Position numbers and translations under genes: made by a program
Part shown: positions 1-64,000 of the stretch, in pieces
How positions within the stretch are numbered: the stretch's first letter is position 1
How the letters are laid out: every line of letters begins with the position of its first letter
Assembly (NCBI RefSeq): GCF_900188205.1
Contig: NZ_FZOH01000004.1
Location: forward strand, 186,001-250,000
Length of the DNA: 64,000 nt
Origin: Geodermatophilus saharensis
Lineage (GTDB): Bacteria > Actinomycetota > Actinomycetes > Mycobacteriales > Geodermatophilaceae
Direction of reading: 5' to 3'
The notes under the pieces: model-generated
What the model saw: the letters and a program-made list of their open reading frames with translations, nothing else
Told to the model about the DNA's origin: nothing
Database searches by the model: none

Positions 1-433
1 CCCCGGGCACGACCAGCGCGCGCAGCCCGAGCTGCTCGGCGAAGGTCTTCTGGTCGAAGTACCCGACGACGCTGGTGATGCCGGTGTCGTCGACGGTGAT
101 GACGTCGATCCCGGGCAGGTCGCACCGGGCTCCGGTCGGCTGCGGCAGCCCCGGCAACGGGCCGGTGTTGGTGCCCTGCAGGCGCCACCGGGCGAACACC
201 CGGTTCCCGTCGACGGCGAGGTCCTCACCGGCGAAGACCAGGTCGGGGAAGGCGGCGACCAGGCCGGCCACCATCCCGGCGACCGCCGCCCGGGGCAGTG
301 GCACGGGCAGCGTGGGGTCGAGGTAGGTGCCGTCCTCGGCGAAGCAGGCGGCGACCTCCGCCCCGTCGTGGGCGTTCCAGGCACGGGTGTAGCGCTCGGC
401 CGTCTCGGCGGCCAGCAGCGACGTCGGGACCAT
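1..433 (-). CDS. SnoaL-like (NTF2 fold) protein, partial at left edge
   Basis: The minus-strand frame opens with ATG at 433 and is still open at base 1, so only the first 144 or so residues are visible. The N-terminus has the usual SnoaL/polyketide-cyclase-like layout: a first helix with YTRAWNAHD, then CFAEDGTYLDP, a second helix ending FPDL, and strands around VFARWRLQGTNTG and SVVGYFDQKTF. This fold is shared by SnoaL cyclases, steroid isomerases and ester cyclases, so the substrate cannot be named. The visible part nearly reaches the usual family length of about 130-150 residues. The gene is separated from the next minus-strand gene by about 70 bases and may be its downstream partner. Confidence 0.7.
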   Translation of the reverse strand, partial: MVPTSLLAAETAERYTRAWNAHDGAEVAACFAEDGTYLDPTLPVPLPRAAVAGMVAGLVAAFPDLVFAGEDLAVDGNRVFARWRLQGTNTGPLPGLPQPTGARCDLPGIDVITVDDTGITSVVGYFDQKTFAEQLGLRALVVPG

Positions 434-506
434 GTGTCTCTCCCCTCGAGTCCGACGCCAGGGACGGTGCCGCCGGGCGGTGCTCACCCACCAGCCCGCC
501 GACTGC

Positions 507-2621
507 TCACCCCTGCCCACCGGTGCCCGCCCGGCCGCGGCACGCCGCGGACCGGGCGTCGAGCTCCTGCTGCCACAGCCGCGCGGCGACCCGCTGCACG
601 CCCCCGGCGAGGTGACGCCGGTACGTGCTGAAGGGGACGCCGAGCAGCTCCGCGGCCCGCTCCTGGGTGGGCGCCGGCCGCACGTACGTCCGGTCCACGG
701 CGCGGTACAGCCTGTCGCCGTCCGGTTCCCGGCGCAGGGCGTCGACCGCCTCGCCGACGACGTCGACGAGGCGGTGCACGGCCGGCTCGTGGCCCCGGAC
801 CAGCCGGGAGCCCAGCAGCGGGTTGCCGGCGAGGGCCTCCGGCCGCGGCAGGGAGCGCAGGGCCGCCCGCACCGCCGCGGTGAAGGCGGCCTCGTCCAGC
901 AGCGGCGCGGGCAGGGGCGCGGCCGCGGCGGCCGCCGGGTCGAAGGAGCCGCCGACGAGGCGCTGGCCCAGCACGTTGAACCACGCCCGCACCGACCGCG
1001 CCCGCCAGTCGTGGGCGAACAGGGTCTCGCGGCGCCCGCCGACCTCGGCGTCCACGGCCCGGGCGTGGTCGACGTGCGCGAAGTGCGGGGTCCAGAGGTC
1101 GGCGTCGCGGAACGTGCAGAACGTCCACGCCGCGCCGTCGGCGACCCAGCCCGCCGAGGTGCGCACCGACATGAGGGTGGTGACCGGCGAGGGGCGCTCG
1201 TGGCGGTCGGGGTCCTCGAGGAACCGCGCGATGCCGATCCGCTCGCCCGGGCCGACCGGGCCGGCGCGGTCGGTGTGCGCCCACGCGGCGGCCACCACGG
1301 GATCGGCGCGGACCTCGTCGTCGTCCCGGGTGTCCAGCAGCAGCCAGGCGCCGACGGCGACCGGCTCGGTGCGGCCGGCCGGGCGGTAGACCCGGAAGGC
1401 CTCGGGCCGGCGGGCCAGCCAGAAGCGCGCCACGGCCGCGCTCGCGGGTCCCTCGGCGCGCTCGACGAGCGCGAGCAGCCGCTCGGCATCTCCCGGGCGC
1501 GGCCGGTCCTCCCACACCGAGTCGGTGTCCTCGCACGGCAGGTAGCGGGCGAACGACGGCTCGCTGCGCTGCAGGTAGTACAGCTCGTGGACGGCCCGGA
1601 GCAGTTCGGTGCCGCGGCTGCGCAGGATCCGCCCCACCACGTGCCGGCGCACCCGCCAGTTGAGCTCGACGTGGGCCCGGGGGTCGCGCCAGCGGAGGTC
1701 GGCGTCGACGACGTCGCGCACGAGGTCGTGCGGGTGCAGTCCCGACCGGCCCTGGGTGACGAAGGACAGGCCGCGCAGCCAGGTGAACAGCGCGCCGGCG
1801 TCGTCCACGTCGAGGGCGGCGCGCAGCAGCTCCTCGGTGGTCGACTCGGCGTGCGCGCACACCTGCAGGGCGCGGCGGTGGTCCGGGCCGGGGACGGTGC
1901 TGACGAAGCGCTCCACCAGCCGCGCGACGACGTCGGCCGCGCCGGCCTCCCAGCCGCCGTCGCCGTCACCGTCGACCTCGGCGGCCAGGGCCAGCGCGAG
2001 CGGGTGACCGCGGCCGAAGGCGAGGACCTGCTCGTGCCGCTCGCGCGGCAGGCCGCGGGCGGTGAGGAACGCCCGGGCCTCGGCGGGTGAGAGCGGGTCG
2101 AGGGGCAGCACGCGGGCGAGGCCGTGCCAGCCGGGGTCGGCGGTCCACCCGGCCGCGGGGCGGTCGCGGCCGGCGACGACGACCAGCGCGTCCCCCGGCA
2201 GCCGCGGCAGCAGCGACTCCCGGATCCAGGGGTCGAGCGGGGCCAGCCGCTCGTAGGTGTCGACCAGCAGGACCGGTCGCGGCCCCTCGGCGAGTGCGGT
2301 GACCGGGTCGGCGTCGTCCGGCAGGTGCAGCGCCTGCCGCAGCGCGGCCTCGACGCCCTCCGACGACACCGGTACGTCGCGGCCGTCGAGGCGGAGCACC
2401 CGGGCGCCCTCGCGGCGCGCGGTCTCGGCGTACCGGTCGAGCAGCGCGGACTTCCCGATCCCGCCGGGACCCCACAGGAACAGCAGCGCGACGGCGTCGT
2501 CGGACAGGGCGGCCCGGAAGGCCGCCAGCTCCCGCTCCCGGCCGGTGAACAGCCGCTCGCGCTCCCGGCGCAGGCGCTCGCCGAGGGTGGTGCCCCGCGA
2601 GCGGTCGGGAGACCCGTCCAT
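507..2621 (-). CDS. STAND-like AAA ATPase with C-terminal helix-turn-helix-like region
   Basis: A predicted protein of 704 residues from the ATG at 2621; an in-frame upstream start at 2693 would add 24 residues. A P-loop GPGGIGKSALL lies near residues 51-61 and a Walker B strand VLLVDTYE near 117-124, followed by LVVVAGRDRP, the pattern of STAND/NACHT-like NTPases that often act as signal-sensing regulators. The middle is Ala/Arg-rich helical sequence without a recognised sensor. The last 70 residues contain TQERAAELLGVPFSTYRRHL, which reads like a helix-turn-helix or sigma-4-like segment, suggesting a DNA-binding output. No ligand or target can be named. It is divergent from rtcB, with about 220 bases between the starts. 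Confidence 0.7.
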   Translation of the reverse strand: MDGSPDRSRGTTLGERLRRERERLFTGRERELAAFRAALSDDAVALLFLWGPGGIGKSALLDRYAETARREGARVLRLDGRDVPVSSEGVEAALRQALHLPDDADPVTALAEGPRPVLLVDTYERLAPLDPWIRESLLPRLPGDALVVVAGRDRPAAGWTADPGWHGLARVLPLDPLSPAEARAFLTARGLPRERHEQVLAFGRGHPLALALAAEVDGDGDGGWEAGAADVVARLVERFVSTVPGPDHRRALQVCAHAESTTEELLRAALDVDDAGALFTWLRGLSFVTQGRSGLHPHDLVRDVVDADLRWRDPRAHVELNWRVRRHVVGRILRSRGTELLRAVHELYYLQRSEPSFARYLPCEDTDSVWEDRPRPGDAERLLALVERAEGPASAAVARFWLARRPEAFRVYRPAGRTEPVAVGAWLLLDTRDDDEVRADPVVAAAWAHTDRAGPVGPGERIGIARFLEDPDRHERPSPVTTLMSVRTSAGWVADGAAWTFCTFRDADLWTPHFAHVDHARAVDAEVGGRRETLFAHDWRARSVRAWFNVLGQRLVGGSFDPAAAAAAPLPAPLLDEAAFTAAVRAALRSLPRPEALAGNPLLGSRLVRGHEPAVHRLVDVVGEAVDALRREPDGDRLYRAVDRTYVRPAPTQERAAELLGVPFSTYRRHLAGGVQRVAARLWQQELDARSAACRGRAGTGGQG

Positions 2622-2843
2622 GCGCCCGTCGCCTCGCTCGTCCCGGTCACGACTGGGGAGGACGACGCTACCGGCGGTGACCGCGCCTCCCAAGCCGTTC
2701 GCTCACCACCGCGACCGTGCGGCGGGGTCCGCGGACCGGCGTCGGGGTAATCGGCTCGCGGCGCGCGAGCCGAGCGCGTCCGCTGCACCGGCCCACCGAC
2801 GCACCGCGGGGACCGGGCCCCGCACAGGAGAAGAAGAAGGACC

Positions 2844-4001
2844 ATGGAGCAGATCACCGAACGCCTGCTCAACTGGGCGTCCATCCTCGAGCCGGCCACC
2901 CGGGAGCAGGCCGAGCGCACCGCCTCGATGCCGTTCATCCACCCGCACGTGGCGCTCATGCCCGACGCGCACCTGGGGCTGGGGGCCACGGTCGGCTCGG
3001 TCATCCCCACCGACGGGGCGATCATCCCGGCCGCGGTCGGGGTGGACATCGGCTGCGGGATGATGGCGGTCCGCACCCAGTTCACCGGCGACGACGTCCG
3101 CGGCCGGAACCTGGCGACGCTGCACGGGCAGATCGCGCGGGCGATCCCGCTGTCGGCCGGCCGGTACAACCGGAAGCTCCGCGACACCGCGGCCGTGCGC
3201 GCGGAGGAACTGCGGGCGATGCCCGGGGCCGACCAGGCCGACGGCGCGGCCTCGAACTGGCCGCTGCAGCTGGGGTCGCTGGGCTCGGGCAACCACTTCA
3301 TCGAGGTCTCCCTCGACGAGGCCGACCGGGTCTGGCTGTTCCTGCACTCCGGTTCGCGCGGGGTGGGCAACCGGCTGGCGCAGCGGCACATCCGGGTGGC
3401 GCGGGACCGCTGCGCCGGCACGGACCTGCCCGACCGCGACCTCGCCTACCTCGAGGAGGGCGAGCCGGAGTTCGCCGCCTACATCGAGGCGCTGCACTGG
3501 GCGCAGCGGTTCGCCGCGCTCAACCGCGAGGAGATGATGGACCGCGTCGCCGAGCAGGTCTCCCGGTTCCTCACCGAGGAGGTCCGGCGCGAGCAGGTGG
3601 TGCAGTGCCACCACAACTACACCGAGCGGGAGACCCACGCCGGCCGCGAGGTGTGGCTGTCGCGCAAGGGGGCGATCTCGGCGCGGCGGGGTCAGTGGGG
3701 GCTGATCCCGGGGTCGATGGGCGCGGCGTCCTACGTCGTCGTCGGCCGGGGGAACCCGGAGTCGCTGACGTCGGCGCCGCACGGTGCCGGCCGGGCGTTC
3801 TCGCGGACCGCCGCGCGCAAGCAGTTCAGCCGGGCCGACCTCGACCGGCGCATGGCGGGCATCGCCTGGGGCCGCTCCGACGCGTTCCTCGACGAGCACC
3901 CGGACGCCTACAAGGCGATCGACGTCGTCATGGCCGACGCCGCCGCCCTGGTGGAGATCCGGCACACGCTGCGCCAGGTGGTCAACGTCAAGGGCGACTG
4001 A
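2844..4001 (+). CDS. rtcB: RtcB-family RNA ligase
   Basis: RtcB joins RNA 2',3'-cyclic phosphate or 3'-phosphate ends to 5'-OH ends using GTP and Mn2+. The 385-residue protein carries the expected family motifs: VDIGCGM with the metal cysteine C71, GSGNHF with H151, LHSGSRGVGN with H168, CHHNYTERETH near 255-265, and the probable guanylylated histidine H313 in SAPHGAGRAFSR. This length matches the short bacterial RtcB subfamily. The start is supported by a purine-rich Shine-Dalgarno stretch (GGAGAAGAAGAAGG) just upstream of the ATG. No archease or RtcA gene is adjacent. The SMP-30 gene follows after 26 bases, so the two probably share a transcript. Confidence 0.93.
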   Translation: MEQITERLLNWASILEPATREQAERTASMPFIHPHVALMPDAHLGLGATVGSVIPTDGAIIPAAVGVDIGCGMMAVRTQFTGDDVRGRNLATLHGQIARAIPLSAGRYNRKLRDTAAVRAEELRAMPGADQADGAASNWPLQLGSLGSGNHFIEVSLDEADRVWLFLHSGSRGVGNRLAQRHIRVARDRCAGTDLPDRDLAYLEEGEPEFAAYIEALHWAQRFAALNREEMMDRVAEQVSRFLTEEVRREQVVQCHHNYTERETHAGREVWLSRKGAISARRGQWGLIPGSMGAASYVVVGRGNPESLTSAPHGAGRAFSRTAARKQFSRADLDRRMAGIAWGRSDAFLDEHPDAYKAIDVVMADAAALVEIRHTLRQVVNVKGD

Positions 4002-4027
4002 GTCCTCCCCGGGCCCTACGGTGGCTC

Positions 4028-4927
4028 ATGGCCGAGCGCGCGATCAGGACGGTGCTGACCGGCGGCGGGTTCTTCGAGGGCCCGCGCTGGCACGACGGCA
4101 CGTGGTGGGTGTCGGACTTCTACCGGCGGACGGTCAGCCGGGTGACCGCCGACGGCGACGAGACGGTGCAGTTCGAGGTCCCCGGGCAGCCCTCGGGCCT
4201 GGGCTGGCTGCCCGACGGGTCCCTGGTCGTGGTCTCCATGAGGACCCACGAGCTGCTGCGGTGGGACGGCTCGTCGCTGACGCCCCACGCCGACCTCTCG
4301 GAGCACTGCGGCGGGCACCTCAACGACCTCGTGGTCGACGACGCCGGGCACGTCTTCGTCGGCGACTTCGGCTTCGACCTCATGGGCGGCGGGACGCCCA
4401 CGGCCGCGTCGATCAAGCGGGTCGACCCCGACGGGACGGTGTCCGTGGCCGCCGACGGGCTGCGGTTCCCGAACGGCTCGGTGATCACCCCCGACGGCGG
4501 CACGCTCCTCGTCGGGGAGAGCTTCGGCAACCGCTACACCGCGTTCGACCTCGCGCCCGACGGCTCGCTCACCAACCGCCGGGTGTGGGCCTCCCTCGGC
4601 CCCGAGGTCACCGGGCGCACCACCGAGGAGGCGCTCGCGCAGCTCGTCGTCGCGCCCGACGGCTGCACCCTCGACGCCGAGGGGCGCGTCTGGGCGGCCG
4701 ACGCCGTGGGCGGCCGCGTCGTGCGGGTGGCCGAGGGCGGGGAGATCCTCGACGCCGTCGCCGCGCCCGAGGGGCTGGGCGTGTTCGCCTGCATGCTCGG
4801 CGGCGAGGACGGCCGGACGCTGCTCATGTGCGCGGCGCCGGACTTCCTCGAGCACAACCGCGCGCCGGCCCGAGAGGCGGTGCTGCTGGCCACGGAGGTC
4901 GACGTCCCCCACGCCGGCCGACCGTGA
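4028..4927 (+). CDS. SMP-30/gluconolactonase family protein
   Basis: A 299-residue six-bladed beta-propeller of the SMP-30/gluconolactonase/LRE family, which hydrolyses sugar lactones or related esters using one divalent metal. The expected metal ligands are visible: the glutamate in GGGFFEGPRWHDG, the asparagine in GGHLNDLVVDDAGHVFVGD, and the aspartate in CTLDAEGRVWAAD. Repeated DG(S/T)L turns mark the blades. The reading frame is open far upstream through rtcB, but the family N-terminus starts at the ATG at 4028 (MAERAIRTVLTGGGFFEGP), so the upstream part is a shadow. The substrate cannot be told from sequence. Confidence 0.88.
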   Translation: MAERAIRTVLTGGGFFEGPRWHDGTWWVSDFYRRTVSRVTADGDETVQFEVPGQPSGLGWLPDGSLVVVSMRTHELLRWDGSSLTPHADLSEHCGGHLNDLVVDDAGHVFVGDFGFDLMGGGTPTAASIKRVDPDGTVSVAADGLRFPNGSVITPDGGTLLVGESFGNRYTAFDLAPDGSLTNRRVWASLGPEVTGRTTEEALAQLVVAPDGCTLDAEGRVWAADAVGGRVVRVAEGGEILDAVAAPEGLGVFACMLGGEDGRTLLMCAAPDFLEHNRAPAREAVLLATEVDVPHAGRP

Positions 4928-4941
4928 TCTTCAGCCGGAAT

Positions 4942-4984
4942 CACTGCAGGGGGTCCCGCCGGCACGGCGGAACCCCCTGCAGTG
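4942..4984. terminator. bidirectional hairpin terminator
   Basis: Two 20-base arms (4942-4961 and 4965-4984) pair with a single mismatch around a 3-base loop. The hairpin lies exactly between two convergent genes ending at 4927 and 4994. There is no clear T-tract, as is usual in GC-rich actinobacteria. Confidence 0.85.
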
Positions 4985-4993
4985 GTGTCGTGG

Positions 4994-5650
4994 TCAGCCC
5001 AGGGCGACCGTGACGCCGCCGGAGAACATGGAGTCGTGCAGCTCGATCGAGCTGGGCACCATGCCCGCCGGGACGTCGAAGACCACCTTGCTGGCGAGCG
5101 TGTTGCCGGGGTTGATCTCCTCGTACAGCGACGAGGACTCCGGCAGGTAGAACGCGGCCTCGGTGTCGGCGCTGAACTCCTGACCCTCCGCGTTGAAGAG
5201 CTTGGCGTTGTCACCGAGGAAGCTCTGCGCCTCGCTGCCGATGTTGGTGACCGCCAGGTCGACGATGCAGAACTGGCCCTGCGCCTGCTCGTTCAGGTAC
5301 TCGCTCCCGATCGAGGTCTGGCTGCAGTCGACGCCGTTGACGACGAACTGGAAGTCGCCGTCGAGGGCGGGCTGGCCGATGCCGACGCTCGCCTCGTCGG
5401 CTGCCGACTCGCCCGAGGTGGCCGGTTCGTCGGCCGGTGCGGCAGAACCGTCAGCCGGGGCCGAACCGCCGGTCGTCGCCGCGTCCCCACTGGTGGAGGA
5501 GTCACCCGACGAGTCGCCGCCCTTCGGCGCCACGATGGCGATGACGGCGATCACCGCGAGGACGATGAACCAGGCCCTCTTGTAGAACGGCTTCTTGGCC
5601 GGGGCGGGAGCCGGCATGGGCTGCTGCGGAACCGGCGGAGAGTAGGTCAT
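4994..5650 (-). CDS. membrane-anchored DUF4352 protein
   Basis: A 218-residue protein starting at the ATG at 5650. A Pro/Ala-rich cytoplasmic N-terminus (MTYSPPVPQQPMPAP) is followed by one transmembrane segment (AWFIVLAVIAVIAIVAP, about residues 30-46), a low-complexity Ser/Thr/Ala/Gly linker to about residue 95, and a beta-rich extracellular domain. That domain has the DUF4352/telokin-like pattern: FQFVVNGVDCSQT, QFCIVDLAVTNIGSEAQSF, and PGNTLASKVVFDVP. The two cysteines may form a disulphide. Related proteins are cell-surface proteins of unknown function. Upstream in-frame starts would add 46 residues without family similarity. Confidence 0.82.
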   Translation of the reverse strand: MTYSPPVPQQPMPAPAPAKKPFYKRAWFIVLAVIAVIAIVAPKGGDSSGDSSTSGDAATTGGSAPADGSAAPADEPATSGESAADEASVGIGQPALDGDFQFVVNGVDCSQTSIGSEYLNEQAQGQFCIVDLAVTNIGSEAQSFLGDNAKLFNAEGQEFSADTEAAFYLPESSSLYEEINPGNTLASKVVFDVPAGMVPSSIELHDSMFSGGVTVALG

Positions 5651-5843
5651 GACATCCCCCGAGGGTGAGAGCCCGGGGCGGAGGATGGCTGCACTCACGA
5701 CGTGCCGCGTCGCCTCCGGGCGTGACGGTGGCACCCTGACACGCTCTCGTGTCGGAACTGGCAAAAGCCGGAACCGAGTCGTCCTCATGACTCACTACGT
5801 CCCCACCGGTCGCCCCCGACCCGCGGGTGGTCCGGAGACGCAC

Positions 5844-5879
5844 CACGCCCCCCGTCCCGGGTGTGGGACGGGGGGCGTG
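5844..5879. terminator. perfect 15-bp GC hairpin terminator
   Basis: Arms 5844-5858 and 5865-5879 are perfectly complementary around a 6-base loop. The hairpin lies immediately downstream of the small minus-strand gene ending at 5894. Confidence 0.85.
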
Positions 5880-5893
5880 AGGAGCGGTGTGGC

Positions 5894-6046
5894 TCAGTAG
5901 GCGCGACCGCTCGTCCCGCGCTTCTTGTTCTTGCTCTGGTAGTCGCGGATGAACTGCTTGATCTTGGCCTGGTTCTGCGGCTTCTGGAGCTCCTGCACCA
6001 CCTTGGCGGCGACACCCGAAGCCACGAGCTTCCTCAACATCCCCAC
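5894..6046 (-). CDS. small basic protein, about 50 residues
   Basis: A short Lys/Gln-rich protein beginning VGMLRKLVASGVAAKVVQ and continuing with ELQKPQNQAKIKQFI. The GTG at 6046 is preferred because a strong AGGAGG lies about 5 bases upstream; an in-frame ATG two codons later is the alternative. The predicted protein is mostly one amphipathic helix with a basic tail (SKNKKRGTSGRAY) and no signal peptide. It is bracketed by its own terminator and a good ribosome-binding site, which argues for a real gene. Function is unknown. Confidence 0.65.
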   Translation of the reverse strand: MGMLRKLVASGVAAKVVQELQKPQNQAKIKQFIRDYQSKNKKRGTSGRAY

Positions 6047-6326
6047 GGGGTCCTCCTCTGTCGGTTGCCTGTCCGGTGCCCCGTCAACGTGCGGTGCAAC
6101 CGTGGGGATCCCGGCGCCTGGGCTCCCCCGTGCGTGGCGGGCCGCTGACGGCGCGTGCAGACGCACCGTTGCGTCCTTTCTCTTCCCGCCCGGCGTGTCC
6201 GCGACGGCGCGTCGGCGGGAGGACGGCGGGGATCCCGGTGTCCGTGCTGGTCGGAGCCGGTGTCCCGTCTCGCGACCGGTGTCAAGTCCCGGGAGCCGGT
6301 CCGGGCGTGGCGGACCCCCGGTCCGG

Positions 6327-6355
6327 TTGAGGGGTCCGGGACCCCTCCCTACCGT
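6327..6355 (+). promoter_or_regulatory. candidate promoter for the riboswitch and NlpC/P60 transcript
   Basis: TTGAGG at 6327-6332 and TACCGT at 6350-6355 are separated by 17 bases, a good spacing for a vegetative actinobacterial sigma factor. It lies about 50 bases upstream of the riboswitch, as expected for a leader RNA. Confidence 0.5.
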
Positions 6356-6404
6356 CGTCGCGGTCCGGCCAGGGTCCTCCGTCACGCCCTGTGTGACACC
6401 CGCC

Positions 6405-6545
6405 GGACACGCCGAACCGGGCACCGGCACGAGAGCCGGTACCCGGGCCGGGGACCCACCGCAGTCCTGGGGTGGAGCGCGATCCGTCGCGCCGGGCGAC
6501 TCCCCCGTCCGAACCCGTCAGCTAACCCGGTAGGCGGCCGTGGAG
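6405..6545 (+). promoter_or_regulatory. ydaO/yuaA-type cyclic di-AMP riboswitch
   Basis: The leader contains hallmark conserved blocks of the class: a CGCCGAACC-like opening near 6409-6418, GGGGACCCACC near 6450-6460 paired with CCTGGGGTGGA near 6467-6477, and the highly conserved block from 6511 (AACCCGTCAGCTAACC, then GGTAGGC). It ends about 20 bases before the NlpC/P60 start, and this riboswitch commonly precedes cell-wall hydrolases in actinobacteria. By family knowledge, c-di-AMP binding turns expression down, linking wall remodelling to osmotic or K+ signalling. Confidence 0.9.
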
Positions 6546-6564
6546 AACAGGAGAACCGTCGTCG

Positions 6565-7080
6565 ATGACGACTGCACGCACGTCCACCACCCGCCGCTCG
6601 TTCCGCGGCATCGCCGTCGCCGCCATCGCCGGAGCCGGCATCGTCCTCTCGCCCCTCCCGGCCTCGGCGAACTCGGGTGGTGGGACGGCGACCGCGACCG
6701 TGGCCGCCGCCCCGGCGGTCGCCCCCAACGCCGCGGCCCAGGTCGCCGTGGACACCGCGCTCGCCCAGGTCGGTGACCCGTACGTCTACGGCGCCACCGG
6801 TCCGAACGCCTTCGACTGCTCGGGCCTGACCAGCTTCGCCTACAAGGCGGCCGGCATCTCGATCCCGCGCACCTCGAAGCTCCAGTCGACCTTCGGCACC
6901 GCGGTGGCCAAGTCCGACCTGCAGCCGGGTGACCTGGTCTTCTTCTACAGCCCGGTGTCGCACGTGGGCATGTACATCGGCAACGGCCAGATGGTCCACG
7001 CCTCGACCGCCGGCAAGCCGGTCGCCGTCGTCGACCTCGACTCGATGCCGAGCTACGCGGGCGCCCGCCGCGTCGCCTGA
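6565..7080 (+). CDS. secreted NlpC/P60 peptidoglycan endopeptidase
   Basis: A 171-residue precursor. Residues 1-36 form a signal peptide with a basic start, a hydrophobic stretch GIAVAAIAGAGIVLSPLP and an ASA cleavage site. A short Ala/Thr linker follows, then a minimal NlpC/P60 domain. The catalytic triad is visible: Cys85 in NAFDCSGL, His133 in VSHVGMYIG and a third polar residue, His145, in QMVHAS. The enzyme is expected to cut D-Glu/diamino-acid bonds in cell-wall stem peptides. It has no LysM, SH3 or coiled-coil targeting domain. Expression should be controlled by the c-di-AMP riboswitch immediately upstream; the Shine-Dalgarno is ACAGGAGAA. Confidence 0.93.
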   Translation: MTTARTSTTRRSFRGIAVAAIAGAGIVLSPLPASANSGGGTATATVAAAPAVAPNAAAQVAVDTALAQVGDPYVYGATGPNAFDCSGLTSFAYKAAGISIPRTSKLQSTFGTAVAKSDLQPGDLVFFYSPVSHVGMYIGNGQMVHASTAGKPVAVVDLDSMPSYAGARRVA

Positions 7081-7091
7081 CGCACCTCAGG

Positions 7092-7130
7092 CAGGGTGCC
7101 CCGGCCGGCCTCCCCGGCCGGGGCACCCTG
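7092..7130 (+). terminator. 17-bp hairpin terminator after the NlpC/P60 gene
   Basis: Arms 7092-7108 and 7114-7130 are perfectly complementary with a 5-base loop. It lies 12 bases after the stop of the NlpC/P60 gene and only 6 bases before the likely start of the PfkB gene. Confidence 0.85.
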
Positions 7131-7136
7131 GTTGCC

Positions 7137-8048
7137 GTGGACCACGGGACCGACCCCGGGTGGCCCCGGCGCGCCGGCTCCGGTCCGGTCGTGGCGGTGG
7201 GCAAGCTCGTCGCCGACCAGCTGCTCGAGCTCAGTGAGCCGCTGCGGGCGGGGAGTCAGCAGCGGGTGGTGCGGACGACGACGGCGGGCGGGGCGCCGGC
7301 CAACGTCACGGCGACCCTGACCCGGCTCGGCACCCCGGCGCGGCTGGCCGGGTGGGCCGGGGCGGACCCGCTCGCCGACACGCTGCTCGCCGGCCTGGCC
7401 GCGCGGGGCGTGCAGACGGCGGTGGTCCGCCGCGGCCGGGCGCCGCTGTCGACGGTCCTCGTCCACCCCGACGGCGAGCGGACGCCGCTCACCGACCGGG
7501 GTGAGGGCGGCCTGACGCCGGACGACGTCCGCGCCGGGTGGCTCGCCGACGCCGCCGTCGTCCACCTGGACGGCTACGACCTGCTGCGCTTCCCGGACGC
7601 GCTGATGACCGTCGCCTCCCTCGCGCGCGACGCCGACGTGCCGGTCAGCGCCGACGTCGCGGCCGCGGCGCGGATCGAGCGGCACGGGGTCGAGGCCTAC
7701 CGCGAGCTGCTCACCGGGCTGCGGCCGGACCTCCTGTTCTGCAACGCCGCCGAGGCCGCGGTGCTGGGTCTGCTCGGCGACCCGCCCCCGTGGGCGCCGC
7801 CGCTGGTCGTCGTGCACACCGGCGCACGCCCCACCCGGGTGCTCACGCCGGCGGGTGTGTGGCAGGTGCCGGTGGCGCCGCTGCCCGAGGGGCGGCTGCG
7901 CGACACGACCGGCTGCGGTGACGCCCTCGCCGCCGGGGTGCTGGCCGGCTGGCGCGCCGGGGAGCCGGTGCTGGCCGCGGTCCGGACCGGGCACGAGGCG
8001 GCCGCGGTGGTCGCCGGCGTGCTCGGCGGCCAGCCCCCGCCCCCATAA
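7137..8048 (+). CDS. PfkB-family carbohydrate kinase
   Basis: A 303-residue ribokinase-like protein that would phosphorylate a sugar or nucleoside with ATP. Visible family features are an N-terminal strand VVAVGKLVADQ, the glycine pair in TTTAGGAPANVTATLTRLG (PfkB signature 1 region), and DTTGCGDALAAG near residue 258, which supplies the anion hole and catalytic aspartate (signature 2). The substrate is not predictable. The ATG at 7137 lacks a clear Shine-Dalgarno and sits directly behind a strong hairpin, so translation might start further down, closer to the VVAVG strand. Confidence 0.88.
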   Translation: MDHGTDPGWPRRAGSGPVVAVGKLVADQLLELSEPLRAGSQQRVVRTTTAGGAPANVTATLTRLGTPARLAGWAGADPLADTLLAGLAARGVQTAVVRRGRAPLSTVLVHPDGERTPLTDRGEGGLTPDDVRAGWLADAAVVHLDGYDLLRFPDALMTVASLARDADVPVSADVAAAARIERHGVEAYRELLTGLRPDLLFCNAAEAAVLGLLGDPPPWAPPLVVVHTGARPTRVLTPAGVWQVPVAPLPEGRLRDTTGCGDALAAGVLAGWRAGEPVLAAVRTGHEAAAVVAGVLGGQPPPP

Positions 8049-8073
8049 GTGCCTTTATCGCGATATCGGCACT
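8048..8073. terminator. 26-bp interrupted palindrome overlapping the PfkB stop codon
   Basis: AGTGCC and GGCACT flank a TATCGCGATA core, giving a nearly perfect palindrome that begins at the last base of the TAA stop. It is likely a bidirectional terminator between the convergent PfkB and DUF732 genes. A related element with the same arms occurs at 12081-12106. Confidence 0.6.
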
Positions 8074-8122
8074 CCTCCAGGCCGGCAGCCGGTCCCTCGG
8101 GTGCTCGCCGTGGGCCTGGGGA

Positions 8123-8626
8123 TCACATCCCGCAGACCGACTCGGCCACCATCGCCACGAACTCGTGCGCCTGGTCGTCGGAGACGGAGGGGAACAGCCG
8201 CTCCACCCCCTCGGCCATCCGGAACTGGTCGTACTCCGGCTGCCCCAGGCGGACGCAGATCCCCTCGGCGAGGACCCAGCCGGTGTGCGGGTCCAGCGGG
8301 ATGCCGATCCGCTGCACGGCGTCCGCGAACTCCTGCGGGACCTCCGGCGTGGGCGCCGCCGCCTCGGCCGTCGTCGCAGCGGGTGCCGTCACCGGCAGGC
8401 TGCTCGGCGGCGCGCCCGGCGACGTGCTCGCCACCGGGGTCGCCACCGCCCGCTCCGCGGTGGCCGCGTCCTCGGGCCCGTCCCACGAGGCGAGGAGCAG
8501 CGCCGTGACGACCGCGGCGACCACGAGCGCGCTGACGGCGGCCAGGAGCACGGGCCTGCGGCGGTCGGTGCGCGCCGGGCGGTGGGCGTGCCGGTGCCGG
8601 TCGGGAGGGACGGGGTGGTCGGTCAT
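8123..8626 (-). CDS. single-pass membrane DUF732 protein
   Basis: A 167-residue protein: a His/Arg-rich cytoplasmic N-terminus, one transmembrane helix (VLLAAVSALVVAAVVTALLLA, about 26-46), an Ala/Thr/Pro linker, and a C-terminal DUF732-like domain of about 75 residues. That domain has QEFADAVQRIGIPL, AEGICVRLG and VAESVCGM; its two cysteines fit the conserved pair of this actinobacterial family. DUF732 proteins are exported or surface proteins without an assigned function. The gene stands alone between convergent and tandem neighbours. Confidence 0.8.
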   Translation of the reverse strand: MTDHPVPPDRHRHAHRPARTDRRRPVLLAAVSALVVAAVVTALLLASWDGPEDAATAERAVATPVASTSPGAPPSSLPVTAPAATTAEAAAPTPEVPQEFADAVQRIGIPLDPHTGWVLAEGICVRLGQPEYDQFRMAEGVERLFPSVSDDQAHEFVAMVAESVCGM

Positions 8627-8747
8627 GTGCGCGGACCCCCGGGGAACTCGACGAGGTCGCGGGTGCCTCCGCTGCCGTCGGGGGTCACCCGTGCGAGGCG
8701 GGGAGCCTACGCGCCGGAGGCCCGCTCCGGTCCCCCCGCGGGCCCGG

Positions 8748-11700
8748 TCAGACCTGCGCCATCTCGGCCAGCCGGCACATCGCGTTGACCTGCCGCAGCT
8801 GCTCCGGCGTCCGCACCGCGGCGTCGAGCAGCAGCGGGCTCATCACCACCACCGCCAGCGCCTTCGCCCGCGACACCGCCACGTTGAGCCGGTTGAGGTC
8901 GTAGAGGAACGACACCCCGCGCGGCGCCTCCTCGGCCGACGTCGACGTCGTCGAGTAGACGACCACCGGCGCCTCCTGCCCCTGGAACCGGTCGACCGTG
9001 CCCACCCGCGCGCCGTCGGGCAGCAGCGAGCGGATCAGCGCCACCTGGTTGTTGTACGGCGCGACGACCAGCACGTCCTCCGGCCCGATCGGCCGCTCCG
9101 CGCCCTCGGCGTCCACCCAGCCGACGCCCTGCAGCGACCGCCACACGGCGGCCACCTCGGCCGCCTCCTCCGCCGACGACGCCGCGCACGCCACCGTGTG
9201 CCGGACCTCCCGCACCGCCAGCCCCGAGCCGGACACCAGCCCGCCGGGCCGCACGGTGATCCGGTCGCGGCCTTCAGCCGACTCAAGCCGGCCCTCGTAG
9301 GCCAGGTCGGACACGAACGCGGTCAGCGCCGGGTGCATCCGGTAGGTCCGGTCGAGGAAGACGCCGCGACCGACCGGAACGGTCGGGTGGCCCTCGAGCA
9401 GGTGCTCCAGCGCCGACAGTCCCGACTCGCCGGGGTGCACCCCCTGCGTCGGCTGGGCCAGCTGCTGCGGGTCACCCAGCAGCACGAGGGAACGCGCCGC
9501 CCGCGCCACCGCCACCGCGTTGGCCAGCGAGAACTGCCCCGCCTCGTCCACGACGAGCACGTCCACGGCCTCGGCGAGGTCGGGCTGCGTCCAGAACCAC
9601 GCCGTCCCGCCGACCAGCGACACGTCGCCGTCGACCAGCCGCGCGGCGACCTCCTTGCCGTCCTTCGACCACTCCACGCCCGGCGCGCCGCAGGCCTGCT
9701 TCTCCTCGCACTTCTGCAGCGCCGGCCGGCCGACGGCGGACAGCACGTTGCCGATGACGGCGTGCGAGATGGCGGTGACGCCGACCTTCCTGCCCGCGTC
9801 GAGCAGCTCCCGGATCAGCCGCGACGCCGCCCGGGTCTTGCCGCTGCCGGGCGGGCCCTGCACGGCGAGCACCTCGCCGTCGAGCCGCAGCCCGAGCCGG
9901 ACGACGGCGTCGCCGGCCTCCTCCCCCGGCAGCCGCCGGCAGTCGGCGGGCACCCGCCGCTCGAGCAGCGCCTGCCCGAGGCAGTCGCGGCCGGCGAGCA
10001 CGTCCTCGGCCGTGTCGGCGATGGCCGCCCGCATGCCCTTGTCGTCGATGGGCCCGCTCGGCCCGAGCCCGCGGGAGGCCACCGGCGGCTTCGCCGTCTT
10101 GACGACGACCCGGCCCGCGACGGCGTCGAGCGCGACGACGGTGCCCACGCTCACCCGCTGGTCGACGTCGACCGCGCTCGACCCGACCGAGAGCTTCGTG
10201 TCCTGCGGCGGGAACCGGTACTCGTAGAGCTTCGACCGCTTCTCCTGGCCCACCTCCACCGGCGCGGTCAGCCGGCCGAGCGCGGTGCCGTCCTCGACCA
10301 GGGCGGTGTCGTCGAGGTCGGCGCGGGCGAAGAACTCCCACCAGCCCGGCCGCGCCTCGCGGCGGTGCCACTGCACGAGGTCGCCGAGCAGGTCGGAGCC
10401 GACCGCCTGCAGCCGCTCGACCAGCGCGAGCTCCTCGACCTCGGCCTCCGACCGCGGCGCCGGGCCGGTCGCCTCGGGCAGCATTGGCCGCGGCTGGCCG
10501 CCGTAGAGCCGCTCCAGCTCCGCGCGCTGCTCCTCGAGCCAGTCGTGCAGCTCGCGGGTCGAGTCGACGTCGTCCTTGTTGTAGAGCTCGATCGCCTCCA
10601 GCCGCTTGGGGTCGCGGTCGGCGAGCCACTGCTCGTAGGCGATGACGCTGCCCATCGCGTCGGCGACGTCGCCGATGTGCTGCCGGCCGTAGAACGCCTC
10701 GACCTTCTTGATCGAGTACGAGCCCTTGCTGATCCGCATCGACTGCCTGACGACGGGATAGAGGTCGACGAACCGCTCGGCGCGCAGCAGCTGGTCGAGC
10801 TCGGCCTCGCGGACGCCGTAGCGGCCGGTGAGCCGCTTGAGCGCGCTGACCTCGTAGGCGGCGTAGTGGTAGACGTGCATGCCGGGGTCGGCGCGCCAGG
10901 CGTCGAGGACGAGGTCGACCAGGTCGCACACCATCTGCTTCTCGGCGACGGGATCGTGCGCCCACAGCGCGGTGAAGCCGCCGTCGCGGTCCCCGATCCC
11001 GGCGAGGTACTCCAGGCCCGCGCCGTCGGCGGAGTGCGGATCGCCCTCGAAGTCGAGGTAGAGGTCGCCGGAGCTGGGCGGGGGCAGCCGGAGCAGGCCG
11101 GTGGGTCCCGACGGCGGCAGCAGCGTGCGGCTCGGGACGCCGGTGCGCCGCTCGTCGAGCTGCTGGCGCGCCTGCTCCTGCAGCCGGGTGCGGGTGGCCG
11201 CGCCGATGCGGGCGGCCTGCAGCGTCTCCGGGTCGGCACCGGCGAGCTGCTCGAGGGTGGTGATGCCGGCGGCGCGCAGCGCCTCGCGGGTGTCGCGGCG
11301 CATCCCGGCGACGAGGGACAGGTCGTCGGCGGCGAGCAGCTCGGCGTCGCACCGCGGCTTCCACGTGCACTGGCTGCAGTAGCCGACCGGCACGGGCCCG
11401 GTCGGCGGCGGGTCGGCGAGGAAGGCGGTGAGGGTGGCGCGGGCGCGGCGGGCGTAGGCGGCGACGTCGACCAGCCGCCACGGGTTGCTGACGCCGTCGC
11501 CGGTGATCACGCAGACGCGGTCGGGCTGCTTCCCCTGGAGGACGGCGAGCCGATCGGCGTAGGTGGCCATCTGCAGCAGGGCGGGCACCTTGACGCGGCG
11601 GGCGAGCTTGGCGTCGGCGACCTCGTAGGACCAGTCGCCCAGATCCGACGGCGTGGCCACCTTGAGCAGGAAGTCGGCCGCGCCGCCCCAGACGCCGTCG

Positions 11701-12023
11701 AAGAACGACGCCTGGGAGATGACGTCGACGCCGGCGCGCATGGCCCGCAGGGTCATCGCCTCGGCCTCGCGGCGGCCGGCGACGTCGAGCCGCGGCGGGA
11801 TGCGGACGACGCTGCGCCCCTCGGCCTCGAGCGCGTCGAGGTAGGCCAGCTCGTGCGCGGTGCCGAGGTCGGCGATGAGCGCGGCGTGGTCGTCGGGACC
11901 CTCGGCGAGCGGGCGGAGCCGGCCGTCGGCGACGGCGAGCTCGAGCGTCGTCACGTGCGGGCAGGCCTGGTGGCGGGTCAGGTCGGAAAGGCTCAGGACC
12001 AGGGAGCCGTCGGAGCGGTACAT
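8748..12023 (-). CDS. TM0106-family RecB-like nuclease fused to SF1 DNA helicase
   Basis: A 1091-residue protein with three parts. Residues 1-260 are a RecB-like PD-(D/E)XK nuclease (GGAADFLLK, then YEVADAKLARR) with an N-terminal HQACPH cysteine and a later CSQCTWKPRC cluster, which together could hold an iron-sulphur cluster as in Cas4/AddB. A middle RNase-H-like region has DLYLDFEGDPH. The C-terminal superfamily 1 helicase shows GPPGSGKTRAASRL, VDEAGQFSLANA and GDPQQLAQPTQG, then VGTVDRFQGQEAPVV and NVAVSRAK. Such proteins are predicted to act in DNA repair or nucleic-acid processing. It runs divergently from the ADP-ribosylglycohydrolase fusion at 12149. Confidence 0.88.
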   Translation of the reverse strand: MYRSDGSLVLSLSDLTRHQACPHVTTLELAVADGRLRPLAEGPDDHAALIADLGTAHELAYLDALEAEGRSVVRIPPRLDVAGRREAEAMTLRAMRAGVDVISQASFFDGVWGGAADFLLKVATPSDLGDWSYEVADAKLARRVKVPALLQMATYADRLAVLQGKQPDRVCVITGDGVSNPWRLVDVAAYARRARATLTAFLADPPPTGPVPVGYCSQCTWKPRCDAELLAADDLSLVAGMRRDTREALRAAGITTLEQLAGADPETLQAARIGAATRTRLQEQARQQLDERRTGVPSRTLLPPSGPTGLLRLPPPSSGDLYLDFEGDPHSADGAGLEYLAGIGDRDGGFTALWAHDPVAEKQMVCDLVDLVLDAWRADPGMHVYHYAAYEVSALKRLTGRYGVREAELDQLLRAERFVDLYPVVRQSMRISKGSYSIKKVEAFYGRQHIGDVADAMGSVIAYEQWLADRDPKRLEAIELYNKDDVDSTRELHDWLEEQRAELERLYGGQPRPMLPEATGPAPRSEAEVEELALVERLQAVGSDLLGDLVQWHRREARPGWWEFFARADLDDTALVEDGTALGRLTAPVEVGQEKRSKLYEYRFPPQDTKLSVGSSAVDVDQRVSVGTVVALDAVAGRVVVKTAKPPVASRGLGPSGPIDDKGMRAAIADTAEDVLAGRDCLGQALLERRVPADCRRLPGEEAGDAVVRLGLRLDGEVLAVQGPPGSGKTRAASRLIRELLDAGRKVGVTAISHAVIGNVLSAVGRPALQKCEEKQACGAPGVEWSKDGKEVAARLVDGDVSLVGGTAWFWTQPDLAEAVDVLVVDEAGQFSLANAVAVARAARSLVLLGDPQQLAQPTQGVHPGESGLSALEHLLEGHPTVPVGRGVFLDRTYRMHPALTAFVSDLAYEGRLESAEGRDRITVRPGGLVSGSGLAVREVRHTVACAASSAEEAAEVAAVWRSLQGVGWVDAEGAERPIGPEDVLVVAPYNNQVALIRSLLPDGARVGTVDRFQGQEAPVVVYSTTSTSAEEAPRGVSFLYDLNRLNVAVSRAKALAVVVMSPLLLDAAVRTPEQLRQVNAMCRLAEMAQV

Positions 12024-12080
12024 CGGGACGGGACGGTCTCACGTGCGCGCCGGAATCGGGTCGCTCCGCGCCGGTCCTCT

Positions 12081-12106
12081 GGTGCCTTTGTAGCGCTAAT
12101 GGCACC
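12081..12106. repeat. second copy of the GTGCC/GGCAC palindromic element
   Basis: GGTGCC and GGCACC arms flank a TAGCGCTA core. Length and layout match the element at 8048-8073. Here it lies between two divergent genes, so it is more likely an operator or dispersed palindrome than a terminator. Confidence 0.5.
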
Positions 12107-12148
12107 CGGGGGGCGGCGGGACGACGACGCCGTCGGAGACTGGCGGGC

Positions 12149-13552
12149 GTGACACCGGGACTGCACCGCTCGCACCGGGTGGCCGGCGCGCTCGTCGGCT
12201 CGGCGGTGGGCGACGCGCTGGGAGCGCCGTTCGAGTTCGGCCCGCCCGGCGCGTTCTCCGCCCGCTTCCCCGGTCCTGCGCGCGGGTCGGCGACCGAGAT
12301 GTGCGGCGGCGGGGCGCTCGGGTGGGAGCCGGGCGAGTTCACCGACGACACCGAGATGGCGCTGCTCGTGGCAGCCTCACTCGTCGAGCGCAGCGGGCTC
12401 GACGAGGGAGACCTGTTCGACCGGTTCGCGGCGTGGGCGGCGGCCGGCCCGCCCGACATCGGCGTGCAGACCCGCGCGGTGCTCGACTCGGGCCTGCCGT
12501 GGGACCGCGCGGCGGCCAACCACTTCGCCCGCACCGGACGGGCGGCGGGCAACGGCTCGCTCATGCGGACGACGCCGGCGGCCATCTGGTTCAGCCGGTT
12601 CGGCACCGCGGCCACCGCGGACGCGGCCCGGCGGATCTCAGCACTCACCCACGGCGACCCGGCGGCCGGCGAGGGCTGCGTCGTCCTCCACGAGCTGCTG
12701 CGGGTGACCCTCGGCGGCGGCGACCCGCTGGCCGCCGTCCCCACCGCGCTGTCGCTCGTCGCGCCCGAGCACCGGGACCGGTGGGCGACCGTGCTGGCCC
12801 CCGAGTGGGAGCCGGCCATGGCGACGGAGTCCAACGGTGCGGTGTGGCCGACGCTCGGTCAGGCGCTCTGGGCACTGCGGCACGGGCGGGACTTCGCCGA
12901 GGTGCTGCGGCTGGTGGTCGACCTCGGCGGGGACACCGACACGGTGGCGTGCGTGGCCGGCGGGCTGGCCGGCGCGGTGTACGGGATGGGCGGCATCCCG
13001 ATGCGGTGGGCCTCGGTCGTGCACGGCCGGGTCCCGGGTCACGGCGACCGGGTGTGGCGGCTGCCGGAGCTGCTGCCGCTGGCCGCCGCGCTCGACGGCA
13101 AGGAGTTCTTCCAGGCCGAGACCGGGGTGATCCCGCAGATCGGCCCGGCGGAGGTGCTGCCGGGCATCTGGGCGGGCAACCTCGACGGCGCCCGCTACAG
13201 CGACGAGGACTTCGCCGTCATCAGCCTGTGCCGGCTCGCCGAGCCGTTCCCGCACACGCTGCACCGGACGGCCTACATCGCCGACAACAACCACAACGTC
13301 GACATCGACGTCGTGCTGGCCGACGTCCTCGACGACCTCGCCGCGCTGCACGCCCAGGGCCACCGCGTGCTCGTGCACTGCCACGGCGGCGCCTCCCGCA
13401 CCGGGCTGGTGCTGCGCGGCTGGCTGGTGCGCGAGCGGGGGATGTCGGTGGAGGAGGCGACGGCGCACGTCGCCCAGCGGTGGCCGTACCTCGGGCTGTG
13501 GAACGACAGCTTCACCGCCGCGCTGCAGCGCCTGGCCGCCGCGCGGCGCTGA
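12149..13552 (+). CDS. ADP-ribosylglycohydrolase fused to a cysteine phosphatase domain (copy 1)
   Basis: A 467-residue two-domain protein. Residues 10-300 are an ADP-ribosylglycohydrolase (ARG/DraG family): GALVGSAVGDALGAPFEF, the metal-binding GEFTDDTEMAL, NGSLMRTTP, and GGDTDTVACVAGGLAGAVYG. Such enzymes remove ADP-ribose from proteins or nucleic acids. Residues 325-465 are a dual-specificity/rhodanese-like phosphatase domain with the P-loop HCHGGASRTG (catalytic Cys411) and AVISLCRLAEPF upstream. The GTG start at 12149 places the family motif directly after it. A close paralogue of the same architecture lies at 35709-37136. Unlike that copy, this one has no ARPP-1 partner and sits alone, divergent from the TM0106 helicase gene. 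Confidence 0.9.
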   Translation: MTPGLHRSHRVAGALVGSAVGDALGAPFEFGPPGAFSARFPGPARGSATEMCGGGALGWEPGEFTDDTEMALLVAASLVERSGLDEGDLFDRFAAWAAAGPPDIGVQTRAVLDSGLPWDRAAANHFARTGRAAGNGSLMRTTPAAIWFSRFGTAATADAARRISALTHGDPAAGEGCVVLHELLRVTLGGGDPLAAVPTALSLVAPEHRDRWATVLAPEWEPAMATESNGAVWPTLGQALWALRHGRDFAEVLRLVVDLGGDTDTVACVAGGLAGAVYGMGGIPMRWASVVHGRVPGHGDRVWRLPELLPLAAALDGKEFFQAETGVIPQIGPAEVLPGIWAGNLDGARYSDEDFAVISLCRLAEPFPHTLHRTAYIADNNHNVDIDVVLADVLDDLAALHAQGHRVLVHCHGGASRTGLVLRGWLVRERGMSVEEATAHVAQRWPYLGLWNDSFTAALQRLAAARR

Positions 13553-13557
13553 GAGAC

Positions 13558-13579
13558 GTGCAATTCCGCGGAAGTGCAC
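13558..13579. promoter_or_regulatory. 22-bp near-perfect palindrome
   Basis: GTGCA and TGCAC arms enclose TTCCGCGGAA, with one mismatched pair. It lies just after the stop at 13552 and about 30 bases before the DUF1330 start, so it could be an operator for that gene or a weak terminator. Confidence 0.45.
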
Positions 13580-13606
13580 GCCAGACGACCTTGTTAGCGT
13601 CGCGAC

Positions 13607-13978
13607 ATGGCTGTCGACCCGCGTGGAGCCGACCTCAAGCGGTACCTGCAGGAGGACCCGGGCGGGCCGGTGGTGATGCTCAACCTGCTCCGGTTCGCCG
13701 AGGGCGGCCGCGAGTCCTACGACCGGTACGCCGCGGCGCTGTCGGAGACCTTCCTCCCCCGCTACGGCGGTGAGGTGCTCTGCGCCGGCGACGGCGGCAC
13801 CCCGCTCGTGGCCGAGCAGGGCCAGGACTGGGATGCCGTGCTGCTCGTCCGGTATCCCTCCCGCGAGGCGTTCAGCCGCATGGTGGCCGATCCCGAGTAC
13901 CAGCAGGTCACGCATCTCCGTACGGAGGCGCTGACCGAGGCGGTGCTGCAGGCGACCACGGCATGGGCACCTAGCTGA
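13607..13978 (+). CDS. DUF1330-like (ferredoxin-fold dimeric alpha/beta barrel) protein
   Basis: A 123-residue single-domain protein. VVMLNLLRF followed by YDRYAAALSETFLPRYGGEVLCAG and WDAVLLVRYPSREAFSRMVADPEYQ is the characteristic pattern of DUF1330/EthD-like proteins, small cytoplasmic proteins that dimerise into an alpha/beta barrel. The biochemical role is unknown. A TAGCGT -10-like hexamer lies about 7 bases upstream of the ATG and no Shine-Dalgarno is obvious, so the mRNA may be leaderless. Confidence 0.8.
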   Translation: MAVDPRGADLKRYLQEDPGGPVVMLNLLRFAEGGRESYDRYAAALSETFLPRYGGEVLCAGDGGTPLVAEQGQDWDAVLLVRYPSREAFSRMVADPEYQQVTHLRTEALTEAVLQATTAWAPS

Positions 13979-14050
13979 CCCGCCGGGCAAGCGCCCACGA
14001 TCAGTCGCAGGCGTCCGATCCGGCCCTGGGGCGGTCACGTGGAGACCGGT

Positions 14051-14165
14051 CACGCAGGACGACCTCGAGGCGCTGCACCACCTGGGCCAGCGGAGCGTGA
14101 GCGCCGACGGCGCCCCCCCTGCGGCTGGCAACAGTTGAGCGACCTGAACGACATCGGGATCGCCG
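14051..14165 (+). pseudogene. fragment resembling the N-terminus of the gene at 15751, plus debris
   Basis: Bases 14051-14090 match 15765-15804 at 36 of 40 positions. In frame they encode TQDDLEALHHLGQ, against TQDDLAALHHPGQ in the intact gene at 15751. The frame then meets a stop at about 14136, and no start or full-length gene is present. The duplicated fragment and the intact gene flank the HTH/nucleotidyltransferase pair, which suggests a duplication or insertion event. The rest of the interval 13979-14230 shows no gene I can support. Confidence 0.5.
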
Positions 14166-14233
14166 ACGTCAACGAGTGAGTCGGCCGGAGAGCTGCCCGT
14201 GCGGGCGTGTCAGCCGGCTTCATCGAGTCGATG

Positions 14234-14269
14234 TTGCAGAATTGATGCGCTAGCGCGTCATTTCTGCAG
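14234..14269. promoter_or_regulatory. 36-bp palindromic operator of the HTH/nucleotidyltransferase pair
   Basis: An inverted repeat centred on GCGCTAGCGC with arms reaching TTGCAGAA and TTTCTGCAG; most positions pair. It lies 11 bases upstream of the GTG start of the HTH gene. Its position and symmetry fit autorepression by the HTH protein, as in many toxin-antitoxin operons. Confidence 0.65.
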
Positions 14270-14280
14270 CGGAGGCAGCC

Positions 14281-14961
14281 GTGCTGACGGTCGACCAGGC
14301 GGCAACCCGTCTCGGCGTGAGCACACAGGAAGTACGCCGCCTCGTCCGGACCGGGACACTGCCGGCCGAGCGGGTGGGCCGCACCCTCGTCCTCACGGAG
14401 GACGCGGTCGACGAGCGCGCCCGGCTCACCGTGACGCCTGGCCGCGTCCTGTCCGCCCCGGTCGCCTGGGCGACGCTCTGGGAGCTGTCCGGTGAGGGTG
14501 CTCCCTGGGTGGACAGGGCAGCGAGTTCGCGGCTGCGAGGGCGGCTCCAGACCTCCGACGCCGAGCAGGTGGTCGCGGCCGTCCGCGAGCGCGCCGATCG
14601 GTGTGACATGCGCGTCCTGCCGGCCTACCGGGACCGGGTGCTGGCCGCTGAGGGAGTCCTCGCCTCCGGGATCACCGCGGCCGATGCCGTCGGGGCGGAC
14701 GTCGTCGCCGCCGGCGCTCGTGCGGAGCTGTACTGCACGGCGCAGACGCTCGGCGCCCTCCGCCGCGAACTGGGTCTGTCCGACCGCGGGGAGCCGAACC
14801 TCCTCGTCCGCGTCCCCCGGTTCAGCGACCTGCCGCTGATCGGTCGGGACCGCATGCCGGCCGCCGTCGTGGCGGTCGACCTCGCCGAGTCGGCCGACGT
14901 CCGCACCCGACGTGCGGGACTGGACCTGCTGACCACGGCCCTGGCCGGCTTCCGCGGGTGA
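14281..14961 (+). CDS. HTH DNA-binding protein, probable antitoxin of a nucleotidyltransferase module
   Basis: A 226-residue protein starting at GTG with GGAGG upstream. Residues 1-45 form an excisionase/MerR-like helix-turn-helix (VDQAATRLGVSTQEVRRLV, then GTLPAERVGR). The remainder is alpha/beta sequence with no recognised catalytic motif. It overlaps the following nucleotidyltransferase gene by 4 bases (GTGA), the classic coupling of toxin-antitoxin pairs. By analogy to AbiE/MenAT-type systems it would bind its own palindromic promoter and restrain the partner. The exact family is not identified. Confidence 0.7.
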   Translation: MLTVDQAATRLGVSTQEVRRLVRTGTLPAERVGRTLVLTEDAVDERARLTVTPGRVLSAPVAWATLWELSGEGAPWVDRAASSRLRGRLQTSDAEQVVAAVRERADRCDMRVLPAYRDRVLAAEGVLASGITAADAVGADVVAAGARAELYCTAQTLGALRRELGLSDRGEPNLLVRVPRFSDLPLIGRDRMPAAVVAVDLAESADVRTRRAGLDLLTTALAGFRG

Positions 14962-15698
14962 GTGTCCCGCAGGAGGTCGTGCTGCCACCGCTCACCGGCG
15001 CGCTCGACAGGTTGTGGGACCTCGTCCTCGACCTGGCCGGACGGCTGGACCCGTCGGGGTGGGTCCTCGTGGGGGGCCAGATGGTCATGCTGCACGGGCT
15101 GGCCGCCGGCCGGACGCCCACGCGGGCCAGTCAGGACGTCGACCTGCTCGCCGATCTCCTCACCGACCCTGCCGGCCTGAGCCGGTGCGTGCAGGCGGTG
15201 CGCCAACTCGACCTGGAGCCCCAACCGGACAGCTCCGGCAAGGTCTACCGCTTCCGTCGGGGAGCGGACGGTGCCGTCGTCGACGTCCTGGCTCCCGACC
15301 ACTCCCCACCACGCTGGTCCCTGCGCACGGCGGCGGGGGGCGAGACGATCCGCGTCGAGGGTGGTCGCCAAGCGCTGGAACGGGCCGTCCGGCTGACCGT
15401 CGTCAGAGGAGCCAGGTCGGCGGTCGTACCGGTGCCGGACGTCCTCGGCGCCCTGGTGCTCAAGGCCGCCGCGTGGACGGCCGACAACCGTGACCGGGGA
15501 CGGCACAGCGGCGACGCCGCGTTCCTGACCAGTCTCGTGTCCGACCCGCTCGCCGAACGCGCCCGCTTCGTCGGCAGTGACCGCAAGCGGCTCCGGCGCC
15601 TCGACGCCGTGCTCGGCGATCCCGACGCGGCCGAGTGGCGAGCGCTGGGCGACGCGGCCGGGGACGGCTTCACGACCTGGCGTCTCCTGCTCGGCTGA
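14958..15698 (+). CDS. nucleotidyltransferase-fold protein, probable AbiEii/MenT-like toxin
   Basis: A 246-residue protein with a nucleotidyltransferase signature: WVLVGGQMVMLHGLAAGR (Gly39-Gly40) followed by the SQDVDLLADLL metal motif (Asp60 and Asp62), and a later VVDVLAPD strand that may carry the third acidic residue. DVLGALVLKAAAW and DRGRHSGDAAFL resemble the helical substrate-binding part of AbiEii/MenA-type enzymes. Some members add nucleotides to tRNA 3' ends and arrest growth. It is translationally coupled to the upstream HTH gene, consistent with a toxin whose expression depends on its antitoxin. The start is the overlapping GTG. Confidence 0.7.
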   Translation: MSVPQEVVLPPLTGALDRLWDLVLDLAGRLDPSGWVLVGGQMVMLHGLAAGRTPTRASQDVDLLADLLTDPAGLSRCVQAVRQLDLEPQPDSSGKVYRFRRGADGAVVDVLAPDHSPPRWSLRTAAGGETIRVEGGRQALERAVRLTVVRGARSAVVPVPDVLGALVLKAAAWTADNRDRGRHSGDAAFLTSLVSDPLAERARFVGSDRKRLRRLDAVLGDPDAAEWRALGDAAGDGFTTWRLLLG

Positions 15699-15750
15699 AC
15701 AGGCCGACCGCGCGAGGCCGGCCACCGTCCGGCTGCCCTACGGTCGGCGC

Positions 15751-16359
15751 ATGCGGAGGCCGCGCACGCAGGACGACCTGGCGGCGTTGCACCACCCGGG
15801 CCAGACGCCGGACGACAGCCGAGCGGTGGCGAGGCGGCTCGAGGCGTGGGCAGCGGAGGGGACGCGGGCCGGCGACGAGGTCAACGCCGCCGACCTGCTC
15901 GTCGCCGCCGGGGAGCAGCTCGTCCGGGTCGGCGACGCCCACGACGCCGTCCGCGTGCTCCGCCGCGCCGTCGGGACGGGTGAGCCCGTCGAGCCCGACG
16001 TGCGCTGCTACCTGCACCACGCCCTCCTCCAGGCCGGCGACGCCGACGCCGCCCGCGCGCTGGCCGAGGAGGTGCGCCGGGAGCGGCCGTCCGACGGGGA
16101 CGTCTACCTCTTCATCGGCGAGGACTACGAGCTGCACGGCGACCTGCGCGAGGCCCACCGCTGGCTGACGATGGGCATCCGCAGGGCCCTGGGCGACGTC
16201 GAGGACACCGATGAGCTCCAGTCGCTCGAAGCGGCACGGGAGGCCGCTCACCTGCTGGTCGCCCGGCGGCGGGTCCGCCGGGAACTGGGCATGGCGCCCG
16301 ACGACTGGGACGAGCTGGTCCCCGAGTTCCCGTCCCTCGACGACGATCCGTTGCGCTGA
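15751..16359 (+). CDS. TPR-like helical protein of unknown function
   Basis: A 202-residue, all-helical acidic protein from the ATG at 15751. Residues 35-130 resemble two or three tetratricopeptide-like hairpins (DLLVAAGEQLVRVGDAHDAV, then YLHHALLQAGDADAARALAEE), continuing with IGEDYELHGDLREAHRWL. No enzyme motif is seen. A truncated N-terminal duplicate lies at 14051-14090, on the other side of the HTH/nucleotidyltransferase pair. The gene is followed by a long-loop hairpin terminator. Confidence 0.72.
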   Translation: MRRPRTQDDLAALHHPGQTPDDSRAVARRLEAWAAEGTRAGDEVNAADLLVAAGEQLVRVGDAHDAVRVLRRAVGTGEPVEPDVRCYLHHALLQAGDADAARALAEEVRRERPSDGDVYLFIGEDYELHGDLREAHRWLTMGIRRALGDVEDTDELQSLEAAREAAHLLVARRRVRRELGMAPDDWDELVPEFPSLDDDPLR

Positions 16360-16440
16360 CTCAGGCGGGGCCGACGACGACCTCGCGGATCCGAGCGGCC
16401 AACCCGGCGCAGCCCACCGGCGGCCCGGCCAGGCCTGGAG

Positions 16441-16497
16441 AGCGTGTGCGCCGACGCCGCACCACGGGACGTGTGAGGCAGCGTCGGCGCACACGCT
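16441..16497. terminator. 17-bp hairpin with long loop between convergent genes
   Basis: Arms 16441-16457 and 16481-16497 are perfectly complementary with a 23-base loop. The hairpin lies between the convergent genes ending at 16359 and 16533. Confidence 0.75.
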
Positions 16498-16532
16498 TCA
16501 ACCGCTCGCGGGCAGCGGACCCCAGGTCGCCG

Positions 16533-17924
16533 TCACGCCGGGACGCGGTTGCCCGGCCGCCGGGACGGCCGGATGGTGCGGGCGGCGGAGCGGGCCAGGC
16601 GGATGGGGCCGGTGTCCCACAGCGGCCGCCCCGGCTCCTCGACCGGCGGCGCGGGCCGCGGCGCCGGCGGACGGGCGGCCTCCTCGGCGTCGGCCTGCGC
16701 CTGGGCCATCGCGGCGAGGTGGCGGGTGCGGATGGCGGCCTTCTGCCGGTCGAGGCGCTCCTGCTCGGCCATGACCAGCAGCTCCTCCTTGGCCTCGGCC
16801 ACCGTGCGCCGCGACTGCTGCTGCAGCTGCTCGATCTCCACGTCGCCGCCGTCGCGCAGCGCGGCCAGCCGGTCGTAGGCGGTCGGCGGGCCGAAGTTGA
16901 GCAGCACCTTCATCAGCACCGGCAGGATCTCCACGCACATGAACAGCAGCGACAGCATGAACTTCGCCGCGGCCAGCGTGGCGTTGCGGTCGCTGAGCCG
17001 GTCGAGGGCCTCCAGCCGCAGCAGGATGCCGCCGGAGCCCTCGTTGGTGGCGTCGAACGCGGCCTGCAGCCGGTCGAGCTCCGCCGTCAGCCGGTTCAGC
17101 TCGGCGGAGTCGGTGGCCAGCGCGGCGGCGGCGAGGTCGGCGCTGCGCGACTCGGCGTCCGCGGCGGCCGCGGTCGCGTCGTCGAGTTCCGCCCGCGCGG
17201 AGGCGACGACGGCGGCCTGCGCGTCGGCGGCGGCGCGGGCCTGCACGTACGCGGTGCCGGTACCGGCCTCGCCCGTGCCGCAGGTGCCGTCGAGCTCGCA
17301 CTGGGCGCGCGCCTCGAGGTCGCGCTGGGTGGCCAGGGCGGCGTCGTAGGCCTGCTGCCGGGCGGTCAGCTCGGTCTGGACGGCGGCCAGCGCGGGGTCG
17401 GCCTGCCCGCCGGTGGCGACGACGTCCTGCTCCTGCGTCACCCGCTGCTGCAGCTCGTCGAGGCCCGCGAAGCGCGCGTCGGCCTCCAGCGACTGCCGGT
17501 ACGCGTCGGCCGCCTCGGCCTGCATGACGGTGATCTCGGCGTCGATCTCCTTGTGGAACACCTGCAGCGTCAGCGGGGTGGCGACGACGACGCCGAGGAC
17601 CAGCGCCAGCCCGACCCGCGGGACGGCGAGGGCGAGGTTGCGCTTGAGCGAGGCGTCGTGCGCCATGCCGACCAGCAGCATCCGGTCGAGGTTGACCACC
17701 ACGGCGCCCCAGCCCAGGCCGAGCACCAGCGCGAACGGCCACCAGACGCCGAGGGCCATGTGCAGCGCGAAGGCCGCCGAGGCGACGGCGAGGCCGCCCG
17801 TGCTGAGCAGGACACCGCCGAGCGCGGCGAACCGCGGCCGCGCGCCCGGCGCCGCCTCGAGCAGGTCGGGCCGCGCGCCACCGAGGACCGCGAGGCGGTC
17901 CTGGAGCCGTCGTCGTCCAGCCAT
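16533..17924 (-). CDS. DUF4407 membrane protein with large coiled coil
   Basis: A protein of 463 residues from the ATG at 17924; an upstream in-frame start at 18014 would add 30 residues. Order: an N-terminal cytoplasmic segment MAGRRRLQDRLAVLGG, two transmembrane helices (GGLAVASAAFALHMALG, then FALVLGLGWGAVVVNLDRML), a third (VGLALVLGVVVATPLTLQVF), a long coiled coil with VFHKEIDAEITVMQAEAAD, a fourth transmembrane segment (FMLSLLFMCVEILPVLMKVL), and a charged C-terminus ending in a Pro-rich tail. NLDRM and the VFHKEI junction are typical of DUF4407. These are envelope proteins of unknown role. Confidence 0.85.
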   Translation of the reverse strand: MAGRRRLQDRLAVLGGARPDLLEAAPGARPRFAALGGVLLSTGGLAVASAAFALHMALGVWWPFALVLGLGWGAVVVNLDRMLLVGMAHDASLKRNLALAVPRVGLALVLGVVVATPLTLQVFHKEIDAEITVMQAEAADAYRQSLEADARFAGLDELQQRVTQEQDVVATGGQADPALAAVQTELTARQQAYDAALATQRDLEARAQCELDGTCGTGEAGTGTAYVQARAAADAQAAVVASARAELDDATAAAADAESRSADLAAAALATDSAELNRLTAELDRLQAAFDATNEGSGGILLRLEALDRLSDRNATLAAAKFMLSLLFMCVEILPVLMKVLLNFGPPTAYDRLAALRDGGDVEIEQLQQQSRRTVAEAKEELLVMAEQERLDRQKAAIRTRHLAAMAQAQADAEEAARPPAPRPAPPVEEPGRPLWDTGPIRLARSAARTIRPSRRPGNRVPA

Positions 17925-18062
17925 GCGGAAGCACTCCCCCGAGGCGACGGGGGTCTGACCGCCGCTCCCCTGCCCCATCGGCAGCCGGGCCGCGAGCCGG
18001 AACGTCGTCGTCACACCCGTCCCACGACGCAGGTCGGAACGGTCCGTTCCCGCTGGTCGACC

Positions 18063-18461
18063 TCAGCGATCCGGCGTCCGGAACCGGCAGCGCGGCCCAG
18101 ATGCCCTGGTGAGTCTGCGGTCGAGGGTCCACAGGACGGCGTCCAGCTCCTCGGCCAGCGCGACGTAGGTGGCGTCGTAGGCGGTGACGGTGTGGTGCAA
18201 CTCCCAGACGCGGTCGCCCAGCGGCTCGAAGGGGAAGACCGTCACGGGCAGCTGCACGAGGTCGCGGTGCGCGAGCGACGCGGCGTCCCGCCCGAGCCGG
18301 CCGGTGAGGACCGCGCGCCGGAGCACGTTCGACACCTCGACGTACAGGTGAGCCGGCGCCACGAGCATCTCCCCGCGCAGGCCGCTGCGGGCCCACGTCC
18401 CGTCCGTGCCGTCGTCCACCAGCGCGGCGACCACCACGGAGGAGTCGACGACGACCGTCAC
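18063..18461 (-). CDS. vapC: PIN-domain ribonuclease toxin, VapC type
   Basis: A 132-residue PIN domain. The acidic active-site residues are visible: Asp6 (MTVVVDSSVVVAALV), Glu42 (LYVEVSNVLRR), Asp96 (TAYDATYVALAEEL) and Asp114 (LWTLDRRL). VapC toxins cut specific RNAs, often tRNA or 23S rRNA, in a Mg2+-dependent way. The gene overlaps the upstream ribbon-helix-helix antitoxin gene by 4 bases. All catalytic residues are present, so the toxin looks intact. Confidence 0.92.
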   Translation of the reverse strand: MTVVVDSSVVVAALVDDGTDGTWARSGLRGEMLVAPAHLYVEVSNVLRRAVLTGRLGRDAASLAHRDLVQLPVTVFPFEPLGDRVWELHHTVTAYDATYVALAEELDAVLWTLDRRLTRASGPRCRFRTPDR

Positions 18462-18694
18462 CTCCGGTCGTCGTCGCGGAGCTCGAGGATCTCCTTCGAC
18501 GTCAGGCGGCTGCCCGTCGCCCGAACCCGGTGCTCGACGCGGTCCCAGAGGTCTACGGGGCTGGGCCGCCGGGCCAGCTCGTTCAACTGTGCGCGCACGT
18601 ACTCCTGCAGCGACTGACCGACCCGAGCAGCTCGAGCGGCGAGTTCGTCCCGCGTCTCGTCCGGAACGTCACGGATGGTCATCGACACGGGCAT
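18458..18694 (-). CDS. vapB: FitA/VapB-like ribbon-helix-helix antitoxin
   Basis: A 78-residue protein with an N-terminal ribbon-helix-helix pattern (VSMTIRDVPDETRDELAARA) and a C-terminal segment (SKEILELRDDDRR) that would wrap around the PIN toxin. It is first in the operon and overlaps vapC by ATGA. A GCATGCATGC palindrome covers the start region and could take part in autoregulation. Confidence 0.88.
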   Translation of the reverse strand: MPVSMTIRDVPDETRDELAARAARVGQSLQEYVRAQLNELARRPSPVDLWDRVEHRVRATGSRLTSKEILELRDDDRR

Positions 18695-18765
18695 GCATGC
18701 AGATTAGCAGCGGGGGCAGCACCGTGCTGGCAGTGGCTGGCGCTCTCTGGTGCTTCCATGACGGC

Positions 18766-19224
18766 ATGACCGGCTCCGAGGAGGTCCCGCGCGTCGTCAG
18801 CGCCGACCGGGAGATCGCTGCGGGTGCTGCCCGCGTCTTCGAGTTGATCGCCGATCCGGCTCAGCAGCCGCGGTGGGACGGCAACGACAACCTCGCCGAG
18901 GCGGCCGGCGGGCAGCGGGTCCGGGCCGTCGGCGACGTCTTCACCATGACGCTCACCGGGGGCAACATCCGGGAGAACCACGTGGTCGAGTTCGAGGAGG
19001 GCCGGCGCATCGCGTGGCGGCCCGCGGAGCCGGGTCAGGCACCGCCGGGACATCTCTGGCGGTGGGAGCTCGAGCCGATCGACGCGGACCGGACCCTCGT
19101 CACGCACACCTACGACTGGTCGCAGCTGACCGACGAGCAGCGCCTGCCGCGGGCGCGGGCGACCACCGCCGACCGGCTGCAGGCCTCGCTCCACCGGCTG
19201 GCGGCCGTCGCCGAGCGCGCCTGA
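18766..19224 (+). CDS. SRPBCC/polyketide-cyclase-like START-fold protein
   Basis: A 152-residue protein from the ATG at 18766. VSADREIAAGAARVFELIADPAQQPRWDG is the standard opening of the SRPBCC superfamily, followed by strands RIAWRPAE, HLWRWELEPID and TLVTHTYDW and a long C-terminal helix. Such proteins bind hydrophobic ligands in a central cavity. No ligand can be inferred. It is divergent from the VapBC pair. Confidence 0.85.
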   Translation: MTGSEEVPRVVSADREIAAGAARVFELIADPAQQPRWDGNDNLAEAAGGQRVRAVGDVFTMTLTGGNIRENHVVEFEEGRRIAWRPAEPGQAPPGHLWRWELEPIDADRTLVTHTYDWSQLTDEQRLPRARATTADRLQASLHRLAAVAERA

Positions 19225-19268
19225 CGCCGTCCCGGCCGGCACGGGCCCCGGACAGTCAGGACGGCGTC
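19223..19268. terminator. weak hairpin between convergent genes
   Basis: Arms GACGCCGTCC (19223-19232) and GGACGGCGTC (19259-19268) pair perfectly around a 26-base GC-rich loop. It begins at the stop codon of the SRPBCC gene and ends before the next minus-strand gene. Confidence 0.45.
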
Positions 19269-19278
19269 GGCAGAGCGA

Positions 19279-19557
19279 TCAGTCCTCCGCCTCCGTGCAG
19301 AACATCCGGAAGAACGCCGCGTTCAGCGGAGCGATCGGGGTGTTCTCCCTGACCGTCTCCCCGAACGGCTCCTCGCCCCGGGCGGCACCCGCGATGACCG
19401 CTCCGTTCGCGGCGCAGCCACCCCCGCTCTGCGCCGGTGTGGTCGGCGGGGTCGTCTCCGGTGGCGCCGCGCTCGCCGCAACCGGCGCGGCCAGGACCAG
19501 CCCCACGGTGAGCACCGCTCCCGTCGACCACCTGCGAACGCCCATCCCGTCCCCCAC
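19279..19557 (-). CDS. small secreted protein of unknown function
   Basis: A 92-residue precursor with a signal peptide (VLTVGLVLAAPVAASAAP, cleavage after ASA near residue 30). The mature part of about 60 residues has two cysteines (SGGGCAANG and FRMFCTEAED) that could form one disulphide, and an NTPIAPLNAAFFRMF segment. I do not recognise a family. An in-frame ATG four codons downstream is an alternative start. Confidence 0.6.
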   Translation of the reverse strand: MGDGMGVRRWSTGAVLTVGLVLAAPVAASAAPPETTPPTTPAQSGGGCAANGAVIAGAARGEEPFGETVRENTPIAPLNAAFFRMFCTEAED

Positions 19558-19710
19558 TCGTCTCGATGCGCCCGGTTCCCGGAACGTAGGGCCGCGGCGC
19601 CGGCCGGAGTAGGGACCCAGGTCCCGATGGGAAGGCGGAGGGAGTCGTCAGGGAGTCGGCAGGGGGTCGGCAGGACGGCGTCAGCCGTGCGACGTGGTCG
19701 CCGCGCCGCG

Positions 19711-21219
19711 CTACGACACAGGCACGTCGTCCGCTACGACAGGCCGGAAGGTCCGGTCGGCGTAGGCGCCCACCGCCCGGGTGGCGACGACGTCGAACCC
19801 CCCGCCGATGACGCCGCCGACAACGGGGACGCCCTTCGCAAGCGTGAGCGCAGCCCGCTTCGTCCCGAACTTCGCGACCAGCGCGAACCCGGCACGCTTG
19901 TTGATCTCCCGGATCACCGTGACCGGGATCCGCTTGATCAGCGCCGTGCTCATCTTGGTCCCGACGGTCACGCCGGCCCTCTTGAGGACCTCGGTCCCAG
20001 CGTTGCCGAGCAGGCACAGCAGGACGGCCGACCGCATCTGCTCGCCGCCCAGGTCGTGCCCGTGGACGGCGGCGATCGACGCCGCCAAGTGGGCCTGGAC
20101 GAGGTAGGAGGCCCCCACGTTGGCGGGCAGGGTGACGGGCAGCGTGACAAGACCACCGACGTTGGTCACGAAGCCCTGGGCGCCGGCCAGCGCGCAGTGG
20201 TTGCGAATGAGCGCACTCACGGCCTGCTCCGGCGTGCGGCCCTCGAGCGCCTCACGGGCGGACTCGGCCGCGGGCTTGAACGGGCCGAAGCCGTCGATGC
20301 CGGTCCGCAGCAGCCGCTCGACGAGCTCCTGCCCCGCCCTGGCCACGACCGACTGCTCGTCGAAGTCGTCGAGGTCGTCGTCGGCAGGGGGCTGCTCGCC
20401 CTTCCTGAGGACGCCGCGGACGCCGGCCCACGACGTCCACCTGGACCGTTCGTCCCTCGTGGCGACCGCGGTCGGACCCGGCCCGGTGTCCGGACCGGTC
20501 AGCTCGACGTCGACCGTGTAGGCGGCGTGGTCGCTCAGGTTCCTGCCGTCGGACCAGGTGAGGCGGTGCGTCTCCGCCGAGGCGACGGTGAAGTGCTCGC
20601 TGACGGCGAGGTGGTCGATCGAGCGCATGTGCCCGTTGCGGTGTTCGGCGTCCACGGTGAGCGCGACCAGCCCGAGCGACTCGAACGCCGACTGCAGCGC
20701 CGTCATGCCCTCCACCGTGCCCCCGTAGACCGGGCGTCGGAGCGCCTGGTTGAAGTCCCCGCCCCAGACGAGCGGCTCGTCCTCACGTCGCTCGGTGCGG
20801 ATGCGCTCGACGTGGTGCTCCAGCACGGAGTGGAACTGCGCGATCTGGCCGTCCGGGAGGCCGTACCAGTACTGCTCCGCGCCTCTCCACGGCAGGACCG
20901 AGCAGGCGACCAGGACGTCCCGACCGTCGACCTGCACTCGGGCCAACACGAGACCCTCCTCGCCGGGGTGCTCGCTCTGGGACGGGAGCGTGGTCAGCGG
21001 CAGCGACGTCTCGACCCCGGCCCAGCGCTTCGGCGCGTCCGGGTCGAAGCTGCGCGGACGCGACACGGCGAAGGTCCCGCCACGCGGGTCCCAATCCCGG
21101 TGCACCTCCGTGAGCAGCCACAGGTCGGCCTTCAGCTCGTCGAGACGGGCGGCGACCTCCTGCCCCTTCTCTGACGTCGAACTGGGGCAGCGATCCAGGT
21201 TCCAGGTGCCGATGCGCAC
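19711..21219 (-). CDS. EEP-family nuclease/phosphatase fused to an EcsC-like domain
   Basis: A 502-residue fusion from the GTG at 21219, which has an AGGAG just upstream. Residues 1-235 are an endonuclease/exonuclease/phosphatase domain: RIGTWNLDR, LLTEVH (Glu38), WGGDFNQAL, RSIDHLAVS and NLSDHAAYTV supply the metal and catalytic residues. After an acidic linker (DDDLDDFDE), residues 270-490 resemble EcsC-family proteins (LIRNHCALAGAQGFVTNVGG, then LPVTLPANVGASYLVQ), with a Gly-rich hydrophobic stretch VPVVGGVIGGGFDVVATRAVG suggesting membrane association. An EEP-EcsC fusion is unusual; the substrate could be nucleic acid or a phospho-lipid. Confidence 0.78.
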   Translation of the reverse strand: MRIGTWNLDRCPSSTSEKGQEVAARLDELKADLWLLTEVHRDWDPRGGTFAVSRPRSFDPDAPKRWAGVETSLPLTTLPSQSEHPGEEGLVLARVQVDGRDVLVACSVLPWRGAEQYWYGLPDGQIAQFHSVLEHHVERIRTERREDEPLVWGGDFNQALRRPVYGGTVEGMTALQSAFESLGLVALTVDAEHRNGHMRSIDHLAVSEHFTVASAETHRLTWSDGRNLSDHAAYTVDVELTGPDTGPGPTAVATRDERSRWTSWAGVRGVLRKGEQPPADDDLDDFDEQSVVARAGQELVERLLRTGIDGFGPFKPAAESAREALEGRTPEQAVSALIRNHCALAGAQGFVTNVGGLVTLPVTLPANVGASYLVQAHLAASIAAVHGHDLGGEQMRSAVLLCLLGNAGTEVLKRAGVTVGTKMSTALIKRIPVTVIREINKRAGFALVAKFGTKRAALTLAKGVPVVGGVIGGGFDVVATRAVGAYADRTFRPVVADDVPVS

Positions 21220-21541
21220 GGTGCTCCTCACGGACGGGTCGAGGTCCGGGACACCTTGACCCCTCGCAGTTCCGGAACAGTGGCACCACGCGAGAAGCGA
21301 GCGCTCGCACGTGCACCGTGAGGCCCGGGAGTCACGCCGTGCACCACCAGGTCGGTGCGGCGACGGTCCTCGGCAGGTGCAGGAAAAGCGGTCAACAGGG
21401 CTGACCGAGGAACGTGCAGCAGACGTACCCCGGGAGGCGGCCTTCCCGATCGGCTGAAGCCGGGCCCACGTGATCGGCAAGTCCATGGCAAGCCCCGCGG
21501 CCGAGGGTGCGGAGGACCCCACCGCCCAGGAGGCCCCGCAC
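21220..21541. other. 322-base divergent intergenic region
   Basis: This gap separates the divergent EEP-EcsC and lipoprotein genes and must hold both promoters. I see no conserved RNA. Bases 21471-21545 resemble the leader of the third lipoprotein gene (about 24744-24823), including GTGATCSGCAAG and the AGGAG before ATGCGCCC, showing that leader and gene were duplicated together. Confidence 0.5.
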
Positions 21542-22738
21542 ATGCGCCCGACCCGCTCCAGAGCCGCGCTGATCGGCTCCGCCGTCCTCGTGGCCGGCTG
21601 CTCGTCCACCGTCGCCGGCTCCGCGCAGCCGGCCGGCGCCGGGCCGTTCACCGAGATCACCGGCCGGCTCGACCTCGCCACCGTCGACGACACGCTCGAT
21701 CTCTACGACGTCGCCGCCACCCCCGACGGCTCCTACGTCGGCCTGCTCACCGGCAACCTCGGCACCGCCAACCGGCAGGGCAGCGTCCTGGTCGAGCTGC
21801 TCCCGAGCGGCGGCGGCCTGACCGTCGGCCGGGTCACCGAGGGCGCCGCCTACGCCGGCGACGGGCTGGGCGGCGAGGTGTACGTCGCCGCCGACGGCAC
21901 CGTGGTCGCGCTGGGCCCGGTCGTGTCGGCCGACGGCGCGGGCTTCGACCTCGCGGTCACCCTCCTCCCCGCGGGCGCCGAGCAGGTCGACGTCGCGCTC
22001 GTCGCCCCGGACCCCGACCTCGGCACGCCCGACGAGGGCACCGGCGTGCTGTCCGCCGACGGCACCACCCTCTACGCGAGCCTTCGCTGGGAGGTCGAGG
22101 TGGACCGGTACGTGAACCGGCTCGCCGCGATCGACGTCGCCACCGGTGAGCTGGTCGCCAGCGAGCAGGTGCAGGTGGAGACCGACGGCGTCGCGGTCGT
22201 GTACGAGCTGGCCCTGCGACCCGACGGCGGGGTGGTCGCGCTGGTGCAGAACACCCGCGACCGCACGGGCGCGGAGTCCGGCGCCCAGCTGGTCGAGTAC
22301 GACGCCGACCTGCAGCCCGTCGGCGACCCGGTCGAGGTGCTGCCCGACGAGTCCTACGACCTCGGCGAGACCTTCGAGGTGCTCCCCGACGGCACCGCGG
22401 TGGTCGCGCTGCGGGTCGACGAGGACGGCGCCGACCACCGGCTGGTGACCGTGCGGGACGGCGAGGCGTTGGTCGGCACGGCCATCCCGGGGAAGGCATG
22501 GGACGTCGTCGTCGACGCCGCCGGACGACACGCCTACGTGAACCACACGCGGGAGGAGAACGGCGCCGCCGTCGCCACGGTCGACCTGACCACCGGCGAG
22601 GTGGTCGCCGACGTCGTCCTCTGCGACGGGCTCGGCACCGGCGCGGAGCTCGCGCTCGCCGCCGACGGCAGCAGCCTGGCCGCCCGCGCCGAGTGCCCGG
22701 GCGGCGCCGAGGCCGACCCGCTGTTCCTGCTCGGCTGA
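21542..22738 (+). CDS. beta-propeller-like lipoprotein (paralogue 1)
   Basis: A 398-residue lipoprotein from the ATG at 21542 with AGGAGG upstream. The signal peptide RSRAALIGSAVLVAGCSS ends in a lipobox with Cys21. The mature protein has repeated strand motifs such as DVAATPDGSYVGLLTGNL, LALRPDGGVVALVQ, EVLPDGTAVVAL and TVDLTTGEVVADVVLC, fitting a seven-bladed (YVTN/WD-like) propeller on the cell surface. Two paralogues follow at 22738 and 24820. A TGATG overlap links this gene to the next, so they are co-translated. Function is unknown. Confidence 0.8.
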   Translation: MRPTRSRAALIGSAVLVAGCSSTVAGSAQPAGAGPFTEITGRLDLATVDDTLDLYDVAATPDGSYVGLLTGNLGTANRQGSVLVELLPSGGGLTVGRVTEGAAYAGDGLGGEVYVAADGTVVALGPVVSADGAGFDLAVTLLPAGAEQVDVALVAPDPDLGTPDEGTGVLSADGTTLYASLRWEVEVDRYVNRLAAIDVATGELVASEQVQVETDGVAVVYELALRPDGGVVALVQNTRDRTGAESGAQLVEYDADLQPVGDPVEVLPDESYDLGETFEVLPDGTAVVALRVDEDGADHRLVTVRDGEALVGTAIPGKAWDVVVDAAGRHAYVNHTREENGAAVATVDLTTGEVVADVVLCDGLGTGAELALAADGSSLAARAECPGGAEADPLFLLG

Positions 22739-23823
22739 TGCGCTGTATCTCGCTGCTCGTCGCCGCCCTCTTCGCCACCGGCTGCTGCTCCGCCGTCGCC
22801 GAGGAGGCCGCGCTCAGCGACCTGCTGGGGCGGGTCGACCTGGCGGGCCTCGCCGACGTCGCCGCGCTCCCCGACGGCTCGTTCGTCGCGCTGCTCACCG
22901 GCGACGACGGTGCGCTGGTGGCGCTCGTCCCCGGTGACAGCGGCCCCACCGCCGGCCGGGAGACCGGGATCGCTTCCTATGCCGACGGCGAGGTGCACGT
23001 CGCCGACGACGGCACGGTCGTCGCACTGGGCCCGGTCGTGTCGGGCGAGCGGCGCGACGTCGTCCTCATCGTCCTGCGGCCCGGCGCGGACCAGGCCGAG
23101 GTGGTCCCGGTCGCCGCCGACCCCGACCTCGGCACCCCGGACGACGCCACAGGCGTCCTCTTCCCCGACGGCCGCACGCTGTACGCGAGCCTCGCGTGGG
23201 ACACCGCCGCCGGGAGCCGGCTCGCCACCGTCGACGTCGCCACGGGGACGGTCACCGCGAGCGCCGGGCTGCAGGTCGACGCGGTGCTGCCGCCGGTGGC
23301 CGACGGGCTGGCGCTGCGCCCGGACGGCGGGGTGGCCGCGCTGGTGCACGGCCGGGCCGACGGCGTCGCGCTGGCCGAGTACGACGCCGACCTGCGGCTG
23401 GTCGGCGAGCCGGTCGGGCTGGCCGACGACCTGCCGGAGGCCACCGGCACCGGCACCGCGCTGCAGGTGCTCGCCGACGGCACCGTGCTGGCCGCGGTCG
23501 CCCTCACCGGCGACCGCGGGGACGCGGAGCTGGTCACCGTGCGGGACGGCGAGGTGCTGGAGCGGTGGGCCGCGCCGGGTCACGCGGCCGGGATCGCCGT
23601 CGCTGCCGGCGAGCGGCTCGCGTACCTGTCCTACACGGGCAGGGAGCACGGGGCCGCCGTTGCCGCCGTCGACCTCGCCACCGGCGCCTTGGTCGCCGAC
23701 GTCGTGCTGTGCGAGAGCCTGTTGGGCAGCGCCGCGGACCTCGCGCTGGCTCCCGACGCGAACTCGCTGGTGGCGGGCGCCGACTGCGCCGGCGAGGGGA
23801 CCGCGCTGTACCTGCTCGACTGA
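22738..23823 (+). CDS. beta-propeller-like lipoprotein (paralogue 2)
   Basis: A 361-residue paralogue of the preceding protein. The signal peptide is short (MRCISLLVAALFATGCCS) with a lipobox cysteine. The same repeats recur: DVAALPDGSFVALLTGDDG, LALRPDGGVAALVHG, QVLADGTVLAAVALTGDRG and AVDLATGALVADVVLCESL. It lacks about 35 residues relative to paralogue 1, mostly in loops. Start and stop overlap the upstream gene (TGATG), so expression depends on it. Confidence 0.78.
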   Translation: MRCISLLVAALFATGCCSAVAEEAALSDLLGRVDLAGLADVAALPDGSFVALLTGDDGALVALVPGDSGPTAGRETGIASYADGEVHVADDGTVVALGPVVSGERRDVVLIVLRPGADQAEVVPVAADPDLGTPDDATGVLFPDGRTLYASLAWDTAAGSRLATVDVATGTVTASAGLQVDAVLPPVADGLALRPDGGVAALVHGRADGVALAEYDADLRLVGEPVGLADDLPEATGTGTALQVLADGTVLAAVALTGDRGDAELVTVRDGEVLERWAAPGHAAGIAVAAGERLAYLSYTGREHGAAVAAVDLATGALVADVVLCESLLGSAADLALAPDANSLVAGADCAGEGTALYLLD

Positions 23824-24000
23824 GATCCCGGTGCCCCGGCCGCAAGGGTAGCCGACACGATTCGGGACATTAGGTGGCTGAGGCCGACGTATTCGTCCAT
23901 CCGCCTCGCCGAGCCATCTTTGCGATGTTTTCGCGAGACGAATCCAACCCCGGCACGGCTACATGGCGAATCGCAGGGTCGAGCTTGACGGCTGCTGACG

Positions 24001-24573
24001 TCATTGAGCCGTAGCCGAGATGTGGCGCTTAGAGATGGAGACGACGATCCACGCGACGATCAGCGCCGGCAACACGGCGAGGATCAGATAAGCCGTGAGG
24101 GTTGCGAAGATCGCCGCCACACCTCGCCAGGCCCCAGGCTGCGAGAAGCCGACAGAACCCCAGAAGATGGCCATGAATAACAAGATGTAGTAGACGTAGC
24201 GGAGGATACGAGTCGCTGGCGTGACTCTTACATGGCGGAGCAATACGCGTGATACGGCAGTCCTGAGCGACACGGAACGCTGCCGCTCGGGGCCAACTGC
24301 GAGCATCCGCTCGTATGCTTGATCCAGATCACGACGGGCCTTATCTGCCACACCCTCGGGTACCTGGGATGAAGGAGTTAAGGAAGCCTGCGCCTTGATC
24401 CAGATGTCAATGATCTCCATCTCGGTCTTCACCCGACTCAGGAGCCGTTGCTGGTACTCCTCCGCGCTACGTCTCTGTCGAGATTCCCTCCACCACGCGC
24501 CCCCCACAGTGATGACAGCGGCCAATACTGGCGCCGCGAGGCTCAGAACTCCCCTGTTCACCCTGTTCCCCAT
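24001..24573 (-). CDS. three-helix membrane protein of unknown function, AT-richer insertion
   Basis: About 190 residues from the ATG at 24573; in-frame starts up to 24681 exist but add Arg-rich sequence of no obvious value. Predicted order: transmembrane helix LSLAAPVLAAVITVGGAWW, a charged helical loop (EYQQRLLSRVKTEMEIIDIW), then RILRYVYYILLFMAIFWGSV and a C-terminal TLTAYLILAVLPALIVAWIV. Base composition and codon use are less GC-rich than on either side, and the gene interrupts the row of lipoprotein paralogues on the opposite strand. Both facts suggest later acquisition. Confidence 0.65.
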   Translation of the reverse strand: MGNRVNRGVLSLAAPVLAAVITVGGAWWRESRQRRSAEEYQQRLLSRVKTEMEIIDIWIKAQASLTPSSQVPEGVADKARRDLDQAYERMLAVGPERQRSVSLRTAVSRVLLRHVRVTPATRILRYVYYILLFMAIFWGSVGFSQPGAWRGVAAIFATLTAYLILAVLPALIVAWIVVSISKRHISATAQ

Positions 24574-24819
24574 CAGGTGTCGAACTGGCTCTGCTTCATC
24601 CAGCGTCCTCCTGTGGACGCGACCTTGGCCAACAGCACGGAGCCGCCGCATCGGCTTCGGCGCCACGACGCACCGCAGCACTACGGTCTAAGGAGCAAGG
24701 GGCAGAGCGGCTGGGTCTGCTGCGCACGGATCGGAGCGGCGAGGTGATCCGCAAGGGGCTCGCAAGCGCGGCCGCGCAGGGTGCTTCCGTCGATCCCCGC
24801 ACCCCAGGAGCTCCGCCCC

Positions 24820-26028
24820 ATGCGCCCGTCCCGGCTCCGCGCCGCCCTGCTCGGTTCCGCCGTCCTCGCGGCCGGATGCTCGTCCGCCGCCGTCGCCGGT
24901 CCGGCCTCGCCCGCCGACGCCGGACCGCTCACCGACGAGGTGGGGCGGGTGCAGGTCGACGCCGCGGTGGAGCGCGACGTGCGCCTCGCCGACATCGCCG
25001 CCATGCCCGACGGCGGCTTCGTCGCCCTGCTCACCGGTGACCTGGGCGCCCCGCCACGCAGCGTGCTCGTCGAGCTCGTCCCCGGCGACGACGGCCTGAC
25101 CGTGGGCCGCACCGTCCAGGGCGCCCCGTTCGCCGACCTCGGCGAGGTGCACGTGGCGCCCGACGGCACCGTGGTCGCGCTGGCTCCCGTGCTGCCCGAG
25201 CGCGGGGACGCCGGCAGCGGCGACGGCGGCCGGGAGCAGGACCTCGCCCTCGCGGTGCTCGCGCCGGGCGCCGACCGGCCGGGGGTGGTGCGCGTCGCGG
25301 CCGACGCCGAGCTGGGCACGCCCGACACCGGCAGCGGGGTCCTCTCCCCCGACGGCGCGACGCTGTCCGCCAGCCTGCAGTGGTACGTCGACGGGGACAC
25401 CGTCAACCGGCTGGCGACCGTCGACGTCGCCACCGGAGAGGTGCTCGCGTCCGCCGAGCTGCAGGTGCCGACGCCGGGGCAGACTGTGGCGCGGGACGTC
25501 GCGCTGCGCCCGGACGGCGGGCTGGCGGCGCTGGTGAGCGTCGACCGCGACGCCGAGGGCACCGTGGACGGCGTCGTGCTGGCGACGTACGACGCGGACC
25601 TGCGGCCGGTCGGCGCGCCGGTGGAGCTGGTCGAGCAGCAGGACAGCACCGGCTACGCGCTACAGGTGCTGTCCGACGGGGCCGTGCTCGTCTCGGTGCT
25701 CGCCGGCGACCGGGAGACGGGGTCGGCGCAGCTGGTGACGGTGCGGGACGGCGCCGTGGCGGACTCGGCCTCGCTGCCCGGGCCGGGGATCGACCTGGTG
25801 GTCGGGCCCGGCGAGGAGCACGCGTACGTGCAGCACGGCTCGCCGGAGGACGGGGTGGCCCTGTCGACCGTGGACCTCGCCACCGGCGAGACGGTGGCGG
25901 AGGTGCCGCTGTGCGACGACGGGATCCCCGCGCCGGTCGCGCTGACCGCCGACGGCAGCGCGCTGGCGGCCGGCGTCGCGTGCCTGGACGGGCGGGAGTA
26001 CCAGGACCTGGCCGTCCTGCTCGGCTGA
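24820..26028 (+). CDS. beta-propeller-like lipoprotein (paralogue 3)
   Basis: A 402-residue lipoprotein from the ATG at 24820, with a CAGGAG ribosome-binding site at the same relative position as in paralogue 1. The lipobox is AVLAAGCSS. It carries the same propeller motifs: DIAAMPDGGFVALLTGDLG, LALRPDGGLAALVSV after DV, TYDADLRPVGAPVEL and TVDLATGETVAEVPLC. It is closest to paralogue 1 in length and leader. The intervening gene on the other strand separates it from the other two, so it needs its own promoter. Confidence 0.78.
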   Translation: MRPSRLRAALLGSAVLAAGCSSAAVAGPASPADAGPLTDEVGRVQVDAAVERDVRLADIAAMPDGGFVALLTGDLGAPPRSVLVELVPGDDGLTVGRTVQGAPFADLGEVHVAPDGTVVALAPVLPERGDAGSGDGGREQDLALAVLAPGADRPGVVRVAADAELGTPDTGSGVLSPDGATLSASLQWYVDGDTVNRLATVDVATGEVLASAELQVPTPGQTVARDVALRPDGGLAALVSVDRDAEGTVDGVVLATYDADLRPVGAPVELVEQQDSTGYALQVLSDGAVLVSVLAGDRETGSAQLVTVRDGAVADSASLPGPGIDLVVGPGEEHAYVQHGSPEDGVALSTVDLATGETVAEVPLCDDGIPAPVALTADGSALAAGVACLDGREYQDLAVLLG

Positions 26029-26072
26029 GCCGCCCGGTCGCCGGGTCGCCTCCCGCGGGCGCAGGATCGGGC

Positions 26073-26591
26073 ATGGGCTCCACCGGTGACCGCCCGATCC
26101 TGCTGCTCGACGTCGACGGTGTGCTCAACACGCCCCGCCGGGAGCTGCCCGAGGGGTGGCGGCGGGGCACGTTCAACGGGTTCGTGCTGTCGTGGGACCC
26201 GACGGTGACGGCGCGGCTGCGGGAGCTGCACGAGTCGGGCCGGGTGGAGATCCAGTGGCTGACCACCTGGACCACCGACGCCGACCGCCTGCTGGCCGAG
26301 CCGATGGGCCTGCCGCGGGGGCTGCGCACCCACGCCCGCGCCGACGCCGCGCCGACCGGGTTCCTCGGCGTGTTCGGCGGGGCGTCGGGCTGGTGGAAGC
26401 TGACCGTCGCCCAGGAGGTGGCCGCGGCCGAGCCGGACCGGCGGATCGTGTGGATCGACGACGACCTCGCCGAGCAGGCCGCCGACACCGGCGACTGGCT
26501 GGCCGCGAACCCGCACGTGCTGGTGGTCGCGCCGGACCTCTACGTCGGCCTCACCCACGAGCAGCTGGACGAGATCGAGGCGTGGCTGTAG
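26073..26591 (+). CDS. HAD-superfamily hydrolase-like protein
   Basis: A 172-residue protein with HAD motif I LLLDVDGVLNTP (DxDG), a motif II-like WLTTWTTDAD segment and a C-terminal IVWIDDDLAEQA acidic motif. Its compact size without a cap domain resembles small actinobacterial proteins annotated as HAD domain proteins. It probably acts as a phosphatase on an unknown small molecule. The ATG at 26073 has no strong Shine-Dalgarno. Confidence 0.82.
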   Translation: MGSTGDRPILLLDVDGVLNTPRRELPEGWRRGTFNGFVLSWDPTVTARLRELHESGRVEIQWLTTWTTDADRLLAEPMGLPRGLRTHARADAAPTGFLGVFGGASGWWKLTVAQEVAAAEPDRRIVWIDDDLAEQAADTGDWLAANPHVLVVAPDLYVGLTHEQLDEIEAWL

Positions 26592-26618
26592 CGACCGAGC
26601 AGTCGCGCGCGGACCCGG

Positions 26619-27782
26619 TCAGCCGCAGGTGAGGCCGGCGCCGCCGACGAGCTGGACGACGACCTTCCGGTTCTGCGCGGCGTGTTCCTCGACCAGGTCC
26701 CCGTTGGCGTCGCGGTCCTCGACGTACTCCGGGAAGTCGCTGCCGAGACCGACGGCGGCCATCGCGTCCTGCTGGGCTCCGAGCTCCGCGAGGAGTGACC
26801 GCACGGCCTCGGCGCGGCTCTGGCTGAGCGCGACCTGCCCGCCCATGTCTCCGACATCCGCCGTCGTGCCCGTGAGCACCGCCGAGACGCCGGGCGTGCC
26901 GAGCTGCCGCGCGAGCGGGGCGAGGACCCCGACGGCCGCGTCCCGGTCGAGGAACTCCGCGCTGTCGGCCGCGAAGCGGACGTCGTTGCTGGTGAGCGTG
27001 ACGGTGCAGGTCCGTGCGTCGGCCACCTCCACCGGCGTGACCACGGGGAGCACACCGACCGGCGGCTGGGTCAGCGGGGACTCCTCCACGACGACGTCAT
27101 CAGCCCCGGCAGCCCGGACGATGGCGGTCCACACGTCTGCCAGCTGCGTCCGCTGAGGCCGGTCGAGCGGAGCCTGCGGCGCGAAGGTGTCCCCGATCCC
27201 CTGGAGCACGACCGTGACTCCCTCGAGGTCCGGTAGGTGGCCGGCCGTCTTCAGGTCAGCAGCCATCGCATCAGGATCGGCGTCGAGCAGACCTGGCTCT
27301 CGGAGATCCAAGGCTCCTGCCGTGGACAGGCCTGAGTCGATGACGACGACCGTGTGCTGACCGGACGCCGACGAGATGCTCCGAAGGGCCATGTCGATGG
27401 CGGCGAGGAGGTCGGTCTCCTCGTCGTCGGCCCGCGCCGACGTGAGTCCGTCGACCACGAACCGTCGGTTCTCCGCGCGGCTGGCCCCCTGAGCATGGCC
27501 GTTCGCTCCCTCAGCGACCAGCTGCATGGTCCCGAGCAGGGACGGCTCACCGTCGGCCACCACGATCGAGACCAGCGACTGGTCCTCGACCGCGGTGTCG
27601 AGCGCCTCGAGCGCCCGGCCGTCCAGGTGCGGGGCCGGCATGTTGCTGCGGGCACCGACCACGAAGGCGACGCCACCGGTCGGGTCGGGGCCGTCGTCCC
27701 CACCGCAGGCGGCCAGGCCGACGACGAGGGAGAGCGAGGCGGCGACCGTCAGCAGGCGGCGCACAGGGCGGGACGTCGACAC
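26619..27782 (-). CDS. OmpA-family lipoprotein
   Basis: A 387-residue precursor with a lipoprotein signal (LTVAASLSLVVGLAACGGDD). Residues 35-200 resemble a von Willebrand-like fold (VAFVVGARSNMPAP, TVVVIDSGLSTAGAL). The C-terminal 110 residues are OmpA/MotB-like: VRFAADSAEFLDRDAAVGVL, LSQSRAEAVRSLLAELG and AAQNRKVVVQLV, so it may bind peptidoglycan. It ends a minus-strand cluster with the two coiled-coil genes upstream (27818-29691), suggesting a joint envelope function. Confidence 0.8.
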   Translation of the reverse strand: MSTSRPVRRLLTVAASLSLVVGLAACGGDDGPDPTGGVAFVVGARSNMPAPHLDGRALEALDTAVEDQSLVSIVVADGEPSLLGTMQLVAEGANGHAQGASRAENRRFVVDGLTSARADDEETDLLAAIDMALRSISSASGQHTVVVIDSGLSTAGALDLREPGLLDADPDAMAADLKTAGHLPDLEGVTVVLQGIGDTFAPQAPLDRPQRTQLADVWTAIVRAAGADDVVVEESPLTQPPVGVLPVVTPVEVADARTCTVTLTSNDVRFAADSAEFLDRDAAVGVLAPLARQLGTPGVSAVLTGTTADVGDMGGQVALSQSRAEAVRSLLAELGAQQDAMAAVGLGSDFPEYVEDRDANGDLVEEHAAQNRKVVVQLVGGAGLTCG

Positions 27783-27817
27783 GTGCGGTTCTTCCGTTCT
27801 GGATGTGCGAGCAGCGT

Positions 27818-28981
27818 TCAGGACGTGACGGCGCGACCGGTGACGAGACCCGTCGTCGCCTCGGGCAGGCCGAGGTGGGCCGCCACCTCGACGCGCACCA
27901 GCTCCTTGAGCTCGTCGATCTCGGCGTCGAGGCGGACGAGCTCGGCGCGGGTCCGCTCCGCGGCCCGCTCGGCGTCACCGCGGGCAAGCTCGAGCTTCTG
28001 CCGGGCGTCGTTGACGGCCCGCGTCTCGACGGCGACGTCCCGGCGCTGCTTCGGCAGTCGCTTGCGCAGGGCGAGGTAGGTCTTCATCCGCGGGTGGTGC
28101 TCGGAGAAGCCGGCGTAGTAGGCCAGCAGCCCGGAGGCGAGGAACAGCCCGGCCAGCAGCACGGCCGACAGCAGCGGGTCCGTGCCGGTGGTCGTGGTCG
28201 CGGCGTCGCCGAAGCCGGAGGTGGTGGCGCCGGCGTCCTCCGACTCGAGCCGGAAGAAGAAGGCGACGCTGCCGAGCGCCACCCAGCCGACCGTCATGAG
28301 CGCGATGGCCACCCGGCCGATGCCCCCGCGGGCCTCGCGGAGGTCCTTCACCGCCCGGCCGATGCCGTGCATCAGGCCGACCGACGCGGCGGCGAACGCG
28401 GCGGTCAGCGCACCGATGATCAGCTCGCCGGCCTCGCGGTAGGCGGTGGCGAGCACGATGTAGAAGGTGGCCAGGTCACCGGCCGCGGCGAGCAGCAGCA
28501 GGACGATGACGATCGCGCTGTGCCAGGGCCGCCGCACCAGGCCCTCGAGCGGGTCCAGGGTGGGCCGCGGGCGGCGGCGTCGCTCGCGGGACTCGACCGG
28601 CGCGCGCTCGGCCGGCTCGAGGAGCTGCGCCTCGAGGATGCCGATCATGCGCTCGGTGTGCTCGACCTCCGCCTGCGCGGACTCCAGCCGCTGGTCGGCG
28701 ACGAGAACCTCGGCCTCGAGGCGGGCGATGTCGCGCTGTGCGGCGGCCGCGGCCTGCGTGCGCTCGGCCTCGGCGACGGCGCGCCGGGTGCGGCGGGTGC
28801 CCTCCAGCCAGGCGTCGAGGACGTCCCCGTTGGCGGCGTCGAGCGAGCCGGCGGAGGCGAGCTGGGCCACCCGGCCCCGGACGTCCTCGCGCACGTCGGA
28901 ACGCGCGGCCGGCGGCCAGGCGACGTCGATGGTGACGGCGGGCTGCCCGTGCTGCGGGGAACGGGACCACGGACGGCTCAC
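27818..28981 (-). CDS. coiled-coil membrane protein, four transmembrane segments
   Basis: A 387-residue protein from the GTG at 28981; it overlaps the upstream stop by GTGA, indicating translational coupling. Residues 30-130 form an Ala/Glu/Arg-rich coiled coil (AERTQAAAAAQRDIARLEAE). Hydrophobic segments follow: SAIVIVLLLLAAAGDLATFY, LIIGALTAAFAAASVGLMHG, VAIALMTVGWVALGSVAFFF and LLSAVLLAGLFLASGLLAYY. A second coiled coil (RAVNDARQKLELARGDAE) lies at the C-terminus. The layout recalls DUF4407 proteins such as the one at 16533, but I do not see clear sequence similarity. Confidence 0.75.
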   Translation of the reverse strand: MSRPWSRSPQHGQPAVTIDVAWPPAARSDVREDVRGRVAQLASAGSLDAANGDVLDAWLEGTRRTRRAVAEAERTQAAAAAQRDIARLEAEVLVADQRLESAQAEVEHTERMIGILEAQLLEPAERAPVESRERRRRPRPTLDPLEGLVRRPWHSAIVIVLLLLAAAGDLATFYIVLATAYREAGELIIGALTAAFAAASVGLMHGIGRAVKDLREARGGIGRVAIALMTVGWVALGSVAFFFRLESEDAGATTSGFGDAATTTTGTDPLLSAVLLAGLFLASGLLAYYAGFSEHHPRMKTYLALRKRLPKQRRDVAVETRAVNDARQKLELARGDAERAAERTRAELVRLDAEIDELKELVRVEVAAHLGLPEATTGLVTGRAVTS

Positions 28982-29691
28982 GCGAGGACTCCCTGGGGTT
29001 CGTGGGTCGGCAAGGACGGGTCCCCCGCGGCCCAGGCCGGCGGCCGGGCGAGGTCGGTGCTCCACCGGCGCACCAGCTCGTCGCGCTCCGCGTGCCGACG
29101 GATGAGGGCCCGGCGGTAGACGGCGGCCTGGCGGTTGGTGAACTCGCTGAGCCGGACGACGCGGGACCGGGCGACGTCGGCCTTGCTCCGCAGGCGGGCC
29201 TTCAGGTCGGCCTGGTCGGCCAGCGCCGCGTCGAGCTGCGCCTGCAGGTCGGCGTGCGCAGCGCGCGCCCGGTCGAGCTGGCGGCGGTGCGCGACGGCCC
29301 GGCGCTCCCGGGTGGCCGCCGGGGACATCGCGTCCTCGTTGGGGTAGCGCATCGCCAGCCACTGCTCGCTCGGCGGCTGGGCGCAGCGCTCGACCTCGGC
29401 GGCCTGGCGCACCAGGGCGCTGGTGAGGGCGGACAGCTGCGCCTCGACCTGACCGGAGCGGACGACGAGGTCGTCGACGTCGGCGAGGTACCGGGTGCGC
29501 TCCCGCTCGCAGGCGTCGCCGAACTCGGCGACGAGCTCGTGCAGGACCGGGGTGCTGGCGGCGTCGAGGCCCACCGGGAGGCCGGCGCGGCGGTCGGTGC
29601 GGGCGTACCAGCGCAGCCGGAGCTGGCGCCGCCACGGGATGCGCAGGGTGCGGTAACCGAGGTCGACCTGATCGGTGATGAGCCCGGCCAC
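28978..29691 (-). CDS. coiled-coil cytoplasmic protein of unknown function
   Basis: A 237-residue, strongly helical protein rich in Ala, Arg and Glu with heptad-like stretches (AHADLQAQLDAALADQADLK, and SRVVRLSEFTNRQAAVYRRA). No signal peptide, membrane segment or enzyme motif is visible. Its stop codon overlaps the start of the membrane coiled-coil gene, so the two products are likely partners. The OmpA-like lipoprotein gene completes the cluster. Confidence 0.72.
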   Translation of the reverse strand: MAGLITDQVDLGYRTLRIPWRRQLRLRWYARTDRRAGLPVGLDAASTPVLHELVAEFGDACERERTRYLADVDDLVVRSGQVEAQLSALTSALVRQAAEVERCAQPPSEQWLAMRYPNEDAMSPAATRERRAVAHRRQLDRARAAHADLQAQLDAALADQADLKARLRSKADVARSRVVRLSEFTNRQAAVYRRALIRRHAERDELVRRWSTDLARPPAWAAGDPSLPTHEPQGVLA

Positions 29692-29856
29692 GCTCGCTCC
29701 TGTCCCAGGCGCACCGCCCGCAGTTGGATGACACGAGGGGTGCTCGTGGGTGACGGCTCCCCTGGTCGCCGGACGCGCCGTGACACACGACGGGGACGGA
29801 CGACGACCGGAACGTATTCGTGTCGTAAACCCGCGGACCCTCGTCGACGCTTGCCG

Positions 29857-30381
29857 TCATCCCAAGTAGGGAGGGCCGATCGGTGCCGGCCGGTCCGCGT
29901 GGCGGACGACGGCGGTCGGAGCACCGGCCGGGAAGTAGGCCGCGCGCCGGCGCTCGAGTCGACGGAGCTCCCAGTCCCACAGCACGCGCGCCGCCTTGCG
30001 CGTGTTGTGCCGCGGGCACAGGGCCTGTCCGTTGGCGACGCTGGTCGACCCGCCCCGGCTGTGCGGGTGCACGTGATCGGCCTGCAGGTCCTCCGTCGCC
30101 CCGCACCGGCCGCCGAGCCAGGAGTGGTGCTCGCAGCGGTGACCGGCACGCCGGAGGATCAGCCGCTTGTCAGCGCGCAGGAAGCACCGCTGCGGGTCGC
30201 GACGGCTCCGCCCGTGGAGGAGGCCCGGGATCCTCCGGACGACGGCGTGCACGAGCAGCAGGCCCACCAGCGCACCGAGCCACGGCTCCGCCGCGGCCTG
30301 CTCCAGGATGCCGTCCATCAGGCCACCGAAGACGTCGCCGGCTAGCTCGACCCCAGATCCCAGGTTAAGGAGCTCCGTCAC
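29857..30381 (-). CDS. membrane-anchored HNH endonuclease-like protein
   Basis: A 174-residue protein. Residues 30-52 form a hydrophobic segment (WLGALVGLLLVHAVVRRIPG) near the N-terminus. The C-terminal part carries an HNH motif: HRCEHHSWLGGRCGAT with metal-binding cysteines, ADHVHPHSRGG, then VANGQALCPRHNTRKAAR. HNH proteins of this kind are metal-dependent DNA nucleases, often in restriction or mobile contexts. Membrane anchoring is unusual. The gene lies upstream of the coiled-coil cluster but has its own promoter space of about 165 bases between it and that cluster. Confidence 0.75.
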   Translation of the reverse strand: MTELLNLGSGVELAGDVFGGLMDGILEQAAAEPWLGALVGLLLVHAVVRRIPGLLHGRSRRDPQRCFLRADKRLILRRAGHRCEHHSWLGGRCGATEDLQADHVHPHSRGGSTSVANGQALCPRHNTRKAARVLWDWELRRLERRRAAYFPAGAPTAVVRHADRPAPIGPPYLG

Positions 30382-30507
30382 CCTCCTGCCGTCGATGCCG
30401 GGCCCAGGAACCTTGAGCGCGGCGTCGCAGGTTCACCCGTGTGGTGCACGGGCTGCTCGTGCCCTGAGCCCGCAAGGTCGCCACCCCCGCGGTTCGCGGC
30501 GTCGCGC

Positions 30508-31689
30508 TCAGGACGGGAGGCGCTGCTCGAGCCAGTCGACGACCGAGCCCGGCGGAGGTACGGGCAGAGCTCCGCGGAGGCGCAATGTGTACATGGAGAG
30601 AGCGAGGTCCAGCAGGGGTTCCCTGTACCGGTTGGTCAATGCGTCGACAACCGAGTAGGTGTCCGCGTCCTCCCCCACCCCTCGCGGCCATCGCAGGTCA
30701 GCGCGCCGCAGCACCTCGTGCAATGGCGGCACAGGATCGGCACACGAGGCCTCGAGCGCCGCGCGGGCGAGCACCGCTGCATCGCCTCGGGGGAGGCGGG
30801 CGCCGTCGCGCTCGAGTGTCCGGACGAGCTGGTCAGCTGCCTGCCGTCGCCCCAGGACGCCGGTCGACACGGCCTCCATCGCGTCCGACGCGGCTGCGAG
30901 GACTGCGGTGTCGAAGATCCTGGCGCCCAGTCGGTATGCCGCTGTGATCGGCGCCAGCCCGGTCTCGCACCCGGTGTCGATGCGAGATTTCAGCCAGTCC
31001 CCTATCGGACTGTTCGAGTCCCGTGCTGCCGCGTACCCCGCCCAGGCCATGCTCGTCTGCAGGTTCACCAGGCGGCACGCCATCAGAAGAGCGATTGGTG
31101 TCGCACCTCCACCTCGCAGGAACGACAGACGGTCGAGGTCGACGACGGGGCTCATCATCGGCTCTACAGCGGGATCGACGACGTCGCCGGTGAGGTGGTC
31201 GACCACCTTGAGCCCTGCGGCGGCGTAACGAGCCCATCCGTGCACCGACGTCGGCACGGCATTGAGGACACTGTGCTCGGCGTCAGTGACCAGGCAGGTG
31301 ACTGCGGTGCTGAGGATCAGGGGAACGAGTACCGGGTCACCTACAGCGCACAGGTCCGCAACGACGGCCTGGCGCGGGCGGACGTGCTCGTGGACCACGG
31401 GAACCGGCACGGCGGTGTCGGCCACTGCGACGGTCCGATAGCGCAGCCCGAACTTGCCGCTTCGCGCTTCCGTGTACTTGTAGAGCGCGATCCTCAGCAT
31501 CTCGTTGCGGTGGGTCACGAGCAGGTCCGGGGCCGCGAGGAGCGCCTGGACCAGCCTGACGGCCGAGAGCTCGCGATCGTCCGCGTCCGGCCGCTCCGAG
31601 TAGGGGCGAGTGACGGCGAGCGACGTGTTCAGCGGCAAGTCAGCCTCACCTCGAGTCGTGGCGTGCAATGGGGCGGCGCAGCGTGCCAT
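30508..31689 (-). CDS. hypothetical protein
   Basis: Up to 393 residues; a TTG at 31638 with GAGGTGAGG upstream is an attractive alternative start and would remove 17 residues. Codon use is normal for the window. The sequence is predominantly helical, with no signal peptide, transmembrane segment or motif I recognise. Distinct segments are NEMLRIALYKYTEARSGKFG, AVTCLVTDAEHSVLNAVPTS and a C-terminal DALTNRYREPLLDLALSMY. It sits just downstream of the NERD-helicase gene in the same orientation, with 38 bases between them, so it may belong to that unit. Confidence 0.6.
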   Translation of the reverse strand: MARCAAPLHATTRGEADLPLNTSLAVTRPYSERPDADDRELSAVRLVQALLAAPDLLVTHRNEMLRIALYKYTEARSGKFGLRYRTVAVADTAVPVPVVHEHVRPRQAVVADLCAVGDPVLVPLILSTAVTCLVTDAEHSVLNAVPTSVHGWARYAAAGLKVVDHLTGDVVDPAVEPMMSPVVDLDRLSFLRGGGATPIALLMACRLVNLQTSMAWAGYAAARDSNSPIGDWLKSRIDTGCETGLAPITAAYRLGARIFDTAVLAAASDAMEAVSTGVLGRRQAADQLVRTLERDGARLPRGDAAVLARAALEASCADPVPPLHEVLRRADLRWPRGVGEDADTYSVVDALTNRYREPLLDLALSMYTLRLRGALPVPPPGSVVDWLEQRLPS

Positions 31690-31727
31690 GCGACGACGAC
31701 CCGTAGGACGTCTCGAGGTGCGCTGAC

Positions 31728-33368
31728 TCAGGAACCGTCGGTCAGCCGACGGACGACGGCCTCGCCGCCCACGCGGCGGATCAGCTCCAGGTCGCCACAG
31801 ACGACGAGCAGGTCACGCGCTCGGGACAGGCCCACGTAGAGCATTTCCCGAGCGCGCGCCTCGTCCCGGAAGCCGTTGACCGCCAGGACGACCGCCGGCC
31901 GCTCGAGGCCCTTGAACCCGAGGACGTGCCCGTAGAACAGGTCGTCGCCCTCCCAGAAGGTCTTCCAGTAGGCGTCCTGCCCGTCCCGCTGGCGCTCGAC
32001 CTGCACCGGGTGGCGGTGGTAGGTCGTGAGCAGCGCGACCGCCTCGTGCGGCCAGCCCTCCTCGAGCAGCGCGTCGGCGGCGTCGTCGGCCACACCGACG
32101 GCGTCCTCACTCGCACACGGGACGAACCGGACGGGCACGCCGTTGCCGCCGCGGTTGCGCATCTGGGTCGGCGTCAGGCTGCTGAACGTCCCGGCGATCT
32201 GCTTGGTGTTCCGCAGGTTCTCGTTGAGGTTGACCGGCGTCAGTGCCACGGTCGGCCGGCCCTGCCGGGCGAACACCCGCTGCCCCTCGTCGGCGAAGAC
32301 GTAGAGCTGCCCCTCCTCCGGTGAGCGCAGTGTCGCGACGACGGCCGGCCACCAGCTCTCGGCGAAGTCCTGCGCCTCGTCGATGACGACGGCGTCGAAG
32401 CGCTCGTCCTCGGGGAGGGCTCCGGCCAGGCTGACCATCTGCTCGGGGAGGCGGTGCTCCCAGTAGCCGCTGTCGTCGTCGGTGCCCGCGGGCACGCCCC
32501 AGTCGATGCCGAGGCCGTGGAACGTGCCGACGTAGGCCGGGCGCTCCCTCGGCCGCCAGGTGGCCACCCGCCGGCGGAGGAACTCCGCCAACCCGCGCGA
32601 GTAGCACATGACGGCGACCCGCTCCCCCGCGACGGCGAGACGGCGCGCCTTCTCCAGCGCCAGCCAGGTCTTGCCCGAGCCTGCCCCGCCGCGGATCTCG
32701 ACCCGGCGGTTGCCCTCCAGCAGGTCGAGCACGCGCGCCTGGTCGCGGGTGAGCAGGTCGCACTCGGCCTCGCGCTCGTGCAGCTGGGCGAGGAGGTCCT
32801 GCTGCGGGATGCCGACCCCGGCCAGGCAGTCGACGAACGCCTCGACGTCGTCGGCGGTCGGCGGCTCGGTCTCCGTCTCGCACTGGCGCAGCGCGGACGC
32901 GACGCGGGCGGCGGCCTGCGCCAGGTTGGTCCGGTCGATGACCGTCCACCGCGGGGCGTCGGGTGCGGCGAAGCCGTCGGGGACCACGGTCGCGGGCAGC
33001 GCGACCAGGTGGACCATCCGCGGGTCGCCGGCCCGCCACCGACGGTCCTGGCGCAGGTAGTCGCGCAGCAGGTACTTGCAGCGCACCGCCTGGTCCACCG
33101 GGTGGATGCGCCGGTCCACACCGTTGCTCGACTGGCGCCACTCGGCGCCCTGCAGGGAGACGCTGCCGCCCTTGACCTCGACGACGGCGATCCCGAAGCC
33201 TGGCCAGGCGACGATGACGTCGGCCTCGCGGTCCTCGCGCCGGTCGCTGAACCGCTGACCGCACACCATGACGGCGTCGTCGGGCAACTGGTCCCGCAGA
33301 GCCTCCGCGAACTCCCGCTCCGCGTGCGACTCGAAGACCGGCTCGGCCGGGAAGACCCGCGCCGTCAT
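31728..33368 (-). CDS. NERD nuclease-UvrD-like helicase
   Basis: A 546-residue protein from the ATG at 33368. Residues 12-130 are a NERD nuclease domain with EADVIVAWPGFGIAVVEVKGG-type active-site residues Asp50, Glu64 and Lys66. Residues 205-546 are a superfamily 1 helicase: motif Q/I LLTRDQARVLDLLEGN and GGAGSGKTWLA (227-237), motif II VVIDEAQDF, motif III FADEGQRVF, and AREMLYVGLSRARDLLVV near the end. NERD-helicases are found in DNA repair and in some phage-defence loci. The helicase is short but has all major motifs. Confidence 0.9.
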   Translation of the reverse strand: MTARVFPAEPVFESHAEREFAEALRDQLPDDAVMVCGQRFSDRREDREADVIVAWPGFGIAVVEVKGGSVSLQGAEWRQSSNGVDRRIHPVDQAVRCKYLLRDYLRQDRRWRAGDPRMVHLVALPATVVPDGFAAPDAPRWTVIDRTNLAQAAARVASALRQCETETEPPTADDVEAFVDCLAGVGIPQQDLLAQLHEREAECDLLTRDQARVLDLLEGNRRVEIRGGAGSGKTWLALEKARRLAVAGERVAVMCYSRGLAEFLRRRVATWRPRERPAYVGTFHGLGIDWGVPAGTDDDSGYWEHRLPEQMVSLAGALPEDERFDAVVIDEAQDFAESWWPAVVATLRSPEEGQLYVFADEGQRVFARQGRPTVALTPVNLNENLRNTKQIAGTFSSLTPTQMRNRGGNGVPVRFVPCASEDAVGVADDAADALLEEGWPHEAVALLTTYHRHPVQVERQRDGQDAYWKTFWEGDDLFYGHVLGFKGLERPAVVLAVNGFRDEARAREMLYVGLSRARDLLVVCGDLELIRRVGGEAVVRRLTDGS

Positions 33369-33477
33369 GTGCACCCCCGTGGTGTCGGCCCGCCGTCGAG
33401 GGTGACAGGGCCGTCCGAGACGGTGGGGCACGCGACGCCCGTGTCGCCGTCGAACGTCTCGCGGGGTCCCAGGCGTC

Positions 33478-34677
33478 TCACGAGCGCGGTCCGTCGCCGG
33501 ACGGACCGCCCTTCGCGGTACCACCGGCCGACCGGGCGAGGGCGCGATCGAGGTGCGCCCTCGTGCGACGACGGGTCGCCTTCTCCAGCAGCGCCACGTC
33601 GGGCACATGCACGTGCCACGACCGCGCGGAGACCTGCTCCACCCGCACCGCCGGGTCCTCCTCGGCGAAGGCCTGAGCATCGGCGGGGTCCAGGACCATC
33701 GAGATGCGGTGGGCGTGGACGTAGGCCGCGACCGGCCGGTCCTCGGCGGGGTGCAGCGTCAGGTAGCTCGGGCGGTCGGTGACCACCAGGCGGGTACGGG
33801 CCGCCAGCTTGGTCAGGAGGGTGCGCAGGGCGGGCCGGACTCGGTGCTGCTCCAACAGCTCCGCCCACCTGCCCGTGTCGGGCGTCAGCCAGCGGGACGG
33901 CGTGCGGGTCGGGCGGGTCGGCCGCACCCCCACGACCGCGGTCTCGGCCGCAGCGGCCGCGCTCCGCCGGTAGAGGCGGGCCGGGGCGCCCATGAGGCCG
34001 TCGCGCCGGTCCGCCGTCGTCCCCTCCGCCTGCTCGATGAAGCCCCCCTGGGTCATGTACCGGCGGAAGGTGTCGATGGACGGCCGCTGCTCGCCGGGCC
34101 GAGGTGGGCCGGCCACGGCGCTGTGCAGGTCGAAGAGCTCCCGGATGGAGAAGTCCGCACCGAGCAGGCGGGCCGGGTCCGGTCGCACCGCGTACTCCCG
34201 GCGGAGGTGGTCGACGGCCACGCGGACGATCGCCGGGTGATCGACGAAGGTCAGCCCGCGGACGTCGTCGACCGGCCGCAGACGGAGCCGGCCGTCGCTC
34301 AGCACCGGCTCGAGCCGGCTCCGCGGGACGACGGCGAGGTGCGCCACCGACAGGACCCAGCCGCGCGGATCGCGCTCCGGCTCGTCGAAGACGCGCAACT
34401 GCTCGATGTGCACCCCGCTGAGGGCGCCCTCCTCGAGCCCGGCCTTGGCGGCCAGTGACCGCCGGACCCCTGCCTCCAACGTCTCCCCGGGGTGGAGGAA
34501 CGTACCGGGGAGCGCCCACTCGCCGTCGTCCTCGCGGAGGTGCTGGAGCACCTCGAGGCGCTGCTGGGCACGGTCGACGGTGAGGACGGCGGTGTCGACG
34601 GCGACCGACGGACGCGGGTAGTCCTGGAGCGTCCGCCCCGAGCTGTCGCGGTACCCGGAGCGCTTCCTGTTGACCAT
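33478..34677 (-). CDS. NrtR-like regulator: degenerate Nudix sensor, winged helix and extra C-terminal domain
   Basis: A 399-residue protein. Residues 20-160 are a Nudix fold, but the Nudix box (58-81) reads PGETLEAGVRRSLAAKAGL, where the catalytic REUxEExGU glutamates are replaced, so hydrolysis is unlikely. Residues 172-237 are an NrtR-type winged helix (FSIRELFDLHSAVAG, TFRRYMTQGGFIEQ, GAPARLYRR). NrtR regulators sense ADP-ribose and control NAD metabolism. An extra C-terminal domain (about 270-380) follows a disordered linker and resembles the protein at 37133 (YLTLHPAEDRPVAAYVHAHR against YVSLAPPQSEIAVYLHRNR). It is divergent from the ARPP-1 operon and a good candidate for its regulator. 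Confidence 0.82.
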   Translation of the reverse strand: MVNRKRSGYRDSSGRTLQDYPRPSVAVDTAVLTVDRAQQRLEVLQHLREDDGEWALPGTFLHPGETLEAGVRRSLAAKAGLEEGALSGVHIEQLRVFDEPERDPRGWVLSVAHLAVVPRSRLEPVLSDGRLRLRPVDDVRGLTFVDHPAIVRVAVDHLRREYAVRPDPARLLGADFSIRELFDLHSAVAGPPRPGEQRPSIDTFRRYMTQGGFIEQAEGTTADRRDGLMGAPARLYRRSAAAAAETAVVGVRPTRPTRTPSRWLTPDTGRWAELLEQHRVRPALRTLLTKLAARTRLVVTDRPSYLTLHPAEDRPVAAYVHAHRISMVLDPADAQAFAEEDPAVRVEQVSARSWHVHVPDVALLEKATRRRTRAHLDRALARSAGGTAKGGPSGDGPRS

Positions 34678-34694
34678 GGGCCTAGGATAGCGCT

Positions 34695-34708
34695 ACTTTG
34701 CGCCAAGT
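34695..34708. promoter_or_regulatory. candidate operator of the NrtR-like regulator
   Basis: ACTTTGCGCCAAGT is a 14-bp palindrome with one mismatched pair, 18 bases upstream of the regulator's ATG. A second inverted pair, GTGTCA and TGACAC with 16 bases between, lies near 34770-34800 towards the ARPP-1 gene. Both are plausible regulator sites; neither is proven. Confidence 0.45.
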
Positions 34709-34852
34709 CGCTCCCCCTCCGCAGGATCCCTCGGCCGACCGGTCGCTCCACACCGAGCAGTTCTGCGGAAAGTGTCAGACCCCCGCTCTACCGTGACACC
34801 TGCAGGCACCGCTCCACCCGCTCTCAGTATTTCTGAGCCATCGGAGGACGAC

Positions 34853-35707
34853 ATGACTACTTCCCTGGACACCCGGATCCACTGCGGGCAGGTCGAGGCA
34901 CGCGGTGCACTGTCTATCGCCCCTCTGTTCAGCGACTGGCCGTCCACGCCGCGCGGCTACCTGAGCGGCACGAGCGCCTCGGTCGAGGTCTCGGAGCTGC
35001 CCACGCCCCGGATCGACCGGCTGCTCGTGCGCAACCGCGGCACCCGGCCCGCGCTCCTCGTCGAGGGCGAGCTCATGGAGGGCGGCGCCCAGCACCGCGT
35101 CCTCACCGAGACGCTCCTCGTCCCGCCGGGTCAGGTGGTGCCCGTGTCCAGCCGGTGCGTCGAGGCGCGCCGCTGGCACACGGACCTCTCGGCGCACCGG
35201 CGGCGTGCCCGCCGGGCGCCGCTGGCCGTGCAGGCCGCGACGCGGAGGGACGACGCCCAGGGCGAGGTCTGGGCCCAGGTCTCTCGATACGACGCCGTCG
35301 CGGGCCCCTCGGCCACCGAGTCGCTGCCCGAGCGGCTCGACCGGGTGGAGGCCGCGACCCGCGACCTGACTGCCGGACTGCGTCCCCTGGCCGGCCAGCG
35401 CGGCGTCATCATCGGCATCGGGGGCCGTCCCGCCGCCCTGCACCTGTACGACAGCAGGACGACCCTCCTCGACAGCTGGGACGCCCTGCTGCAGGCTGCG
35501 GCGCTCGACGCCGTCGGGACACCACCGGTCCGGATGCCCGCTGCCCGTGCCCGAGCCCTCGCGGAGCGGGTCGAACGGACGCCGCTGCGCGAGGTCCCGA
35601 CGCCCGGGCTGGGCCGCCGGCTCGAAGGTGGGTCCCGGGTCCGCGTCGACACCCTGCACTGGAACGGCCGCACCGTCGCCCTGACCGCCCTCGTCCTGGA
35701 GGCCTGA
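34853..35707 (+). CDS. ARPP-1 domain protein
   Basis: A 284-residue protein from the ATG at 34853 with GGAGG 5 bases upstream. It matches the ARPP-1 family (ARG and Rhodanese-Phosphatase-superfamily-associated Protein): VEVSELPTPRIDRLLVRN, RPALLVEGELMEGGAQHRVL, TLLVPPGQVVPVSS and RCVEARRW correspond to the conserved core of repeated beta strands. As the name says, this family is associated with ADP-ribosylglycohydrolase and rhodanese-phosphatase genes, exactly the neighbour here (one base between stop and next ATG). Biochemical activity is unknown; a role in an NAD-derived signalling or conflict system has been proposed for the neighbourhood. Confidence 0.82.
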   Translation: MTTSLDTRIHCGQVEARGALSIAPLFSDWPSTPRGYLSGTSASVEVSELPTPRIDRLLVRNRGTRPALLVEGELMEGGAQHRVLTETLLVPPGQVVPVSSRCVEARRWHTDLSAHRRRARRAPLAVQAATRRDDAQGEVWAQVSRYDAVAGPSATESLPERLDRVEAATRDLTAGLRPLAGQRGVIIGIGGRPAALHLYDSRTTLLDSWDALLQAAALDAVGTPPVRMPAARARALAERVERTPLREVPTPGLGRRLEGGSRVRVDTLHWNGRTVALTALVLEA

Positions 35708-35708
35708 G

Positions 35709-37136
35709 ATGACCGCCCCCCTCTCCCGCCGGCACCGAGTCGCCGGCGCCCTCGTCGGCTCGGCCGTCGGCGACGCCCTCGGCGCACCGTTCGAGTTCGG
35801 ACCGCCCGGCCGCTTCTCCGCCGACTTCCCCTCCCCGGCCCGTGGGGCCCGCACCGAGATGCGCGGTGGTGGCTCACTCGGCTGGGAGCCCGGCGAGTTC
35901 ACCGACGACACCCAGATGGCGCTGCTCGTGGCCACCTCGCTGGTCGAGCACGGGGGGCTCTACGAGGCCGACGTCTTCGACCGCTTCCGCGCCTGGGCCG
36001 CGGCCGGCCCGCCGGACGTCGGCATCCAGACCAGCGCCGTCCTCCGCTCCGGCCTGCCGTGGGACCAGGCCGCGGCGGAGCACTTCGCGCGGACCGGTCG
36101 CGCGGCCGGAAACGGGTCGCTCATGCGGACGACGCCGGCGGCCATCTGGTTCTCCCGGTTCGGAACCGAGGCCACCGTGGACGCCGCCCGGCGCATCTCG
36201 GCTCTCACGCACGGCGACCCGTCGGCCGGCGAGGGCTGCGCCGTCTTCCACGAGCTCGTGCGTGTCGCCCTCGACGACGGCGACCCGCTGGCCGCCGTCC
36301 CTGCGGCCCTGTCGCTGGTTTCGGAGGAGCACCGCGGCAAGTGGTCCGCCGTCCTCGCGGAGGACTGGACGCCGCGGAAGGCGACCGAGTCCAACGGCGC
36401 CGTGTGGCCGACGCTCGGTCAGGCCCTGTGGGCGCTCCGGCGCGGCAGGGACTTCGCCGAGGTCATGCGGCTGGTCATCGACCTCGGCGGCGACACCGAC
36501 ACGGTCGCCTGTGTCGCCGGTGGCCTCGCCGGGGCCGTGTACGGGATCACCGGCATCCCGGCGCGCTGGGCGACGGCCGTGCACGGCACCGTCCCCGGAT
36601 ACGGGGACAAAGTGTGGCGGCCGGCCGGGCTGCAGGAGCTGGCCACCGCTCTCGACGGCGGCCCGCTGGTCACGTACGACCCGGGCCCCACACAGCGGCT
36701 CGGCCCGACCGAGGTCATCGACGGCCTCTGGGCCGCCGACCTGGACGGTGCCCGGTACGCCGACGAGGACTTCGCCGTCGTCTCCCTCTGCCGGCTCGGC
36801 GAGCCCTTCCCCCACGAGGTGAACCGGCTGGTCTACCTGACCGACGACGATCACAATCCGGATCTCGACGGCCTGCTGGACGACGTCCTCGGCGACATGA
36901 AGGCGTTCCGTGAGGAGGGGCACCGCGTCCTCGTGCACTGTCACGGCGGGGCGTCGCGCACCGGCTTCATCCTCTGCGCCTGGCTGATCCGCGAGAAGTG
37001 CATGGACGTCGAGGAGGCCACCGAGTCCGTCCGCGAGCGCTGGCCGCACCTCGGTCTGTGGAACGAGAGCTTCACCGCGGCGCTGCACCGGCTGGCCGAC
37101 CGCCGCGACTGCCGTACCGACGAGGAGGACGTGTGA
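35709..37136 (+). CDS. ADP-ribosylglycohydrolase fused to a cysteine phosphatase domain (copy 2)
   Basis: A 475-residue protein with the same architecture as the protein at 12149 and high similarity along its whole length. The ADP-ribosylglycohydrolase domain shows GALVGSAVGDALGAPFEF, GEFTDDTQMALLVATS (Asp66 and Asp67) and GGDTDTVACVAGG near residue 260. The phosphatase P-loop HCHGGASRTG has Cys411. Together the domains could strip ADP-ribose from a target and then dephosphorylate the product, for example ADP-ribose-phosphate-type compounds; this is inference. It is the second gene of the ARPP-1 operon and overlaps the next gene by GTGA. Confidence 0.92.
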   Translation: MTAPLSRRHRVAGALVGSAVGDALGAPFEFGPPGRFSADFPSPARGARTEMRGGGSLGWEPGEFTDDTQMALLVATSLVEHGGLYEADVFDRFRAWAAAGPPDVGIQTSAVLRSGLPWDQAAAEHFARTGRAAGNGSLMRTTPAAIWFSRFGTEATVDAARRISALTHGDPSAGEGCAVFHELVRVALDDGDPLAAVPAALSLVSEEHRGKWSAVLAEDWTPRKATESNGAVWPTLGQALWALRRGRDFAEVMRLVIDLGGDTDTVACVAGGLAGAVYGITGIPARWATAVHGTVPGYGDKVWRPAGLQELATALDGGPLVTYDPGPTQRLGPTEVIDGLWAADLDGARYADEDFAVVSLCRLGEPFPHEVNRLVYLTDDDHNPDLDGLLDDVLGDMKAFREEGHRVLVHCHGGASRTGFILCAWLIREKCMDVEEATESVRERWPHLGLWNESFTAALHRLADRRDCRTDEEDV

Positions 37137-37594
37137 GCACGCTGCAGGAGCACCTCGACGACCTGGACCCCGCCCCGGCGATCAGGGCGCTCGCCCTGGC
37201 GATCGCCCGGCAGCGGTCCGTCGACGCCGGCCGGCGCGACGACTACGTCAGCCTCGCCCCGCCGCAGTCGGAGATCGCCGTCTACCTGCACCGCAACCGC
37301 GTCTCCATCGCGCTGCCGCCGGAGAAGGCGGGCACGGCCGCACTGCAGATCGAGGGCGCAACACTCCAGGACAAGGAGTCGACCGTCTACCTGCGAGTGG
37401 GCGCCGACGTCCTGGCCGAGCACACGAACGACATGACCAGTTGGGCGCTTGCTGCCTACGACTGGAAGGCCGCGGGGCCGATGTCAAGCCACAGCGGCAG
37501 TGCGAAGTCAGCGGCGTCGCAACGGCCGGAGAAGTTCTGTCCCGTGCACCACGTTCCGCTCTCCCCGAGCGGCGTGTGCTTCTCGTGCGCCTGA
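37133..37594 (+). CDS. small protein with the regulator-shared domain and a C-terminal zinc ribbon
   Basis: A 153-residue protein starting at the GTG overlapping the upstream stop. Residues 14-111 resemble the extra C-terminal domain of the divergent NrtR-like regulator: PAIRALALAIARQRS, then DDYVSLAPPQSEIAVYLHRN, then RVSIALPP. A linker leads to a probable zinc-binding tail, FCPVHH ... GVCFSC, with C-x2-H and C-x2-C spacing. I know no family name for the shared domain. The coupling to the ARG-phosphatase fusion indicates a common function. Confidence 0.72.
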   Translation: MSTLQEHLDDLDPAPAIRALALAIARQRSVDAGRRDDYVSLAPPQSEIAVYLHRNRVSIALPPEKAGTAALQIEGATLQDKESTVYLRVGADVLAEHTNDMTSWALAAYDWKAAGPMSSHSGSAKSAASQRPEKFCPVHHVPLSPSGVCFSCA

Positions 37595-37814
37595 GGGACG
37601 TGGCCGCGGCCGGCGGTCGGTCGTCATCGGCCGTCACCCGTGTGCCGGATACCGAAGACATGAGGGCCGTGCGCTACTGACCGCCGGACCTGATCAGGCA
37701 AGCCGAGGGCGACGACCCCGACAGCTAGCCGGCCGCCGTCCGGGCGGCCCATGAACGACGACGACATGGCGACGGTCGGCGCGGCCGTGGCCGAGGGATG
37801 AGAGGACGGGACGG

Positions 37815-38486
37815 ATGACGACACTCGAGGAGCGCAAGGAGATGGGCAGCGGCCCGCTGTCGAGCCGCTATGACGAGGCGCTGGCATACGCGTCGGAGCA
37901 CCACCGCAAGCAGCTGCGAAAGGGCTCGCGGGTGCCCTACCTGACGCACCTCATGAGCGTCAGCGCGCTGGTCCTCGAGCACGGCGGCAGCGAGGACCAG
38001 GCGATCGCCGGGTTGCTGCACGATGCCGTCGAGGACGCGCCGAAGGGCACCGGCGGCACGGTCCTGACCGAGATCCGTGAGCGCTTCGGCGAGGACGTCG
38101 CGGACATAGTGCGAGCCTGCTCGGACGGGCTGGACGCCGACGGCAACCGCAGGGGCACGTGGGCCGAGCGGAAGCGGCCGTACGTCGCCGGGCTGAGTGA
38201 CAAGCCCCTCGACGCCCTGCTCGTGACCGCAGCGGACAAGACGCACAACGGGCTGTGCATCGCCGCAGACGTCCGCCGGTACGGGCAGGACTTCTGGAAG
38301 ACGTTCAACGCCTCACGTGACGAGCTGCTCTGGTACTACACGAGCGTCGAGCAGGCGGTCGCGCAGCGGCTGCCGGGTCACTCGATCACCGTGGCGCTGC
38401 ACCGGGCGGTCGACGACCTGCTGGCCGCGGCCGGCGCCGACCGCGCGTCCGTCGCCACGGAACTCCCCACGCGACACCAGGCATGA
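37815..38486 (+). CDS. HD-domain hydrolase, RelA/SpoT hydrolase-like
   Basis: A 223-residue single HD domain. The metal motif is complete: YLTHLMSV (His45), GLLHDAVEDA (His69 and Asp70) and VTAADKTHN (Asp140), with the KGSRVPYLTH lead typical of the (p)ppGpp hydrolase half of RelA/SpoT and of MESH1-like small hydrolases. There is no synthetase, TGS or ACT domain. It may hydrolyse (p)ppGpp or another nucleotide second messenger. It follows the ARPP-1 operon after a 220-base gap in which I see no gene, so it may be independent. Confidence 0.85.
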   Translation: MTTLEERKEMGSGPLSSRYDEALAYASEHHRKQLRKGSRVPYLTHLMSVSALVLEHGGSEDQAIAGLLHDAVEDAPKGTGGTVLTEIRERFGEDVADIVRACSDGLDADGNRRGTWAERKRPYVAGLSDKPLDALLVTAADKTHNGLCIAADVRRYGQDFWKTFNASRDELLWYYTSVEQAVAQRLPGHSITVALHRAVDDLLAAAGADRASVATELPTRHQA

Positions 38487-38572
38487 CAGCGCCCTGATCC
38501 CTCGTCGTCAGCCAGTTCATCCAGCGTGCGCCCGCTGCGGCGATCACCCGACTCACCTGCGGAGGCCCCGAC

Positions 38573-39406
38573 ATGGCGTTGCCCACCTGTCCGGTCTGCG
38601 ACAGCGGCGATCTCGACGGGGTCGAGAAGCTCCCCGATGGTCGCCTGGTGGTCCGCTGCCTTGCCTGCGACCACGAGTGGGTACGCGGCGAGGCTCTCGT
38701 CCCCGCCAAGCCGGCATTGGCGGCCAGCTACGAGAGCCTCAAAGGCGCCTTCCCCACGGCTGACGACGTGCGCCCCCAGGTCCGCCAGCGCGTCGAAGCG
38801 CTGATCGACACCTTTCTCGAGACGCAACCGCAGACGGACCCGCAGGTAGCTCCGTACTGGGCGAAGTACCAGCAGATCTTCAGCGAGGACGGCCTGTGGG
38901 AGGCCGATCCGGAGGACCTCAAGGCGTTCGCCAACAACAGCGTCGGGGCTCATCCCGGAAACATGTCTGTGTTCAACCAGGGCTGGAACGAGATGGGCAC
39001 CGAGAAGGCCGCCCAGCGGCTCCGGCGGACGATCGACCACCTGCTCCGCGGTCCTGCCGGCACTCGACTCGAGGACCGCTTCACCGACCTCGTCGAGGAG
39101 CGCAGGGGCCTGGGCATGGTCGGCTTCAAGGAGTCCCTGCTCACCCGGGTCCTCTGCGTCGTAGAGCCGAACCGCTTCCTGCCGATCCTCAAGTACTCCA
39201 CGCCATCCGGTGGCAAGAAGGAGATCGCCCTGCTCGTGTACGGCCTGGACTTGCCGGCACGCGAGAAGGTCTCGTGGACGATCGGGCGACTGGTCGCCTG
39301 GAGCAACGATCTCCTGGTCGGCCTGCTGCGAGAGCGCTTCACCGACCTCCAGCACGCATCCGCGTTCCTGTGGTGGGCCAAGGACCAGGCCCCGGCAGGC
39401 GCCTGA
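38573..39406 (+). CDS. hypothetical protein with N-terminal zinc ribbon
   Basis: A 277-residue protein with GGAGG ahead of the ATG. The first 45 residues contain a zinc ribbon (CPVCDSGD ... VRCLACDHEW). The rest is helical, with VFNQGWNEMGTEKAAQRLRR, LVEERRGLGMVGFKESLLTR, ILKYSTPSGGKKEIALLVYG and a C-terminal FLWWAKDQ. The middle resembles the non-catalytic part of some AAA or restriction-associated proteins, but I cannot name a family. It is convergent with the Macro-SIR2 gene, with 21 bases between the stops. Confidence 0.65.
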   Translation: MALPTCPVCDSGDLDGVEKLPDGRLVVRCLACDHEWVRGEALVPAKPALAASYESLKGAFPTADDVRPQVRQRVEALIDTFLETQPQTDPQVAPYWAKYQQIFSEDGLWEADPEDLKAFANNSVGAHPGNMSVFNQGWNEMGTEKAAQRLRRTIDHLLRGPAGTRLEDRFTDLVEERRGLGMVGFKESLLTRVLCVVEPNRFLPILKYSTPSGGKKEIALLVYGLDLPAREKVSWTIGRLVAWSNDLLVGLLRERFTDLQHASAFLWWAKDQAPAGA

Positions 39407-39427
39407 CAGCGATCGGCGTCGCCCGGG

Positions 39428-41062
39428 TCACGGGCCCTCGTGCGCACCCCACCGGTGGAGCGCGTCCAAGACCTCCTGCCACTCAGACGTCCGACGCGTC
39501 GTCCCGGCGACCTTCCGCACCTGTCCCTCCAGCCGGGCCAGCGCCTCCGCTAGCTCCCGCTCTGCGGGATCGTCGAGAAGGTCGGCATACCTGCGGTCGA
39601 GCAAGTGCGCCGACTCGCGCGACGCCAGGACCGCCACTCGGTCGAGGAGGATCTCGAGATCGCGACCGGCGGCCGTCAACCGCCGCTGGCGCTGATCGTC
39701 CGACTCCTCAGGGGGAGCCGCAGGACCAACGGCCACCGACTCGAACTCGGGATGCCACAGGCGGGCCGTGAGGTCGTCCCGCTCGAGCATCAGCAGGGTT
39801 CCCATGGTGGTCCTGGCGCCATGGTCCTCGTTGAGGGAAGCCACCTCATGCACCAGGCGGATGACGTTGTCGTCGGTCATCGAGGCGCCGACGACGAGGA
39901 GGTGCTTTGTCATCAATGTCGCCTGGAGGACGCTCGCTAGTGGACGTTGCGTGGCGTCGTAGCGGACGAACGAACGGCGGTCCAGGACGATGTCGTGCGG
40001 CCGCCGGGCGTCGCCGTGCATCTTGACCAGCCAACTGCGGCCTTGGGTGAGCGTGGTCCGCGCGTCTGCGCCCGGAAGGACCAAGGGGACGTCCCGGCCG
40101 TTCACCGCCTTGACCGCCTTCTCATACAGGTCGTCGAAGTTGGTGGTCACTACCTGTTCGACACCTAATGCCGCTAGCAGTACGTGTCCGAGTGCGTACC
40201 GGGTCGGGTTGCCGAGGGCGTCGACGACGTGCTCACCGAGGCTCTTGCCAGCCGGCCGGCGGCCTCCTCCGCTGGCCGGAGCACCGGCCAGCCGACGCAG
40301 GACCTCCGCTGCGTCGAGCGGGTTGAGCCGCATGAGGGCATCAACTCCGCCCGGGACGTCCATCCGTCGGGCCACTGCCGACAGCAGCCCGCGCCAGGTG
40401 GGGAGTCCGGCCGCGACACCCGTACCGGCACCCATGAACAGGGCAAGGTCCCCGCTGCGCGCACGTTCAGCCAGACGCGAGGCCAGCCCGTCCTGTCGGC
40501 CGGGCAGCGGAGGGAGGCCCATGGCGCGACGTTGCGCCTGCAGGGCCGAGTAGTCCGATCGGCTAGCTGCGACGATCACGACGTCCAGACCGTCTGGCCC
40601 CTTTTGCGCCTCCTCGAGGAGGCCGCGGATGACGGCGCCCCGCTGCCTCCCGTGGCCACCGCCACCGACACCAATGACGGGAAGCGCGATCCGTCGGGGA
40701 CGCCCTGTCGGCCTCTCACCGGAGTCCCCCACGGCCCGGAGGACCTGCCGCATCCCGTCTCGGAGCCACTCGACGTCCCCACCGGCCAACGCACCGACGT
40801 GCAGCAACCAGCGTGACGGCCCGTCGCCAGGTCGACCGTGAGGATCCAGTCGGAGGTACCTGCGCTCATCGTCCAGTGGCACGATCCTCTGCCGCTCGGG
40901 AACCGCGCTGTCCCAGCCGAGGGTGCGCCACCAGCGCCGCCGCACGCCCGCTGGACCGCGCTGGTCCGTGGAGACAATGACGTCGTCACAGTGCAGCGCG
41001 TCGAGGGTGCCGGGGACGACGAAGACATGAGCTGCCACACCCGCATCCTGTCGCGGCACCAC
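39428..41062 (-). CDS. Macro-like domain fused to SIR2-family NADase
   Basis: A 544-residue protein. Residues 10-185 look like a Macro domain: HVFVVPGTLDALHCDDVIVS, IALPVIGVGGGGHGRQRGAV and LDVVIVAASRSDYSALQ match the ADP-ribose-binding loops and final strand. Residues 203-420 are a defence-type SIR2 domain: LALFMGAGTGVAAGLPTW, VVTTNFDDLYEKAV (Asn308), VKMHGDARRPHDIVLDRRSF (His349) and HLLVVGASMTDDNVIRLVHE. In anti-phage systems such SIR2 domains deplete NAD+. A Macro sensor suggests activation by an ADP-ribose-derived signal. About 125 C-terminal residues are helical and unassigned. An AGGA-preceded GTG at 41038 is an alternative start. Confidence 0.82.
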   Translation of the reverse strand: MVPRQDAGVAAHVFVVPGTLDALHCDDVIVSTDQRGPAGVRRRWWRTLGWDSAVPERQRIVPLDDERRYLRLDPHGRPGDGPSRWLLHVGALAGGDVEWLRDGMRQVLRAVGDSGERPTGRPRRIALPVIGVGGGGHGRQRGAVIRGLLEEAQKGPDGLDVVIVAASRSDYSALQAQRRAMGLPPLPGRQDGLASRLAERARSGDLALFMGAGTGVAAGLPTWRGLLSAVARRMDVPGGVDALMRLNPLDAAEVLRRLAGAPASGGGRRPAGKSLGEHVVDALGNPTRYALGHVLLAALGVEQVVTTNFDDLYEKAVKAVNGRDVPLVLPGADARTTLTQGRSWLVKMHGDARRPHDIVLDRRSFVRYDATQRPLASVLQATLMTKHLLVVGASMTDDNVIRLVHEVASLNEDHGARTTMGTLLMLERDDLTARLWHPEFESVAVGPAAPPEESDDQRQRRLTAAGRDLEILLDRVAVLASRESAHLLDRRYADLLDDPAERELAEALARLEGQVRKVAGTTRRTSEWQEVLDALHRWGAHEGP

Positions 41063-41322
41063 GGACAGCCATCAGCCCGCTACCCTCACGGTGGGCCGCT
41101 GCCACACATGGCGCCGGCAGGTTCCTGACCTCCTCGGCGCGCTCGAGGAGCCAGCCAGGACGCATCAGGCGCGTCCAGACTCCGTGAGGAGCACCTGCGC
41201 CCCATCCGTCCCCTGTGCAGCCGCGGTCCCGGACACCCCATCGGGCGGCGATGTCGCGGATCCGGCCCACCTACCTTTCGGCGGTACGTCAGGCCAGGAC
41301 CGCACGTCGAGAGGAACCGACC

Positions 41323-43539
41323 GTGACGCGTGGCGACATTGAGCGCACCTCGTTCAACGAGGAAGTCGCACCCTTCATCGCGGCGGCTATCGGCGTCCCG
41401 GAGCGCTCACCCGACGGCCAGTCCGACCGGTTCGCCTACTTCGCCGACGACACCCGCTTCCTCGTCGTCGCCGGACCGCAGGAAGGTGATGCCGTCCAGC
41501 TGGCGCTGGCGTACGGCATGACCTGGGCCGGTGACCGCCGGCTCGTCCTGGCCCTCCCCCACGCCCATTCCACGGCCACCGCACAGCGCATCCCCTGGTT
41601 CAGCGACGCGCACCGTCCCGAGCTGTGGCTGCACGACGGCGCCACAGTCCGGCCGGCACCCGTGCTCGACCGGACGGCAGCGATCGCCGCCCTCGGCGCA
41701 CGCCTGGAGGACGGCGACGTCCGCACGGACTTCACCGCCGCGTCGACCGCCCTGCACCTCGGCGCCCGTGCCGGTGCGGTCGACCTGCTCGTCGACTGGG
41801 CGACCCGCGACTCCCGGCTGGACTCCGCACACCGGCAGAACGAGCGCGCGTGGCACTGCTCGGGGCAGCGGGTGCTGTCCGTCCGCGGCCGGCGGGGCGG
41901 GGTGCGTGTGCTCGCCGGCATCCACGGCAGTACCGACGACCGCGCACCCCTCGCGCTCGAACTGGATCACGGAACCCGGCTGACCGACGAGCAGCTCACT
42001 GAGGTCAGGGCCGCGGTCGAGGCGGGGATCGCCCGGCGTCTCCAACCGGGCGAGGGGTCGCTGCACCGTCCCGACGAGCACTGGCTGCAGGCCGTCCTGC
42101 GACGCCGCCCCCACCGGGTCGGCATCGAGCAGCCGGCGCTCCGCGAGGTGCCGGCCTGGCGTCCGCGCGACACTCCTGCACGCTGGAGCCGCGGCTACGT
42201 CGACCTGCTGGGGCTCGACGGTCACGGTGACCTGCGCGTCGTCGAGACCAAGCTGGCCAGCAACGACGACGCCCTCCTCGTGCTCCAGGGCCTCGACTAC
42301 CTCACCTGGGCCCAGGCCTACCGCGACGTGCTCGCAGACCGTCTCGGTGCCTCGCCGGCGGCCCGCCTGGTCCTCGACCTGGTCGTCGGTGCCGACGCGG
42401 ATGGCCAGGTCGCCCTGTCCCGGTACAGCGCCGCCCTGCTGGCCGCCCTCGCCGACGACGTCGCCTGGTCGGTGCAGGCCGTGACCGACTGGTTCGGCCC
42501 GGACGCGAGCCCGTCCGTGGTTTCCCCCGCCGAGCGGACCGTGCCCGCCGAGTGGACGGAGCCCGCCAGGACGGGTGACGACGCCTTCCGCACCGCCTGC
42601 CGTGCGACGGCCGTCCGCTGGAAGAAGCGGACCGTCGCGCTGCCGGATGACGCTCGTCGCCCGGCGCCGTATTGGGGCGGCCCGTCGTCCGTTCCGCTGC
42701 CCTTCTGCCTGCCGGTCGAGCACGCTGCGGCCAACCTGCTCCCCGACGTCCGCGAGGAGGCGCTGTCCCTCTTCGCCGAGCTGGGCATCCCCTGGCACCG
42801 GGGCCACGGCGCCGGGCCCGGCAACCACCTGCTGTCCTCGCAGGTGCAGTGCGTCAACGCGCTCACCCGCATGGTCCGTGACCCCGCTCGGCTGCAGAAG
42901 GCGTTCGGCGCGGTCCTCGATGTCGCCGAGGTGCTGCCCATCGAGCCGGGACGTCACCTAACGTTCGAGTTCATCGGCTCGGCCGACGTCCTGGGCGAGG
43001 CGCGGGGCGGCAGCCGGACCCGCGGTGCTCAAAACACCAGTGTCGACGCCGCCTTCCTGTACCGGACGTCCGAAGGCGAGACCGAGCTCGCGCTCGTCGA
43101 GTGGAAGTACACCGAGGAGTACCGGCGCGGCCGCCCGGCCGACCCGGCGAAGGACGCCGTGCGGCGGCAGCGCTACCACCACCTGTGGGCGGCGGACGAC
43201 GGCCCGCTGCACACGGACGTGGTCCCGTTCGAGGACATGCTGGCAGAGCCCTTCTACCAGCTGATGCGCCAGCAGCTCCTCGCCCACGAGCTGGAGGCGC
43301 GAGGAGAGCTGGGCGCCTCGGCGGTGCGGGTCGTCCACGTGCTACCGCCGGGCAACAGCGCCTACCAGGCCAGCCTCACCCGGGACAGCCAGCGCCGGGC
43401 AGGCTCGACGGTCGACGAGGTCTGGACGCGGCTGCTGCGCCGGCCCGACCGGTTCCGCCACTTGGACCCTGCGGTCTTCTGCGACCCGGCGGTCACCTCA
43501 GACGACTACGTCGCCCGCTACTCGGCGGACATCGCGTGA
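41323..43539 (+). CDS. protein with two PD-(D/E)XK-type nuclease regions; C-terminus PGN_0703-like
   Basis: A 738-residue protein from the GTG at 41323 (GAGAGGAAC about 7 bases upstream). A central region near 285-330 reads GYVDLLGLDGHGDLRVVETK, a D ... ExK nuclease signature. The C-terminal 230 residues resemble PGN_0703-family putative restriction endonucleases: HLLSSQVQCVNALTRMV, then NTSVDAAFLYR and LALVEWKYTEEY, giving a second D ... ExK site. It overlaps the next gene by GTGA. No DNA-recognition domain is recognised. It probably cleaves foreign DNA in concert with the next two genes. Confidence 0.72.
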   Translation: MTRGDIERTSFNEEVAPFIAAAIGVPERSPDGQSDRFAYFADDTRFLVVAGPQEGDAVQLALAYGMTWAGDRRLVLALPHAHSTATAQRIPWFSDAHRPELWLHDGATVRPAPVLDRTAAIAALGARLEDGDVRTDFTAASTALHLGARAGAVDLLVDWATRDSRLDSAHRQNERAWHCSGQRVLSVRGRRGGVRVLAGIHGSTDDRAPLALELDHGTRLTDEQLTEVRAAVEAGIARRLQPGEGSLHRPDEHWLQAVLRRRPHRVGIEQPALREVPAWRPRDTPARWSRGYVDLLGLDGHGDLRVVETKLASNDDALLVLQGLDYLTWAQAYRDVLADRLGASPAARLVLDLVVGADADGQVALSRYSAALLAALADDVAWSVQAVTDWFGPDASPSVVSPAERTVPAEWTEPARTGDDAFRTACRATAVRWKKRTVALPDDARRPAPYWGGPSSVPLPFCLPVEHAAANLLPDVREEALSLFAELGIPWHRGHGAGPGNHLLSSQVQCVNALTRMVRDPARLQKAFGAVLDVAEVLPIEPGRHLTFEFIGSADVLGEARGGSRTRGAQNTSVDAAFLYRTSEGETELALVEWKYTEEYRRGRPADPAKDAVRRQRYHHLWAADDGPLHTDVVPFEDMLAEPFYQLMRQQLLAHELEARGELGASAVRVVHVLPPGNSAYQASLTRDSQRRAGSTVDEVWTRLLRRPDRFRHLDPAVFCDPAVTSDDYVARYSADIA

Positions 43540-44033
43540 CCGGCTACGGCCGCGCTGCGCTGGAAGAACTCCGGGCGGTGCACGGCGTGCTGCAAGCCAT
43601 CGACCTCGCCACGGGCACGGGCCTCGAGGAGGCCGTGGCCTCACAGTGCGTCACCGAGGGCGTGGAGGAGCACGCGGACGTGGTAACGGCGCTGGTGCAG
43701 TCGGCGCTGTCATTGCGGGTCGTCCAGCGAGCCGCCGCGCGGGAGCACTGGCGCGAGATGTACGTCGGCACGGTGCAGGCCGACGGCACCGTGCTCGAGG
43801 GCTACGTCGACCTCGTCTATCGGGAGGACGACGGCTCCCTCGTGGTGGTCGACTACAAGACCGACGCCATCCCGGCCGGCGCGCTCCCCGCACGGGCGCG
43901 GTACTACGCGCCTCAGCAGCTGGCCTACGCCTCCGGACTGACCGCAGCCACTGGGAAGCCCGTCGATCCCGTGCTCGTGTTCGCTGCACCGGACACGGCG
44001 GTCGTGGTCCCCCTCTCCGGGACCGCGTCGTGA
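43536..44033 (+). CDS. stand-alone RecB/AddA-type nuclease domain
   Basis: A 165-residue protein equal to the C-terminal nuclease domain of UvrD-like helicase-nucleases (RecB/AddA). The full active site is present: His16 (RAVHGVLQAIDLATG), Asp92 (LEGYVDLVYREDDG), Asp106 and Lys108 (VVVDYKTD), and QQLAYASGL (Gln127/128, Tyr131). The helicase part is missing. GTGA overlaps on both sides show it is translated as its own gene between its neighbours. Either a helicase gene was lost or the nuclease serves a different motor, possibly the sacsin-like ATPase. Confidence 0.8.
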   Translation: MTGYGRAALEELRAVHGVLQAIDLATGTGLEEAVASQCVTEGVEEHADVVTALVQSALSLRVVQRAAAREHWREMYVGTVQADGTVLEGYVDLVYREDDGSLVVVDYKTDAIPAGALPARARYYAPQQLAYASGLTAATGKPVDPVLVFAAPDTAVVVPLSGTAS

Positions 44034-47000
44034 CCGGCCTCCGGGACGCCCAGGACGGCACGACCGTCGACGTCCTCGACCGGGTCGAGGAGAAGACCCG
44101 CGGGCGACTGCGCTCCTATCTCAGCTCCCGTGACGACTGGAACCAGTCGGCCAGCCTCAAGAGCCTCACCGAGCACGCGGTGCGGGACTACGAGCACCGG
44201 GCGCTCGTCGAACTGCTGCAGAACGCGCACGACGCCCAGGCACCGGGCGATCGGGCCGGCCGGGTGCTCATCCGGCTGGACGAGGACGAGGAGGCACACG
44301 GCGTCCTCTACGTCGCCAACAGCGGTCGCGGCCTCTCCGACAGCAACTTCGACGCGATCACCGACATCGCCCGGTCGGACAAGCGGCCCGAGGAGGGCAT
44401 CGGCAACAAGGGGATCGGCTTCAAGAGCGTCCTGCAGCTGAGCCGTCGACCCGAGGTCTTCTCGCTGCGGCACGACGCCCCCGACCCGGAGGCCCGGGGC
44501 TACTGCTTCGGCTTCGCCGCGGACGACGACATCGCGCGCGCCCTGGAGGCGCTCGGTCACGGAGCCGACGACGTCGAGAGGCTCACCGAGGACGTCGTCC
44601 GCGACGTCTTCCCGCTGTGCCTCCCGGCCCCGCGCCCCGATCTGCCCGAGGCCGTCCGCCAGCTCTTCGCTTCCGGTTACGTCACCGTGGTACGGCTGCC
44701 CCTGACCAGCGCCGAGACCGCGGACGACGCGCGCACGCAGATCGAGCAGCTCACCGACGGCCCGCCGGTCCTGCTGTTCCTGCGCCGCGTCGCCGAGCTG
44801 GTCGTCGAGACCGTGTCGGGGGAGACCGCGAGCCAGAGCGTGCTGCTCCGCACGGAGGCTGACCATGCCGGGTCGGGGCCGGCCACGGTGGTCCGTGTCG
44901 AGCTGGGCTACGCCGGCACCTGGGCGCTCGCCGAGCAGGCCGTGCCGGAGGCGCTGTCCGCGACGCGGTCGACCGCAGCATCGCCGGGGGTCACATCAGC
45001 GACGGGTGGCGCGACTGGACCGGTGAGATCCGCGTGTCCCTGGCACTGCGGCTCGACGAGGAGCTCGCCGAGGGCCGTCTCTACACGTTCCTGCCCATGG
45101 GACCCGACGCGGTGGCGCCGCTCCCCGCGCACGTCAATGCTCCCTTCTTCGCGCGCCTGGCCCGTGTAGACCTCGAGGCCACCGTGCCGCTCAACGACCT
45201 GCTGCTGGACCAGGTCGCCGAGCTCGGTGCGCGGCTCCTGCTGACCCCTGCCGACGACGAGCTCCCCGTACCGCCGGAGTCGCTGATCGACCTCCTCTCC
45301 TGGCGCAGGCCGGAGCACGCGCGGATCGTGCGGGCGTTCGAGCGACTCGGATCGTCGGTCGCCACAGCGGACGTCGTCCCCCTGCAGGCCCCTGAGCGGG
45401 CGAGGGGATCCCTGGCGACCGCACATCTGTGGGCCGACCACGATCGATCCGTGCTAACGGGCGAGGAGCTGGTCCGGCACGCCGGCGCCCGTCTCGTCCT
45501 GCGGGTGTCCCCCGAGCGGGCAGCGCGACTCGACGCCGCGGCTCGTGTGCTGGCCGGCCGGGAGCTCGCTCCGCGGCCCGGCGTCGTCGCCGACTGGGCT
45601 GAGGCAGTCGCTGGGAGCCTGGGGAAGCGCGGAGCCCCGCCGGAGATTTGGGGCACCTTCTACGACGAGCTCGCCGCGGTCGTCCCGGACCGTGCCGTGC
45701 TCCGCGGCCGCAAGATCCTCATCGACGATCACGGAGCGGTCCGCCGGTGCAACGGGGCGGAGGACCCCCGACGCAGGGCCGAGGCGTTCTTCTCGCCACG
45801 GTCGACCGGCGACGAGCCCGGTGGAGCGGAGGACATCAAGCTCCCGACGCGGCTGCGCCAGAACGTCTTCTTCGTGTCGCAGGCGATCGACTGGAACCCC
45901 CGGACAGGTCGTGTGGCGAGCAAGCGACCGGGCCGCGCTCTCCTCGAGGACGGCCTGGTGCAGGAGTACCGCGCGGACGCGCTGCTGCCCGTCATCTCCG
46001 AGGTCCTGCACCGCCGTCAGGCGGCCGTCGCCCAGGACGTCCTGCAGTGGACCTTCCGCTTCTCGACCACGCGGGACGAGGTCCCGTGGCGGGAGATCAG
46101 CAGGATGCGGCTGCTCGTCCCCCTCCGAAACGGCTCTTGGGCGCCAGCCGACGAGACCCTGCTTTCGGTCGAGTGGAGCGGCACGGACGTCGAGGTCCTC
46201 GACCAGTTGCTGCAGAGAACGGCCGGGACGTCCGCCGAGCTCGATGCCCTGGCCGGCTCTCTGGTGGCTCCGCCGTCGGACCCCCGGTTCGGCGACCTGC
46301 CGCAGGACGGTCTTCGCGATTTCCTCACCCGGATCGGGGTCCGGACAGGACTGGCGCCCGTGCCGATCGTCGGCACCCTCCGAATCCAGGGCCGCCAGCT
46401 CAGCGCCCCTGCCGCGCTCGTCGAAGCGGGACTCACTAGGCCGACGAGCGCCGTCCTGGCTGCGGCCGTCGACCAGCGCGCGCTGGGAGCGGCCCGCCCC
46501 TACACCGACTACGTTGCCACGAAGCCGCTCTACCGGCTGCCGGGCCAGGACGACTACGAGAGCTTCCCCCCGGCTGCCCGCATGGCCTATGCGTCACTCA
46601 TCGCCTCCGGCCTGCCGTGCTGGCAGGACGAGGTCTTCACAATCCCCATGGCGCGGCCGTCGGATCGACGTGAGGCCTTCCGCCTGTCCAGCCCTCTGCG
46701 CGCCTTCCTCACCGAGGTCCCGTGGGTGCCGGTCAGCCCGCCCGGCAACCGGACCGACATCGAGTACGTCCGCTGCCGGGACGCGTGGTCCCAGGCCGAC
46801 GACGCCCCGCCCTTCCTGGTAGTCATCGCCCGGCAGGTCCGCCGGGTCGTACACGCGTCACCGGCGACCGAGCGGCGTGCGCGGGAGCTCGGCGTCCGCC
46901 TGTGGGACGCGCCCGGGACCGCGGCCGACCGGGTGCTCCTGCTGGCGGACCTGTGGGAGCGCGGAGCGGTCGGCGACACCGTCGTCCACAACTTCAGGAG

Positions 47001-49341
47001 CGCGTACGAGGAGGCGTGGACCGACTTCGTCGGGTCCACGTCGCGCGGGACCCCCTTCGACGGCGCCACGAGAGCGGCCGTGGTGGTCACCCGAGGCACA
47101 CGGCTGGAGGTCGTGGACCTGCTTGATCCCGCTGGGGAGACCGTCTACGTGCAGGACGGCGACGCACGTCAGACGATGCAGCTGCTCGAGCAGAGCGAGG
47201 CCCTCGTCGTGCCGATCCGCGGTCCGCGTCAGGAGCAGATCGCCCGCCGCCTACAGGAGGCGTTCCCCGCGCGGGTCCGCAGGGTCTCGGAGCTGCAGGT
47301 GACCGTCTCGGTCGACGGTCAGCCGTTCCGCCCGGGATCCGATCGGCCCCTGCTCGTCGGCGCCGATCACTCGTGGTTCGTCGACCTGGTGGCCGCCGTC
47401 GTGGAGCTGCGCGGCAGCAGCTTTCGCCGCACGACTCCGGAAGCGCTCCGACGCGTCGTCGCCCGGCTCCGTCGCATCCGCCTGGCCTGGGCTCGCGACC
47501 TTTGCACACAGGTCGACGGACGGGACGTCGAGTTCGGTCGAGGGTCCCGGTCCCAGGCGATCCAGGACGAGGAGAACCCCACCGTCCTCCTGGTGGACGA
47601 CGGGACGGGCGAAGCAACCGCGCTGGAGCGGGCTGCCGCGTCGGTGTGCGAGCTGATCGGCCACCCGGAGCTCGCTGCTGACCTGCGTCTCGTCCTGATG
47701 GACCTGCGCGCGGGCGGACACGGTCCCGGCCGGCCACCGGGACCCGATGCCCTGGCCGCGGTGCTGAACGAGCCGACCGCGCGGGTGGCCGAGGTCCGGT
47801 CGTGGCTGCGTCAGCCGGACGACGTCGCCCTGTCGGTGCTCATCCCGGTCGTCGCGGTGTTCGACGTCGACGAGGCGCGATCGCTGGCGCGCGAGGACGA
47901 GGACGCCCCTGCTGCAGCGGACCTGATCGATTGGCTCGCCGCTCGCACGAGAGCAACGGACGCCGTGGCGCGACTGACCGCGGCGGCTGCGGAGGGCGAC
48001 CTGGACCTGGCTCGCCGAGTCCTGCAGGTCGGCCTCCCCAAGCTCAACGCGGCGATCCAGTTGCTTGGCGCGCCGTACGAGGCCTTGAGGGACGAGGACG
48101 CGATCGAGCAACAATTTCGGGCCTTCCGCTCCCGGTGCGAGGAGGAGGTCTTGCACGCCTTGCGGCTGGCACACCTCGTGGAGTTTCGACGGGGCGAGCC
48201 GCTGGACGACTACCTGCAAGCGCGCTCGCTGAGCAGCCTAACGGCCGATCCGGCCTGGGCCGACGAGTACTACGGGGAGATCCCGCAGGAGCTGCTGCGC
48301 GCGCGGGTCGACGACTGGCTCACGGTCCACTGCGGCGAACCGGACCACAAGGGCACCACCCTGCAGCCGCTCGCAACGGTGCGGGTCGACAACCGCAGGC
48401 AAGTGATCGAGTGGGCGGCGGCCGCGCTGCAGGCGGTTCGGGCGAAGGCCGAGCTGGCGACGCCGACGGCGGAGTGGCCCTCGGGCGCCGACCTCGCGGA
48501 CCGTATGGCTGACCTGGGACTGTTGGACTTCGAACCGCTCCCCGTCGAGCGGTTCCTCGCCTGGCTCCGGGATGTCGAGCTGTGGCCGGCCGACCTGCCG
48601 CTGACCCTGGACGTCGAGGCGCTCGGGTTGTCGGCCGATGCGGTCCAGCGAGCTCAGGACGATGCAGCGCAGGAGCGGCGGGCCCGTCTGGAGGCTCGGC
48701 AGCGCGTCATCGTGGACGGCCGCGAGGTCCTCGGAACCGAGAGCAACTACGCGGACCTCCGGGCTCTTGTCCTGGCCGGCATCGACGACGCGTTCCGTCG
48801 GTCCTCAGGAGAGGTCAGCCTGCGGCCCCTGAGCAGCAAGACGACCCCGCGTCCTGCCGCCCCGGGCCGTCCGGGCCTCGCAGCCGCGCGTCAGCAGCGA
48901 CTCTCGGACGTGCAGGCAGCGGCCGTCGGGTTGGCAGGAGAGGTGGCTGCGCTCGAGTGGGTGAAGGCCAAGCACCCGGGTGTGGACGAGTTGGAGATCT
49001 GGCTGTCCGGCTACCGGAACAAGGTCCTCGGAGACAAGCGGGGCGACGACACTCTGGGGTTCGACATCCGAGTGGATGACCGGCGCACGTGCTGGTTCTA
49101 CGAGGTCAAGGCGTCCATCGGGTCGGCAGGCGAGTTCCTGTTGACCGCTGGTGAGATCGCCCGGGCACAGAACCTGAAGCACCGCGAGCGGTACTCCGTG
49201 CTGTACGTGGAGCACGCTCTGAACAGCGACCTCCGGCGGATCTACCAGTTGCCCAACCCCGTCGACCCGCGCAACTCGCAGCACTTCCGGACGGTCGGAG
49301 AGGGCATCCGCTATCGCTTCGAGCTGCGCAACGGGGCATGA
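44030..49341 (+). pseudogene. sacsin/HSP90-like ATPase with DUF3883 C-terminus, split by a frameshift
   Basis: Two open frames form one gene. The first (44030 to stop 45169) encodes a GHKL/HSP90-like ATPase: LVELLQNAHDAQ (N box, 59-70), VANSGRGLSDSNF (G1), and GIGNKGIGFKSVL (G2), typical of sacsin-type proteins. Coding sense moves to the other frame at about 44955, where AVPEA is followed by VRDAVDRSIAGGHISDGW in the new frame, and continues to 49341. The last 150 residues are a DUF3883 domain (LAGEVAALEWVKAKHPGV, TLGFDIRV, CWFYEVKASIG). One added base restores 1,770 residues. The part after the shift could restart at GTG 45034. It overlaps the upstream nuclease gene by GTGA. The shift may be mutation, sequencing error or recoding. 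Confidence 0.8.
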
Positions 49342-49561
49342 CCGCAGAGCGTGATCTGACGAGCTTCGGGGCGCCGTAACGCAACGCGATGACGGACGAG
49401 GCGCACGCCTCACGTCTGTTCGTCCTCGCGTACGGAGCCACGCCGTCCCTTTCGGACGGCGGCTCACTGGCAGGAGTGATTGCGCTCGACAAGTGCACTG
49501 AACTGCCGATCACCACCGCAGAAGAACAAGTTGCTGCGTGCCGCGACCTCGTGGAGGGACT

Positions 49562-51352
49562 GTGCTCTGGCTCGGCGTCATCGCGATCGGCCTGCTGATC
49601 GTCATCGCCTGCATCGTCGTCACCCGGTCCCGGTCCCGTCGGATCGGTGGACACACCGCCGCCTCCCCGCCGGCGCCTCCGTCGTTCCGTGTTCGGGCAG
49701 GCGCTTTCGATGAGCTCGCGACCTCGATCCTGGGACCCGGAACCACGGTCCCCGAGGTCGAGCGGGGGGACGGCCGTGTTGCTCCTCTTACTGAGGTCAC
49801 TCCTCTCCGGGCAGGTAGGGACTCCTCGAACTCCTCCTCCGGCGCGGCCCAGGACAGGAAGGGGCGGCGAGCCGAGGCGCTGCGGGACGCCGCTTTCATC
49901 GCGCTGCCCTCCGAGCTCCTGGCCGCGGCTGCAGGCGCCGAGACAGTGCACGACGTCCTGGCCATGGACAGCACCGTCCTGCGCAGCCTCCACCAGCTCT
50001 CAGGGGAGCAGGTCAGCGGCCTGGCCGACTTGAGGGACCTGCAGAACTCTCGTCACTACGACCTGCTGAGCTTCAAGGTCCGAGGCGGGGCCGGCGAACA
50101 GGCCGTCGCCGATTAGTTCACCGAGGCGGGACACGAGGTCACCTGGCCGGCCGGAGGGGCGACGGAGTTCGGTCCCAGCAACAACCCCGGCTGGGACCTC
50201 GCCATCGACGGGCACGAGGTGAACGTCAAGGTCGTCAGCGACGCGTCGAGGGCGATCTCGGAGCACTTCGCGCGGTACCCGGATGTCCCGCTCGTCCTCA
50301 ACGAGAACGCCGCCAACATCCCGGACGATGCGCTCATCTTCGACGGTGAGACGCCCCTCGACCCCGGTCAATTGGTCGGCGACCATCTCGTCATCGTCGA
50401 CGAGTCGCTGAGCCTGTCGGGACTCGAGCACGCTCAAGCGGCCGTTGCAGATGCGGCCCGAGACCCGTTGACCGATGGTCTCGCAGACCAGATCCCCATT
50501 GTCAGCTTCCTCTCCGCCGCCGTCCGTAGCGGGTACAAGGAGGGGCGGCTGCTCGTCGGCGGGAAGACCGATCTCGAGCGAGCCCTGAAGAACGTGCTGG
50601 TCGACACGGCAGTCAAAGGTGGCGGGGCCACCGCGGGAGGCATCGCGGGCGCGAAGGCGGGGCTCCTGGTCGACGCAGCACTCGGTGGAACGTCTCTCGG
50701 TCTGGGAGGCCTCGTGGGCGGTTTGATCGGTGCCGTGGGGGGCGCTCTCGCAGGTGGCCAGGTGGCCAGCCACATCAAGCTGGCGCCCCTCCGGGAGGCA
50801 CAGTCTGACCTGATGGAGGTGCTCGGGGACTTCGAAGCCGCCGTGGCGCAGCAGAAGGAGCAAGCCGACGCGGACGTCCGCACGGCCGCGACCCGAGCTG
50901 CGGAGGACTTCCAGCGACGGGCGACGACATGCCACACGGCCTACGAGACGCTGCTCGAGGAGCTGGCCATCCGCCACCGCGACGCTGTTGCTCTCACCGG
51001 CCCCCGCGTCCAGGGACTGGCCGCGGCCGCGGAGCGATCCGTCGACGAGGCCGTCGCCGACTACGTGTTCCGGATGAGCGACGTCCATTCGCGGGAGGAC
51101 GCTGACCTGGGCCTCGTCCGTGCTGCTCGACGGGCCGCCGACCAGTGGCGTGACCGCATGCGGACCGTCCTGCTCGCCAAGGACGACCGCGGACCGTGGA
51201 TGAGCACGTTCTTCGACGTCCTGATGGCCACCCCCGCCGGCCAAGAGTTGGCGGTCCGCTATCTCAAGACCTGTGCGGACCAGAGCCGGCTCCTGAGGAC
51301 CACGGCCCTCGAGGGCAACCGCCAGATGACTCGGAGGATCCGCGCCGCGTGA
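49562..51352 (+). pseudogene. membrane/glycine-zipper protein with an internal amber codon
   Basis: One reading frame of 597 codons from GTG 49562 (GGAGGG upstream) contains a single TAG at 50114-50116. Sequence on both sides is coherent: FKVRGGAGEQAVAD before and FTEAGHEVTWPAGG after, continuing with NNPGWDLAIDGHEVNVKVV, which looks like a D ... ExxxK strand. An N-terminal transmembrane helix (WLGVIAIGLLIVIACIVVTR) is followed by a linker. Later comes a Gly-rich membrane-like stretch (LGLGGLVGGLIGAVGGALAG), then a coiled coil. Without read-through the gene gives a 184-residue fragment and possibly a separate product restarting at GTG 50219. A family is not recognised. Confidence 0.65.
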
Positions 51353-51361
51353 CGGGAGTCC

Positions 51362-51499
51362 GTGGTCGTGGTGGAGAAGGCTCGTGCCGCTGCGCTCGAC
51401 CGAGCTCAGACCGCTCTCGAACCAACCAAGGGCAGACTCACCGAGGCGCACGCCAAGACGAAGGACGAGCTGGTCAAGGCGGGCGTGAGCGAGGACTGA
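51362..51499 (+). CDS. 45-residue charged helical protein
   Basis: A short frame starting at GTG 51362, 9 bases after the amber-containing gene, with GGGAG just upstream. The product (VVVVEKARAAALDRAQTAL, then KGRLTEAHAKTKDELVKAGV) is a single charged helix. Position and ribosome-binding site make co-expression plausible; function is unknown. Confidence 0.45.
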   Translation: MVVVEKARAAALDRAQTALEPTKGRLTEAHAKTKDELVKAGVSED

Positions 51500-51566
51500 G
51501 CCAGCGGCTCAGGGCGCCCAACCGTCCTGGCCGACATCCGGACGCTTGGCAACGAGGCGGCGCCGG

Positions 51567-52667
51567 TCAGCCGTCCAGATACCGTCGCAGGTGTTGCGCA
51601 ATGGCGCGGGCGAGACTGACCGGAACTGCGTTACCAATCTGCTTGGCTATCTCGATCTTGGTTCCGCACCACAGGAAATCTTCGGGGAAATCCTGCAGCC
51701 GCGCGGCTTCCAAATGTGTGATCGGGCGGTTGACTCGATTGGCAGCGTCCGTGGGATCCCACTGAGGATGCAGGTACTGCCCCTTCTCGGGCTTGAAGAA
51801 CTCAGTACGGATCGTCAGCGAGGGACTATCCCAGCGCATGCGCCCCATGACGTCGGTGGTGCCGGTCGGCTTGTTGCGCCAGCATGCCGGCTGCAATTCC
51901 GGAGGCAGATCGAATCGTCCTCCGCCAGGGGGGATGCAATCGTATCGCATTAGGGAGGTGAGTTGGGGTCGACGGCCGATATGGAGATCCGAACCCTTGA
52001 ACACGCCGGGGATCGTTTGCCCGAAGAGATCGACGGTCGACATGGGCAGCTCGGTCGTGTGGGGAACCGCCGGAAGACCGGCGATCCGACTACGCACATT
52101 TTCCCACGGCCTGAGGTCGCGCGTCGGGATCTTAGCGTGAGTCGGGGCGGGTAGAGGGATGTGGCCGATACGGGAACCGATTACTATTGTGCGCCGTCGA
52201 CGCTGCGCCACTCCATAGTCGGCGGCAAGCAGAATGCCCCAGGACAGTTTGTAGTCCTTGATTCGGCCACGGCGTGCCTCTTCTAGGAGCATGGCAAACT
52301 CACCACGGGACGAAAATCGCTCGACGTTCTCGACGACGAATACCTTCGGCCGCAAGTCCTCGACCACGCGGATGTACTGCTTCCAAAGCGCGTTCCGGGG
52401 GTCGTCGACATTCTTGCCACCCAGGTTGGAGAAACCCTGGCAGGGCGGACCGCCCACCACCACGTCGGCCCTAGGCAGATCTTGCGTACATACGGCCTCA
52501 ATGTCTGTCCCAAGTATGTGGGACTCACCAAAGTTGGCCGCGTACGTGCTGGCCGCAGCACGGTCCCACTCGACCGCAAGCACCGGATCAAACCCGCCCT
52601 GGACGAAGCCGGCGGTCATGCCGCCGCACCCGCCGAAGAGATCTATGACCGTGGGCCGTTGCTTCAC
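51567..52667 (-). CDS. DNA (cytosine-5) methyltransferase, copy 1
   Basis: A 366-residue C5-MTase that would transfer methyl from SAM to cytosine in DNA. Motif I is VIDLFGGCGGMTAGF; motif IV is GGPPCQGFSNLGG with catalytic Cys76; motif VI is VVENVERF with Glu113; motif VIII is VAQRRRRTIVIG; motif IX includes LTIRTEFF and motif X is KQIGNAVPVSLA. All catalytic motifs are intact. The DNA-recognition region between VIII and IX is short. The local sequence is less GC-rich than the flanks, suggesting transfer. It is divergent from the HNH nuclease gene at 53235 and is one candidate partner for it, or for the Druantia-like genes. Confidence 0.93.
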   Translation of the reverse strand: MKQRPTVIDLFGGCGGMTAGFVQGGFDPVLAVEWDRAAASTYAANFGESHILGTDIEAVCTQDLPRADVVVGGPPCQGFSNLGGKNVDDPRNALWKQYIRVVEDLRPKVFVVENVERFSSRGEFAMLLEEARRGRIKDYKLSWGILLAADYGVAQRRRRTIVIGSRIGHIPLPAPTHAKIPTRDLRPWENVRSRIAGLPAVPHTTELPMSTVDLFGQTIPGVFKGSDLHIGRRPQLTSLMRYDCIPPGGGRFDLPPELQPACWRNKPTGTTDVMGRMRWDSPSLTIRTEFFKPEKGQYLHPQWDPTDAANRVNRPITHLEAARLQDFPEDFLWCGTKIEIAKQIGNAVPVSLARAIAQHLRRYLDG

Positions 52668-53234
52668 TAGGCGGATGCTAGGAGGCCGGACCGACAGCTC
52701 GGAGGAGGCGCGCTTGGCGCGATCCCTGTGGGCTCAAAGATGGCCATGAGACCGGCGCACCGGAAGGCGAGCGTCCCGGACGCCCACATGCCGAAGCTCA
52801 TCCTTTGGCGAGTTGCGGCCCTGAACCTAAGCCTTGGCCCACGAGTCGAGGCGTCAATCACATGACAGCTGGGCCTCGCTGACGGGCCTTAGGCGCTGAA
52901 CAGTCTTCGACCACGAACTGCCGCCTCTATGCCGCGATAGGTCCCATGACGCAGGCTCGCAGTACGATTGACCACGCCGCCAGAGGCGTGCGAGACCCTG
53001 AGCGACGAGGTGGCCAGTCAAATAATCCGGCCCACAAACCTGCATGCCGGTGTAGACAGGCCGATCCGCCAATGAGCCTCTGCCAGGCACTGCTCGGTTA
53101 CAGTTGCCCCACTACTGGCATCGCGACCATCGTCCGCGGTGCACTGTCCCTAGAACGACGGGTCGAGCCTTCCTGCGCGATGATCCGCCGCGGCGCGCTC
53201 AGCCTTTCACAGCCTGCCTGCAGAAGGAGATTTG
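52668..53234. other. 567-base divergent intergenic region
   Basis: This AT-richer stretch separates methyltransferase copy 1 from the HNH nuclease gene and should hold both promoters. Short frames occur, for example minus strand 52667-52861, but none has a convincing start or codon pattern. I see no conserved RNA, repeat or gene fragment I can name. Confidence 0.4.
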
Positions 53235-54239
53235 GTGTTCGACTCGTCCGACTACCTCCACCTCACGAGACCCGAGGCTCGTGACCAATGGGCGTCAATC
53301 GGCGCGCGTCGAGTGCCAGAGCCGGGCAAGCGCCAAGTTGACTTCATTCCTGTTGAGACACTGACCTGTCTCGCTGCAAGCCTCGTGGTGAATCACAGAA
53401 AGTATGGCGGCAACAGTGCTCATCGCGCGGAACCTCCAGTGCCGGCACTGGCGAAGCTCTTCGCTCGGCCGAACAGCTCGATTCTCGCCAAGATGGCGAA
53501 CCTGGATGGGAGCAGGCCGAACGGAGCCAAGCACGAGTCCGGCGTGGCAGCCACGTTGTTCAGTGAGCTAGACCGGCTGGCAGAGACTTACCGGCTTATC
53601 TTGTCGTCCGCTCGAGAGGTCGGCATTAACTCCGGCCGACTTCCCGACTTCCTGGGACTCGAAGGCAACGACGAAGGGATCGACTTGCTATCGCAGGGCG
53701 AACTGGACAGTAGGACCATCGAGATTGAGGCCGAGCAAAAGGCGGCGGCTTGGGCAACCGCCGGGAACAGTGTCAGTCAAGCGGTCACCGAAAGGCTCCT
53801 TGCCGCATCGGCGCGCATCGGACAGCACCGGTTCGCTCTTGGAGTGCTGCAAAATCACGGATACCGGTGCGTCTTCTGCGGCCTGCGAGTTCCAACGGCA
53901 GGCGGCCGGGCCGCCCGGATGCTCACCGCAGGTCACATCAAGCCGTGGCGGTCTAGCGACAATGCCGAACGTCTCGACATTTCCAATGGCCTCGCCGCGT
54001 GCCCCACGCACGACGTCGCATTCGATACGGGCCTGCTGACGGTCGGCGACGACCTGGGAATCCGCGTACTGCCCTCGCTGGAGGCAGCAGCCCTCAGTGA
54101 GTTCTCGATCGGTGCCGCTTTCGGTAGGCCACCATTGGCGACGGCGCTACGGATTCCCCCAACCGCTACATCCCCTGCCATGAAGTACCTCCAATGGCAC
54201 CGGCAGCGCATCTGGCAAGGCGCGAAGACGCTCGCTTGA
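53235..54239 (+). CDS. HNH restriction endonuclease-like protein
   Basis: A 334-residue protein from the GTG at 53235, with AAGGAG 5 bases upstream; a TTG one codon earlier is too close to that site. The C-terminal 140 residues hold an HNH nuclease: HRFALGVLQNHGYRCVFCG, MLTAGHIKPWRSSDNAERLD and NGLAACPTHDVAFDTGLL, the pattern of restriction-type HNH enzymes. The N-terminal 200 residues are helical and may recognise DNA. It is convergent with methyltransferase copy 2 (one base between stops) and divergent from copy 1, so one of them should protect against it. Confidence 0.88.
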   Translation: MFDSSDYLHLTRPEARDQWASIGARRVPEPGKRQVDFIPVETLTCLAASLVVNHRKYGGNSAHRAEPPVPALAKLFARPNSSILAKMANLDGSRPNGAKHESGVAATLFSELDRLAETYRLILSSAREVGINSGRLPDFLGLEGNDEGIDLLSQGELDSRTIEIEAEQKAAAWATAGNSVSQAVTERLLAASARIGQHRFALGVLQNHGYRCVFCGLRVPTAGGRAARMLTAGHIKPWRSSDNAERLDISNGLAACPTHDVAFDTGLLTVGDDLGIRVLPSLEAAALSEFSIGAAFGRPPLATALRIPPTATSPAMKYLQWHRQRIWQGAKTLA

Positions 54240-54240
54240 C

Positions 54241-55593
54241 TCAGCTGATGCGCCCAAGACGCTTCCGCTCGGCGAACGCTTCGTGGCGGATGTGGTCAGC
54301 CTGGCCCTGGAAAGCCTTCCACTCGCCGAGCAAGTACGAGCGCCGACCTGCAGGACCCCGCTGTTCAACGACGAAGTCGTGCTGGATTAGCGTGATGCGC
54401 TTCTCCACGTCCTCGACTGAGATGCGGCCGCCCAGCAGCTTACTGATCCGATGAGCGGTCATGTACTCCGCGCGGTCCCGCATGACGTGGTAGACCTCAT
54501 CGTGCATCCGCAGGTCACCCCGCGGCGTACCAGCCGCCTTGTCCTTGCGCAGCGCGCGGGCGATGCTCTCACCAACTGCTCGCGCCACCGGCGGCGGGAA
54601 AGCGTTTCCAATCTGGCGGTAACGACTGGTCTTCTGGCCGACGAACTTCCATTCGTAAGACGGCTCGTCCAGCCAACCCTGTAGTCGCTTCACCATATCG
54701 ACGGTAAGCTTTGGCCCGCGCTTGTTCTGATCCGCATCCCTATCCCAGTCCGGGCCTGGAGCGGCATTGGCGAGGCCATGGGCATCTACCCAAAGCGCCT
54801 CCCACGCTCGCTTCGCTCTAGTTGGGCCCAGGTCAGCTCCACCGTGCTTCTTGCTCCCACCAACGATGGTCGGAGCAATTTTGTCGGCTCGTTCAACCCA
54901 CTCATCAAGGTAGGGAAAGCCGTTCACCCCCATCAGGCCGGCGATGGTTGAAGAGACGGTGGCGCTGGTCGGCTTGGGCTCGGGCCACTCGAAGTAGTCC
55001 ACGTACTCCTTGCGCAAGGCCACGAGCACCATCCGGGGGCGGAGTTGCGGAACGCCGTAGTCCTTCGCTTCCAGCAACTTCCAGTCAGCTACGTAGCCGT
55101 ACGCCCCGAGCTGATCGACCACAGCCTGGCGATAGCCACCAAAACGGGCGTCGTTCAGTCCGCGAACGTTCTCCAGCAGGACGGCCTCCGGTTGGATGCG
55201 ACCAGCCAAGTTGACGGCCCACGCGAAGAGGTCGCGCTCGTCACTGGAGCCCAGCTGCTTGCCAGCAACGCTGAAGGGAGGGCACGGAACTCCGCCGGCG
55301 AGCAGAGTGACCTCTCCGCGGTGGGCCTCCGGCTGCCACACAGCCTCGCTGGCCACATCGCCGACGGCGACCAGCGACGTCATGTCCTCATCGGGATGCA
55401 GTCGCTCCATGTTGGTGCGGAGGGTCTCGGCCGCCGTAGGATCAAGTTCGACCGCCAACCGATGCCGGAAGCCCGCCAGATGCAGCCCCAGAGACTGTCC
55501 GCCAGCGCCTGCGCAGATCTCAACGACGTTGATGTCACTCACACGCTTCCCCTCACCACTCGCCTCGTCGGACGCCGCGCTCGCCGAGGACAT
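54241..55593 (-). CDS. DNA (cytosine-5) methyltransferase, copy 2
   Basis: Up to 450 residues. Motif I VVEICAGAGGQSLGLHLAG, motif IV GGVPCPPFSVAGKQLG with catalytic Cys104, motif VI LLENVRGLNDARFGG (Glu141), motif VIII VPQLRPRMVLVAL and motif X RQIGNAFPPPVARAVGE are present. A C-terminal extension of about 100 residues (DEVYHVMRDRAEYMTAHRIS) follows the core and has a helical, possibly DNA-binding character. The GTG at 55542 has a better ribosome-binding site (GAGGGG) and places motif I eight residues from the start, so it may be the true start. It is divergent from the Vsr gene, a classic pairing. Confidence 0.92.
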   Translation of the reverse strand: MSSASAASDEASGEGKRVSDINVVEICAGAGGQSLGLHLAGFRHRLAVELDPTAAETLRTNMERLHPDEDMTSLVAVGDVASEAVWQPEAHRGEVTLLAGGVPCPPFSVAGKQLGSSDERDLFAWAVNLAGRIQPEAVLLENVRGLNDARFGGYRQAVVDQLGAYGYVADWKLLEAKDYGVPQLRPRMVLVALRKEYVDYFEWPEPKPTSATVSSTIAGLMGVNGFPYLDEWVERADKIAPTIVGGSKKHGGADLGPTRAKRAWEALWVDAHGLANAAPGPDWDRDADQNKRGPKLTVDMVKRLQGWLDEPSYEWKFVGQKTSRYRQIGNAFPPPVARAVGESIARALRKDKAAGTPRGDLRMHDEVYHVMRDRAEYMTAHRISKLLGGRISVEDVEKRITLIQHDFVVEQRGPAGRRSYLLGEWKAFQGQADHIRHEAFAERKRLGRIS

Positions 55594-55642
55594 CCTGACT
55601 CACCAACTGCTGCAGTCCTCCCACGGCGCGCAGACTCGACAC

Positions 55643-56113
55643 GTGCCACAGCCCAACGGGGAAGCGACAACGGACGCGCGCCAACCCCGAGCGCTCAGTC
55701 CGGGCCGGTCCCGCAACATGCAGGCCAACCGCCGGGTCGACTCGAAGCCCGAGATCAAGCTCCGTTCTGCACTGCACGCCCGCGGCCTCCGCTTCAGGAA
55801 GGACCATCGGCTCGATCTGCCTGGCGCCAGGGTCAGACCAGACATCGTGTTCACCCGGCGCAAGGTCGCCGTGTTCGTCGACGGGTGCTTCTGGCATGTG
55901 TGTCCGGTGCACGGACGGCAGCCCACCCGCAACGAGTGGTACTGGACTCCCAAGCTCCGCCGGAACGTCGAGCGCGACGAGCAAGCCAACGCCGCGCTTC
56001 AAGACGCCGGCTGGAGCGTCGTGAGGGTGTGGGAGCACGCAGGGCTCGAGGAAGCCATCCAGGCGGTCCTTGCGGCGGTTGAACACGCCCCCGACGGTAC
56101 GAGGCGGGTCTGA
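55643..56113 (+). CDS. vsr: very short patch repair (Vsr) endonuclease
   Basis: A 156-residue protein that would nick DNA at T:G mismatches formed when 5-methylcytosine deaminates. The family pattern is clear: LSPGRSRNMQANRRVDSKPE, RFRKDHRLDLPGARVRPDIV, VAVFVDGCFWHVCPVHG and NEWYWTPKLRRNVERDEQ, with the catalytic Asp in RPDIVF and the zinc-binding Cys/His residues. The GTG at 55643 is chosen because Vsr proteins start shortly before the LSPxxRSRNM helix. It lies 50 bases from the divergent methyltransferase copy 2, matching its role as that enzyme's repair partner. Confidence 0.92.
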   Translation: MPQPNGEATTDARQPRALSPGRSRNMQANRRVDSKPEIKLRSALHARGLRFRKDHRLDLPGARVRPDIVFTRRKVAVFVDGCFWHVCPVHGRQPTRNEWYWTPKLRRNVERDEQANAALQDAGWSVVRVWEHAGLEEAIQAVLAAVEHAPDGTRRV

Positions 56114-56303
56114 CAGTTCCCGCGTCGCTGCTGACCCCCCAACTACTCGGACTGCTCCCACCGTGTCCCGTCTGCCGTGGTTAGACGTCCAGGTCGCCCC
56201 ACCAGCCTCGTCTCACGCATATGGCCCAAGTCTCCCGCCACTGGCCAAGTCCGCCCCTCATGCGTTTAGTGTGCCTAGCGTCACGGAACATGGGGGGCGA
56301 GCA

Positions 56304-58394
56304 ATGCCCAACGGGGAGCAGACCTGGGGCTGGGATCAATGGCAGGCCGAGCTGATTGCTGCCTACTTCCAGCCCTCGCCCTCCACGCCCTGGACGTTCT
56401 TCCTCGACGAGGCTGAGGCGAGGCGTCTCTGGCCTGATCTGGATGGGCCTGCCCAGCAGCTGGCGCAGTGCGTGAATGCCCACTTGCGATGGCAGTCCCC
56501 AACCGGTCTGTTCGGGGCACTCCCGACGCCATGGTCGCAATGGCGGTTGCACCGCAGCGTTCCCCCGCCGAACCTCCCTGTCCTCGCAGTCTCTGTGCTC
56601 GCAGCCGCGGCCATGCACCGGGACGCCGTCGCCAGTTCCAACGCCTACTTCCTGCGCCTCGCTCAGCTATTGAGGCCGGAGCTGACGGGTGACGAACTCG
56701 TCAGCGCGAAGGACCGGCTCGCACAGAACTTCGACACCGTAGCGGGATGGTGGAAGGACCTGGGGGCCTGGGTCGGCGACAGGGCGGATGAGTTTGGAGA
56801 GAGCACCATCCGGACTCACCCGACCCTGACACGGATCGGGTACCCACTGTCGCAATCGCTCGTCCGCTTCTCGGACAGAATGCGGCTGACTCACTTCTTC
56901 GCAGCCCTCGACATCCAGCATCTTGGCGTGCCGCCGGCCCCGGAACTGGTGCGCCACCTCTCTCTTTGGGCGAGTCGCCCTCGCGGCCTCTCCGATGCCT
57001 TCACCCGGGCGCTCAGGAACGAAGACCTCCGGCTACTGATCTGCGAGCACGTACATCGGCTGGCTCAATCCTGGGATGGCGTGGTCCTCACAGCACGCGG
57101 ACGGCAGCAACTGGAACTGCGGGTGACGCTCGATCTCGACGAGATGACAGCCGGCTGGGCCATTCCGGTGATCGAGGGCACCCCTGAGCTCACCCTCGCC
57201 TGCGGATCAAGCACGCTCACCCTGAGTGCTCCGGACTGGGGTGGCCTGTATGAGATCGAAGGGCAGCTGCCCAACGCCAGCTCACTGATGGACACCACCG
57301 TCAGCGTCTCCAGTGAGCGATATGAGGGCTCCTTCCGCTTCCGTCCGCTGGCCGCCTTCCGAGGCCACCCGGACGCTGGATGGATAAGCGTCGACTCGAT
57401 GCTCCCGTACGAAAAGCACGTTCTCGCAGTGCTCCCGCAGCATCGCGAGACGGTCGAGTCAGTGTTGGCAGCGGCAGCTGACTCTTCGTTTCGCCAGCTT
57501 CGCCAGCATCCAGACAAGCCATTGATCCGCGGGCGGATCATCTACACAGACGTCATCCTCACCGACGCGCACGCCTTCGAGTCAGCAGTCAAGGGCATCC
57601 AACCGGAGTTGGTGTCCCTCCTTCGCCCGGACCCCAGCCCTCGTCCACAACTGAAGAACGGGCTTCCAGTCGCACAGGCGATGGGACGCGGCCACTATCT
57701 CGAAGGCGGAGCACCCGACCTGCTCCTGCCCGTCTCCGACAAGCCACGGCAGGTACGCGCGGCGCTCGACGGCGTCGAGCAGGAACACCCCTTCGCGGCA
57801 ACCGGCTTCCCCATTCCGCTTCGAAAGCTCGACTTGGAACCGGGGGATCACACACTCGAGGTCGACGGCATCAAGCTCACGTTCCGTATCTGCCGCGCAG
57901 ATGAGATCCCGGCGGCTCGTCGGGATCCTTTGACCTGGGACGTGACGTTCGGCGATCCGGTGGCACCCACTTACAGATTGGTTCGTGGCGAGCGGAGCTC
58001 CGATGGCCTGGCCGGCGCGCTTGTACCAGGAAACGTCCGGGAGCCGCTGCTCTTGCGTCGAGGCAGCAGGGACTTCTGGTTGATCGGTCGCGACGGGCGC
58101 GCATGGGGTGTGACTCCTCCACCGCCGTCCGCCGTGTACGCCCGGCACGACCTTCCGGCGTCTCAGTTCTGGGAACTGCTCCCGCCAACGGACGCGATGT
58201 GGGTCCTCGAGGTGGACCGCCGGACCAACCAGCTGCGGAAGCCGCACCGTCTCGGATGGATCGAGCCCCACATCACCGAGCTCGACGCGGCCAGCGATGG
58301 TCTATGGGCCGACATCACACAGACATGGCGAGGGGCTGACCCGATTCTGGATCGGTACATCAGCGCATGGGAGGGCAAGAGCCGTGCTCGGTGA
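56304..58394 (+). CDS. large protein of unknown function, candidate DruF-like
   Basis: A 696-residue protein from the ATG at 56304. The N-terminal third is helical and Trp-rich (MPNGEQTWGWDQWQAELIAA, then LNAHLRWQSPTG-like residues); the C-terminal half is beta-rich with Ig-like strands (AIPVIEGTPELTLACGSSTL, LEPGDHTLEVDGIKLTF). No nuclease or ATPase motif is visible. It overlaps the next gene by 11 bases and is followed by a DUF1998-type helicase, the order of DruF, DruG and DruE in type II Druantia. Assignment rests on gene order and size, not on a motif. Confidence 0.6.
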   Translation: MPNGEQTWGWDQWQAELIAAYFQPSPSTPWTFFLDEAEARRLWPDLDGPAQQLAQCVNAHLRWQSPTGLFGALPTPWSQWRLHRSVPPPNLPVLAVSVLAAAAMHRDAVASSNAYFLRLAQLLRPELTGDELVSAKDRLAQNFDTVAGWWKDLGAWVGDRADEFGESTIRTHPTLTRIGYPLSQSLVRFSDRMRLTHFFAALDIQHLGVPPAPELVRHLSLWASRPRGLSDAFTRALRNEDLRLLICEHVHRLAQSWDGVVLTARGRQQLELRVTLDLDEMTAGWAIPVIEGTPELTLACGSSTLTLSAPDWGGLYEIEGQLPNASSLMDTTVSVSSERYEGSFRFRPLAAFRGHPDAGWISVDSMLPYEKHVLAVLPQHRETVESVLAAAADSSFRQLRQHPDKPLIRGRIIYTDVILTDAHAFESAVKGIQPELVSLLRPDPSPRPQLKNGLPVAQAMGRGHYLEGGAPDLLLPVSDKPRQVRAALDGVEQEHPFAATGFPIPLRKLDLEPGDHTLEVDGIKLTFRICRADEIPAARRDPLTWDVTFGDPVAPTYRLVRGERSSDGLAGALVPGNVREPLLLRRGSRDFWLIGRDGRAWGVTPPPPSAVYARHDLPASQFWELLPPTDAMWVLEVDRRTNQLRKPHRLGWIEPHITELDAASDGLWADITQTWRGADPILDRYISAWEGKSRAR

Positions 58395-59298
58395 CCTCCT
58401 GGCTGAATGGCTTGCTGTGCAGGGCTCGGGATCCATCGACCAGTTCCGGCGAGCTCACGATTGGATCGCCCGGTCAGCAGACATCATGGCTCCCACATTC
58501 GAAGCCGGACGTTGGCTCCGCGACATGTCGGCGCTCGGCCACATCGAAGTCGATTGGGAGAGCGGCCGCTGGTCTACCACACCGCTGGTGGTGACTCGTC
58601 TTCCGGAAAGCGATGGACTCGCATTGCTGGTGGGCTGCAGAACAGGCGTCACACTGCAGGCGATTTCCGACCTCGATGTCGAGGTTCTCCAGCTTGATCA
58701 GGTCACGCAGACGCAAGGCGTTGCTCGTCCTTCCGTCGTCCTCCTGCAGTACGGCGGGCCAGACGACCTTGATGCAGTCAGCAAGGCGCTGAGCGCCGAG
58801 TACGTGCCGTGCGCAGCCGGGCAACTCAGCCAGCGACTGACGCCGCCTCAGCTTGGCGAGCCTGCTGCCCCGCCCAGTTACCAGAATCAGACTCTCGAGC
58901 GCTTCAATCCGCGGTCGCTCCGCTGGGGCCCAGCCGACCGTACGGGTCCTCAGCAGGGTGCCTATCGCTATGAGCACTTCGGCCGTAAGCATCACCTGTT
59001 CCTGGGGAGGGACGGGTGGCGTCATGCCGACATGGCCGCCGCCGTCTTCGCTGCTCTCCGGGAGGTCAACGCATCCACGCTCAGGTGGCGTCCAGATGGC
59101 AACGGCCGGGATGTCGGCTCTTTGTACGTTGACTGGGGCGCCCCATTGCCGACGCTCCACCAGCGTTGCCTGGTCCTGTGCAGTGGCTTCACCCCGCACT
59201 TCTTCGATCGTGCCTTCACCGGCGTTTACGACAACGTCCCTCGCTCGATCGCCGGCGCCGTCGCGTCCTCGCTCGGGCAACACCTCGAGACCATCTAG
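58384..59298 (+). CDS. protein of unknown function, candidate DruG-like
   Basis: A 304-residue protein from the GTG at 58384 (GGAGGG 8 bases upstream), overlapping the previous gene's end. Segments such as DWIARSADIMAPTFEAGRWL, HIEVDWESGRWSTTPLVVTR and YEHFGRKHHLFLGRDGWR alternate helices and strands; the N-terminal 75 residues may be a winged helix. No catalytic motif is recognised. It lies 9 bases before the helicase gene, in a tight operon. DruG is proposed by position only. Confidence 0.58.
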   Translation: MLGDLLAEWLAVQGSGSIDQFRRAHDWIARSADIMAPTFEAGRWLRDMSALGHIEVDWESGRWSTTPLVVTRLPESDGLALLVGCRTGVTLQAISDLDVEVLQLDQVTQTQGVARPSVVLLQYGGPDDLDAVSKALSAEYVPCAAGQLSQRLTPPQLGEPAAPPSYQNQTLERFNPRSLRWGPADRTGPQQGAYRYEHFGRKHHLFLGRDGWRHADMAAAVFAALREVNASTLRWRPDGNGRDVGSLYVDWGAPLPTLHQRCLVLCSGFTPHFFDRAFTGVYDNVPRSIAGAVASSLGQHLETI

Positions 59299-59307
59299 GA
59301 GCAGCAC

Positions 59308-62300
59308 GTGGAGCAAGCGAGCACCGGGCTGGATGTCGTAGGCAGCTTCGAGCGACTGCGGGATGCCTTCTTCAGGTACTACAACACCCCGTTCGGGCTC
59401 GCCGACGAGGAGCTGCAGCGCGAACGGCAGGACCTCCTGGACCAGGACAACGGCGTCTACCGACGCCCCCTGATCGAGCTTCGGCCGGAATACACGCTGG
59501 CTGGCCACGACCTAGCTGCATCGGCGGCCGCCGGGGGCGCTGCACCAGAACTGGCTGACTTCGCGGCCGCGGGCCTGATCCCGGCGGGACGTCAGTTGTA
59601 TCGGCACCAGGAAGAGGCCCTTGCCGTCGGGCGGCGCGCGGATCGCAACATGGTCATTACCGCGGGCACCGGATCGGGTAAGACGGAGTCGTTCCTGCTG
59701 CCCATCCTCGATTCACTGCTCGAGGAGTCGCGTTCATGGACGGGGACACGCGGGCCGGCAAGCAGCTGGTGGCAGGACGAGAACGGCGCTTTCGTGCCAC
59801 AGCGCAAGGGCGAGGTGGGGCGCCCACAAGCGGTGCGCGCGATGATCCTCTACCCGATGAACGCCCTCGTGGACGATCAGCTCATCAGACTGAGGAAGGC
59901 CCTGGACAGCGACCATGCCAGGGCCTGGCTGGACGCCAATCGCAATGGGCACCGATTCTTCTTCGGCCGCTACACCGGGGCCACACCTGTGACGGGAAGC
60001 CCCGATGACAACCGGGCAGTGAGGGATCTCCGCCGCCTGCTCCGCGACCTGGACGGCCGATCCGCCAAGGCACAAGCGCTCGGTGGCGAGACGCAGTACT
60101 TCATGCCGCGACTTGGCGGTGCAGAGATGCGCAGCCGGTGGGACATGCTGGATGCGCCGCCGGACGTCCTCATCACCAACTACAGCATGTTGAACGTCAT
60201 GCTCCTCCGGGACCGCGAGAGCGCCTTCTTCGAGCAGACACGTCAGTGGCTTCAATCGGATGCCGCGCACCGGTTCACACTCGTCATCGACGAGTTGCAC
60301 ACCTACCGGGGAACCGCGGGCACCGAGGTCGCCTTGCTCATCCGGAACCTCCGGAACCGGCTCGGTCTCATCGAGTCCCCCGGACAACTGCGCGTGCTTG
60401 CCGCCTCGGCCAGCCTGGATCCCGCACGGGATCGCAAGTACATCCAGGACTTCTTCGGGCTGGATGAGGGGACCTTCGAATTCCTGCAGGGCGACACGGT
60501 CCAGCCGAACCCCCTTCGTGCCGACATCTCACAGGCCGCTGAGGACCTGGCTGGAGCATCCGACGCCAAGGAAGCACTGCGAGTGGCAGAGGCCTCCGGC
60601 GCTCCCACGGCACTGCGAAGCGCCTTCCACCTGGGCGCGGATGGTCGCGCCCTTCCCGCCCCCGAGGCCAAAGACGAGCGCCAGCTCGAGGGTCTCCTGT
60701 TCGGGCAGGCCGACAGCTCCGTCGCCAAGGCCGCCCTGACGAACCTCCTCGCGGCCATCCCGTTAAGTGAGGACCGACCGGGTTGGCCCCGTCTGCGCGC
60801 CCACCTGTTCTTCCGCAACGTCCCCGGGATGTGGGCGTGCACCGATCCGCGCTGCCCGGACGCGCCGTCACGCACGACGGAAGTTCCTACGGTGGGCCGA
60901 CTCTTCGCCGAGCCGACGACGCGGTGTACATGCGGGGCACGGGTACTCGAGCTGCTCTACTGCCAGAACTGCGGCGACGTCCTGCTCGGGGGTTTCGTGC
61001 CCGCTGGCGAGACCCAGCTGAGCCCTTTCAGGAGCCTCATGCTCGCCGACGTGCCTGATCTCGCGAAGATGCCCGACCAGGTCTCGCTCGAGCGGACAGC
61101 TGACAACTTCCTGGTCTACTGGCCTCGTACGGCGAAGCCGGAGCTGGATGACCTTGCATGGGACGCGGACGGGAAGAAGGTCGACTACGCATACCGGCCC
61201 AGCATCCTGATCCCCGCGAGCGGCGAGGTGCGCAACGCCCTGCAGGGCAAGCAGCCAACCGGCTGGACCTTCCACGTGACGTCGAAGATCGACCGGAAGA
61301 CGGGCAGACCTCAGCGCGACCTCACGTCGCTCTCTCCTTTTCCGACCCGCTGTCCCAGCTGTGCGGACGACTGGGAGATCCGCCACACGAAAGCCGGGAC
61401 AGTCCCGCCCACCGATCCCTTGCGCCAGCGGAGCCCCATCCGGGGCATGCGGACCGGCTTCGAGAAGATCAACCAGGTCCTCGTCACCGAACTCGTCGAA
61501 GGGCTGGACGACGACCAGCGCAAGGCGATCGTGTTCACCGACAGCCGGCAGGACGCCGCGAAGCTCTCGGCGGGCATGGGGCTACGGCACTACCAGGACC
61601 TCCTGCGCCTCCTCGTGCATGAGCGTGTCGCCGCAGCCGCCGATGCCGCGGACGACGTCGCAGCCGCCAAGCGCTTCTTCGTAGACCGCGACCGCACGGA
61701 GGAGACACGACAGGCGACGAAGCGGCTCAAGCAGCGCTTCGGCGCGAAGTACGACCGCGCTGCCGAGTTGTGGCGGGATGAAGACGACGAGGCGCACACC
61801 GGGGAACTGGCGCAGCTGGAATCGGAACTTGCAGCTGCCACTCCCCTCAGCGACGTCGCCAATCAAGTCGGCGAGACCCTGCTCAGCCTGGGCGTGAACC
61901 CGGGGGGTCCCAGCCCTTCCTTGAACTCGGCACACAACGGGCAACAGGACCCCACCCCGTGGTCTTCGCTCTTCGATTGGACGACCACTCCCGCCCGCCC
62001 GCGCGCGGGACTCGGGCTGACTGAGCAAGAGCTTCTGGGCCGTATCGACGACAACCTGAAGTCAGAGGTCATCGAGGGCCTGTTCTCCGGCGCCGGCCGG
62101 GACTTCGAGTCCCTGGGCCTGGGCTGGCTCACGCTCGCCTCGGATCAGGCTCGGCCCGACCTGGAGCCGGCGTCCATGCCCGCGATCGCCCGGTCGAGCC
62201 TCCGGGTCCTCGGCGATCTGCGGCGCTTCTTCGGACTTCGGGATCCCCGAGACAAGGCCCACGCACGATTGACGGCCTACTGGGACGCGGTCGCGCGCAC

Positions 62301-64000
62301 GCACGGTCTTGACCCCGCGGAGGTCGCCAGCGGCGTCCGCGCCTTCTGGTCCGACGCCGTCCGCGATTACCTCATCGACCCTGCTCGAGTCACGATGCGG
62401 CAACCCGGGCAGGAGGCTTGGATCTGCGGGAACTGCCGTCGCCAGCACCTGCATCGAGGTTCCGGCATCTGTACCCGGTGCCGTCAGCTTCTGCCGGTTC
62501 AGGGCTCACCGACCCGTCGCGGACAGGACTACTACTCCTGGAAGGCCACGGAGCATCGGGGGCGCTTCCGGCTGAACAGCGCCGAGTTGACCGGCCAGAC
62601 GGACAAGGTGGACGCCCAATCTCGCCAGGCACGGTTCCAGGGCGTCTTCCTCGATGAGGGCGGACGGGAGAGCCGCCTGGCCGATGGCATCGACTTGCTC
62701 TCGGTGACCACGACTCTCGAGGCGGGGGTCGACATCGGCGCCCTCGAGCTCGTCGTGCTGGGCAACATGCCGCCCACGCGGTTCAACTATCAGCAACGGG
62801 TTGGCCGAGCGGGCCGCCGGACTTCACCGGTGGCTGTCGCACTGACGGTGTGCCGCGGGCGTAGTCATGACGAGTACTACTTCGCCAGGCCCCACTCGAT
62901 CACCAACGAGCCGACGCCCAAGCCGTACCTGGCGCTCGATCGCACCGAGATCCTGCGGCGGGCGCTCCGGAGTGAAGTGCTGCGGATGGCATTCGCCGAA
63001 CTGGGCCCGCAGCTCATCAAGACAAAGATCTTGTCCGACCTCACCAACAACCCCCACGGTCAGTTCGGTTTGACCGCCGAGTGGCCAGCGGTCAGACACC
63101 TCGTGCAGAAGTGGATCGACGAGAGGCGCGCCCAGGTCGAGGCGGCAGCCCAGGCTCTGTGCACGTTTGCTCCGGCCGACGTCTCCGCACAGAACTGGGC
63201 GGAGTGGGTACGCGACGACCTGGTGGCAACCATCGACCATGCCTGCAATCCCGCTGGCGGCCACGTCGAGCTCAGCCAGCGGCTGGCCGAGGCTGGCGCG
63301 CTGCCGATGTTCGGTTTCCCCACCCACGTGCGCTATCTCCACCTCAACCCGCCACAGAACTCCCGGCCTTGGCCGCCGTCCGGCGTCATCGACCGCGACC
63401 TGGGCATGGCCGTCTCACAGTTCGCTCCGCTCAGTGAGGTCGTCCGCGACGGACAGGTCTACCCCGTTGTCGGAGTGGCCGCGTTCAAGCCGGTGGGGAA
63501 CAAGCCTGTTCCGGAGGCCGAGCCCCTGGGATCCACGCGGCACCTCGCTGTCTGCCGGTCGTGCGCGCACCTGGCCGAGACAGACAGCAGCGCCGTTGGG
63601 GAGATGGACCCGTGCCCGCGCTGCAGCGCAGCTCCTGGCACCTACCAGGGACTCCAGCTCCGCGAGCCTCTTGGCTTCAGGGCCGGCCGCCCGAAGGACT
63701 TCGACGGCAACTTCTCATGGTCCGCACGCGCCATGGCGGCCCGGGCAATGACGGACCTGTCCAAGCTGATGCGCACGGAGGAGGCGGGCGTGACCGCCTT
63801 CAGCGGGCCGGGCACGCGCTACGTCATCAACGACAACGGCGGCAATCTTCACCGCTTCCGCCCGTCTGGCCCGTCCCCTTGGGGCGGGTACGTGTCGGTG
63901 GAGGCCGTCGAGAAGGGGCTCCTGCCGTCGGCGTTCGCGACGGGGGACGCGATCTCGGTAGCCCTGGGCGCAGTACAGCCCACGGACTTCCTGTTCGTCG
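59308..64000 (+). CDS. large DExH helicase with zinc clusters, candidate DruE (partial at right edge)
   Basis: At least 1,564 residues are visible and the frame is still open at the edge. Superfamily 2 motifs: LYRHQEEALAVGRRAD (Q region), ITAGTGSGKTESFLLPIL (Walker A, about 117-130), LITNYSMLNVML, VIDELHTYRGTAGTEVALL (motif II DELH, Asp328), ASASLDPARD (III), TTTLEAGVDIGALELVVLGN (V) and QQRVGRAGRR (VI). Cysteine clusters include LLYCQNCGD, RCPSCADDW, WICGNCRRQHLHRG ... CTRC and VCRSCAHL ... CPRC. The DUF1998 domain expected for DruE/MrfA-like helicases would begin near or beyond the edge. The start GTG has TAGGAG 6 bases upstream. Confidence 0.75.
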   Translation, partial: MEQASTGLDVVGSFERLRDAFFRYYNTPFGLADEELQRERQDLLDQDNGVYRRPLIELRPEYTLAGHDLAASAAAGGAAPELADFAAAGLIPAGRQLYRHQEEALAVGRRADRNMVITAGTGSGKTESFLLPILDSLLEESRSWTGTRGPASSWWQDENGAFVPQRKGEVGRPQAVRAMILYPMNALVDDQLIRLRKALDSDHARAWLDANRNGHRFFFGRYTGATPVTGSPDDNRAVRDLRRLLRDLDGRSAKAQALGGETQYFMPRLGGAEMRSRWDMLDAPPDVLITNYSMLNVMLLRDRESAFFEQTRQWLQSDAAHRFTLVIDELHTYRGTAGTEVALLIRNLRNRLGLIESPGQLRVLAASASLDPARDRKYIQDFFGLDEGTFEFLQGDTVQPNPLRADISQAAEDLAGASDAKEALRVAEASGAPTALRSAFHLGADGRALPAPEAKDERQLEGLLFGQADSSVAKAALTNLLAAIPLSEDRPGWPRLRAHLFFRNVPGMWACTDPRCPDAPSRTTEVPTVGRLFAEPTTRCTCGARVLELLYCQNCGDVLLGGFVPAGETQLSPFRSLMLADVPDLAKMPDQVSLERTADNFLVYWPRTAKPELDDLAWDADGKKVDYAYRPSILIPASGEVRNALQGKQPTGWTFHVTSKIDRKTGRPQRDLTSLSPFPTRCPSCADDWEIRHTKAGTVPPTDPLRQRSPIRGMRTGFEKINQVLVTELVEGLDDDQRKAIVFTDSRQDAAKLSAGMGLRHYQDLLRLLVHERVAAAADAADDVAAAKRFFVDRDRTEETRQATKRLKQRFGAKYDRAAELWRDEDDEAHTGELAQLESELAAATPLSDVANQVGETLLSLGVNPGGPSPSLNSAHNGQQDPTPWSSLFDWTTTPARPRAGLGLTEQELLGRIDDNLKSEVIEGLFSGAGRDFESLGLGWLTLASDQARPDLEPASMPAIARSSLRVLGDLRRFFGLRDPRDKAHARLTAYWDAVARTHGLDPAEVASGVRAFWSDAVRDYLIDPARVTMRQPGQEAWICGNCRRQHLHRGSGICTRCRQLLPVQGSPTRRGQDYYSWKATEHRGRFRLNSAELTGQTDKVDAQSRQARFQGVFLDEGGRESRLADGIDLLSVTTTLEAGVDIGALELVVLGNMPPTRFNYQQRVGRAGRRTSPVAVALTVCRGRSHDEYYFARPHSITNEPTPKPYLALDRTEILRRALRSEVLRMAFAELGPQLIKTKILSDLTNNPHGQFGLTAEWPAVRHLVQKWIDERRAQVEAAAQALCTFAPADVSAQNWAEWVRDDLVATIDHACNPAGGHVELSQRLAEAGALPMFGFPTHVRYLHLNPPQNSRPWPPSGVIDRDLGMAVSQFAPLSEVVRDGQVYPVVGVAAFKPVGNKPVPEAEPLGSTRHLAVCRSCAHLAETDSSAVGEMDPCPRCSAAPGTYQGLQLREPLGFRAGRPKDFDGNFSWSARAMAARAMTDLSKLMRTEEAGVTAFSGPGTRYVINDNGGNLHRFRPSGPSPWGGYVSVEAVEKGLLPSAFATGDAISVALGAVQPTDFLFV

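Follow-up and report, generated by a model that had tools for sequence, protein, structure and literature searches.

In the soil actinobacterium Geodermatophilus saharensis, a divergently transcribed regulator faces a compact operon that we read, with confidence slightly above even, as a Geodermatophilus version of the predicted "ARG-centric" conflict systems: ADP-ribose would induce the operon, its products would erase ADP-ribosylation and process what is released, and a fuller form would carry its own writer. The stretch analysed, hereafter the window, is 64,000 nucleotides long.

All four genes proposed in a sequence-only reading of this DNA are present, and the one-base gap between the first two operon genes and the GTGA overlap between the next two are exactly as described there. 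The regulator (33478..34677, minus strand) is NrtR-like, with a degenerate Nudix domain, a winged helix and a C-terminal extension. On the plus strand follow ARPP-1, a putative enzyme (34853..35707; PF20208, E 3e-52), an ADP-ribosylglycohydrolase (ARG) fused to a dual-specificity cysteine phosphatase (35709..37136; PF03747, E 2e-67, and DSPc PF00782, E 1e-13, on the same polypeptide; hereafter ARG-DSP), and a small zinc-ribbon protein of 153 aa (37133..37594). Residues N61, Q80, C102, E104, R107, W108, Q136 and W140 of ARPP-1 are among those invariant in 65 aligned sequences (alignment A7), and its AF2 model has a pLDDT of 95.7. ARG-DSP residues D66, D67, D262 and D264 and the C411/R417 pair (HC-x5-R) are invariant in 18 aligned sequences; judged from this alignment, the active-site residues of both the ARG and the phosphatase are intact. 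DraT-DraG is one of the ADP-ribosylation writer/eraser pairs. The ARG domain is of the DraG family, the DraG structures 2woc and 6dre being among those listed for it, and relatives of the operon have an ART-like partner. Unlike in DraT-DraG, a phosphatase is fused to the ARG, ARPP and a Nudix regulator are added, and the ART-like partner does not match any known ART significantly in sequence.

The sequence-only reading knew of no experimentally described system with this set. Our literature searches found no experiment on it either, but the set itself had already been predicted, as an "ARG-centric" host conflict system, by Iyer, Burroughs, Anantharaman and Aravind (Viruses 2022, PMC9503650, section 3.8). 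Its parts as given there are an ARG, a phosphatase in the same or an adjacent polypeptide, a Nudix- or WYL-HTH regulator and ARPP; REase, helicase, HD and Macro proteins are variable accessories, and a predicted peptide-binding chaperone (vWA, SseB, TY-Chap) is also listed. The window resembles this description in its Nudix-HTH regulator, its ARG fused to a rhodanese-superfamily phosphatase and its ARPP, and also in its accessories, namely an HD phosphatase, a REase, a helicase and a Macro protein. The absence of a genomically coupled ART or sirtuin was a search filter of those authors rather than a part of the system, and here the window departs from it: a Macro-SIR2 gene adjoins the operon, and an ART-like gene is found in relatives, with a remnant in the window. 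Section 3.8 of PMC9503650 holds no operator, no domain shared by regulator and zinc-ribbon protein, and no loss of an ART-like gene.

Profile matches and alignment bear out the first reading of the regulator as a member of the NrtR fold family with a degenerate Nudix box. The regulator matches NUDIX PF00293 (E 5e-7) and, below the Pfam cut-off, the NrtR winged helix PF21906 (E 0.026); a profile of 18 regulator relatives matches the solved NrtR 3gz5 (E 6e-32) and the winged-helix part of NadQ 7q91 (E 3e-14). The Nudix glutamates are replaced (alignment A2, 18 regulators), and from these replacements the protein is taken to be catalytically dead as a Nudix enzyme. Between regulator and operon lies a 20-bp palindrome, the predicted operator ATAGCGCTACTTTGCGCCAA (34687..34706; family consensus TTAGCGCAGATCTGCGCTAA), which is kept in 57 of 64 intergenic regions and has a leave-one-out score of 15.6, where shuffles average -7.7. 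It is the sole site with 0-1 mismatch in a scan of the host genome. Exclusive control of unrelated NAD genes is not what we see, because the one strong predicted operator of the genome sits in the regulator's own divergent promoter. A scan of 34600-34900 for a sigma-70 promoter found none. The arrangement recalls Mycobacterium smegmatis NrtR, which likewise combines a degenerate Nudix domain with a helix-turn-helix and has a neighbouring target operon and a palindromic operator (PMC6800001). The operators differ, GTTTTCGA-N7-TCGAAAAC in M. smegmatis against TTAGCGCA-N4-TGCGCTAA in the window, as do the targets, nadA-nadB-nadC there and ARPP-ARG here (PMC6800001). MsNrtR comes off DNA when ADP-ribose is present (50 mM as printed; PMC6800001), and by analogy ADP-ribose is the predicted ligand of the window regulator. 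Some regulators of the window family also differ from M. smegmatis NrtR by an extra C-terminal domain, present in 3 of the 18 regulators of alignment A2 and in seven at named loci. The small protein encoded at 37133, whose tail reads Cx2H-x9-Cx2C, has in its N-terminal part a homologue of this extension (aa ~270-390 in the window regulator). Searches with the small protein itself gave no match in Pfam (E <= 1), none in NCBIfam or PADLOC, and in PHROGs only one at E 0.14.

Linkage of the genes was assessed with an ARPP alignment search, which gave 176 relatives, the best 80 being kept as named loci; a search of genome contigs with the single ARPP protein returned no relative. Since 11 of the 80 lack a called ARPP gene, counts out of 80 use frame-independent tblastn. 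Among the best 80 of 176, the regulator is encoded in 60 loci and ARG in 69. By gene calls, ARPP is directly followed by ARG in 52 of the best 80; in 43 of these the two genes are at most 20 bp apart, the median being a 4-bp overlap. The genes are thus linked rather than scattered, the divergent regulator-ARPP-ARG core being conserved within the order and in named actinobacteria. The small protein, counted as a fourth member in the sequence-only reading, does not belong to this core: it occurs in 4 of the best 80 of 176 loci, and was seen in seven distinct Geodermatophilaceae loci (the window, G164, L128, L129, L130, L137 and L250).

In Geodermatophilaceae relatives, the operon holds an additional gene with the R-S-ExE signature of ADP-ribosyltransferases; in five named relatives it and the HD hydrolase gene share 4 bp. 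The window keeps a remnant of about its last 50-60 codons, with two in-frame stops (37576..37752, plus strand), the match starting inside the end of the small protein gene; G164 and G140 also have remnants or pieces. The gene was found only in Geodermatophilaceae, a marginal match in G020 aside, and is therefore not core to the wider system; none was seen in 296 phylum genomes, a draw that included no genome known to have an intact gene. With remnants counted and kinship ignored, it is associated with ARPP-bearing genomes (Fisher 5e-5 among 112 family genomes, 3e-4 without the marginal G643; 6e-7 among 200 order genomes). ARPP is absent from 6 of the 15 family genomes having the ART-like gene, and at L125 and L249 this gene stands without an adjacent ARG.

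R215, S244, E280 and E282 are invariant in 8 ART-like sequences, which thus show the catalytic R, then S-x-S, then E-x-E. They pair with R72, S96, E163 and E165 of T4 ModA at 4 of 4 positions; none of 200 column shuffles reached three, the maximum being 2 of 4, in a test devised after the motif had been read by eye. ART-PolyVal (PF18760), the yardstick we had wanted, was found in 0 of 98 relatives and in no control genome, and relatives of T4 ModA/ModB were used in its place. Comparison with the T4 Mod proteins was not significant (hhalign probability 0.20% and 0.27%, against 0.14% for the unrelated Macro-SIR2 alignment), and 15 of 100 shuffles scored as high. At E 10, the family matched nothing in Pfam except one DUF (0.27), no ART in NCBIfam or PADLOC, and nothing in the PDB; no PHROGs match was better than E 0.12. 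Its core had no match in phages or plasmids and no relative in viral contigs. The AF2 model has a poor core (pLDDT about 30-40); with it Foldseek gave no match at E <= 0.001, and VIA-align covered mainly residues 1-120. The case for an ART thus comes from how the catalytic residues line up rather than from the overall score, and by these motifs the protein looks like a writer.

Downstream, on the plus strand, lie an HD_4 hydrolase of small-alarmone-hydrolase/MESH1-like type (37815..38486), whose gene comes after the ART-like gene in relatives, and an accessory zinc-ribbon protein, Zn2 (38573..39406; weak match, under cut-off), whose gene in L127 and L179 is flanked by those for ARG-DSP and the ART-like protein. 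Next, on the minus strand, is the accessory Macro-SIR2 gene (39428..41038), with tblastn matches, some of them fragments, in 22 of the best 80 of 176 loci. Its N-terminal Macro domain matches macroH2A1.1 (E 4e-6, PDB profile), and its NADase-like SIR2 domain resembles the SIR2 NADases ThsA, DSR2 and KomC (PDB profile). ThsA consists of a SIR2 and a C-terminal SLOG-type domain; Macro-SIR2 differs in its N-terminal Macro domain and in that the SLOG-type domain is not matched, only positions 10-210 of 478 of the PADLOC ThsA profile being covered. An accessory REase-ARP/PD-(D/E)XK nuclease follows (41323..43539, plus strand; PF22558, E 1.6e-38 on the longer ORF 41215-43539), as it does after Macro-SIR2 in G. 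telluris. On the regulator side, the recurrent neighbour is a NERD-UvrD helicase (31728..33368, minus strand), seen in 39 of the best 80 of 176 loci; 17 of 24 genomes with a strong homologue of it have an ARG match within 20 kb. The REase (PF22558), NERD-UvrD, HD_4 and Macro-SIR2 genes all occur within 7 kb.

Taken as an ADP-ribose-induced eraser, the operon would work as follows. The regulator would sit on the palindrome of the divergent promoter, an operator predicted from its conservation, and, like studied NrtR proteins, repress its own gene and the operon; ADP-ribose or a derivative, the inducer suggested by the same proteins, would accumulate and open the operon. The ARG, by its family and intact active site, would strip ADP-ribose from a macromolecule, the fused cysteine phosphatase and the HD hydrolase may trim phosphates of the product or of a precursor, and ARPP-1 may act on the freed ribose moiety, as the published guess has it. 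In the fuller operon of relatives, the ART-like protein, encoded just before HD, would write the mark that ARG removes; the window strain would have lost this writer and kept the eraser. Macro-SIR2, REase and helicase would, by their families, place the operon in a defence island. Of the sequence-only proposal that the operon makes or clears a signal, clearing fits the window, while a possible maker is found in relatives only. More tentatively, and short of even confidence, the fuller form can be seen as a derepressible operon that holds a whole ADP-ribosylation circuit. The ART-like protein, which has a fused N-terminal domain, would write, the ARG-phosphatase would erase, ARPP and HD would process, and the regulator would sense ADP-ribose, having in some members taken over the domain of the operon's zinc-ribbon protein. 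The writer would be a new ART family, so far Geodermatophilaceae only, repeatedly lost while the eraser stays.

A pure counter-measure, as Iyer et al. (PMC9503650) propose, would have the host operon remove ADP-ribose that phage ARTs put on host macromolecules. The operon itself would then lack a writer, and what relatives carry as an ART-like gene would be something else or an incidental passenger. The published prediction has the same domain set, 74 of the best 80 of 176 ARPP loci lack an ART-like homologue (tblastn, L128 query), the window keeps the eraser only, and its neighbours are defence-like. We nevertheless find it doubtful, as the ART-like gene lies inside the operon, overlapping HD by 4 bp in those five relatives, and the SIR2 match near 22 of the best 80 runs contrary to the authors' no-ART/sirtuin filter. 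An addiction or abortive-infection module, with the ART-like protein as toxin, ARG-DSP as antidote and ADP-ribose derepression setting the balance, seems to us unlikely.

Least probable is an operon of NAD salvage or turnover, in which ARG-DSP and HD would return ADP-ribose, damaged nucleotides or phosphorylated derivatives of NAD to metabolism. M. smegmatis NrtR does control NAD genes (PMC6800001), and in L101 (genome G009) the genes for ARG-DSP, PnuC and a NadR-HD fusion stand together, their ends overlapping. But L101 stands alone with PnuC or NadR homologues among 120 stretches (some overlapping each other, and G215 and G296 without called genes), ARPP is patchy (10 of 200 order genomes), the neighbours are a nuclease, a helicase and a SIR2 protein, and the host genome has no strong operator elsewhere.

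As published, the ARG-centric system is a prediction in which the writer is assumed to be external, from phage (PMC9503650). New here are the predicted 20-bp operator, the domain common to regulator and zinc-ribbon protein, the in-operon ART-like gene of relatives with its remnant in the window, and the recurrent Macro-SIR2, REase and NERD-UvrD neighbours. With a writer candidate in the operon, the operator and the shared domain, the logic of the system comes within reach of direct tests that need small proteins and a short DNA probe: does it answer foreign ADP-ribosylation, or edit its own?

In the ARG-DSP tree, the operon copy of the window groups with G164, L128 and L129, and the paralogue groups with the paralogue of G164. 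Contexts interleave in this tree, and we therefore claim neither a purely vertical nor a single-transfer history. ARPP was also detected in one viral contig (L205, where gene calls are poor), and relatives of ARG-DSP are found on 121 plasmid records.

The four genes of the sequence-only reading lie where it had placed them: a degenerate-Nudix, NrtR-like regulator (33478..34677, -), then ARPP-1 (34853..35707, +), an ADP-ribosylglycohydrolase fused to a dual-specificity cysteine phosphatase, hereafter ARG-DSP (35709..37136, +), and a small zinc-ribbon protein (37133..37594, +), with the one-base gap between ARPP-1 and ARG-DSP and the GTGA overlap confirmed. ARG-centred neighbourhoods with the same parts have been described in actinobacteria and others, and were proposed to counter viral ADP-ribosylation (PMC9503650, section 3.8). 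No experimental work on the ARG-centric system was found in the literature searched (most subscription journals and preprints being outside its scope), and the earlier statement likewise knew of no experimentally described system with this exact set; the set is predicted in PMC9503650. Because the same parts were predicted there and no experiment was found, the four-gene set is a new member of the predicted ARG-centric system. With an ADP-ribosyltransferase (ART)-like gene, an operator and a shared domain, it is a new form of this system, with a putative role in defence.

That the regulator combines Nudix and winged-helix domains was borne out by a profile of 18 regulators, which matches the solved NrtR 3gz5 (6e-32), as well as AraR 5bs6 (1e-27) and NadQ 7q91 (3e-14). 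The Nudix box motif is GX5EX7REUXEEXGU; in the window regulator it reads GTFLHPGETLEAGVRRSLAAKAGL. The first two glutamates of REUXEE are substituted in all 18 aligned regulator relatives, and the third is a lysine in 17, L095 retaining the glutamate. All 18 aligned ARG-DSP sequences, the window's paralogue among them, share the ARG aspartates D66, D67, D262 and D264 as well as the HC-x5-R motif of the phosphatase; substrates of both domains, and the activity of ARPP, are putative. The paralogue, a second fusion at 12179-13552 (+) with 74% identity to the operon copy, is adjoined by neither ARPP nor regulator, and second copies are likewise found in G164, G194 and G140.

The regulator and the small zinc-ribbon protein have a domain in common. 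They match each other by BLAST (E 0.001), and an HMM built from eight C-terminal regulator extensions (aa ~270-390 in the window regulator), run on the called genes of the order-sample and named-locus stretches, picks up the small proteins of L129, L128 (= G194), G164, L130, L137 and the window (8e-15 to 1e-7).

ARPP-1 is present in 10/200 genomes of the order, 41/396 of the phylum and 19/112 of the family. In all 10 order loci (the window and L041-L049) regulator and ARPP are divergent, and ARG-DSP follows ARPP in 9, G140 retaining just the first ~52 ARG-DSP codons. Beyond the order sample ARPP loci are not uniformly of this form, the regulator/ARPP/ARG-DSP set occurring in 1 of 11 further phylum loci (L050, of L050-L060). 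Among the best 80 of 176 named ARPP loci, scored by tblastn with flanks of up to 10 kb on either side, and counting fragment matches, loci cut by contig ends and many close kin (Arthrobacter), the expected co-occurrence held for the regulator (60/80) and ARG(-DSP) (69/80) and failed for the small zinc-ribbon protein (4/80); in these same best 80, NERD helicase was found in 39, SIR2 in 22, HD in 13, ART-like in 6, REase in 4 and Zn2 in 2. Regulator and ARG-DSP adjoin without ARPP in seven order-sample loci, with one intervening gene in G078. An ARG match lies within 20 kb of a NERD-helicase homologue (E < 1e-100) in 17 of 24 order genomes; of the rest, G078 has it 34 kb away and six have none nearby.

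Variant loci were also observed. Six Nocardioides loci (L148, L151, L153, L166, L186, L192) lack the Nudix regulator and have before ARPP, on the same strand, a related protein (163-236 aa as called) which, judged by eye, could represent a third type of HTH regulator. In Microbacteriaceae loci L157, L178 and L201, a 223-295-aa protein, HD-like by eye, stands between ARPP and ARG-DSP. At L101:6905-10604, the genes for ARG-DSP, a PnuC transporter and a fusion of NadR-like and HD parts (AAA_28 and HD_4, weak CTP_transf-like) overlap at their ends; going by these domains, the HD domain of the ARG-centric system is here joined to a predicted NAD-salvage-type enzyme.

Across 64 divergent intergenic regions we found the palindromic consensus TTAGCGCAGATCTGCGCTAA, which differs from the published box of mycobacterial NrtR. 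The palindromic matrix behind it was seeded by eye and then refined by iteration; in 57/64 regions, no more than one of 100 shuffles attained the best leave-one-out score. The seven failures comprise L125, L126, L143 and G048, all with C-terminally extended regulators, plus G146, L144 and L145. Scores were lower for the nine extended-regulator loci than for the 55 short-regulator loci (Mann-Whitney 3e-5), also within Geodermatophilaceae (9 vs 9, 0.02), both values being based on manually transcribed scores and uncorrected for kinship. The host genome encodes a single such regulator (another match is marginal, E 2e-4), and 34687-34706 is its sole operator match with 0-1 mismatch; at up to 2 mismatches, the pattern showed no excess over control there (26 and 29 vs 26 and 28). 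The regulator would be a repressor, with ADP-ribose as putative inducer.

In relatives, an ART-like gene joins the set. The order is ARPP, ARG-DSP, small protein or Zn2, ART-like, HD in L127, L128, L129 and L179; ARPP, ART-like, HD in L125; ARPP, ARG-DSP, ART-like, with no HD adjoining, in L141; and regulator, ARG-DSP, small protein, ART-like, HD, with ARPP absent, in L250. ART-like and HD genes overlap by 4 bp in L125, L127, L128, L129 and L179. Residues R215, S244, E280 and E282 are unvarying across eight sequences. When the profile is aligned with six T4-Mod-type ARTs, the top alignment sets exactly these four opposite ModA R72, S96, E163 and E165; none of 200 column shuffles matched more than 2 of the 4 positions. 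This test was devised post hoc, after the motif had been recognised by eye. Taken as a whole, the alignment with T4-Mod-type ARTs did not score significantly (its score attained by 15/100 shuffles; hhalign probability 0.27%, similar to 0.14% for an unrelated control), so that ART identity is a reading, not proof, and ART activity putative.

The ART-like family occurs in 6/200 order genomes, five within the 10 bearing ARPP and a marginal sixth (G020, E 5e-4), and, remnants included, in 15/112 family genomes: 9/19 with ARPP (one marginal, G643) and 6/93 without. Loss seems frequent. The window keeps a remnant at ~37576-37752 with two stops (E 7e-13 against L129 in a 600-bp search; 9.8e-7 when the genome was searched); G164 has a fragmented gene without residues ~212-261, including R215 and S244; G140 retains the end alone; and in G. 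telluris (L129, L258) matches to the first 69 residues and to the remainder fall in different frames.

From helicase (31728..33368, -) to REase (41323..43539, +, bearing PF22558), gene order is the same in G. telluris (L129) and the window, the ART-like gene and Zn2 (38573..39406, +) excepted. The 39428..41038 (-) protein is a Macro-SIR2 fusion, whose profile matches macroH2A1.1 N-terminally (4e-6) and DSR2, ThsA and KomC chains C-terminally; N300, D302 and H341, which we take to be catalytic, are unvarying in nine sequences. Between the REase and a methylase region, 45034-49341 (+) encodes a 1435-aa protein with a C-terminal NO VEIN domain (PF13020). The lower-GC stretch 54241-63999 encodes a C5 DNA methyltransferase, a large DEAD helicase and a Vsr endonuclease; in Klenkia marina (G064), the ARPP operon is bordered by homologues of this methylase and this helicase.
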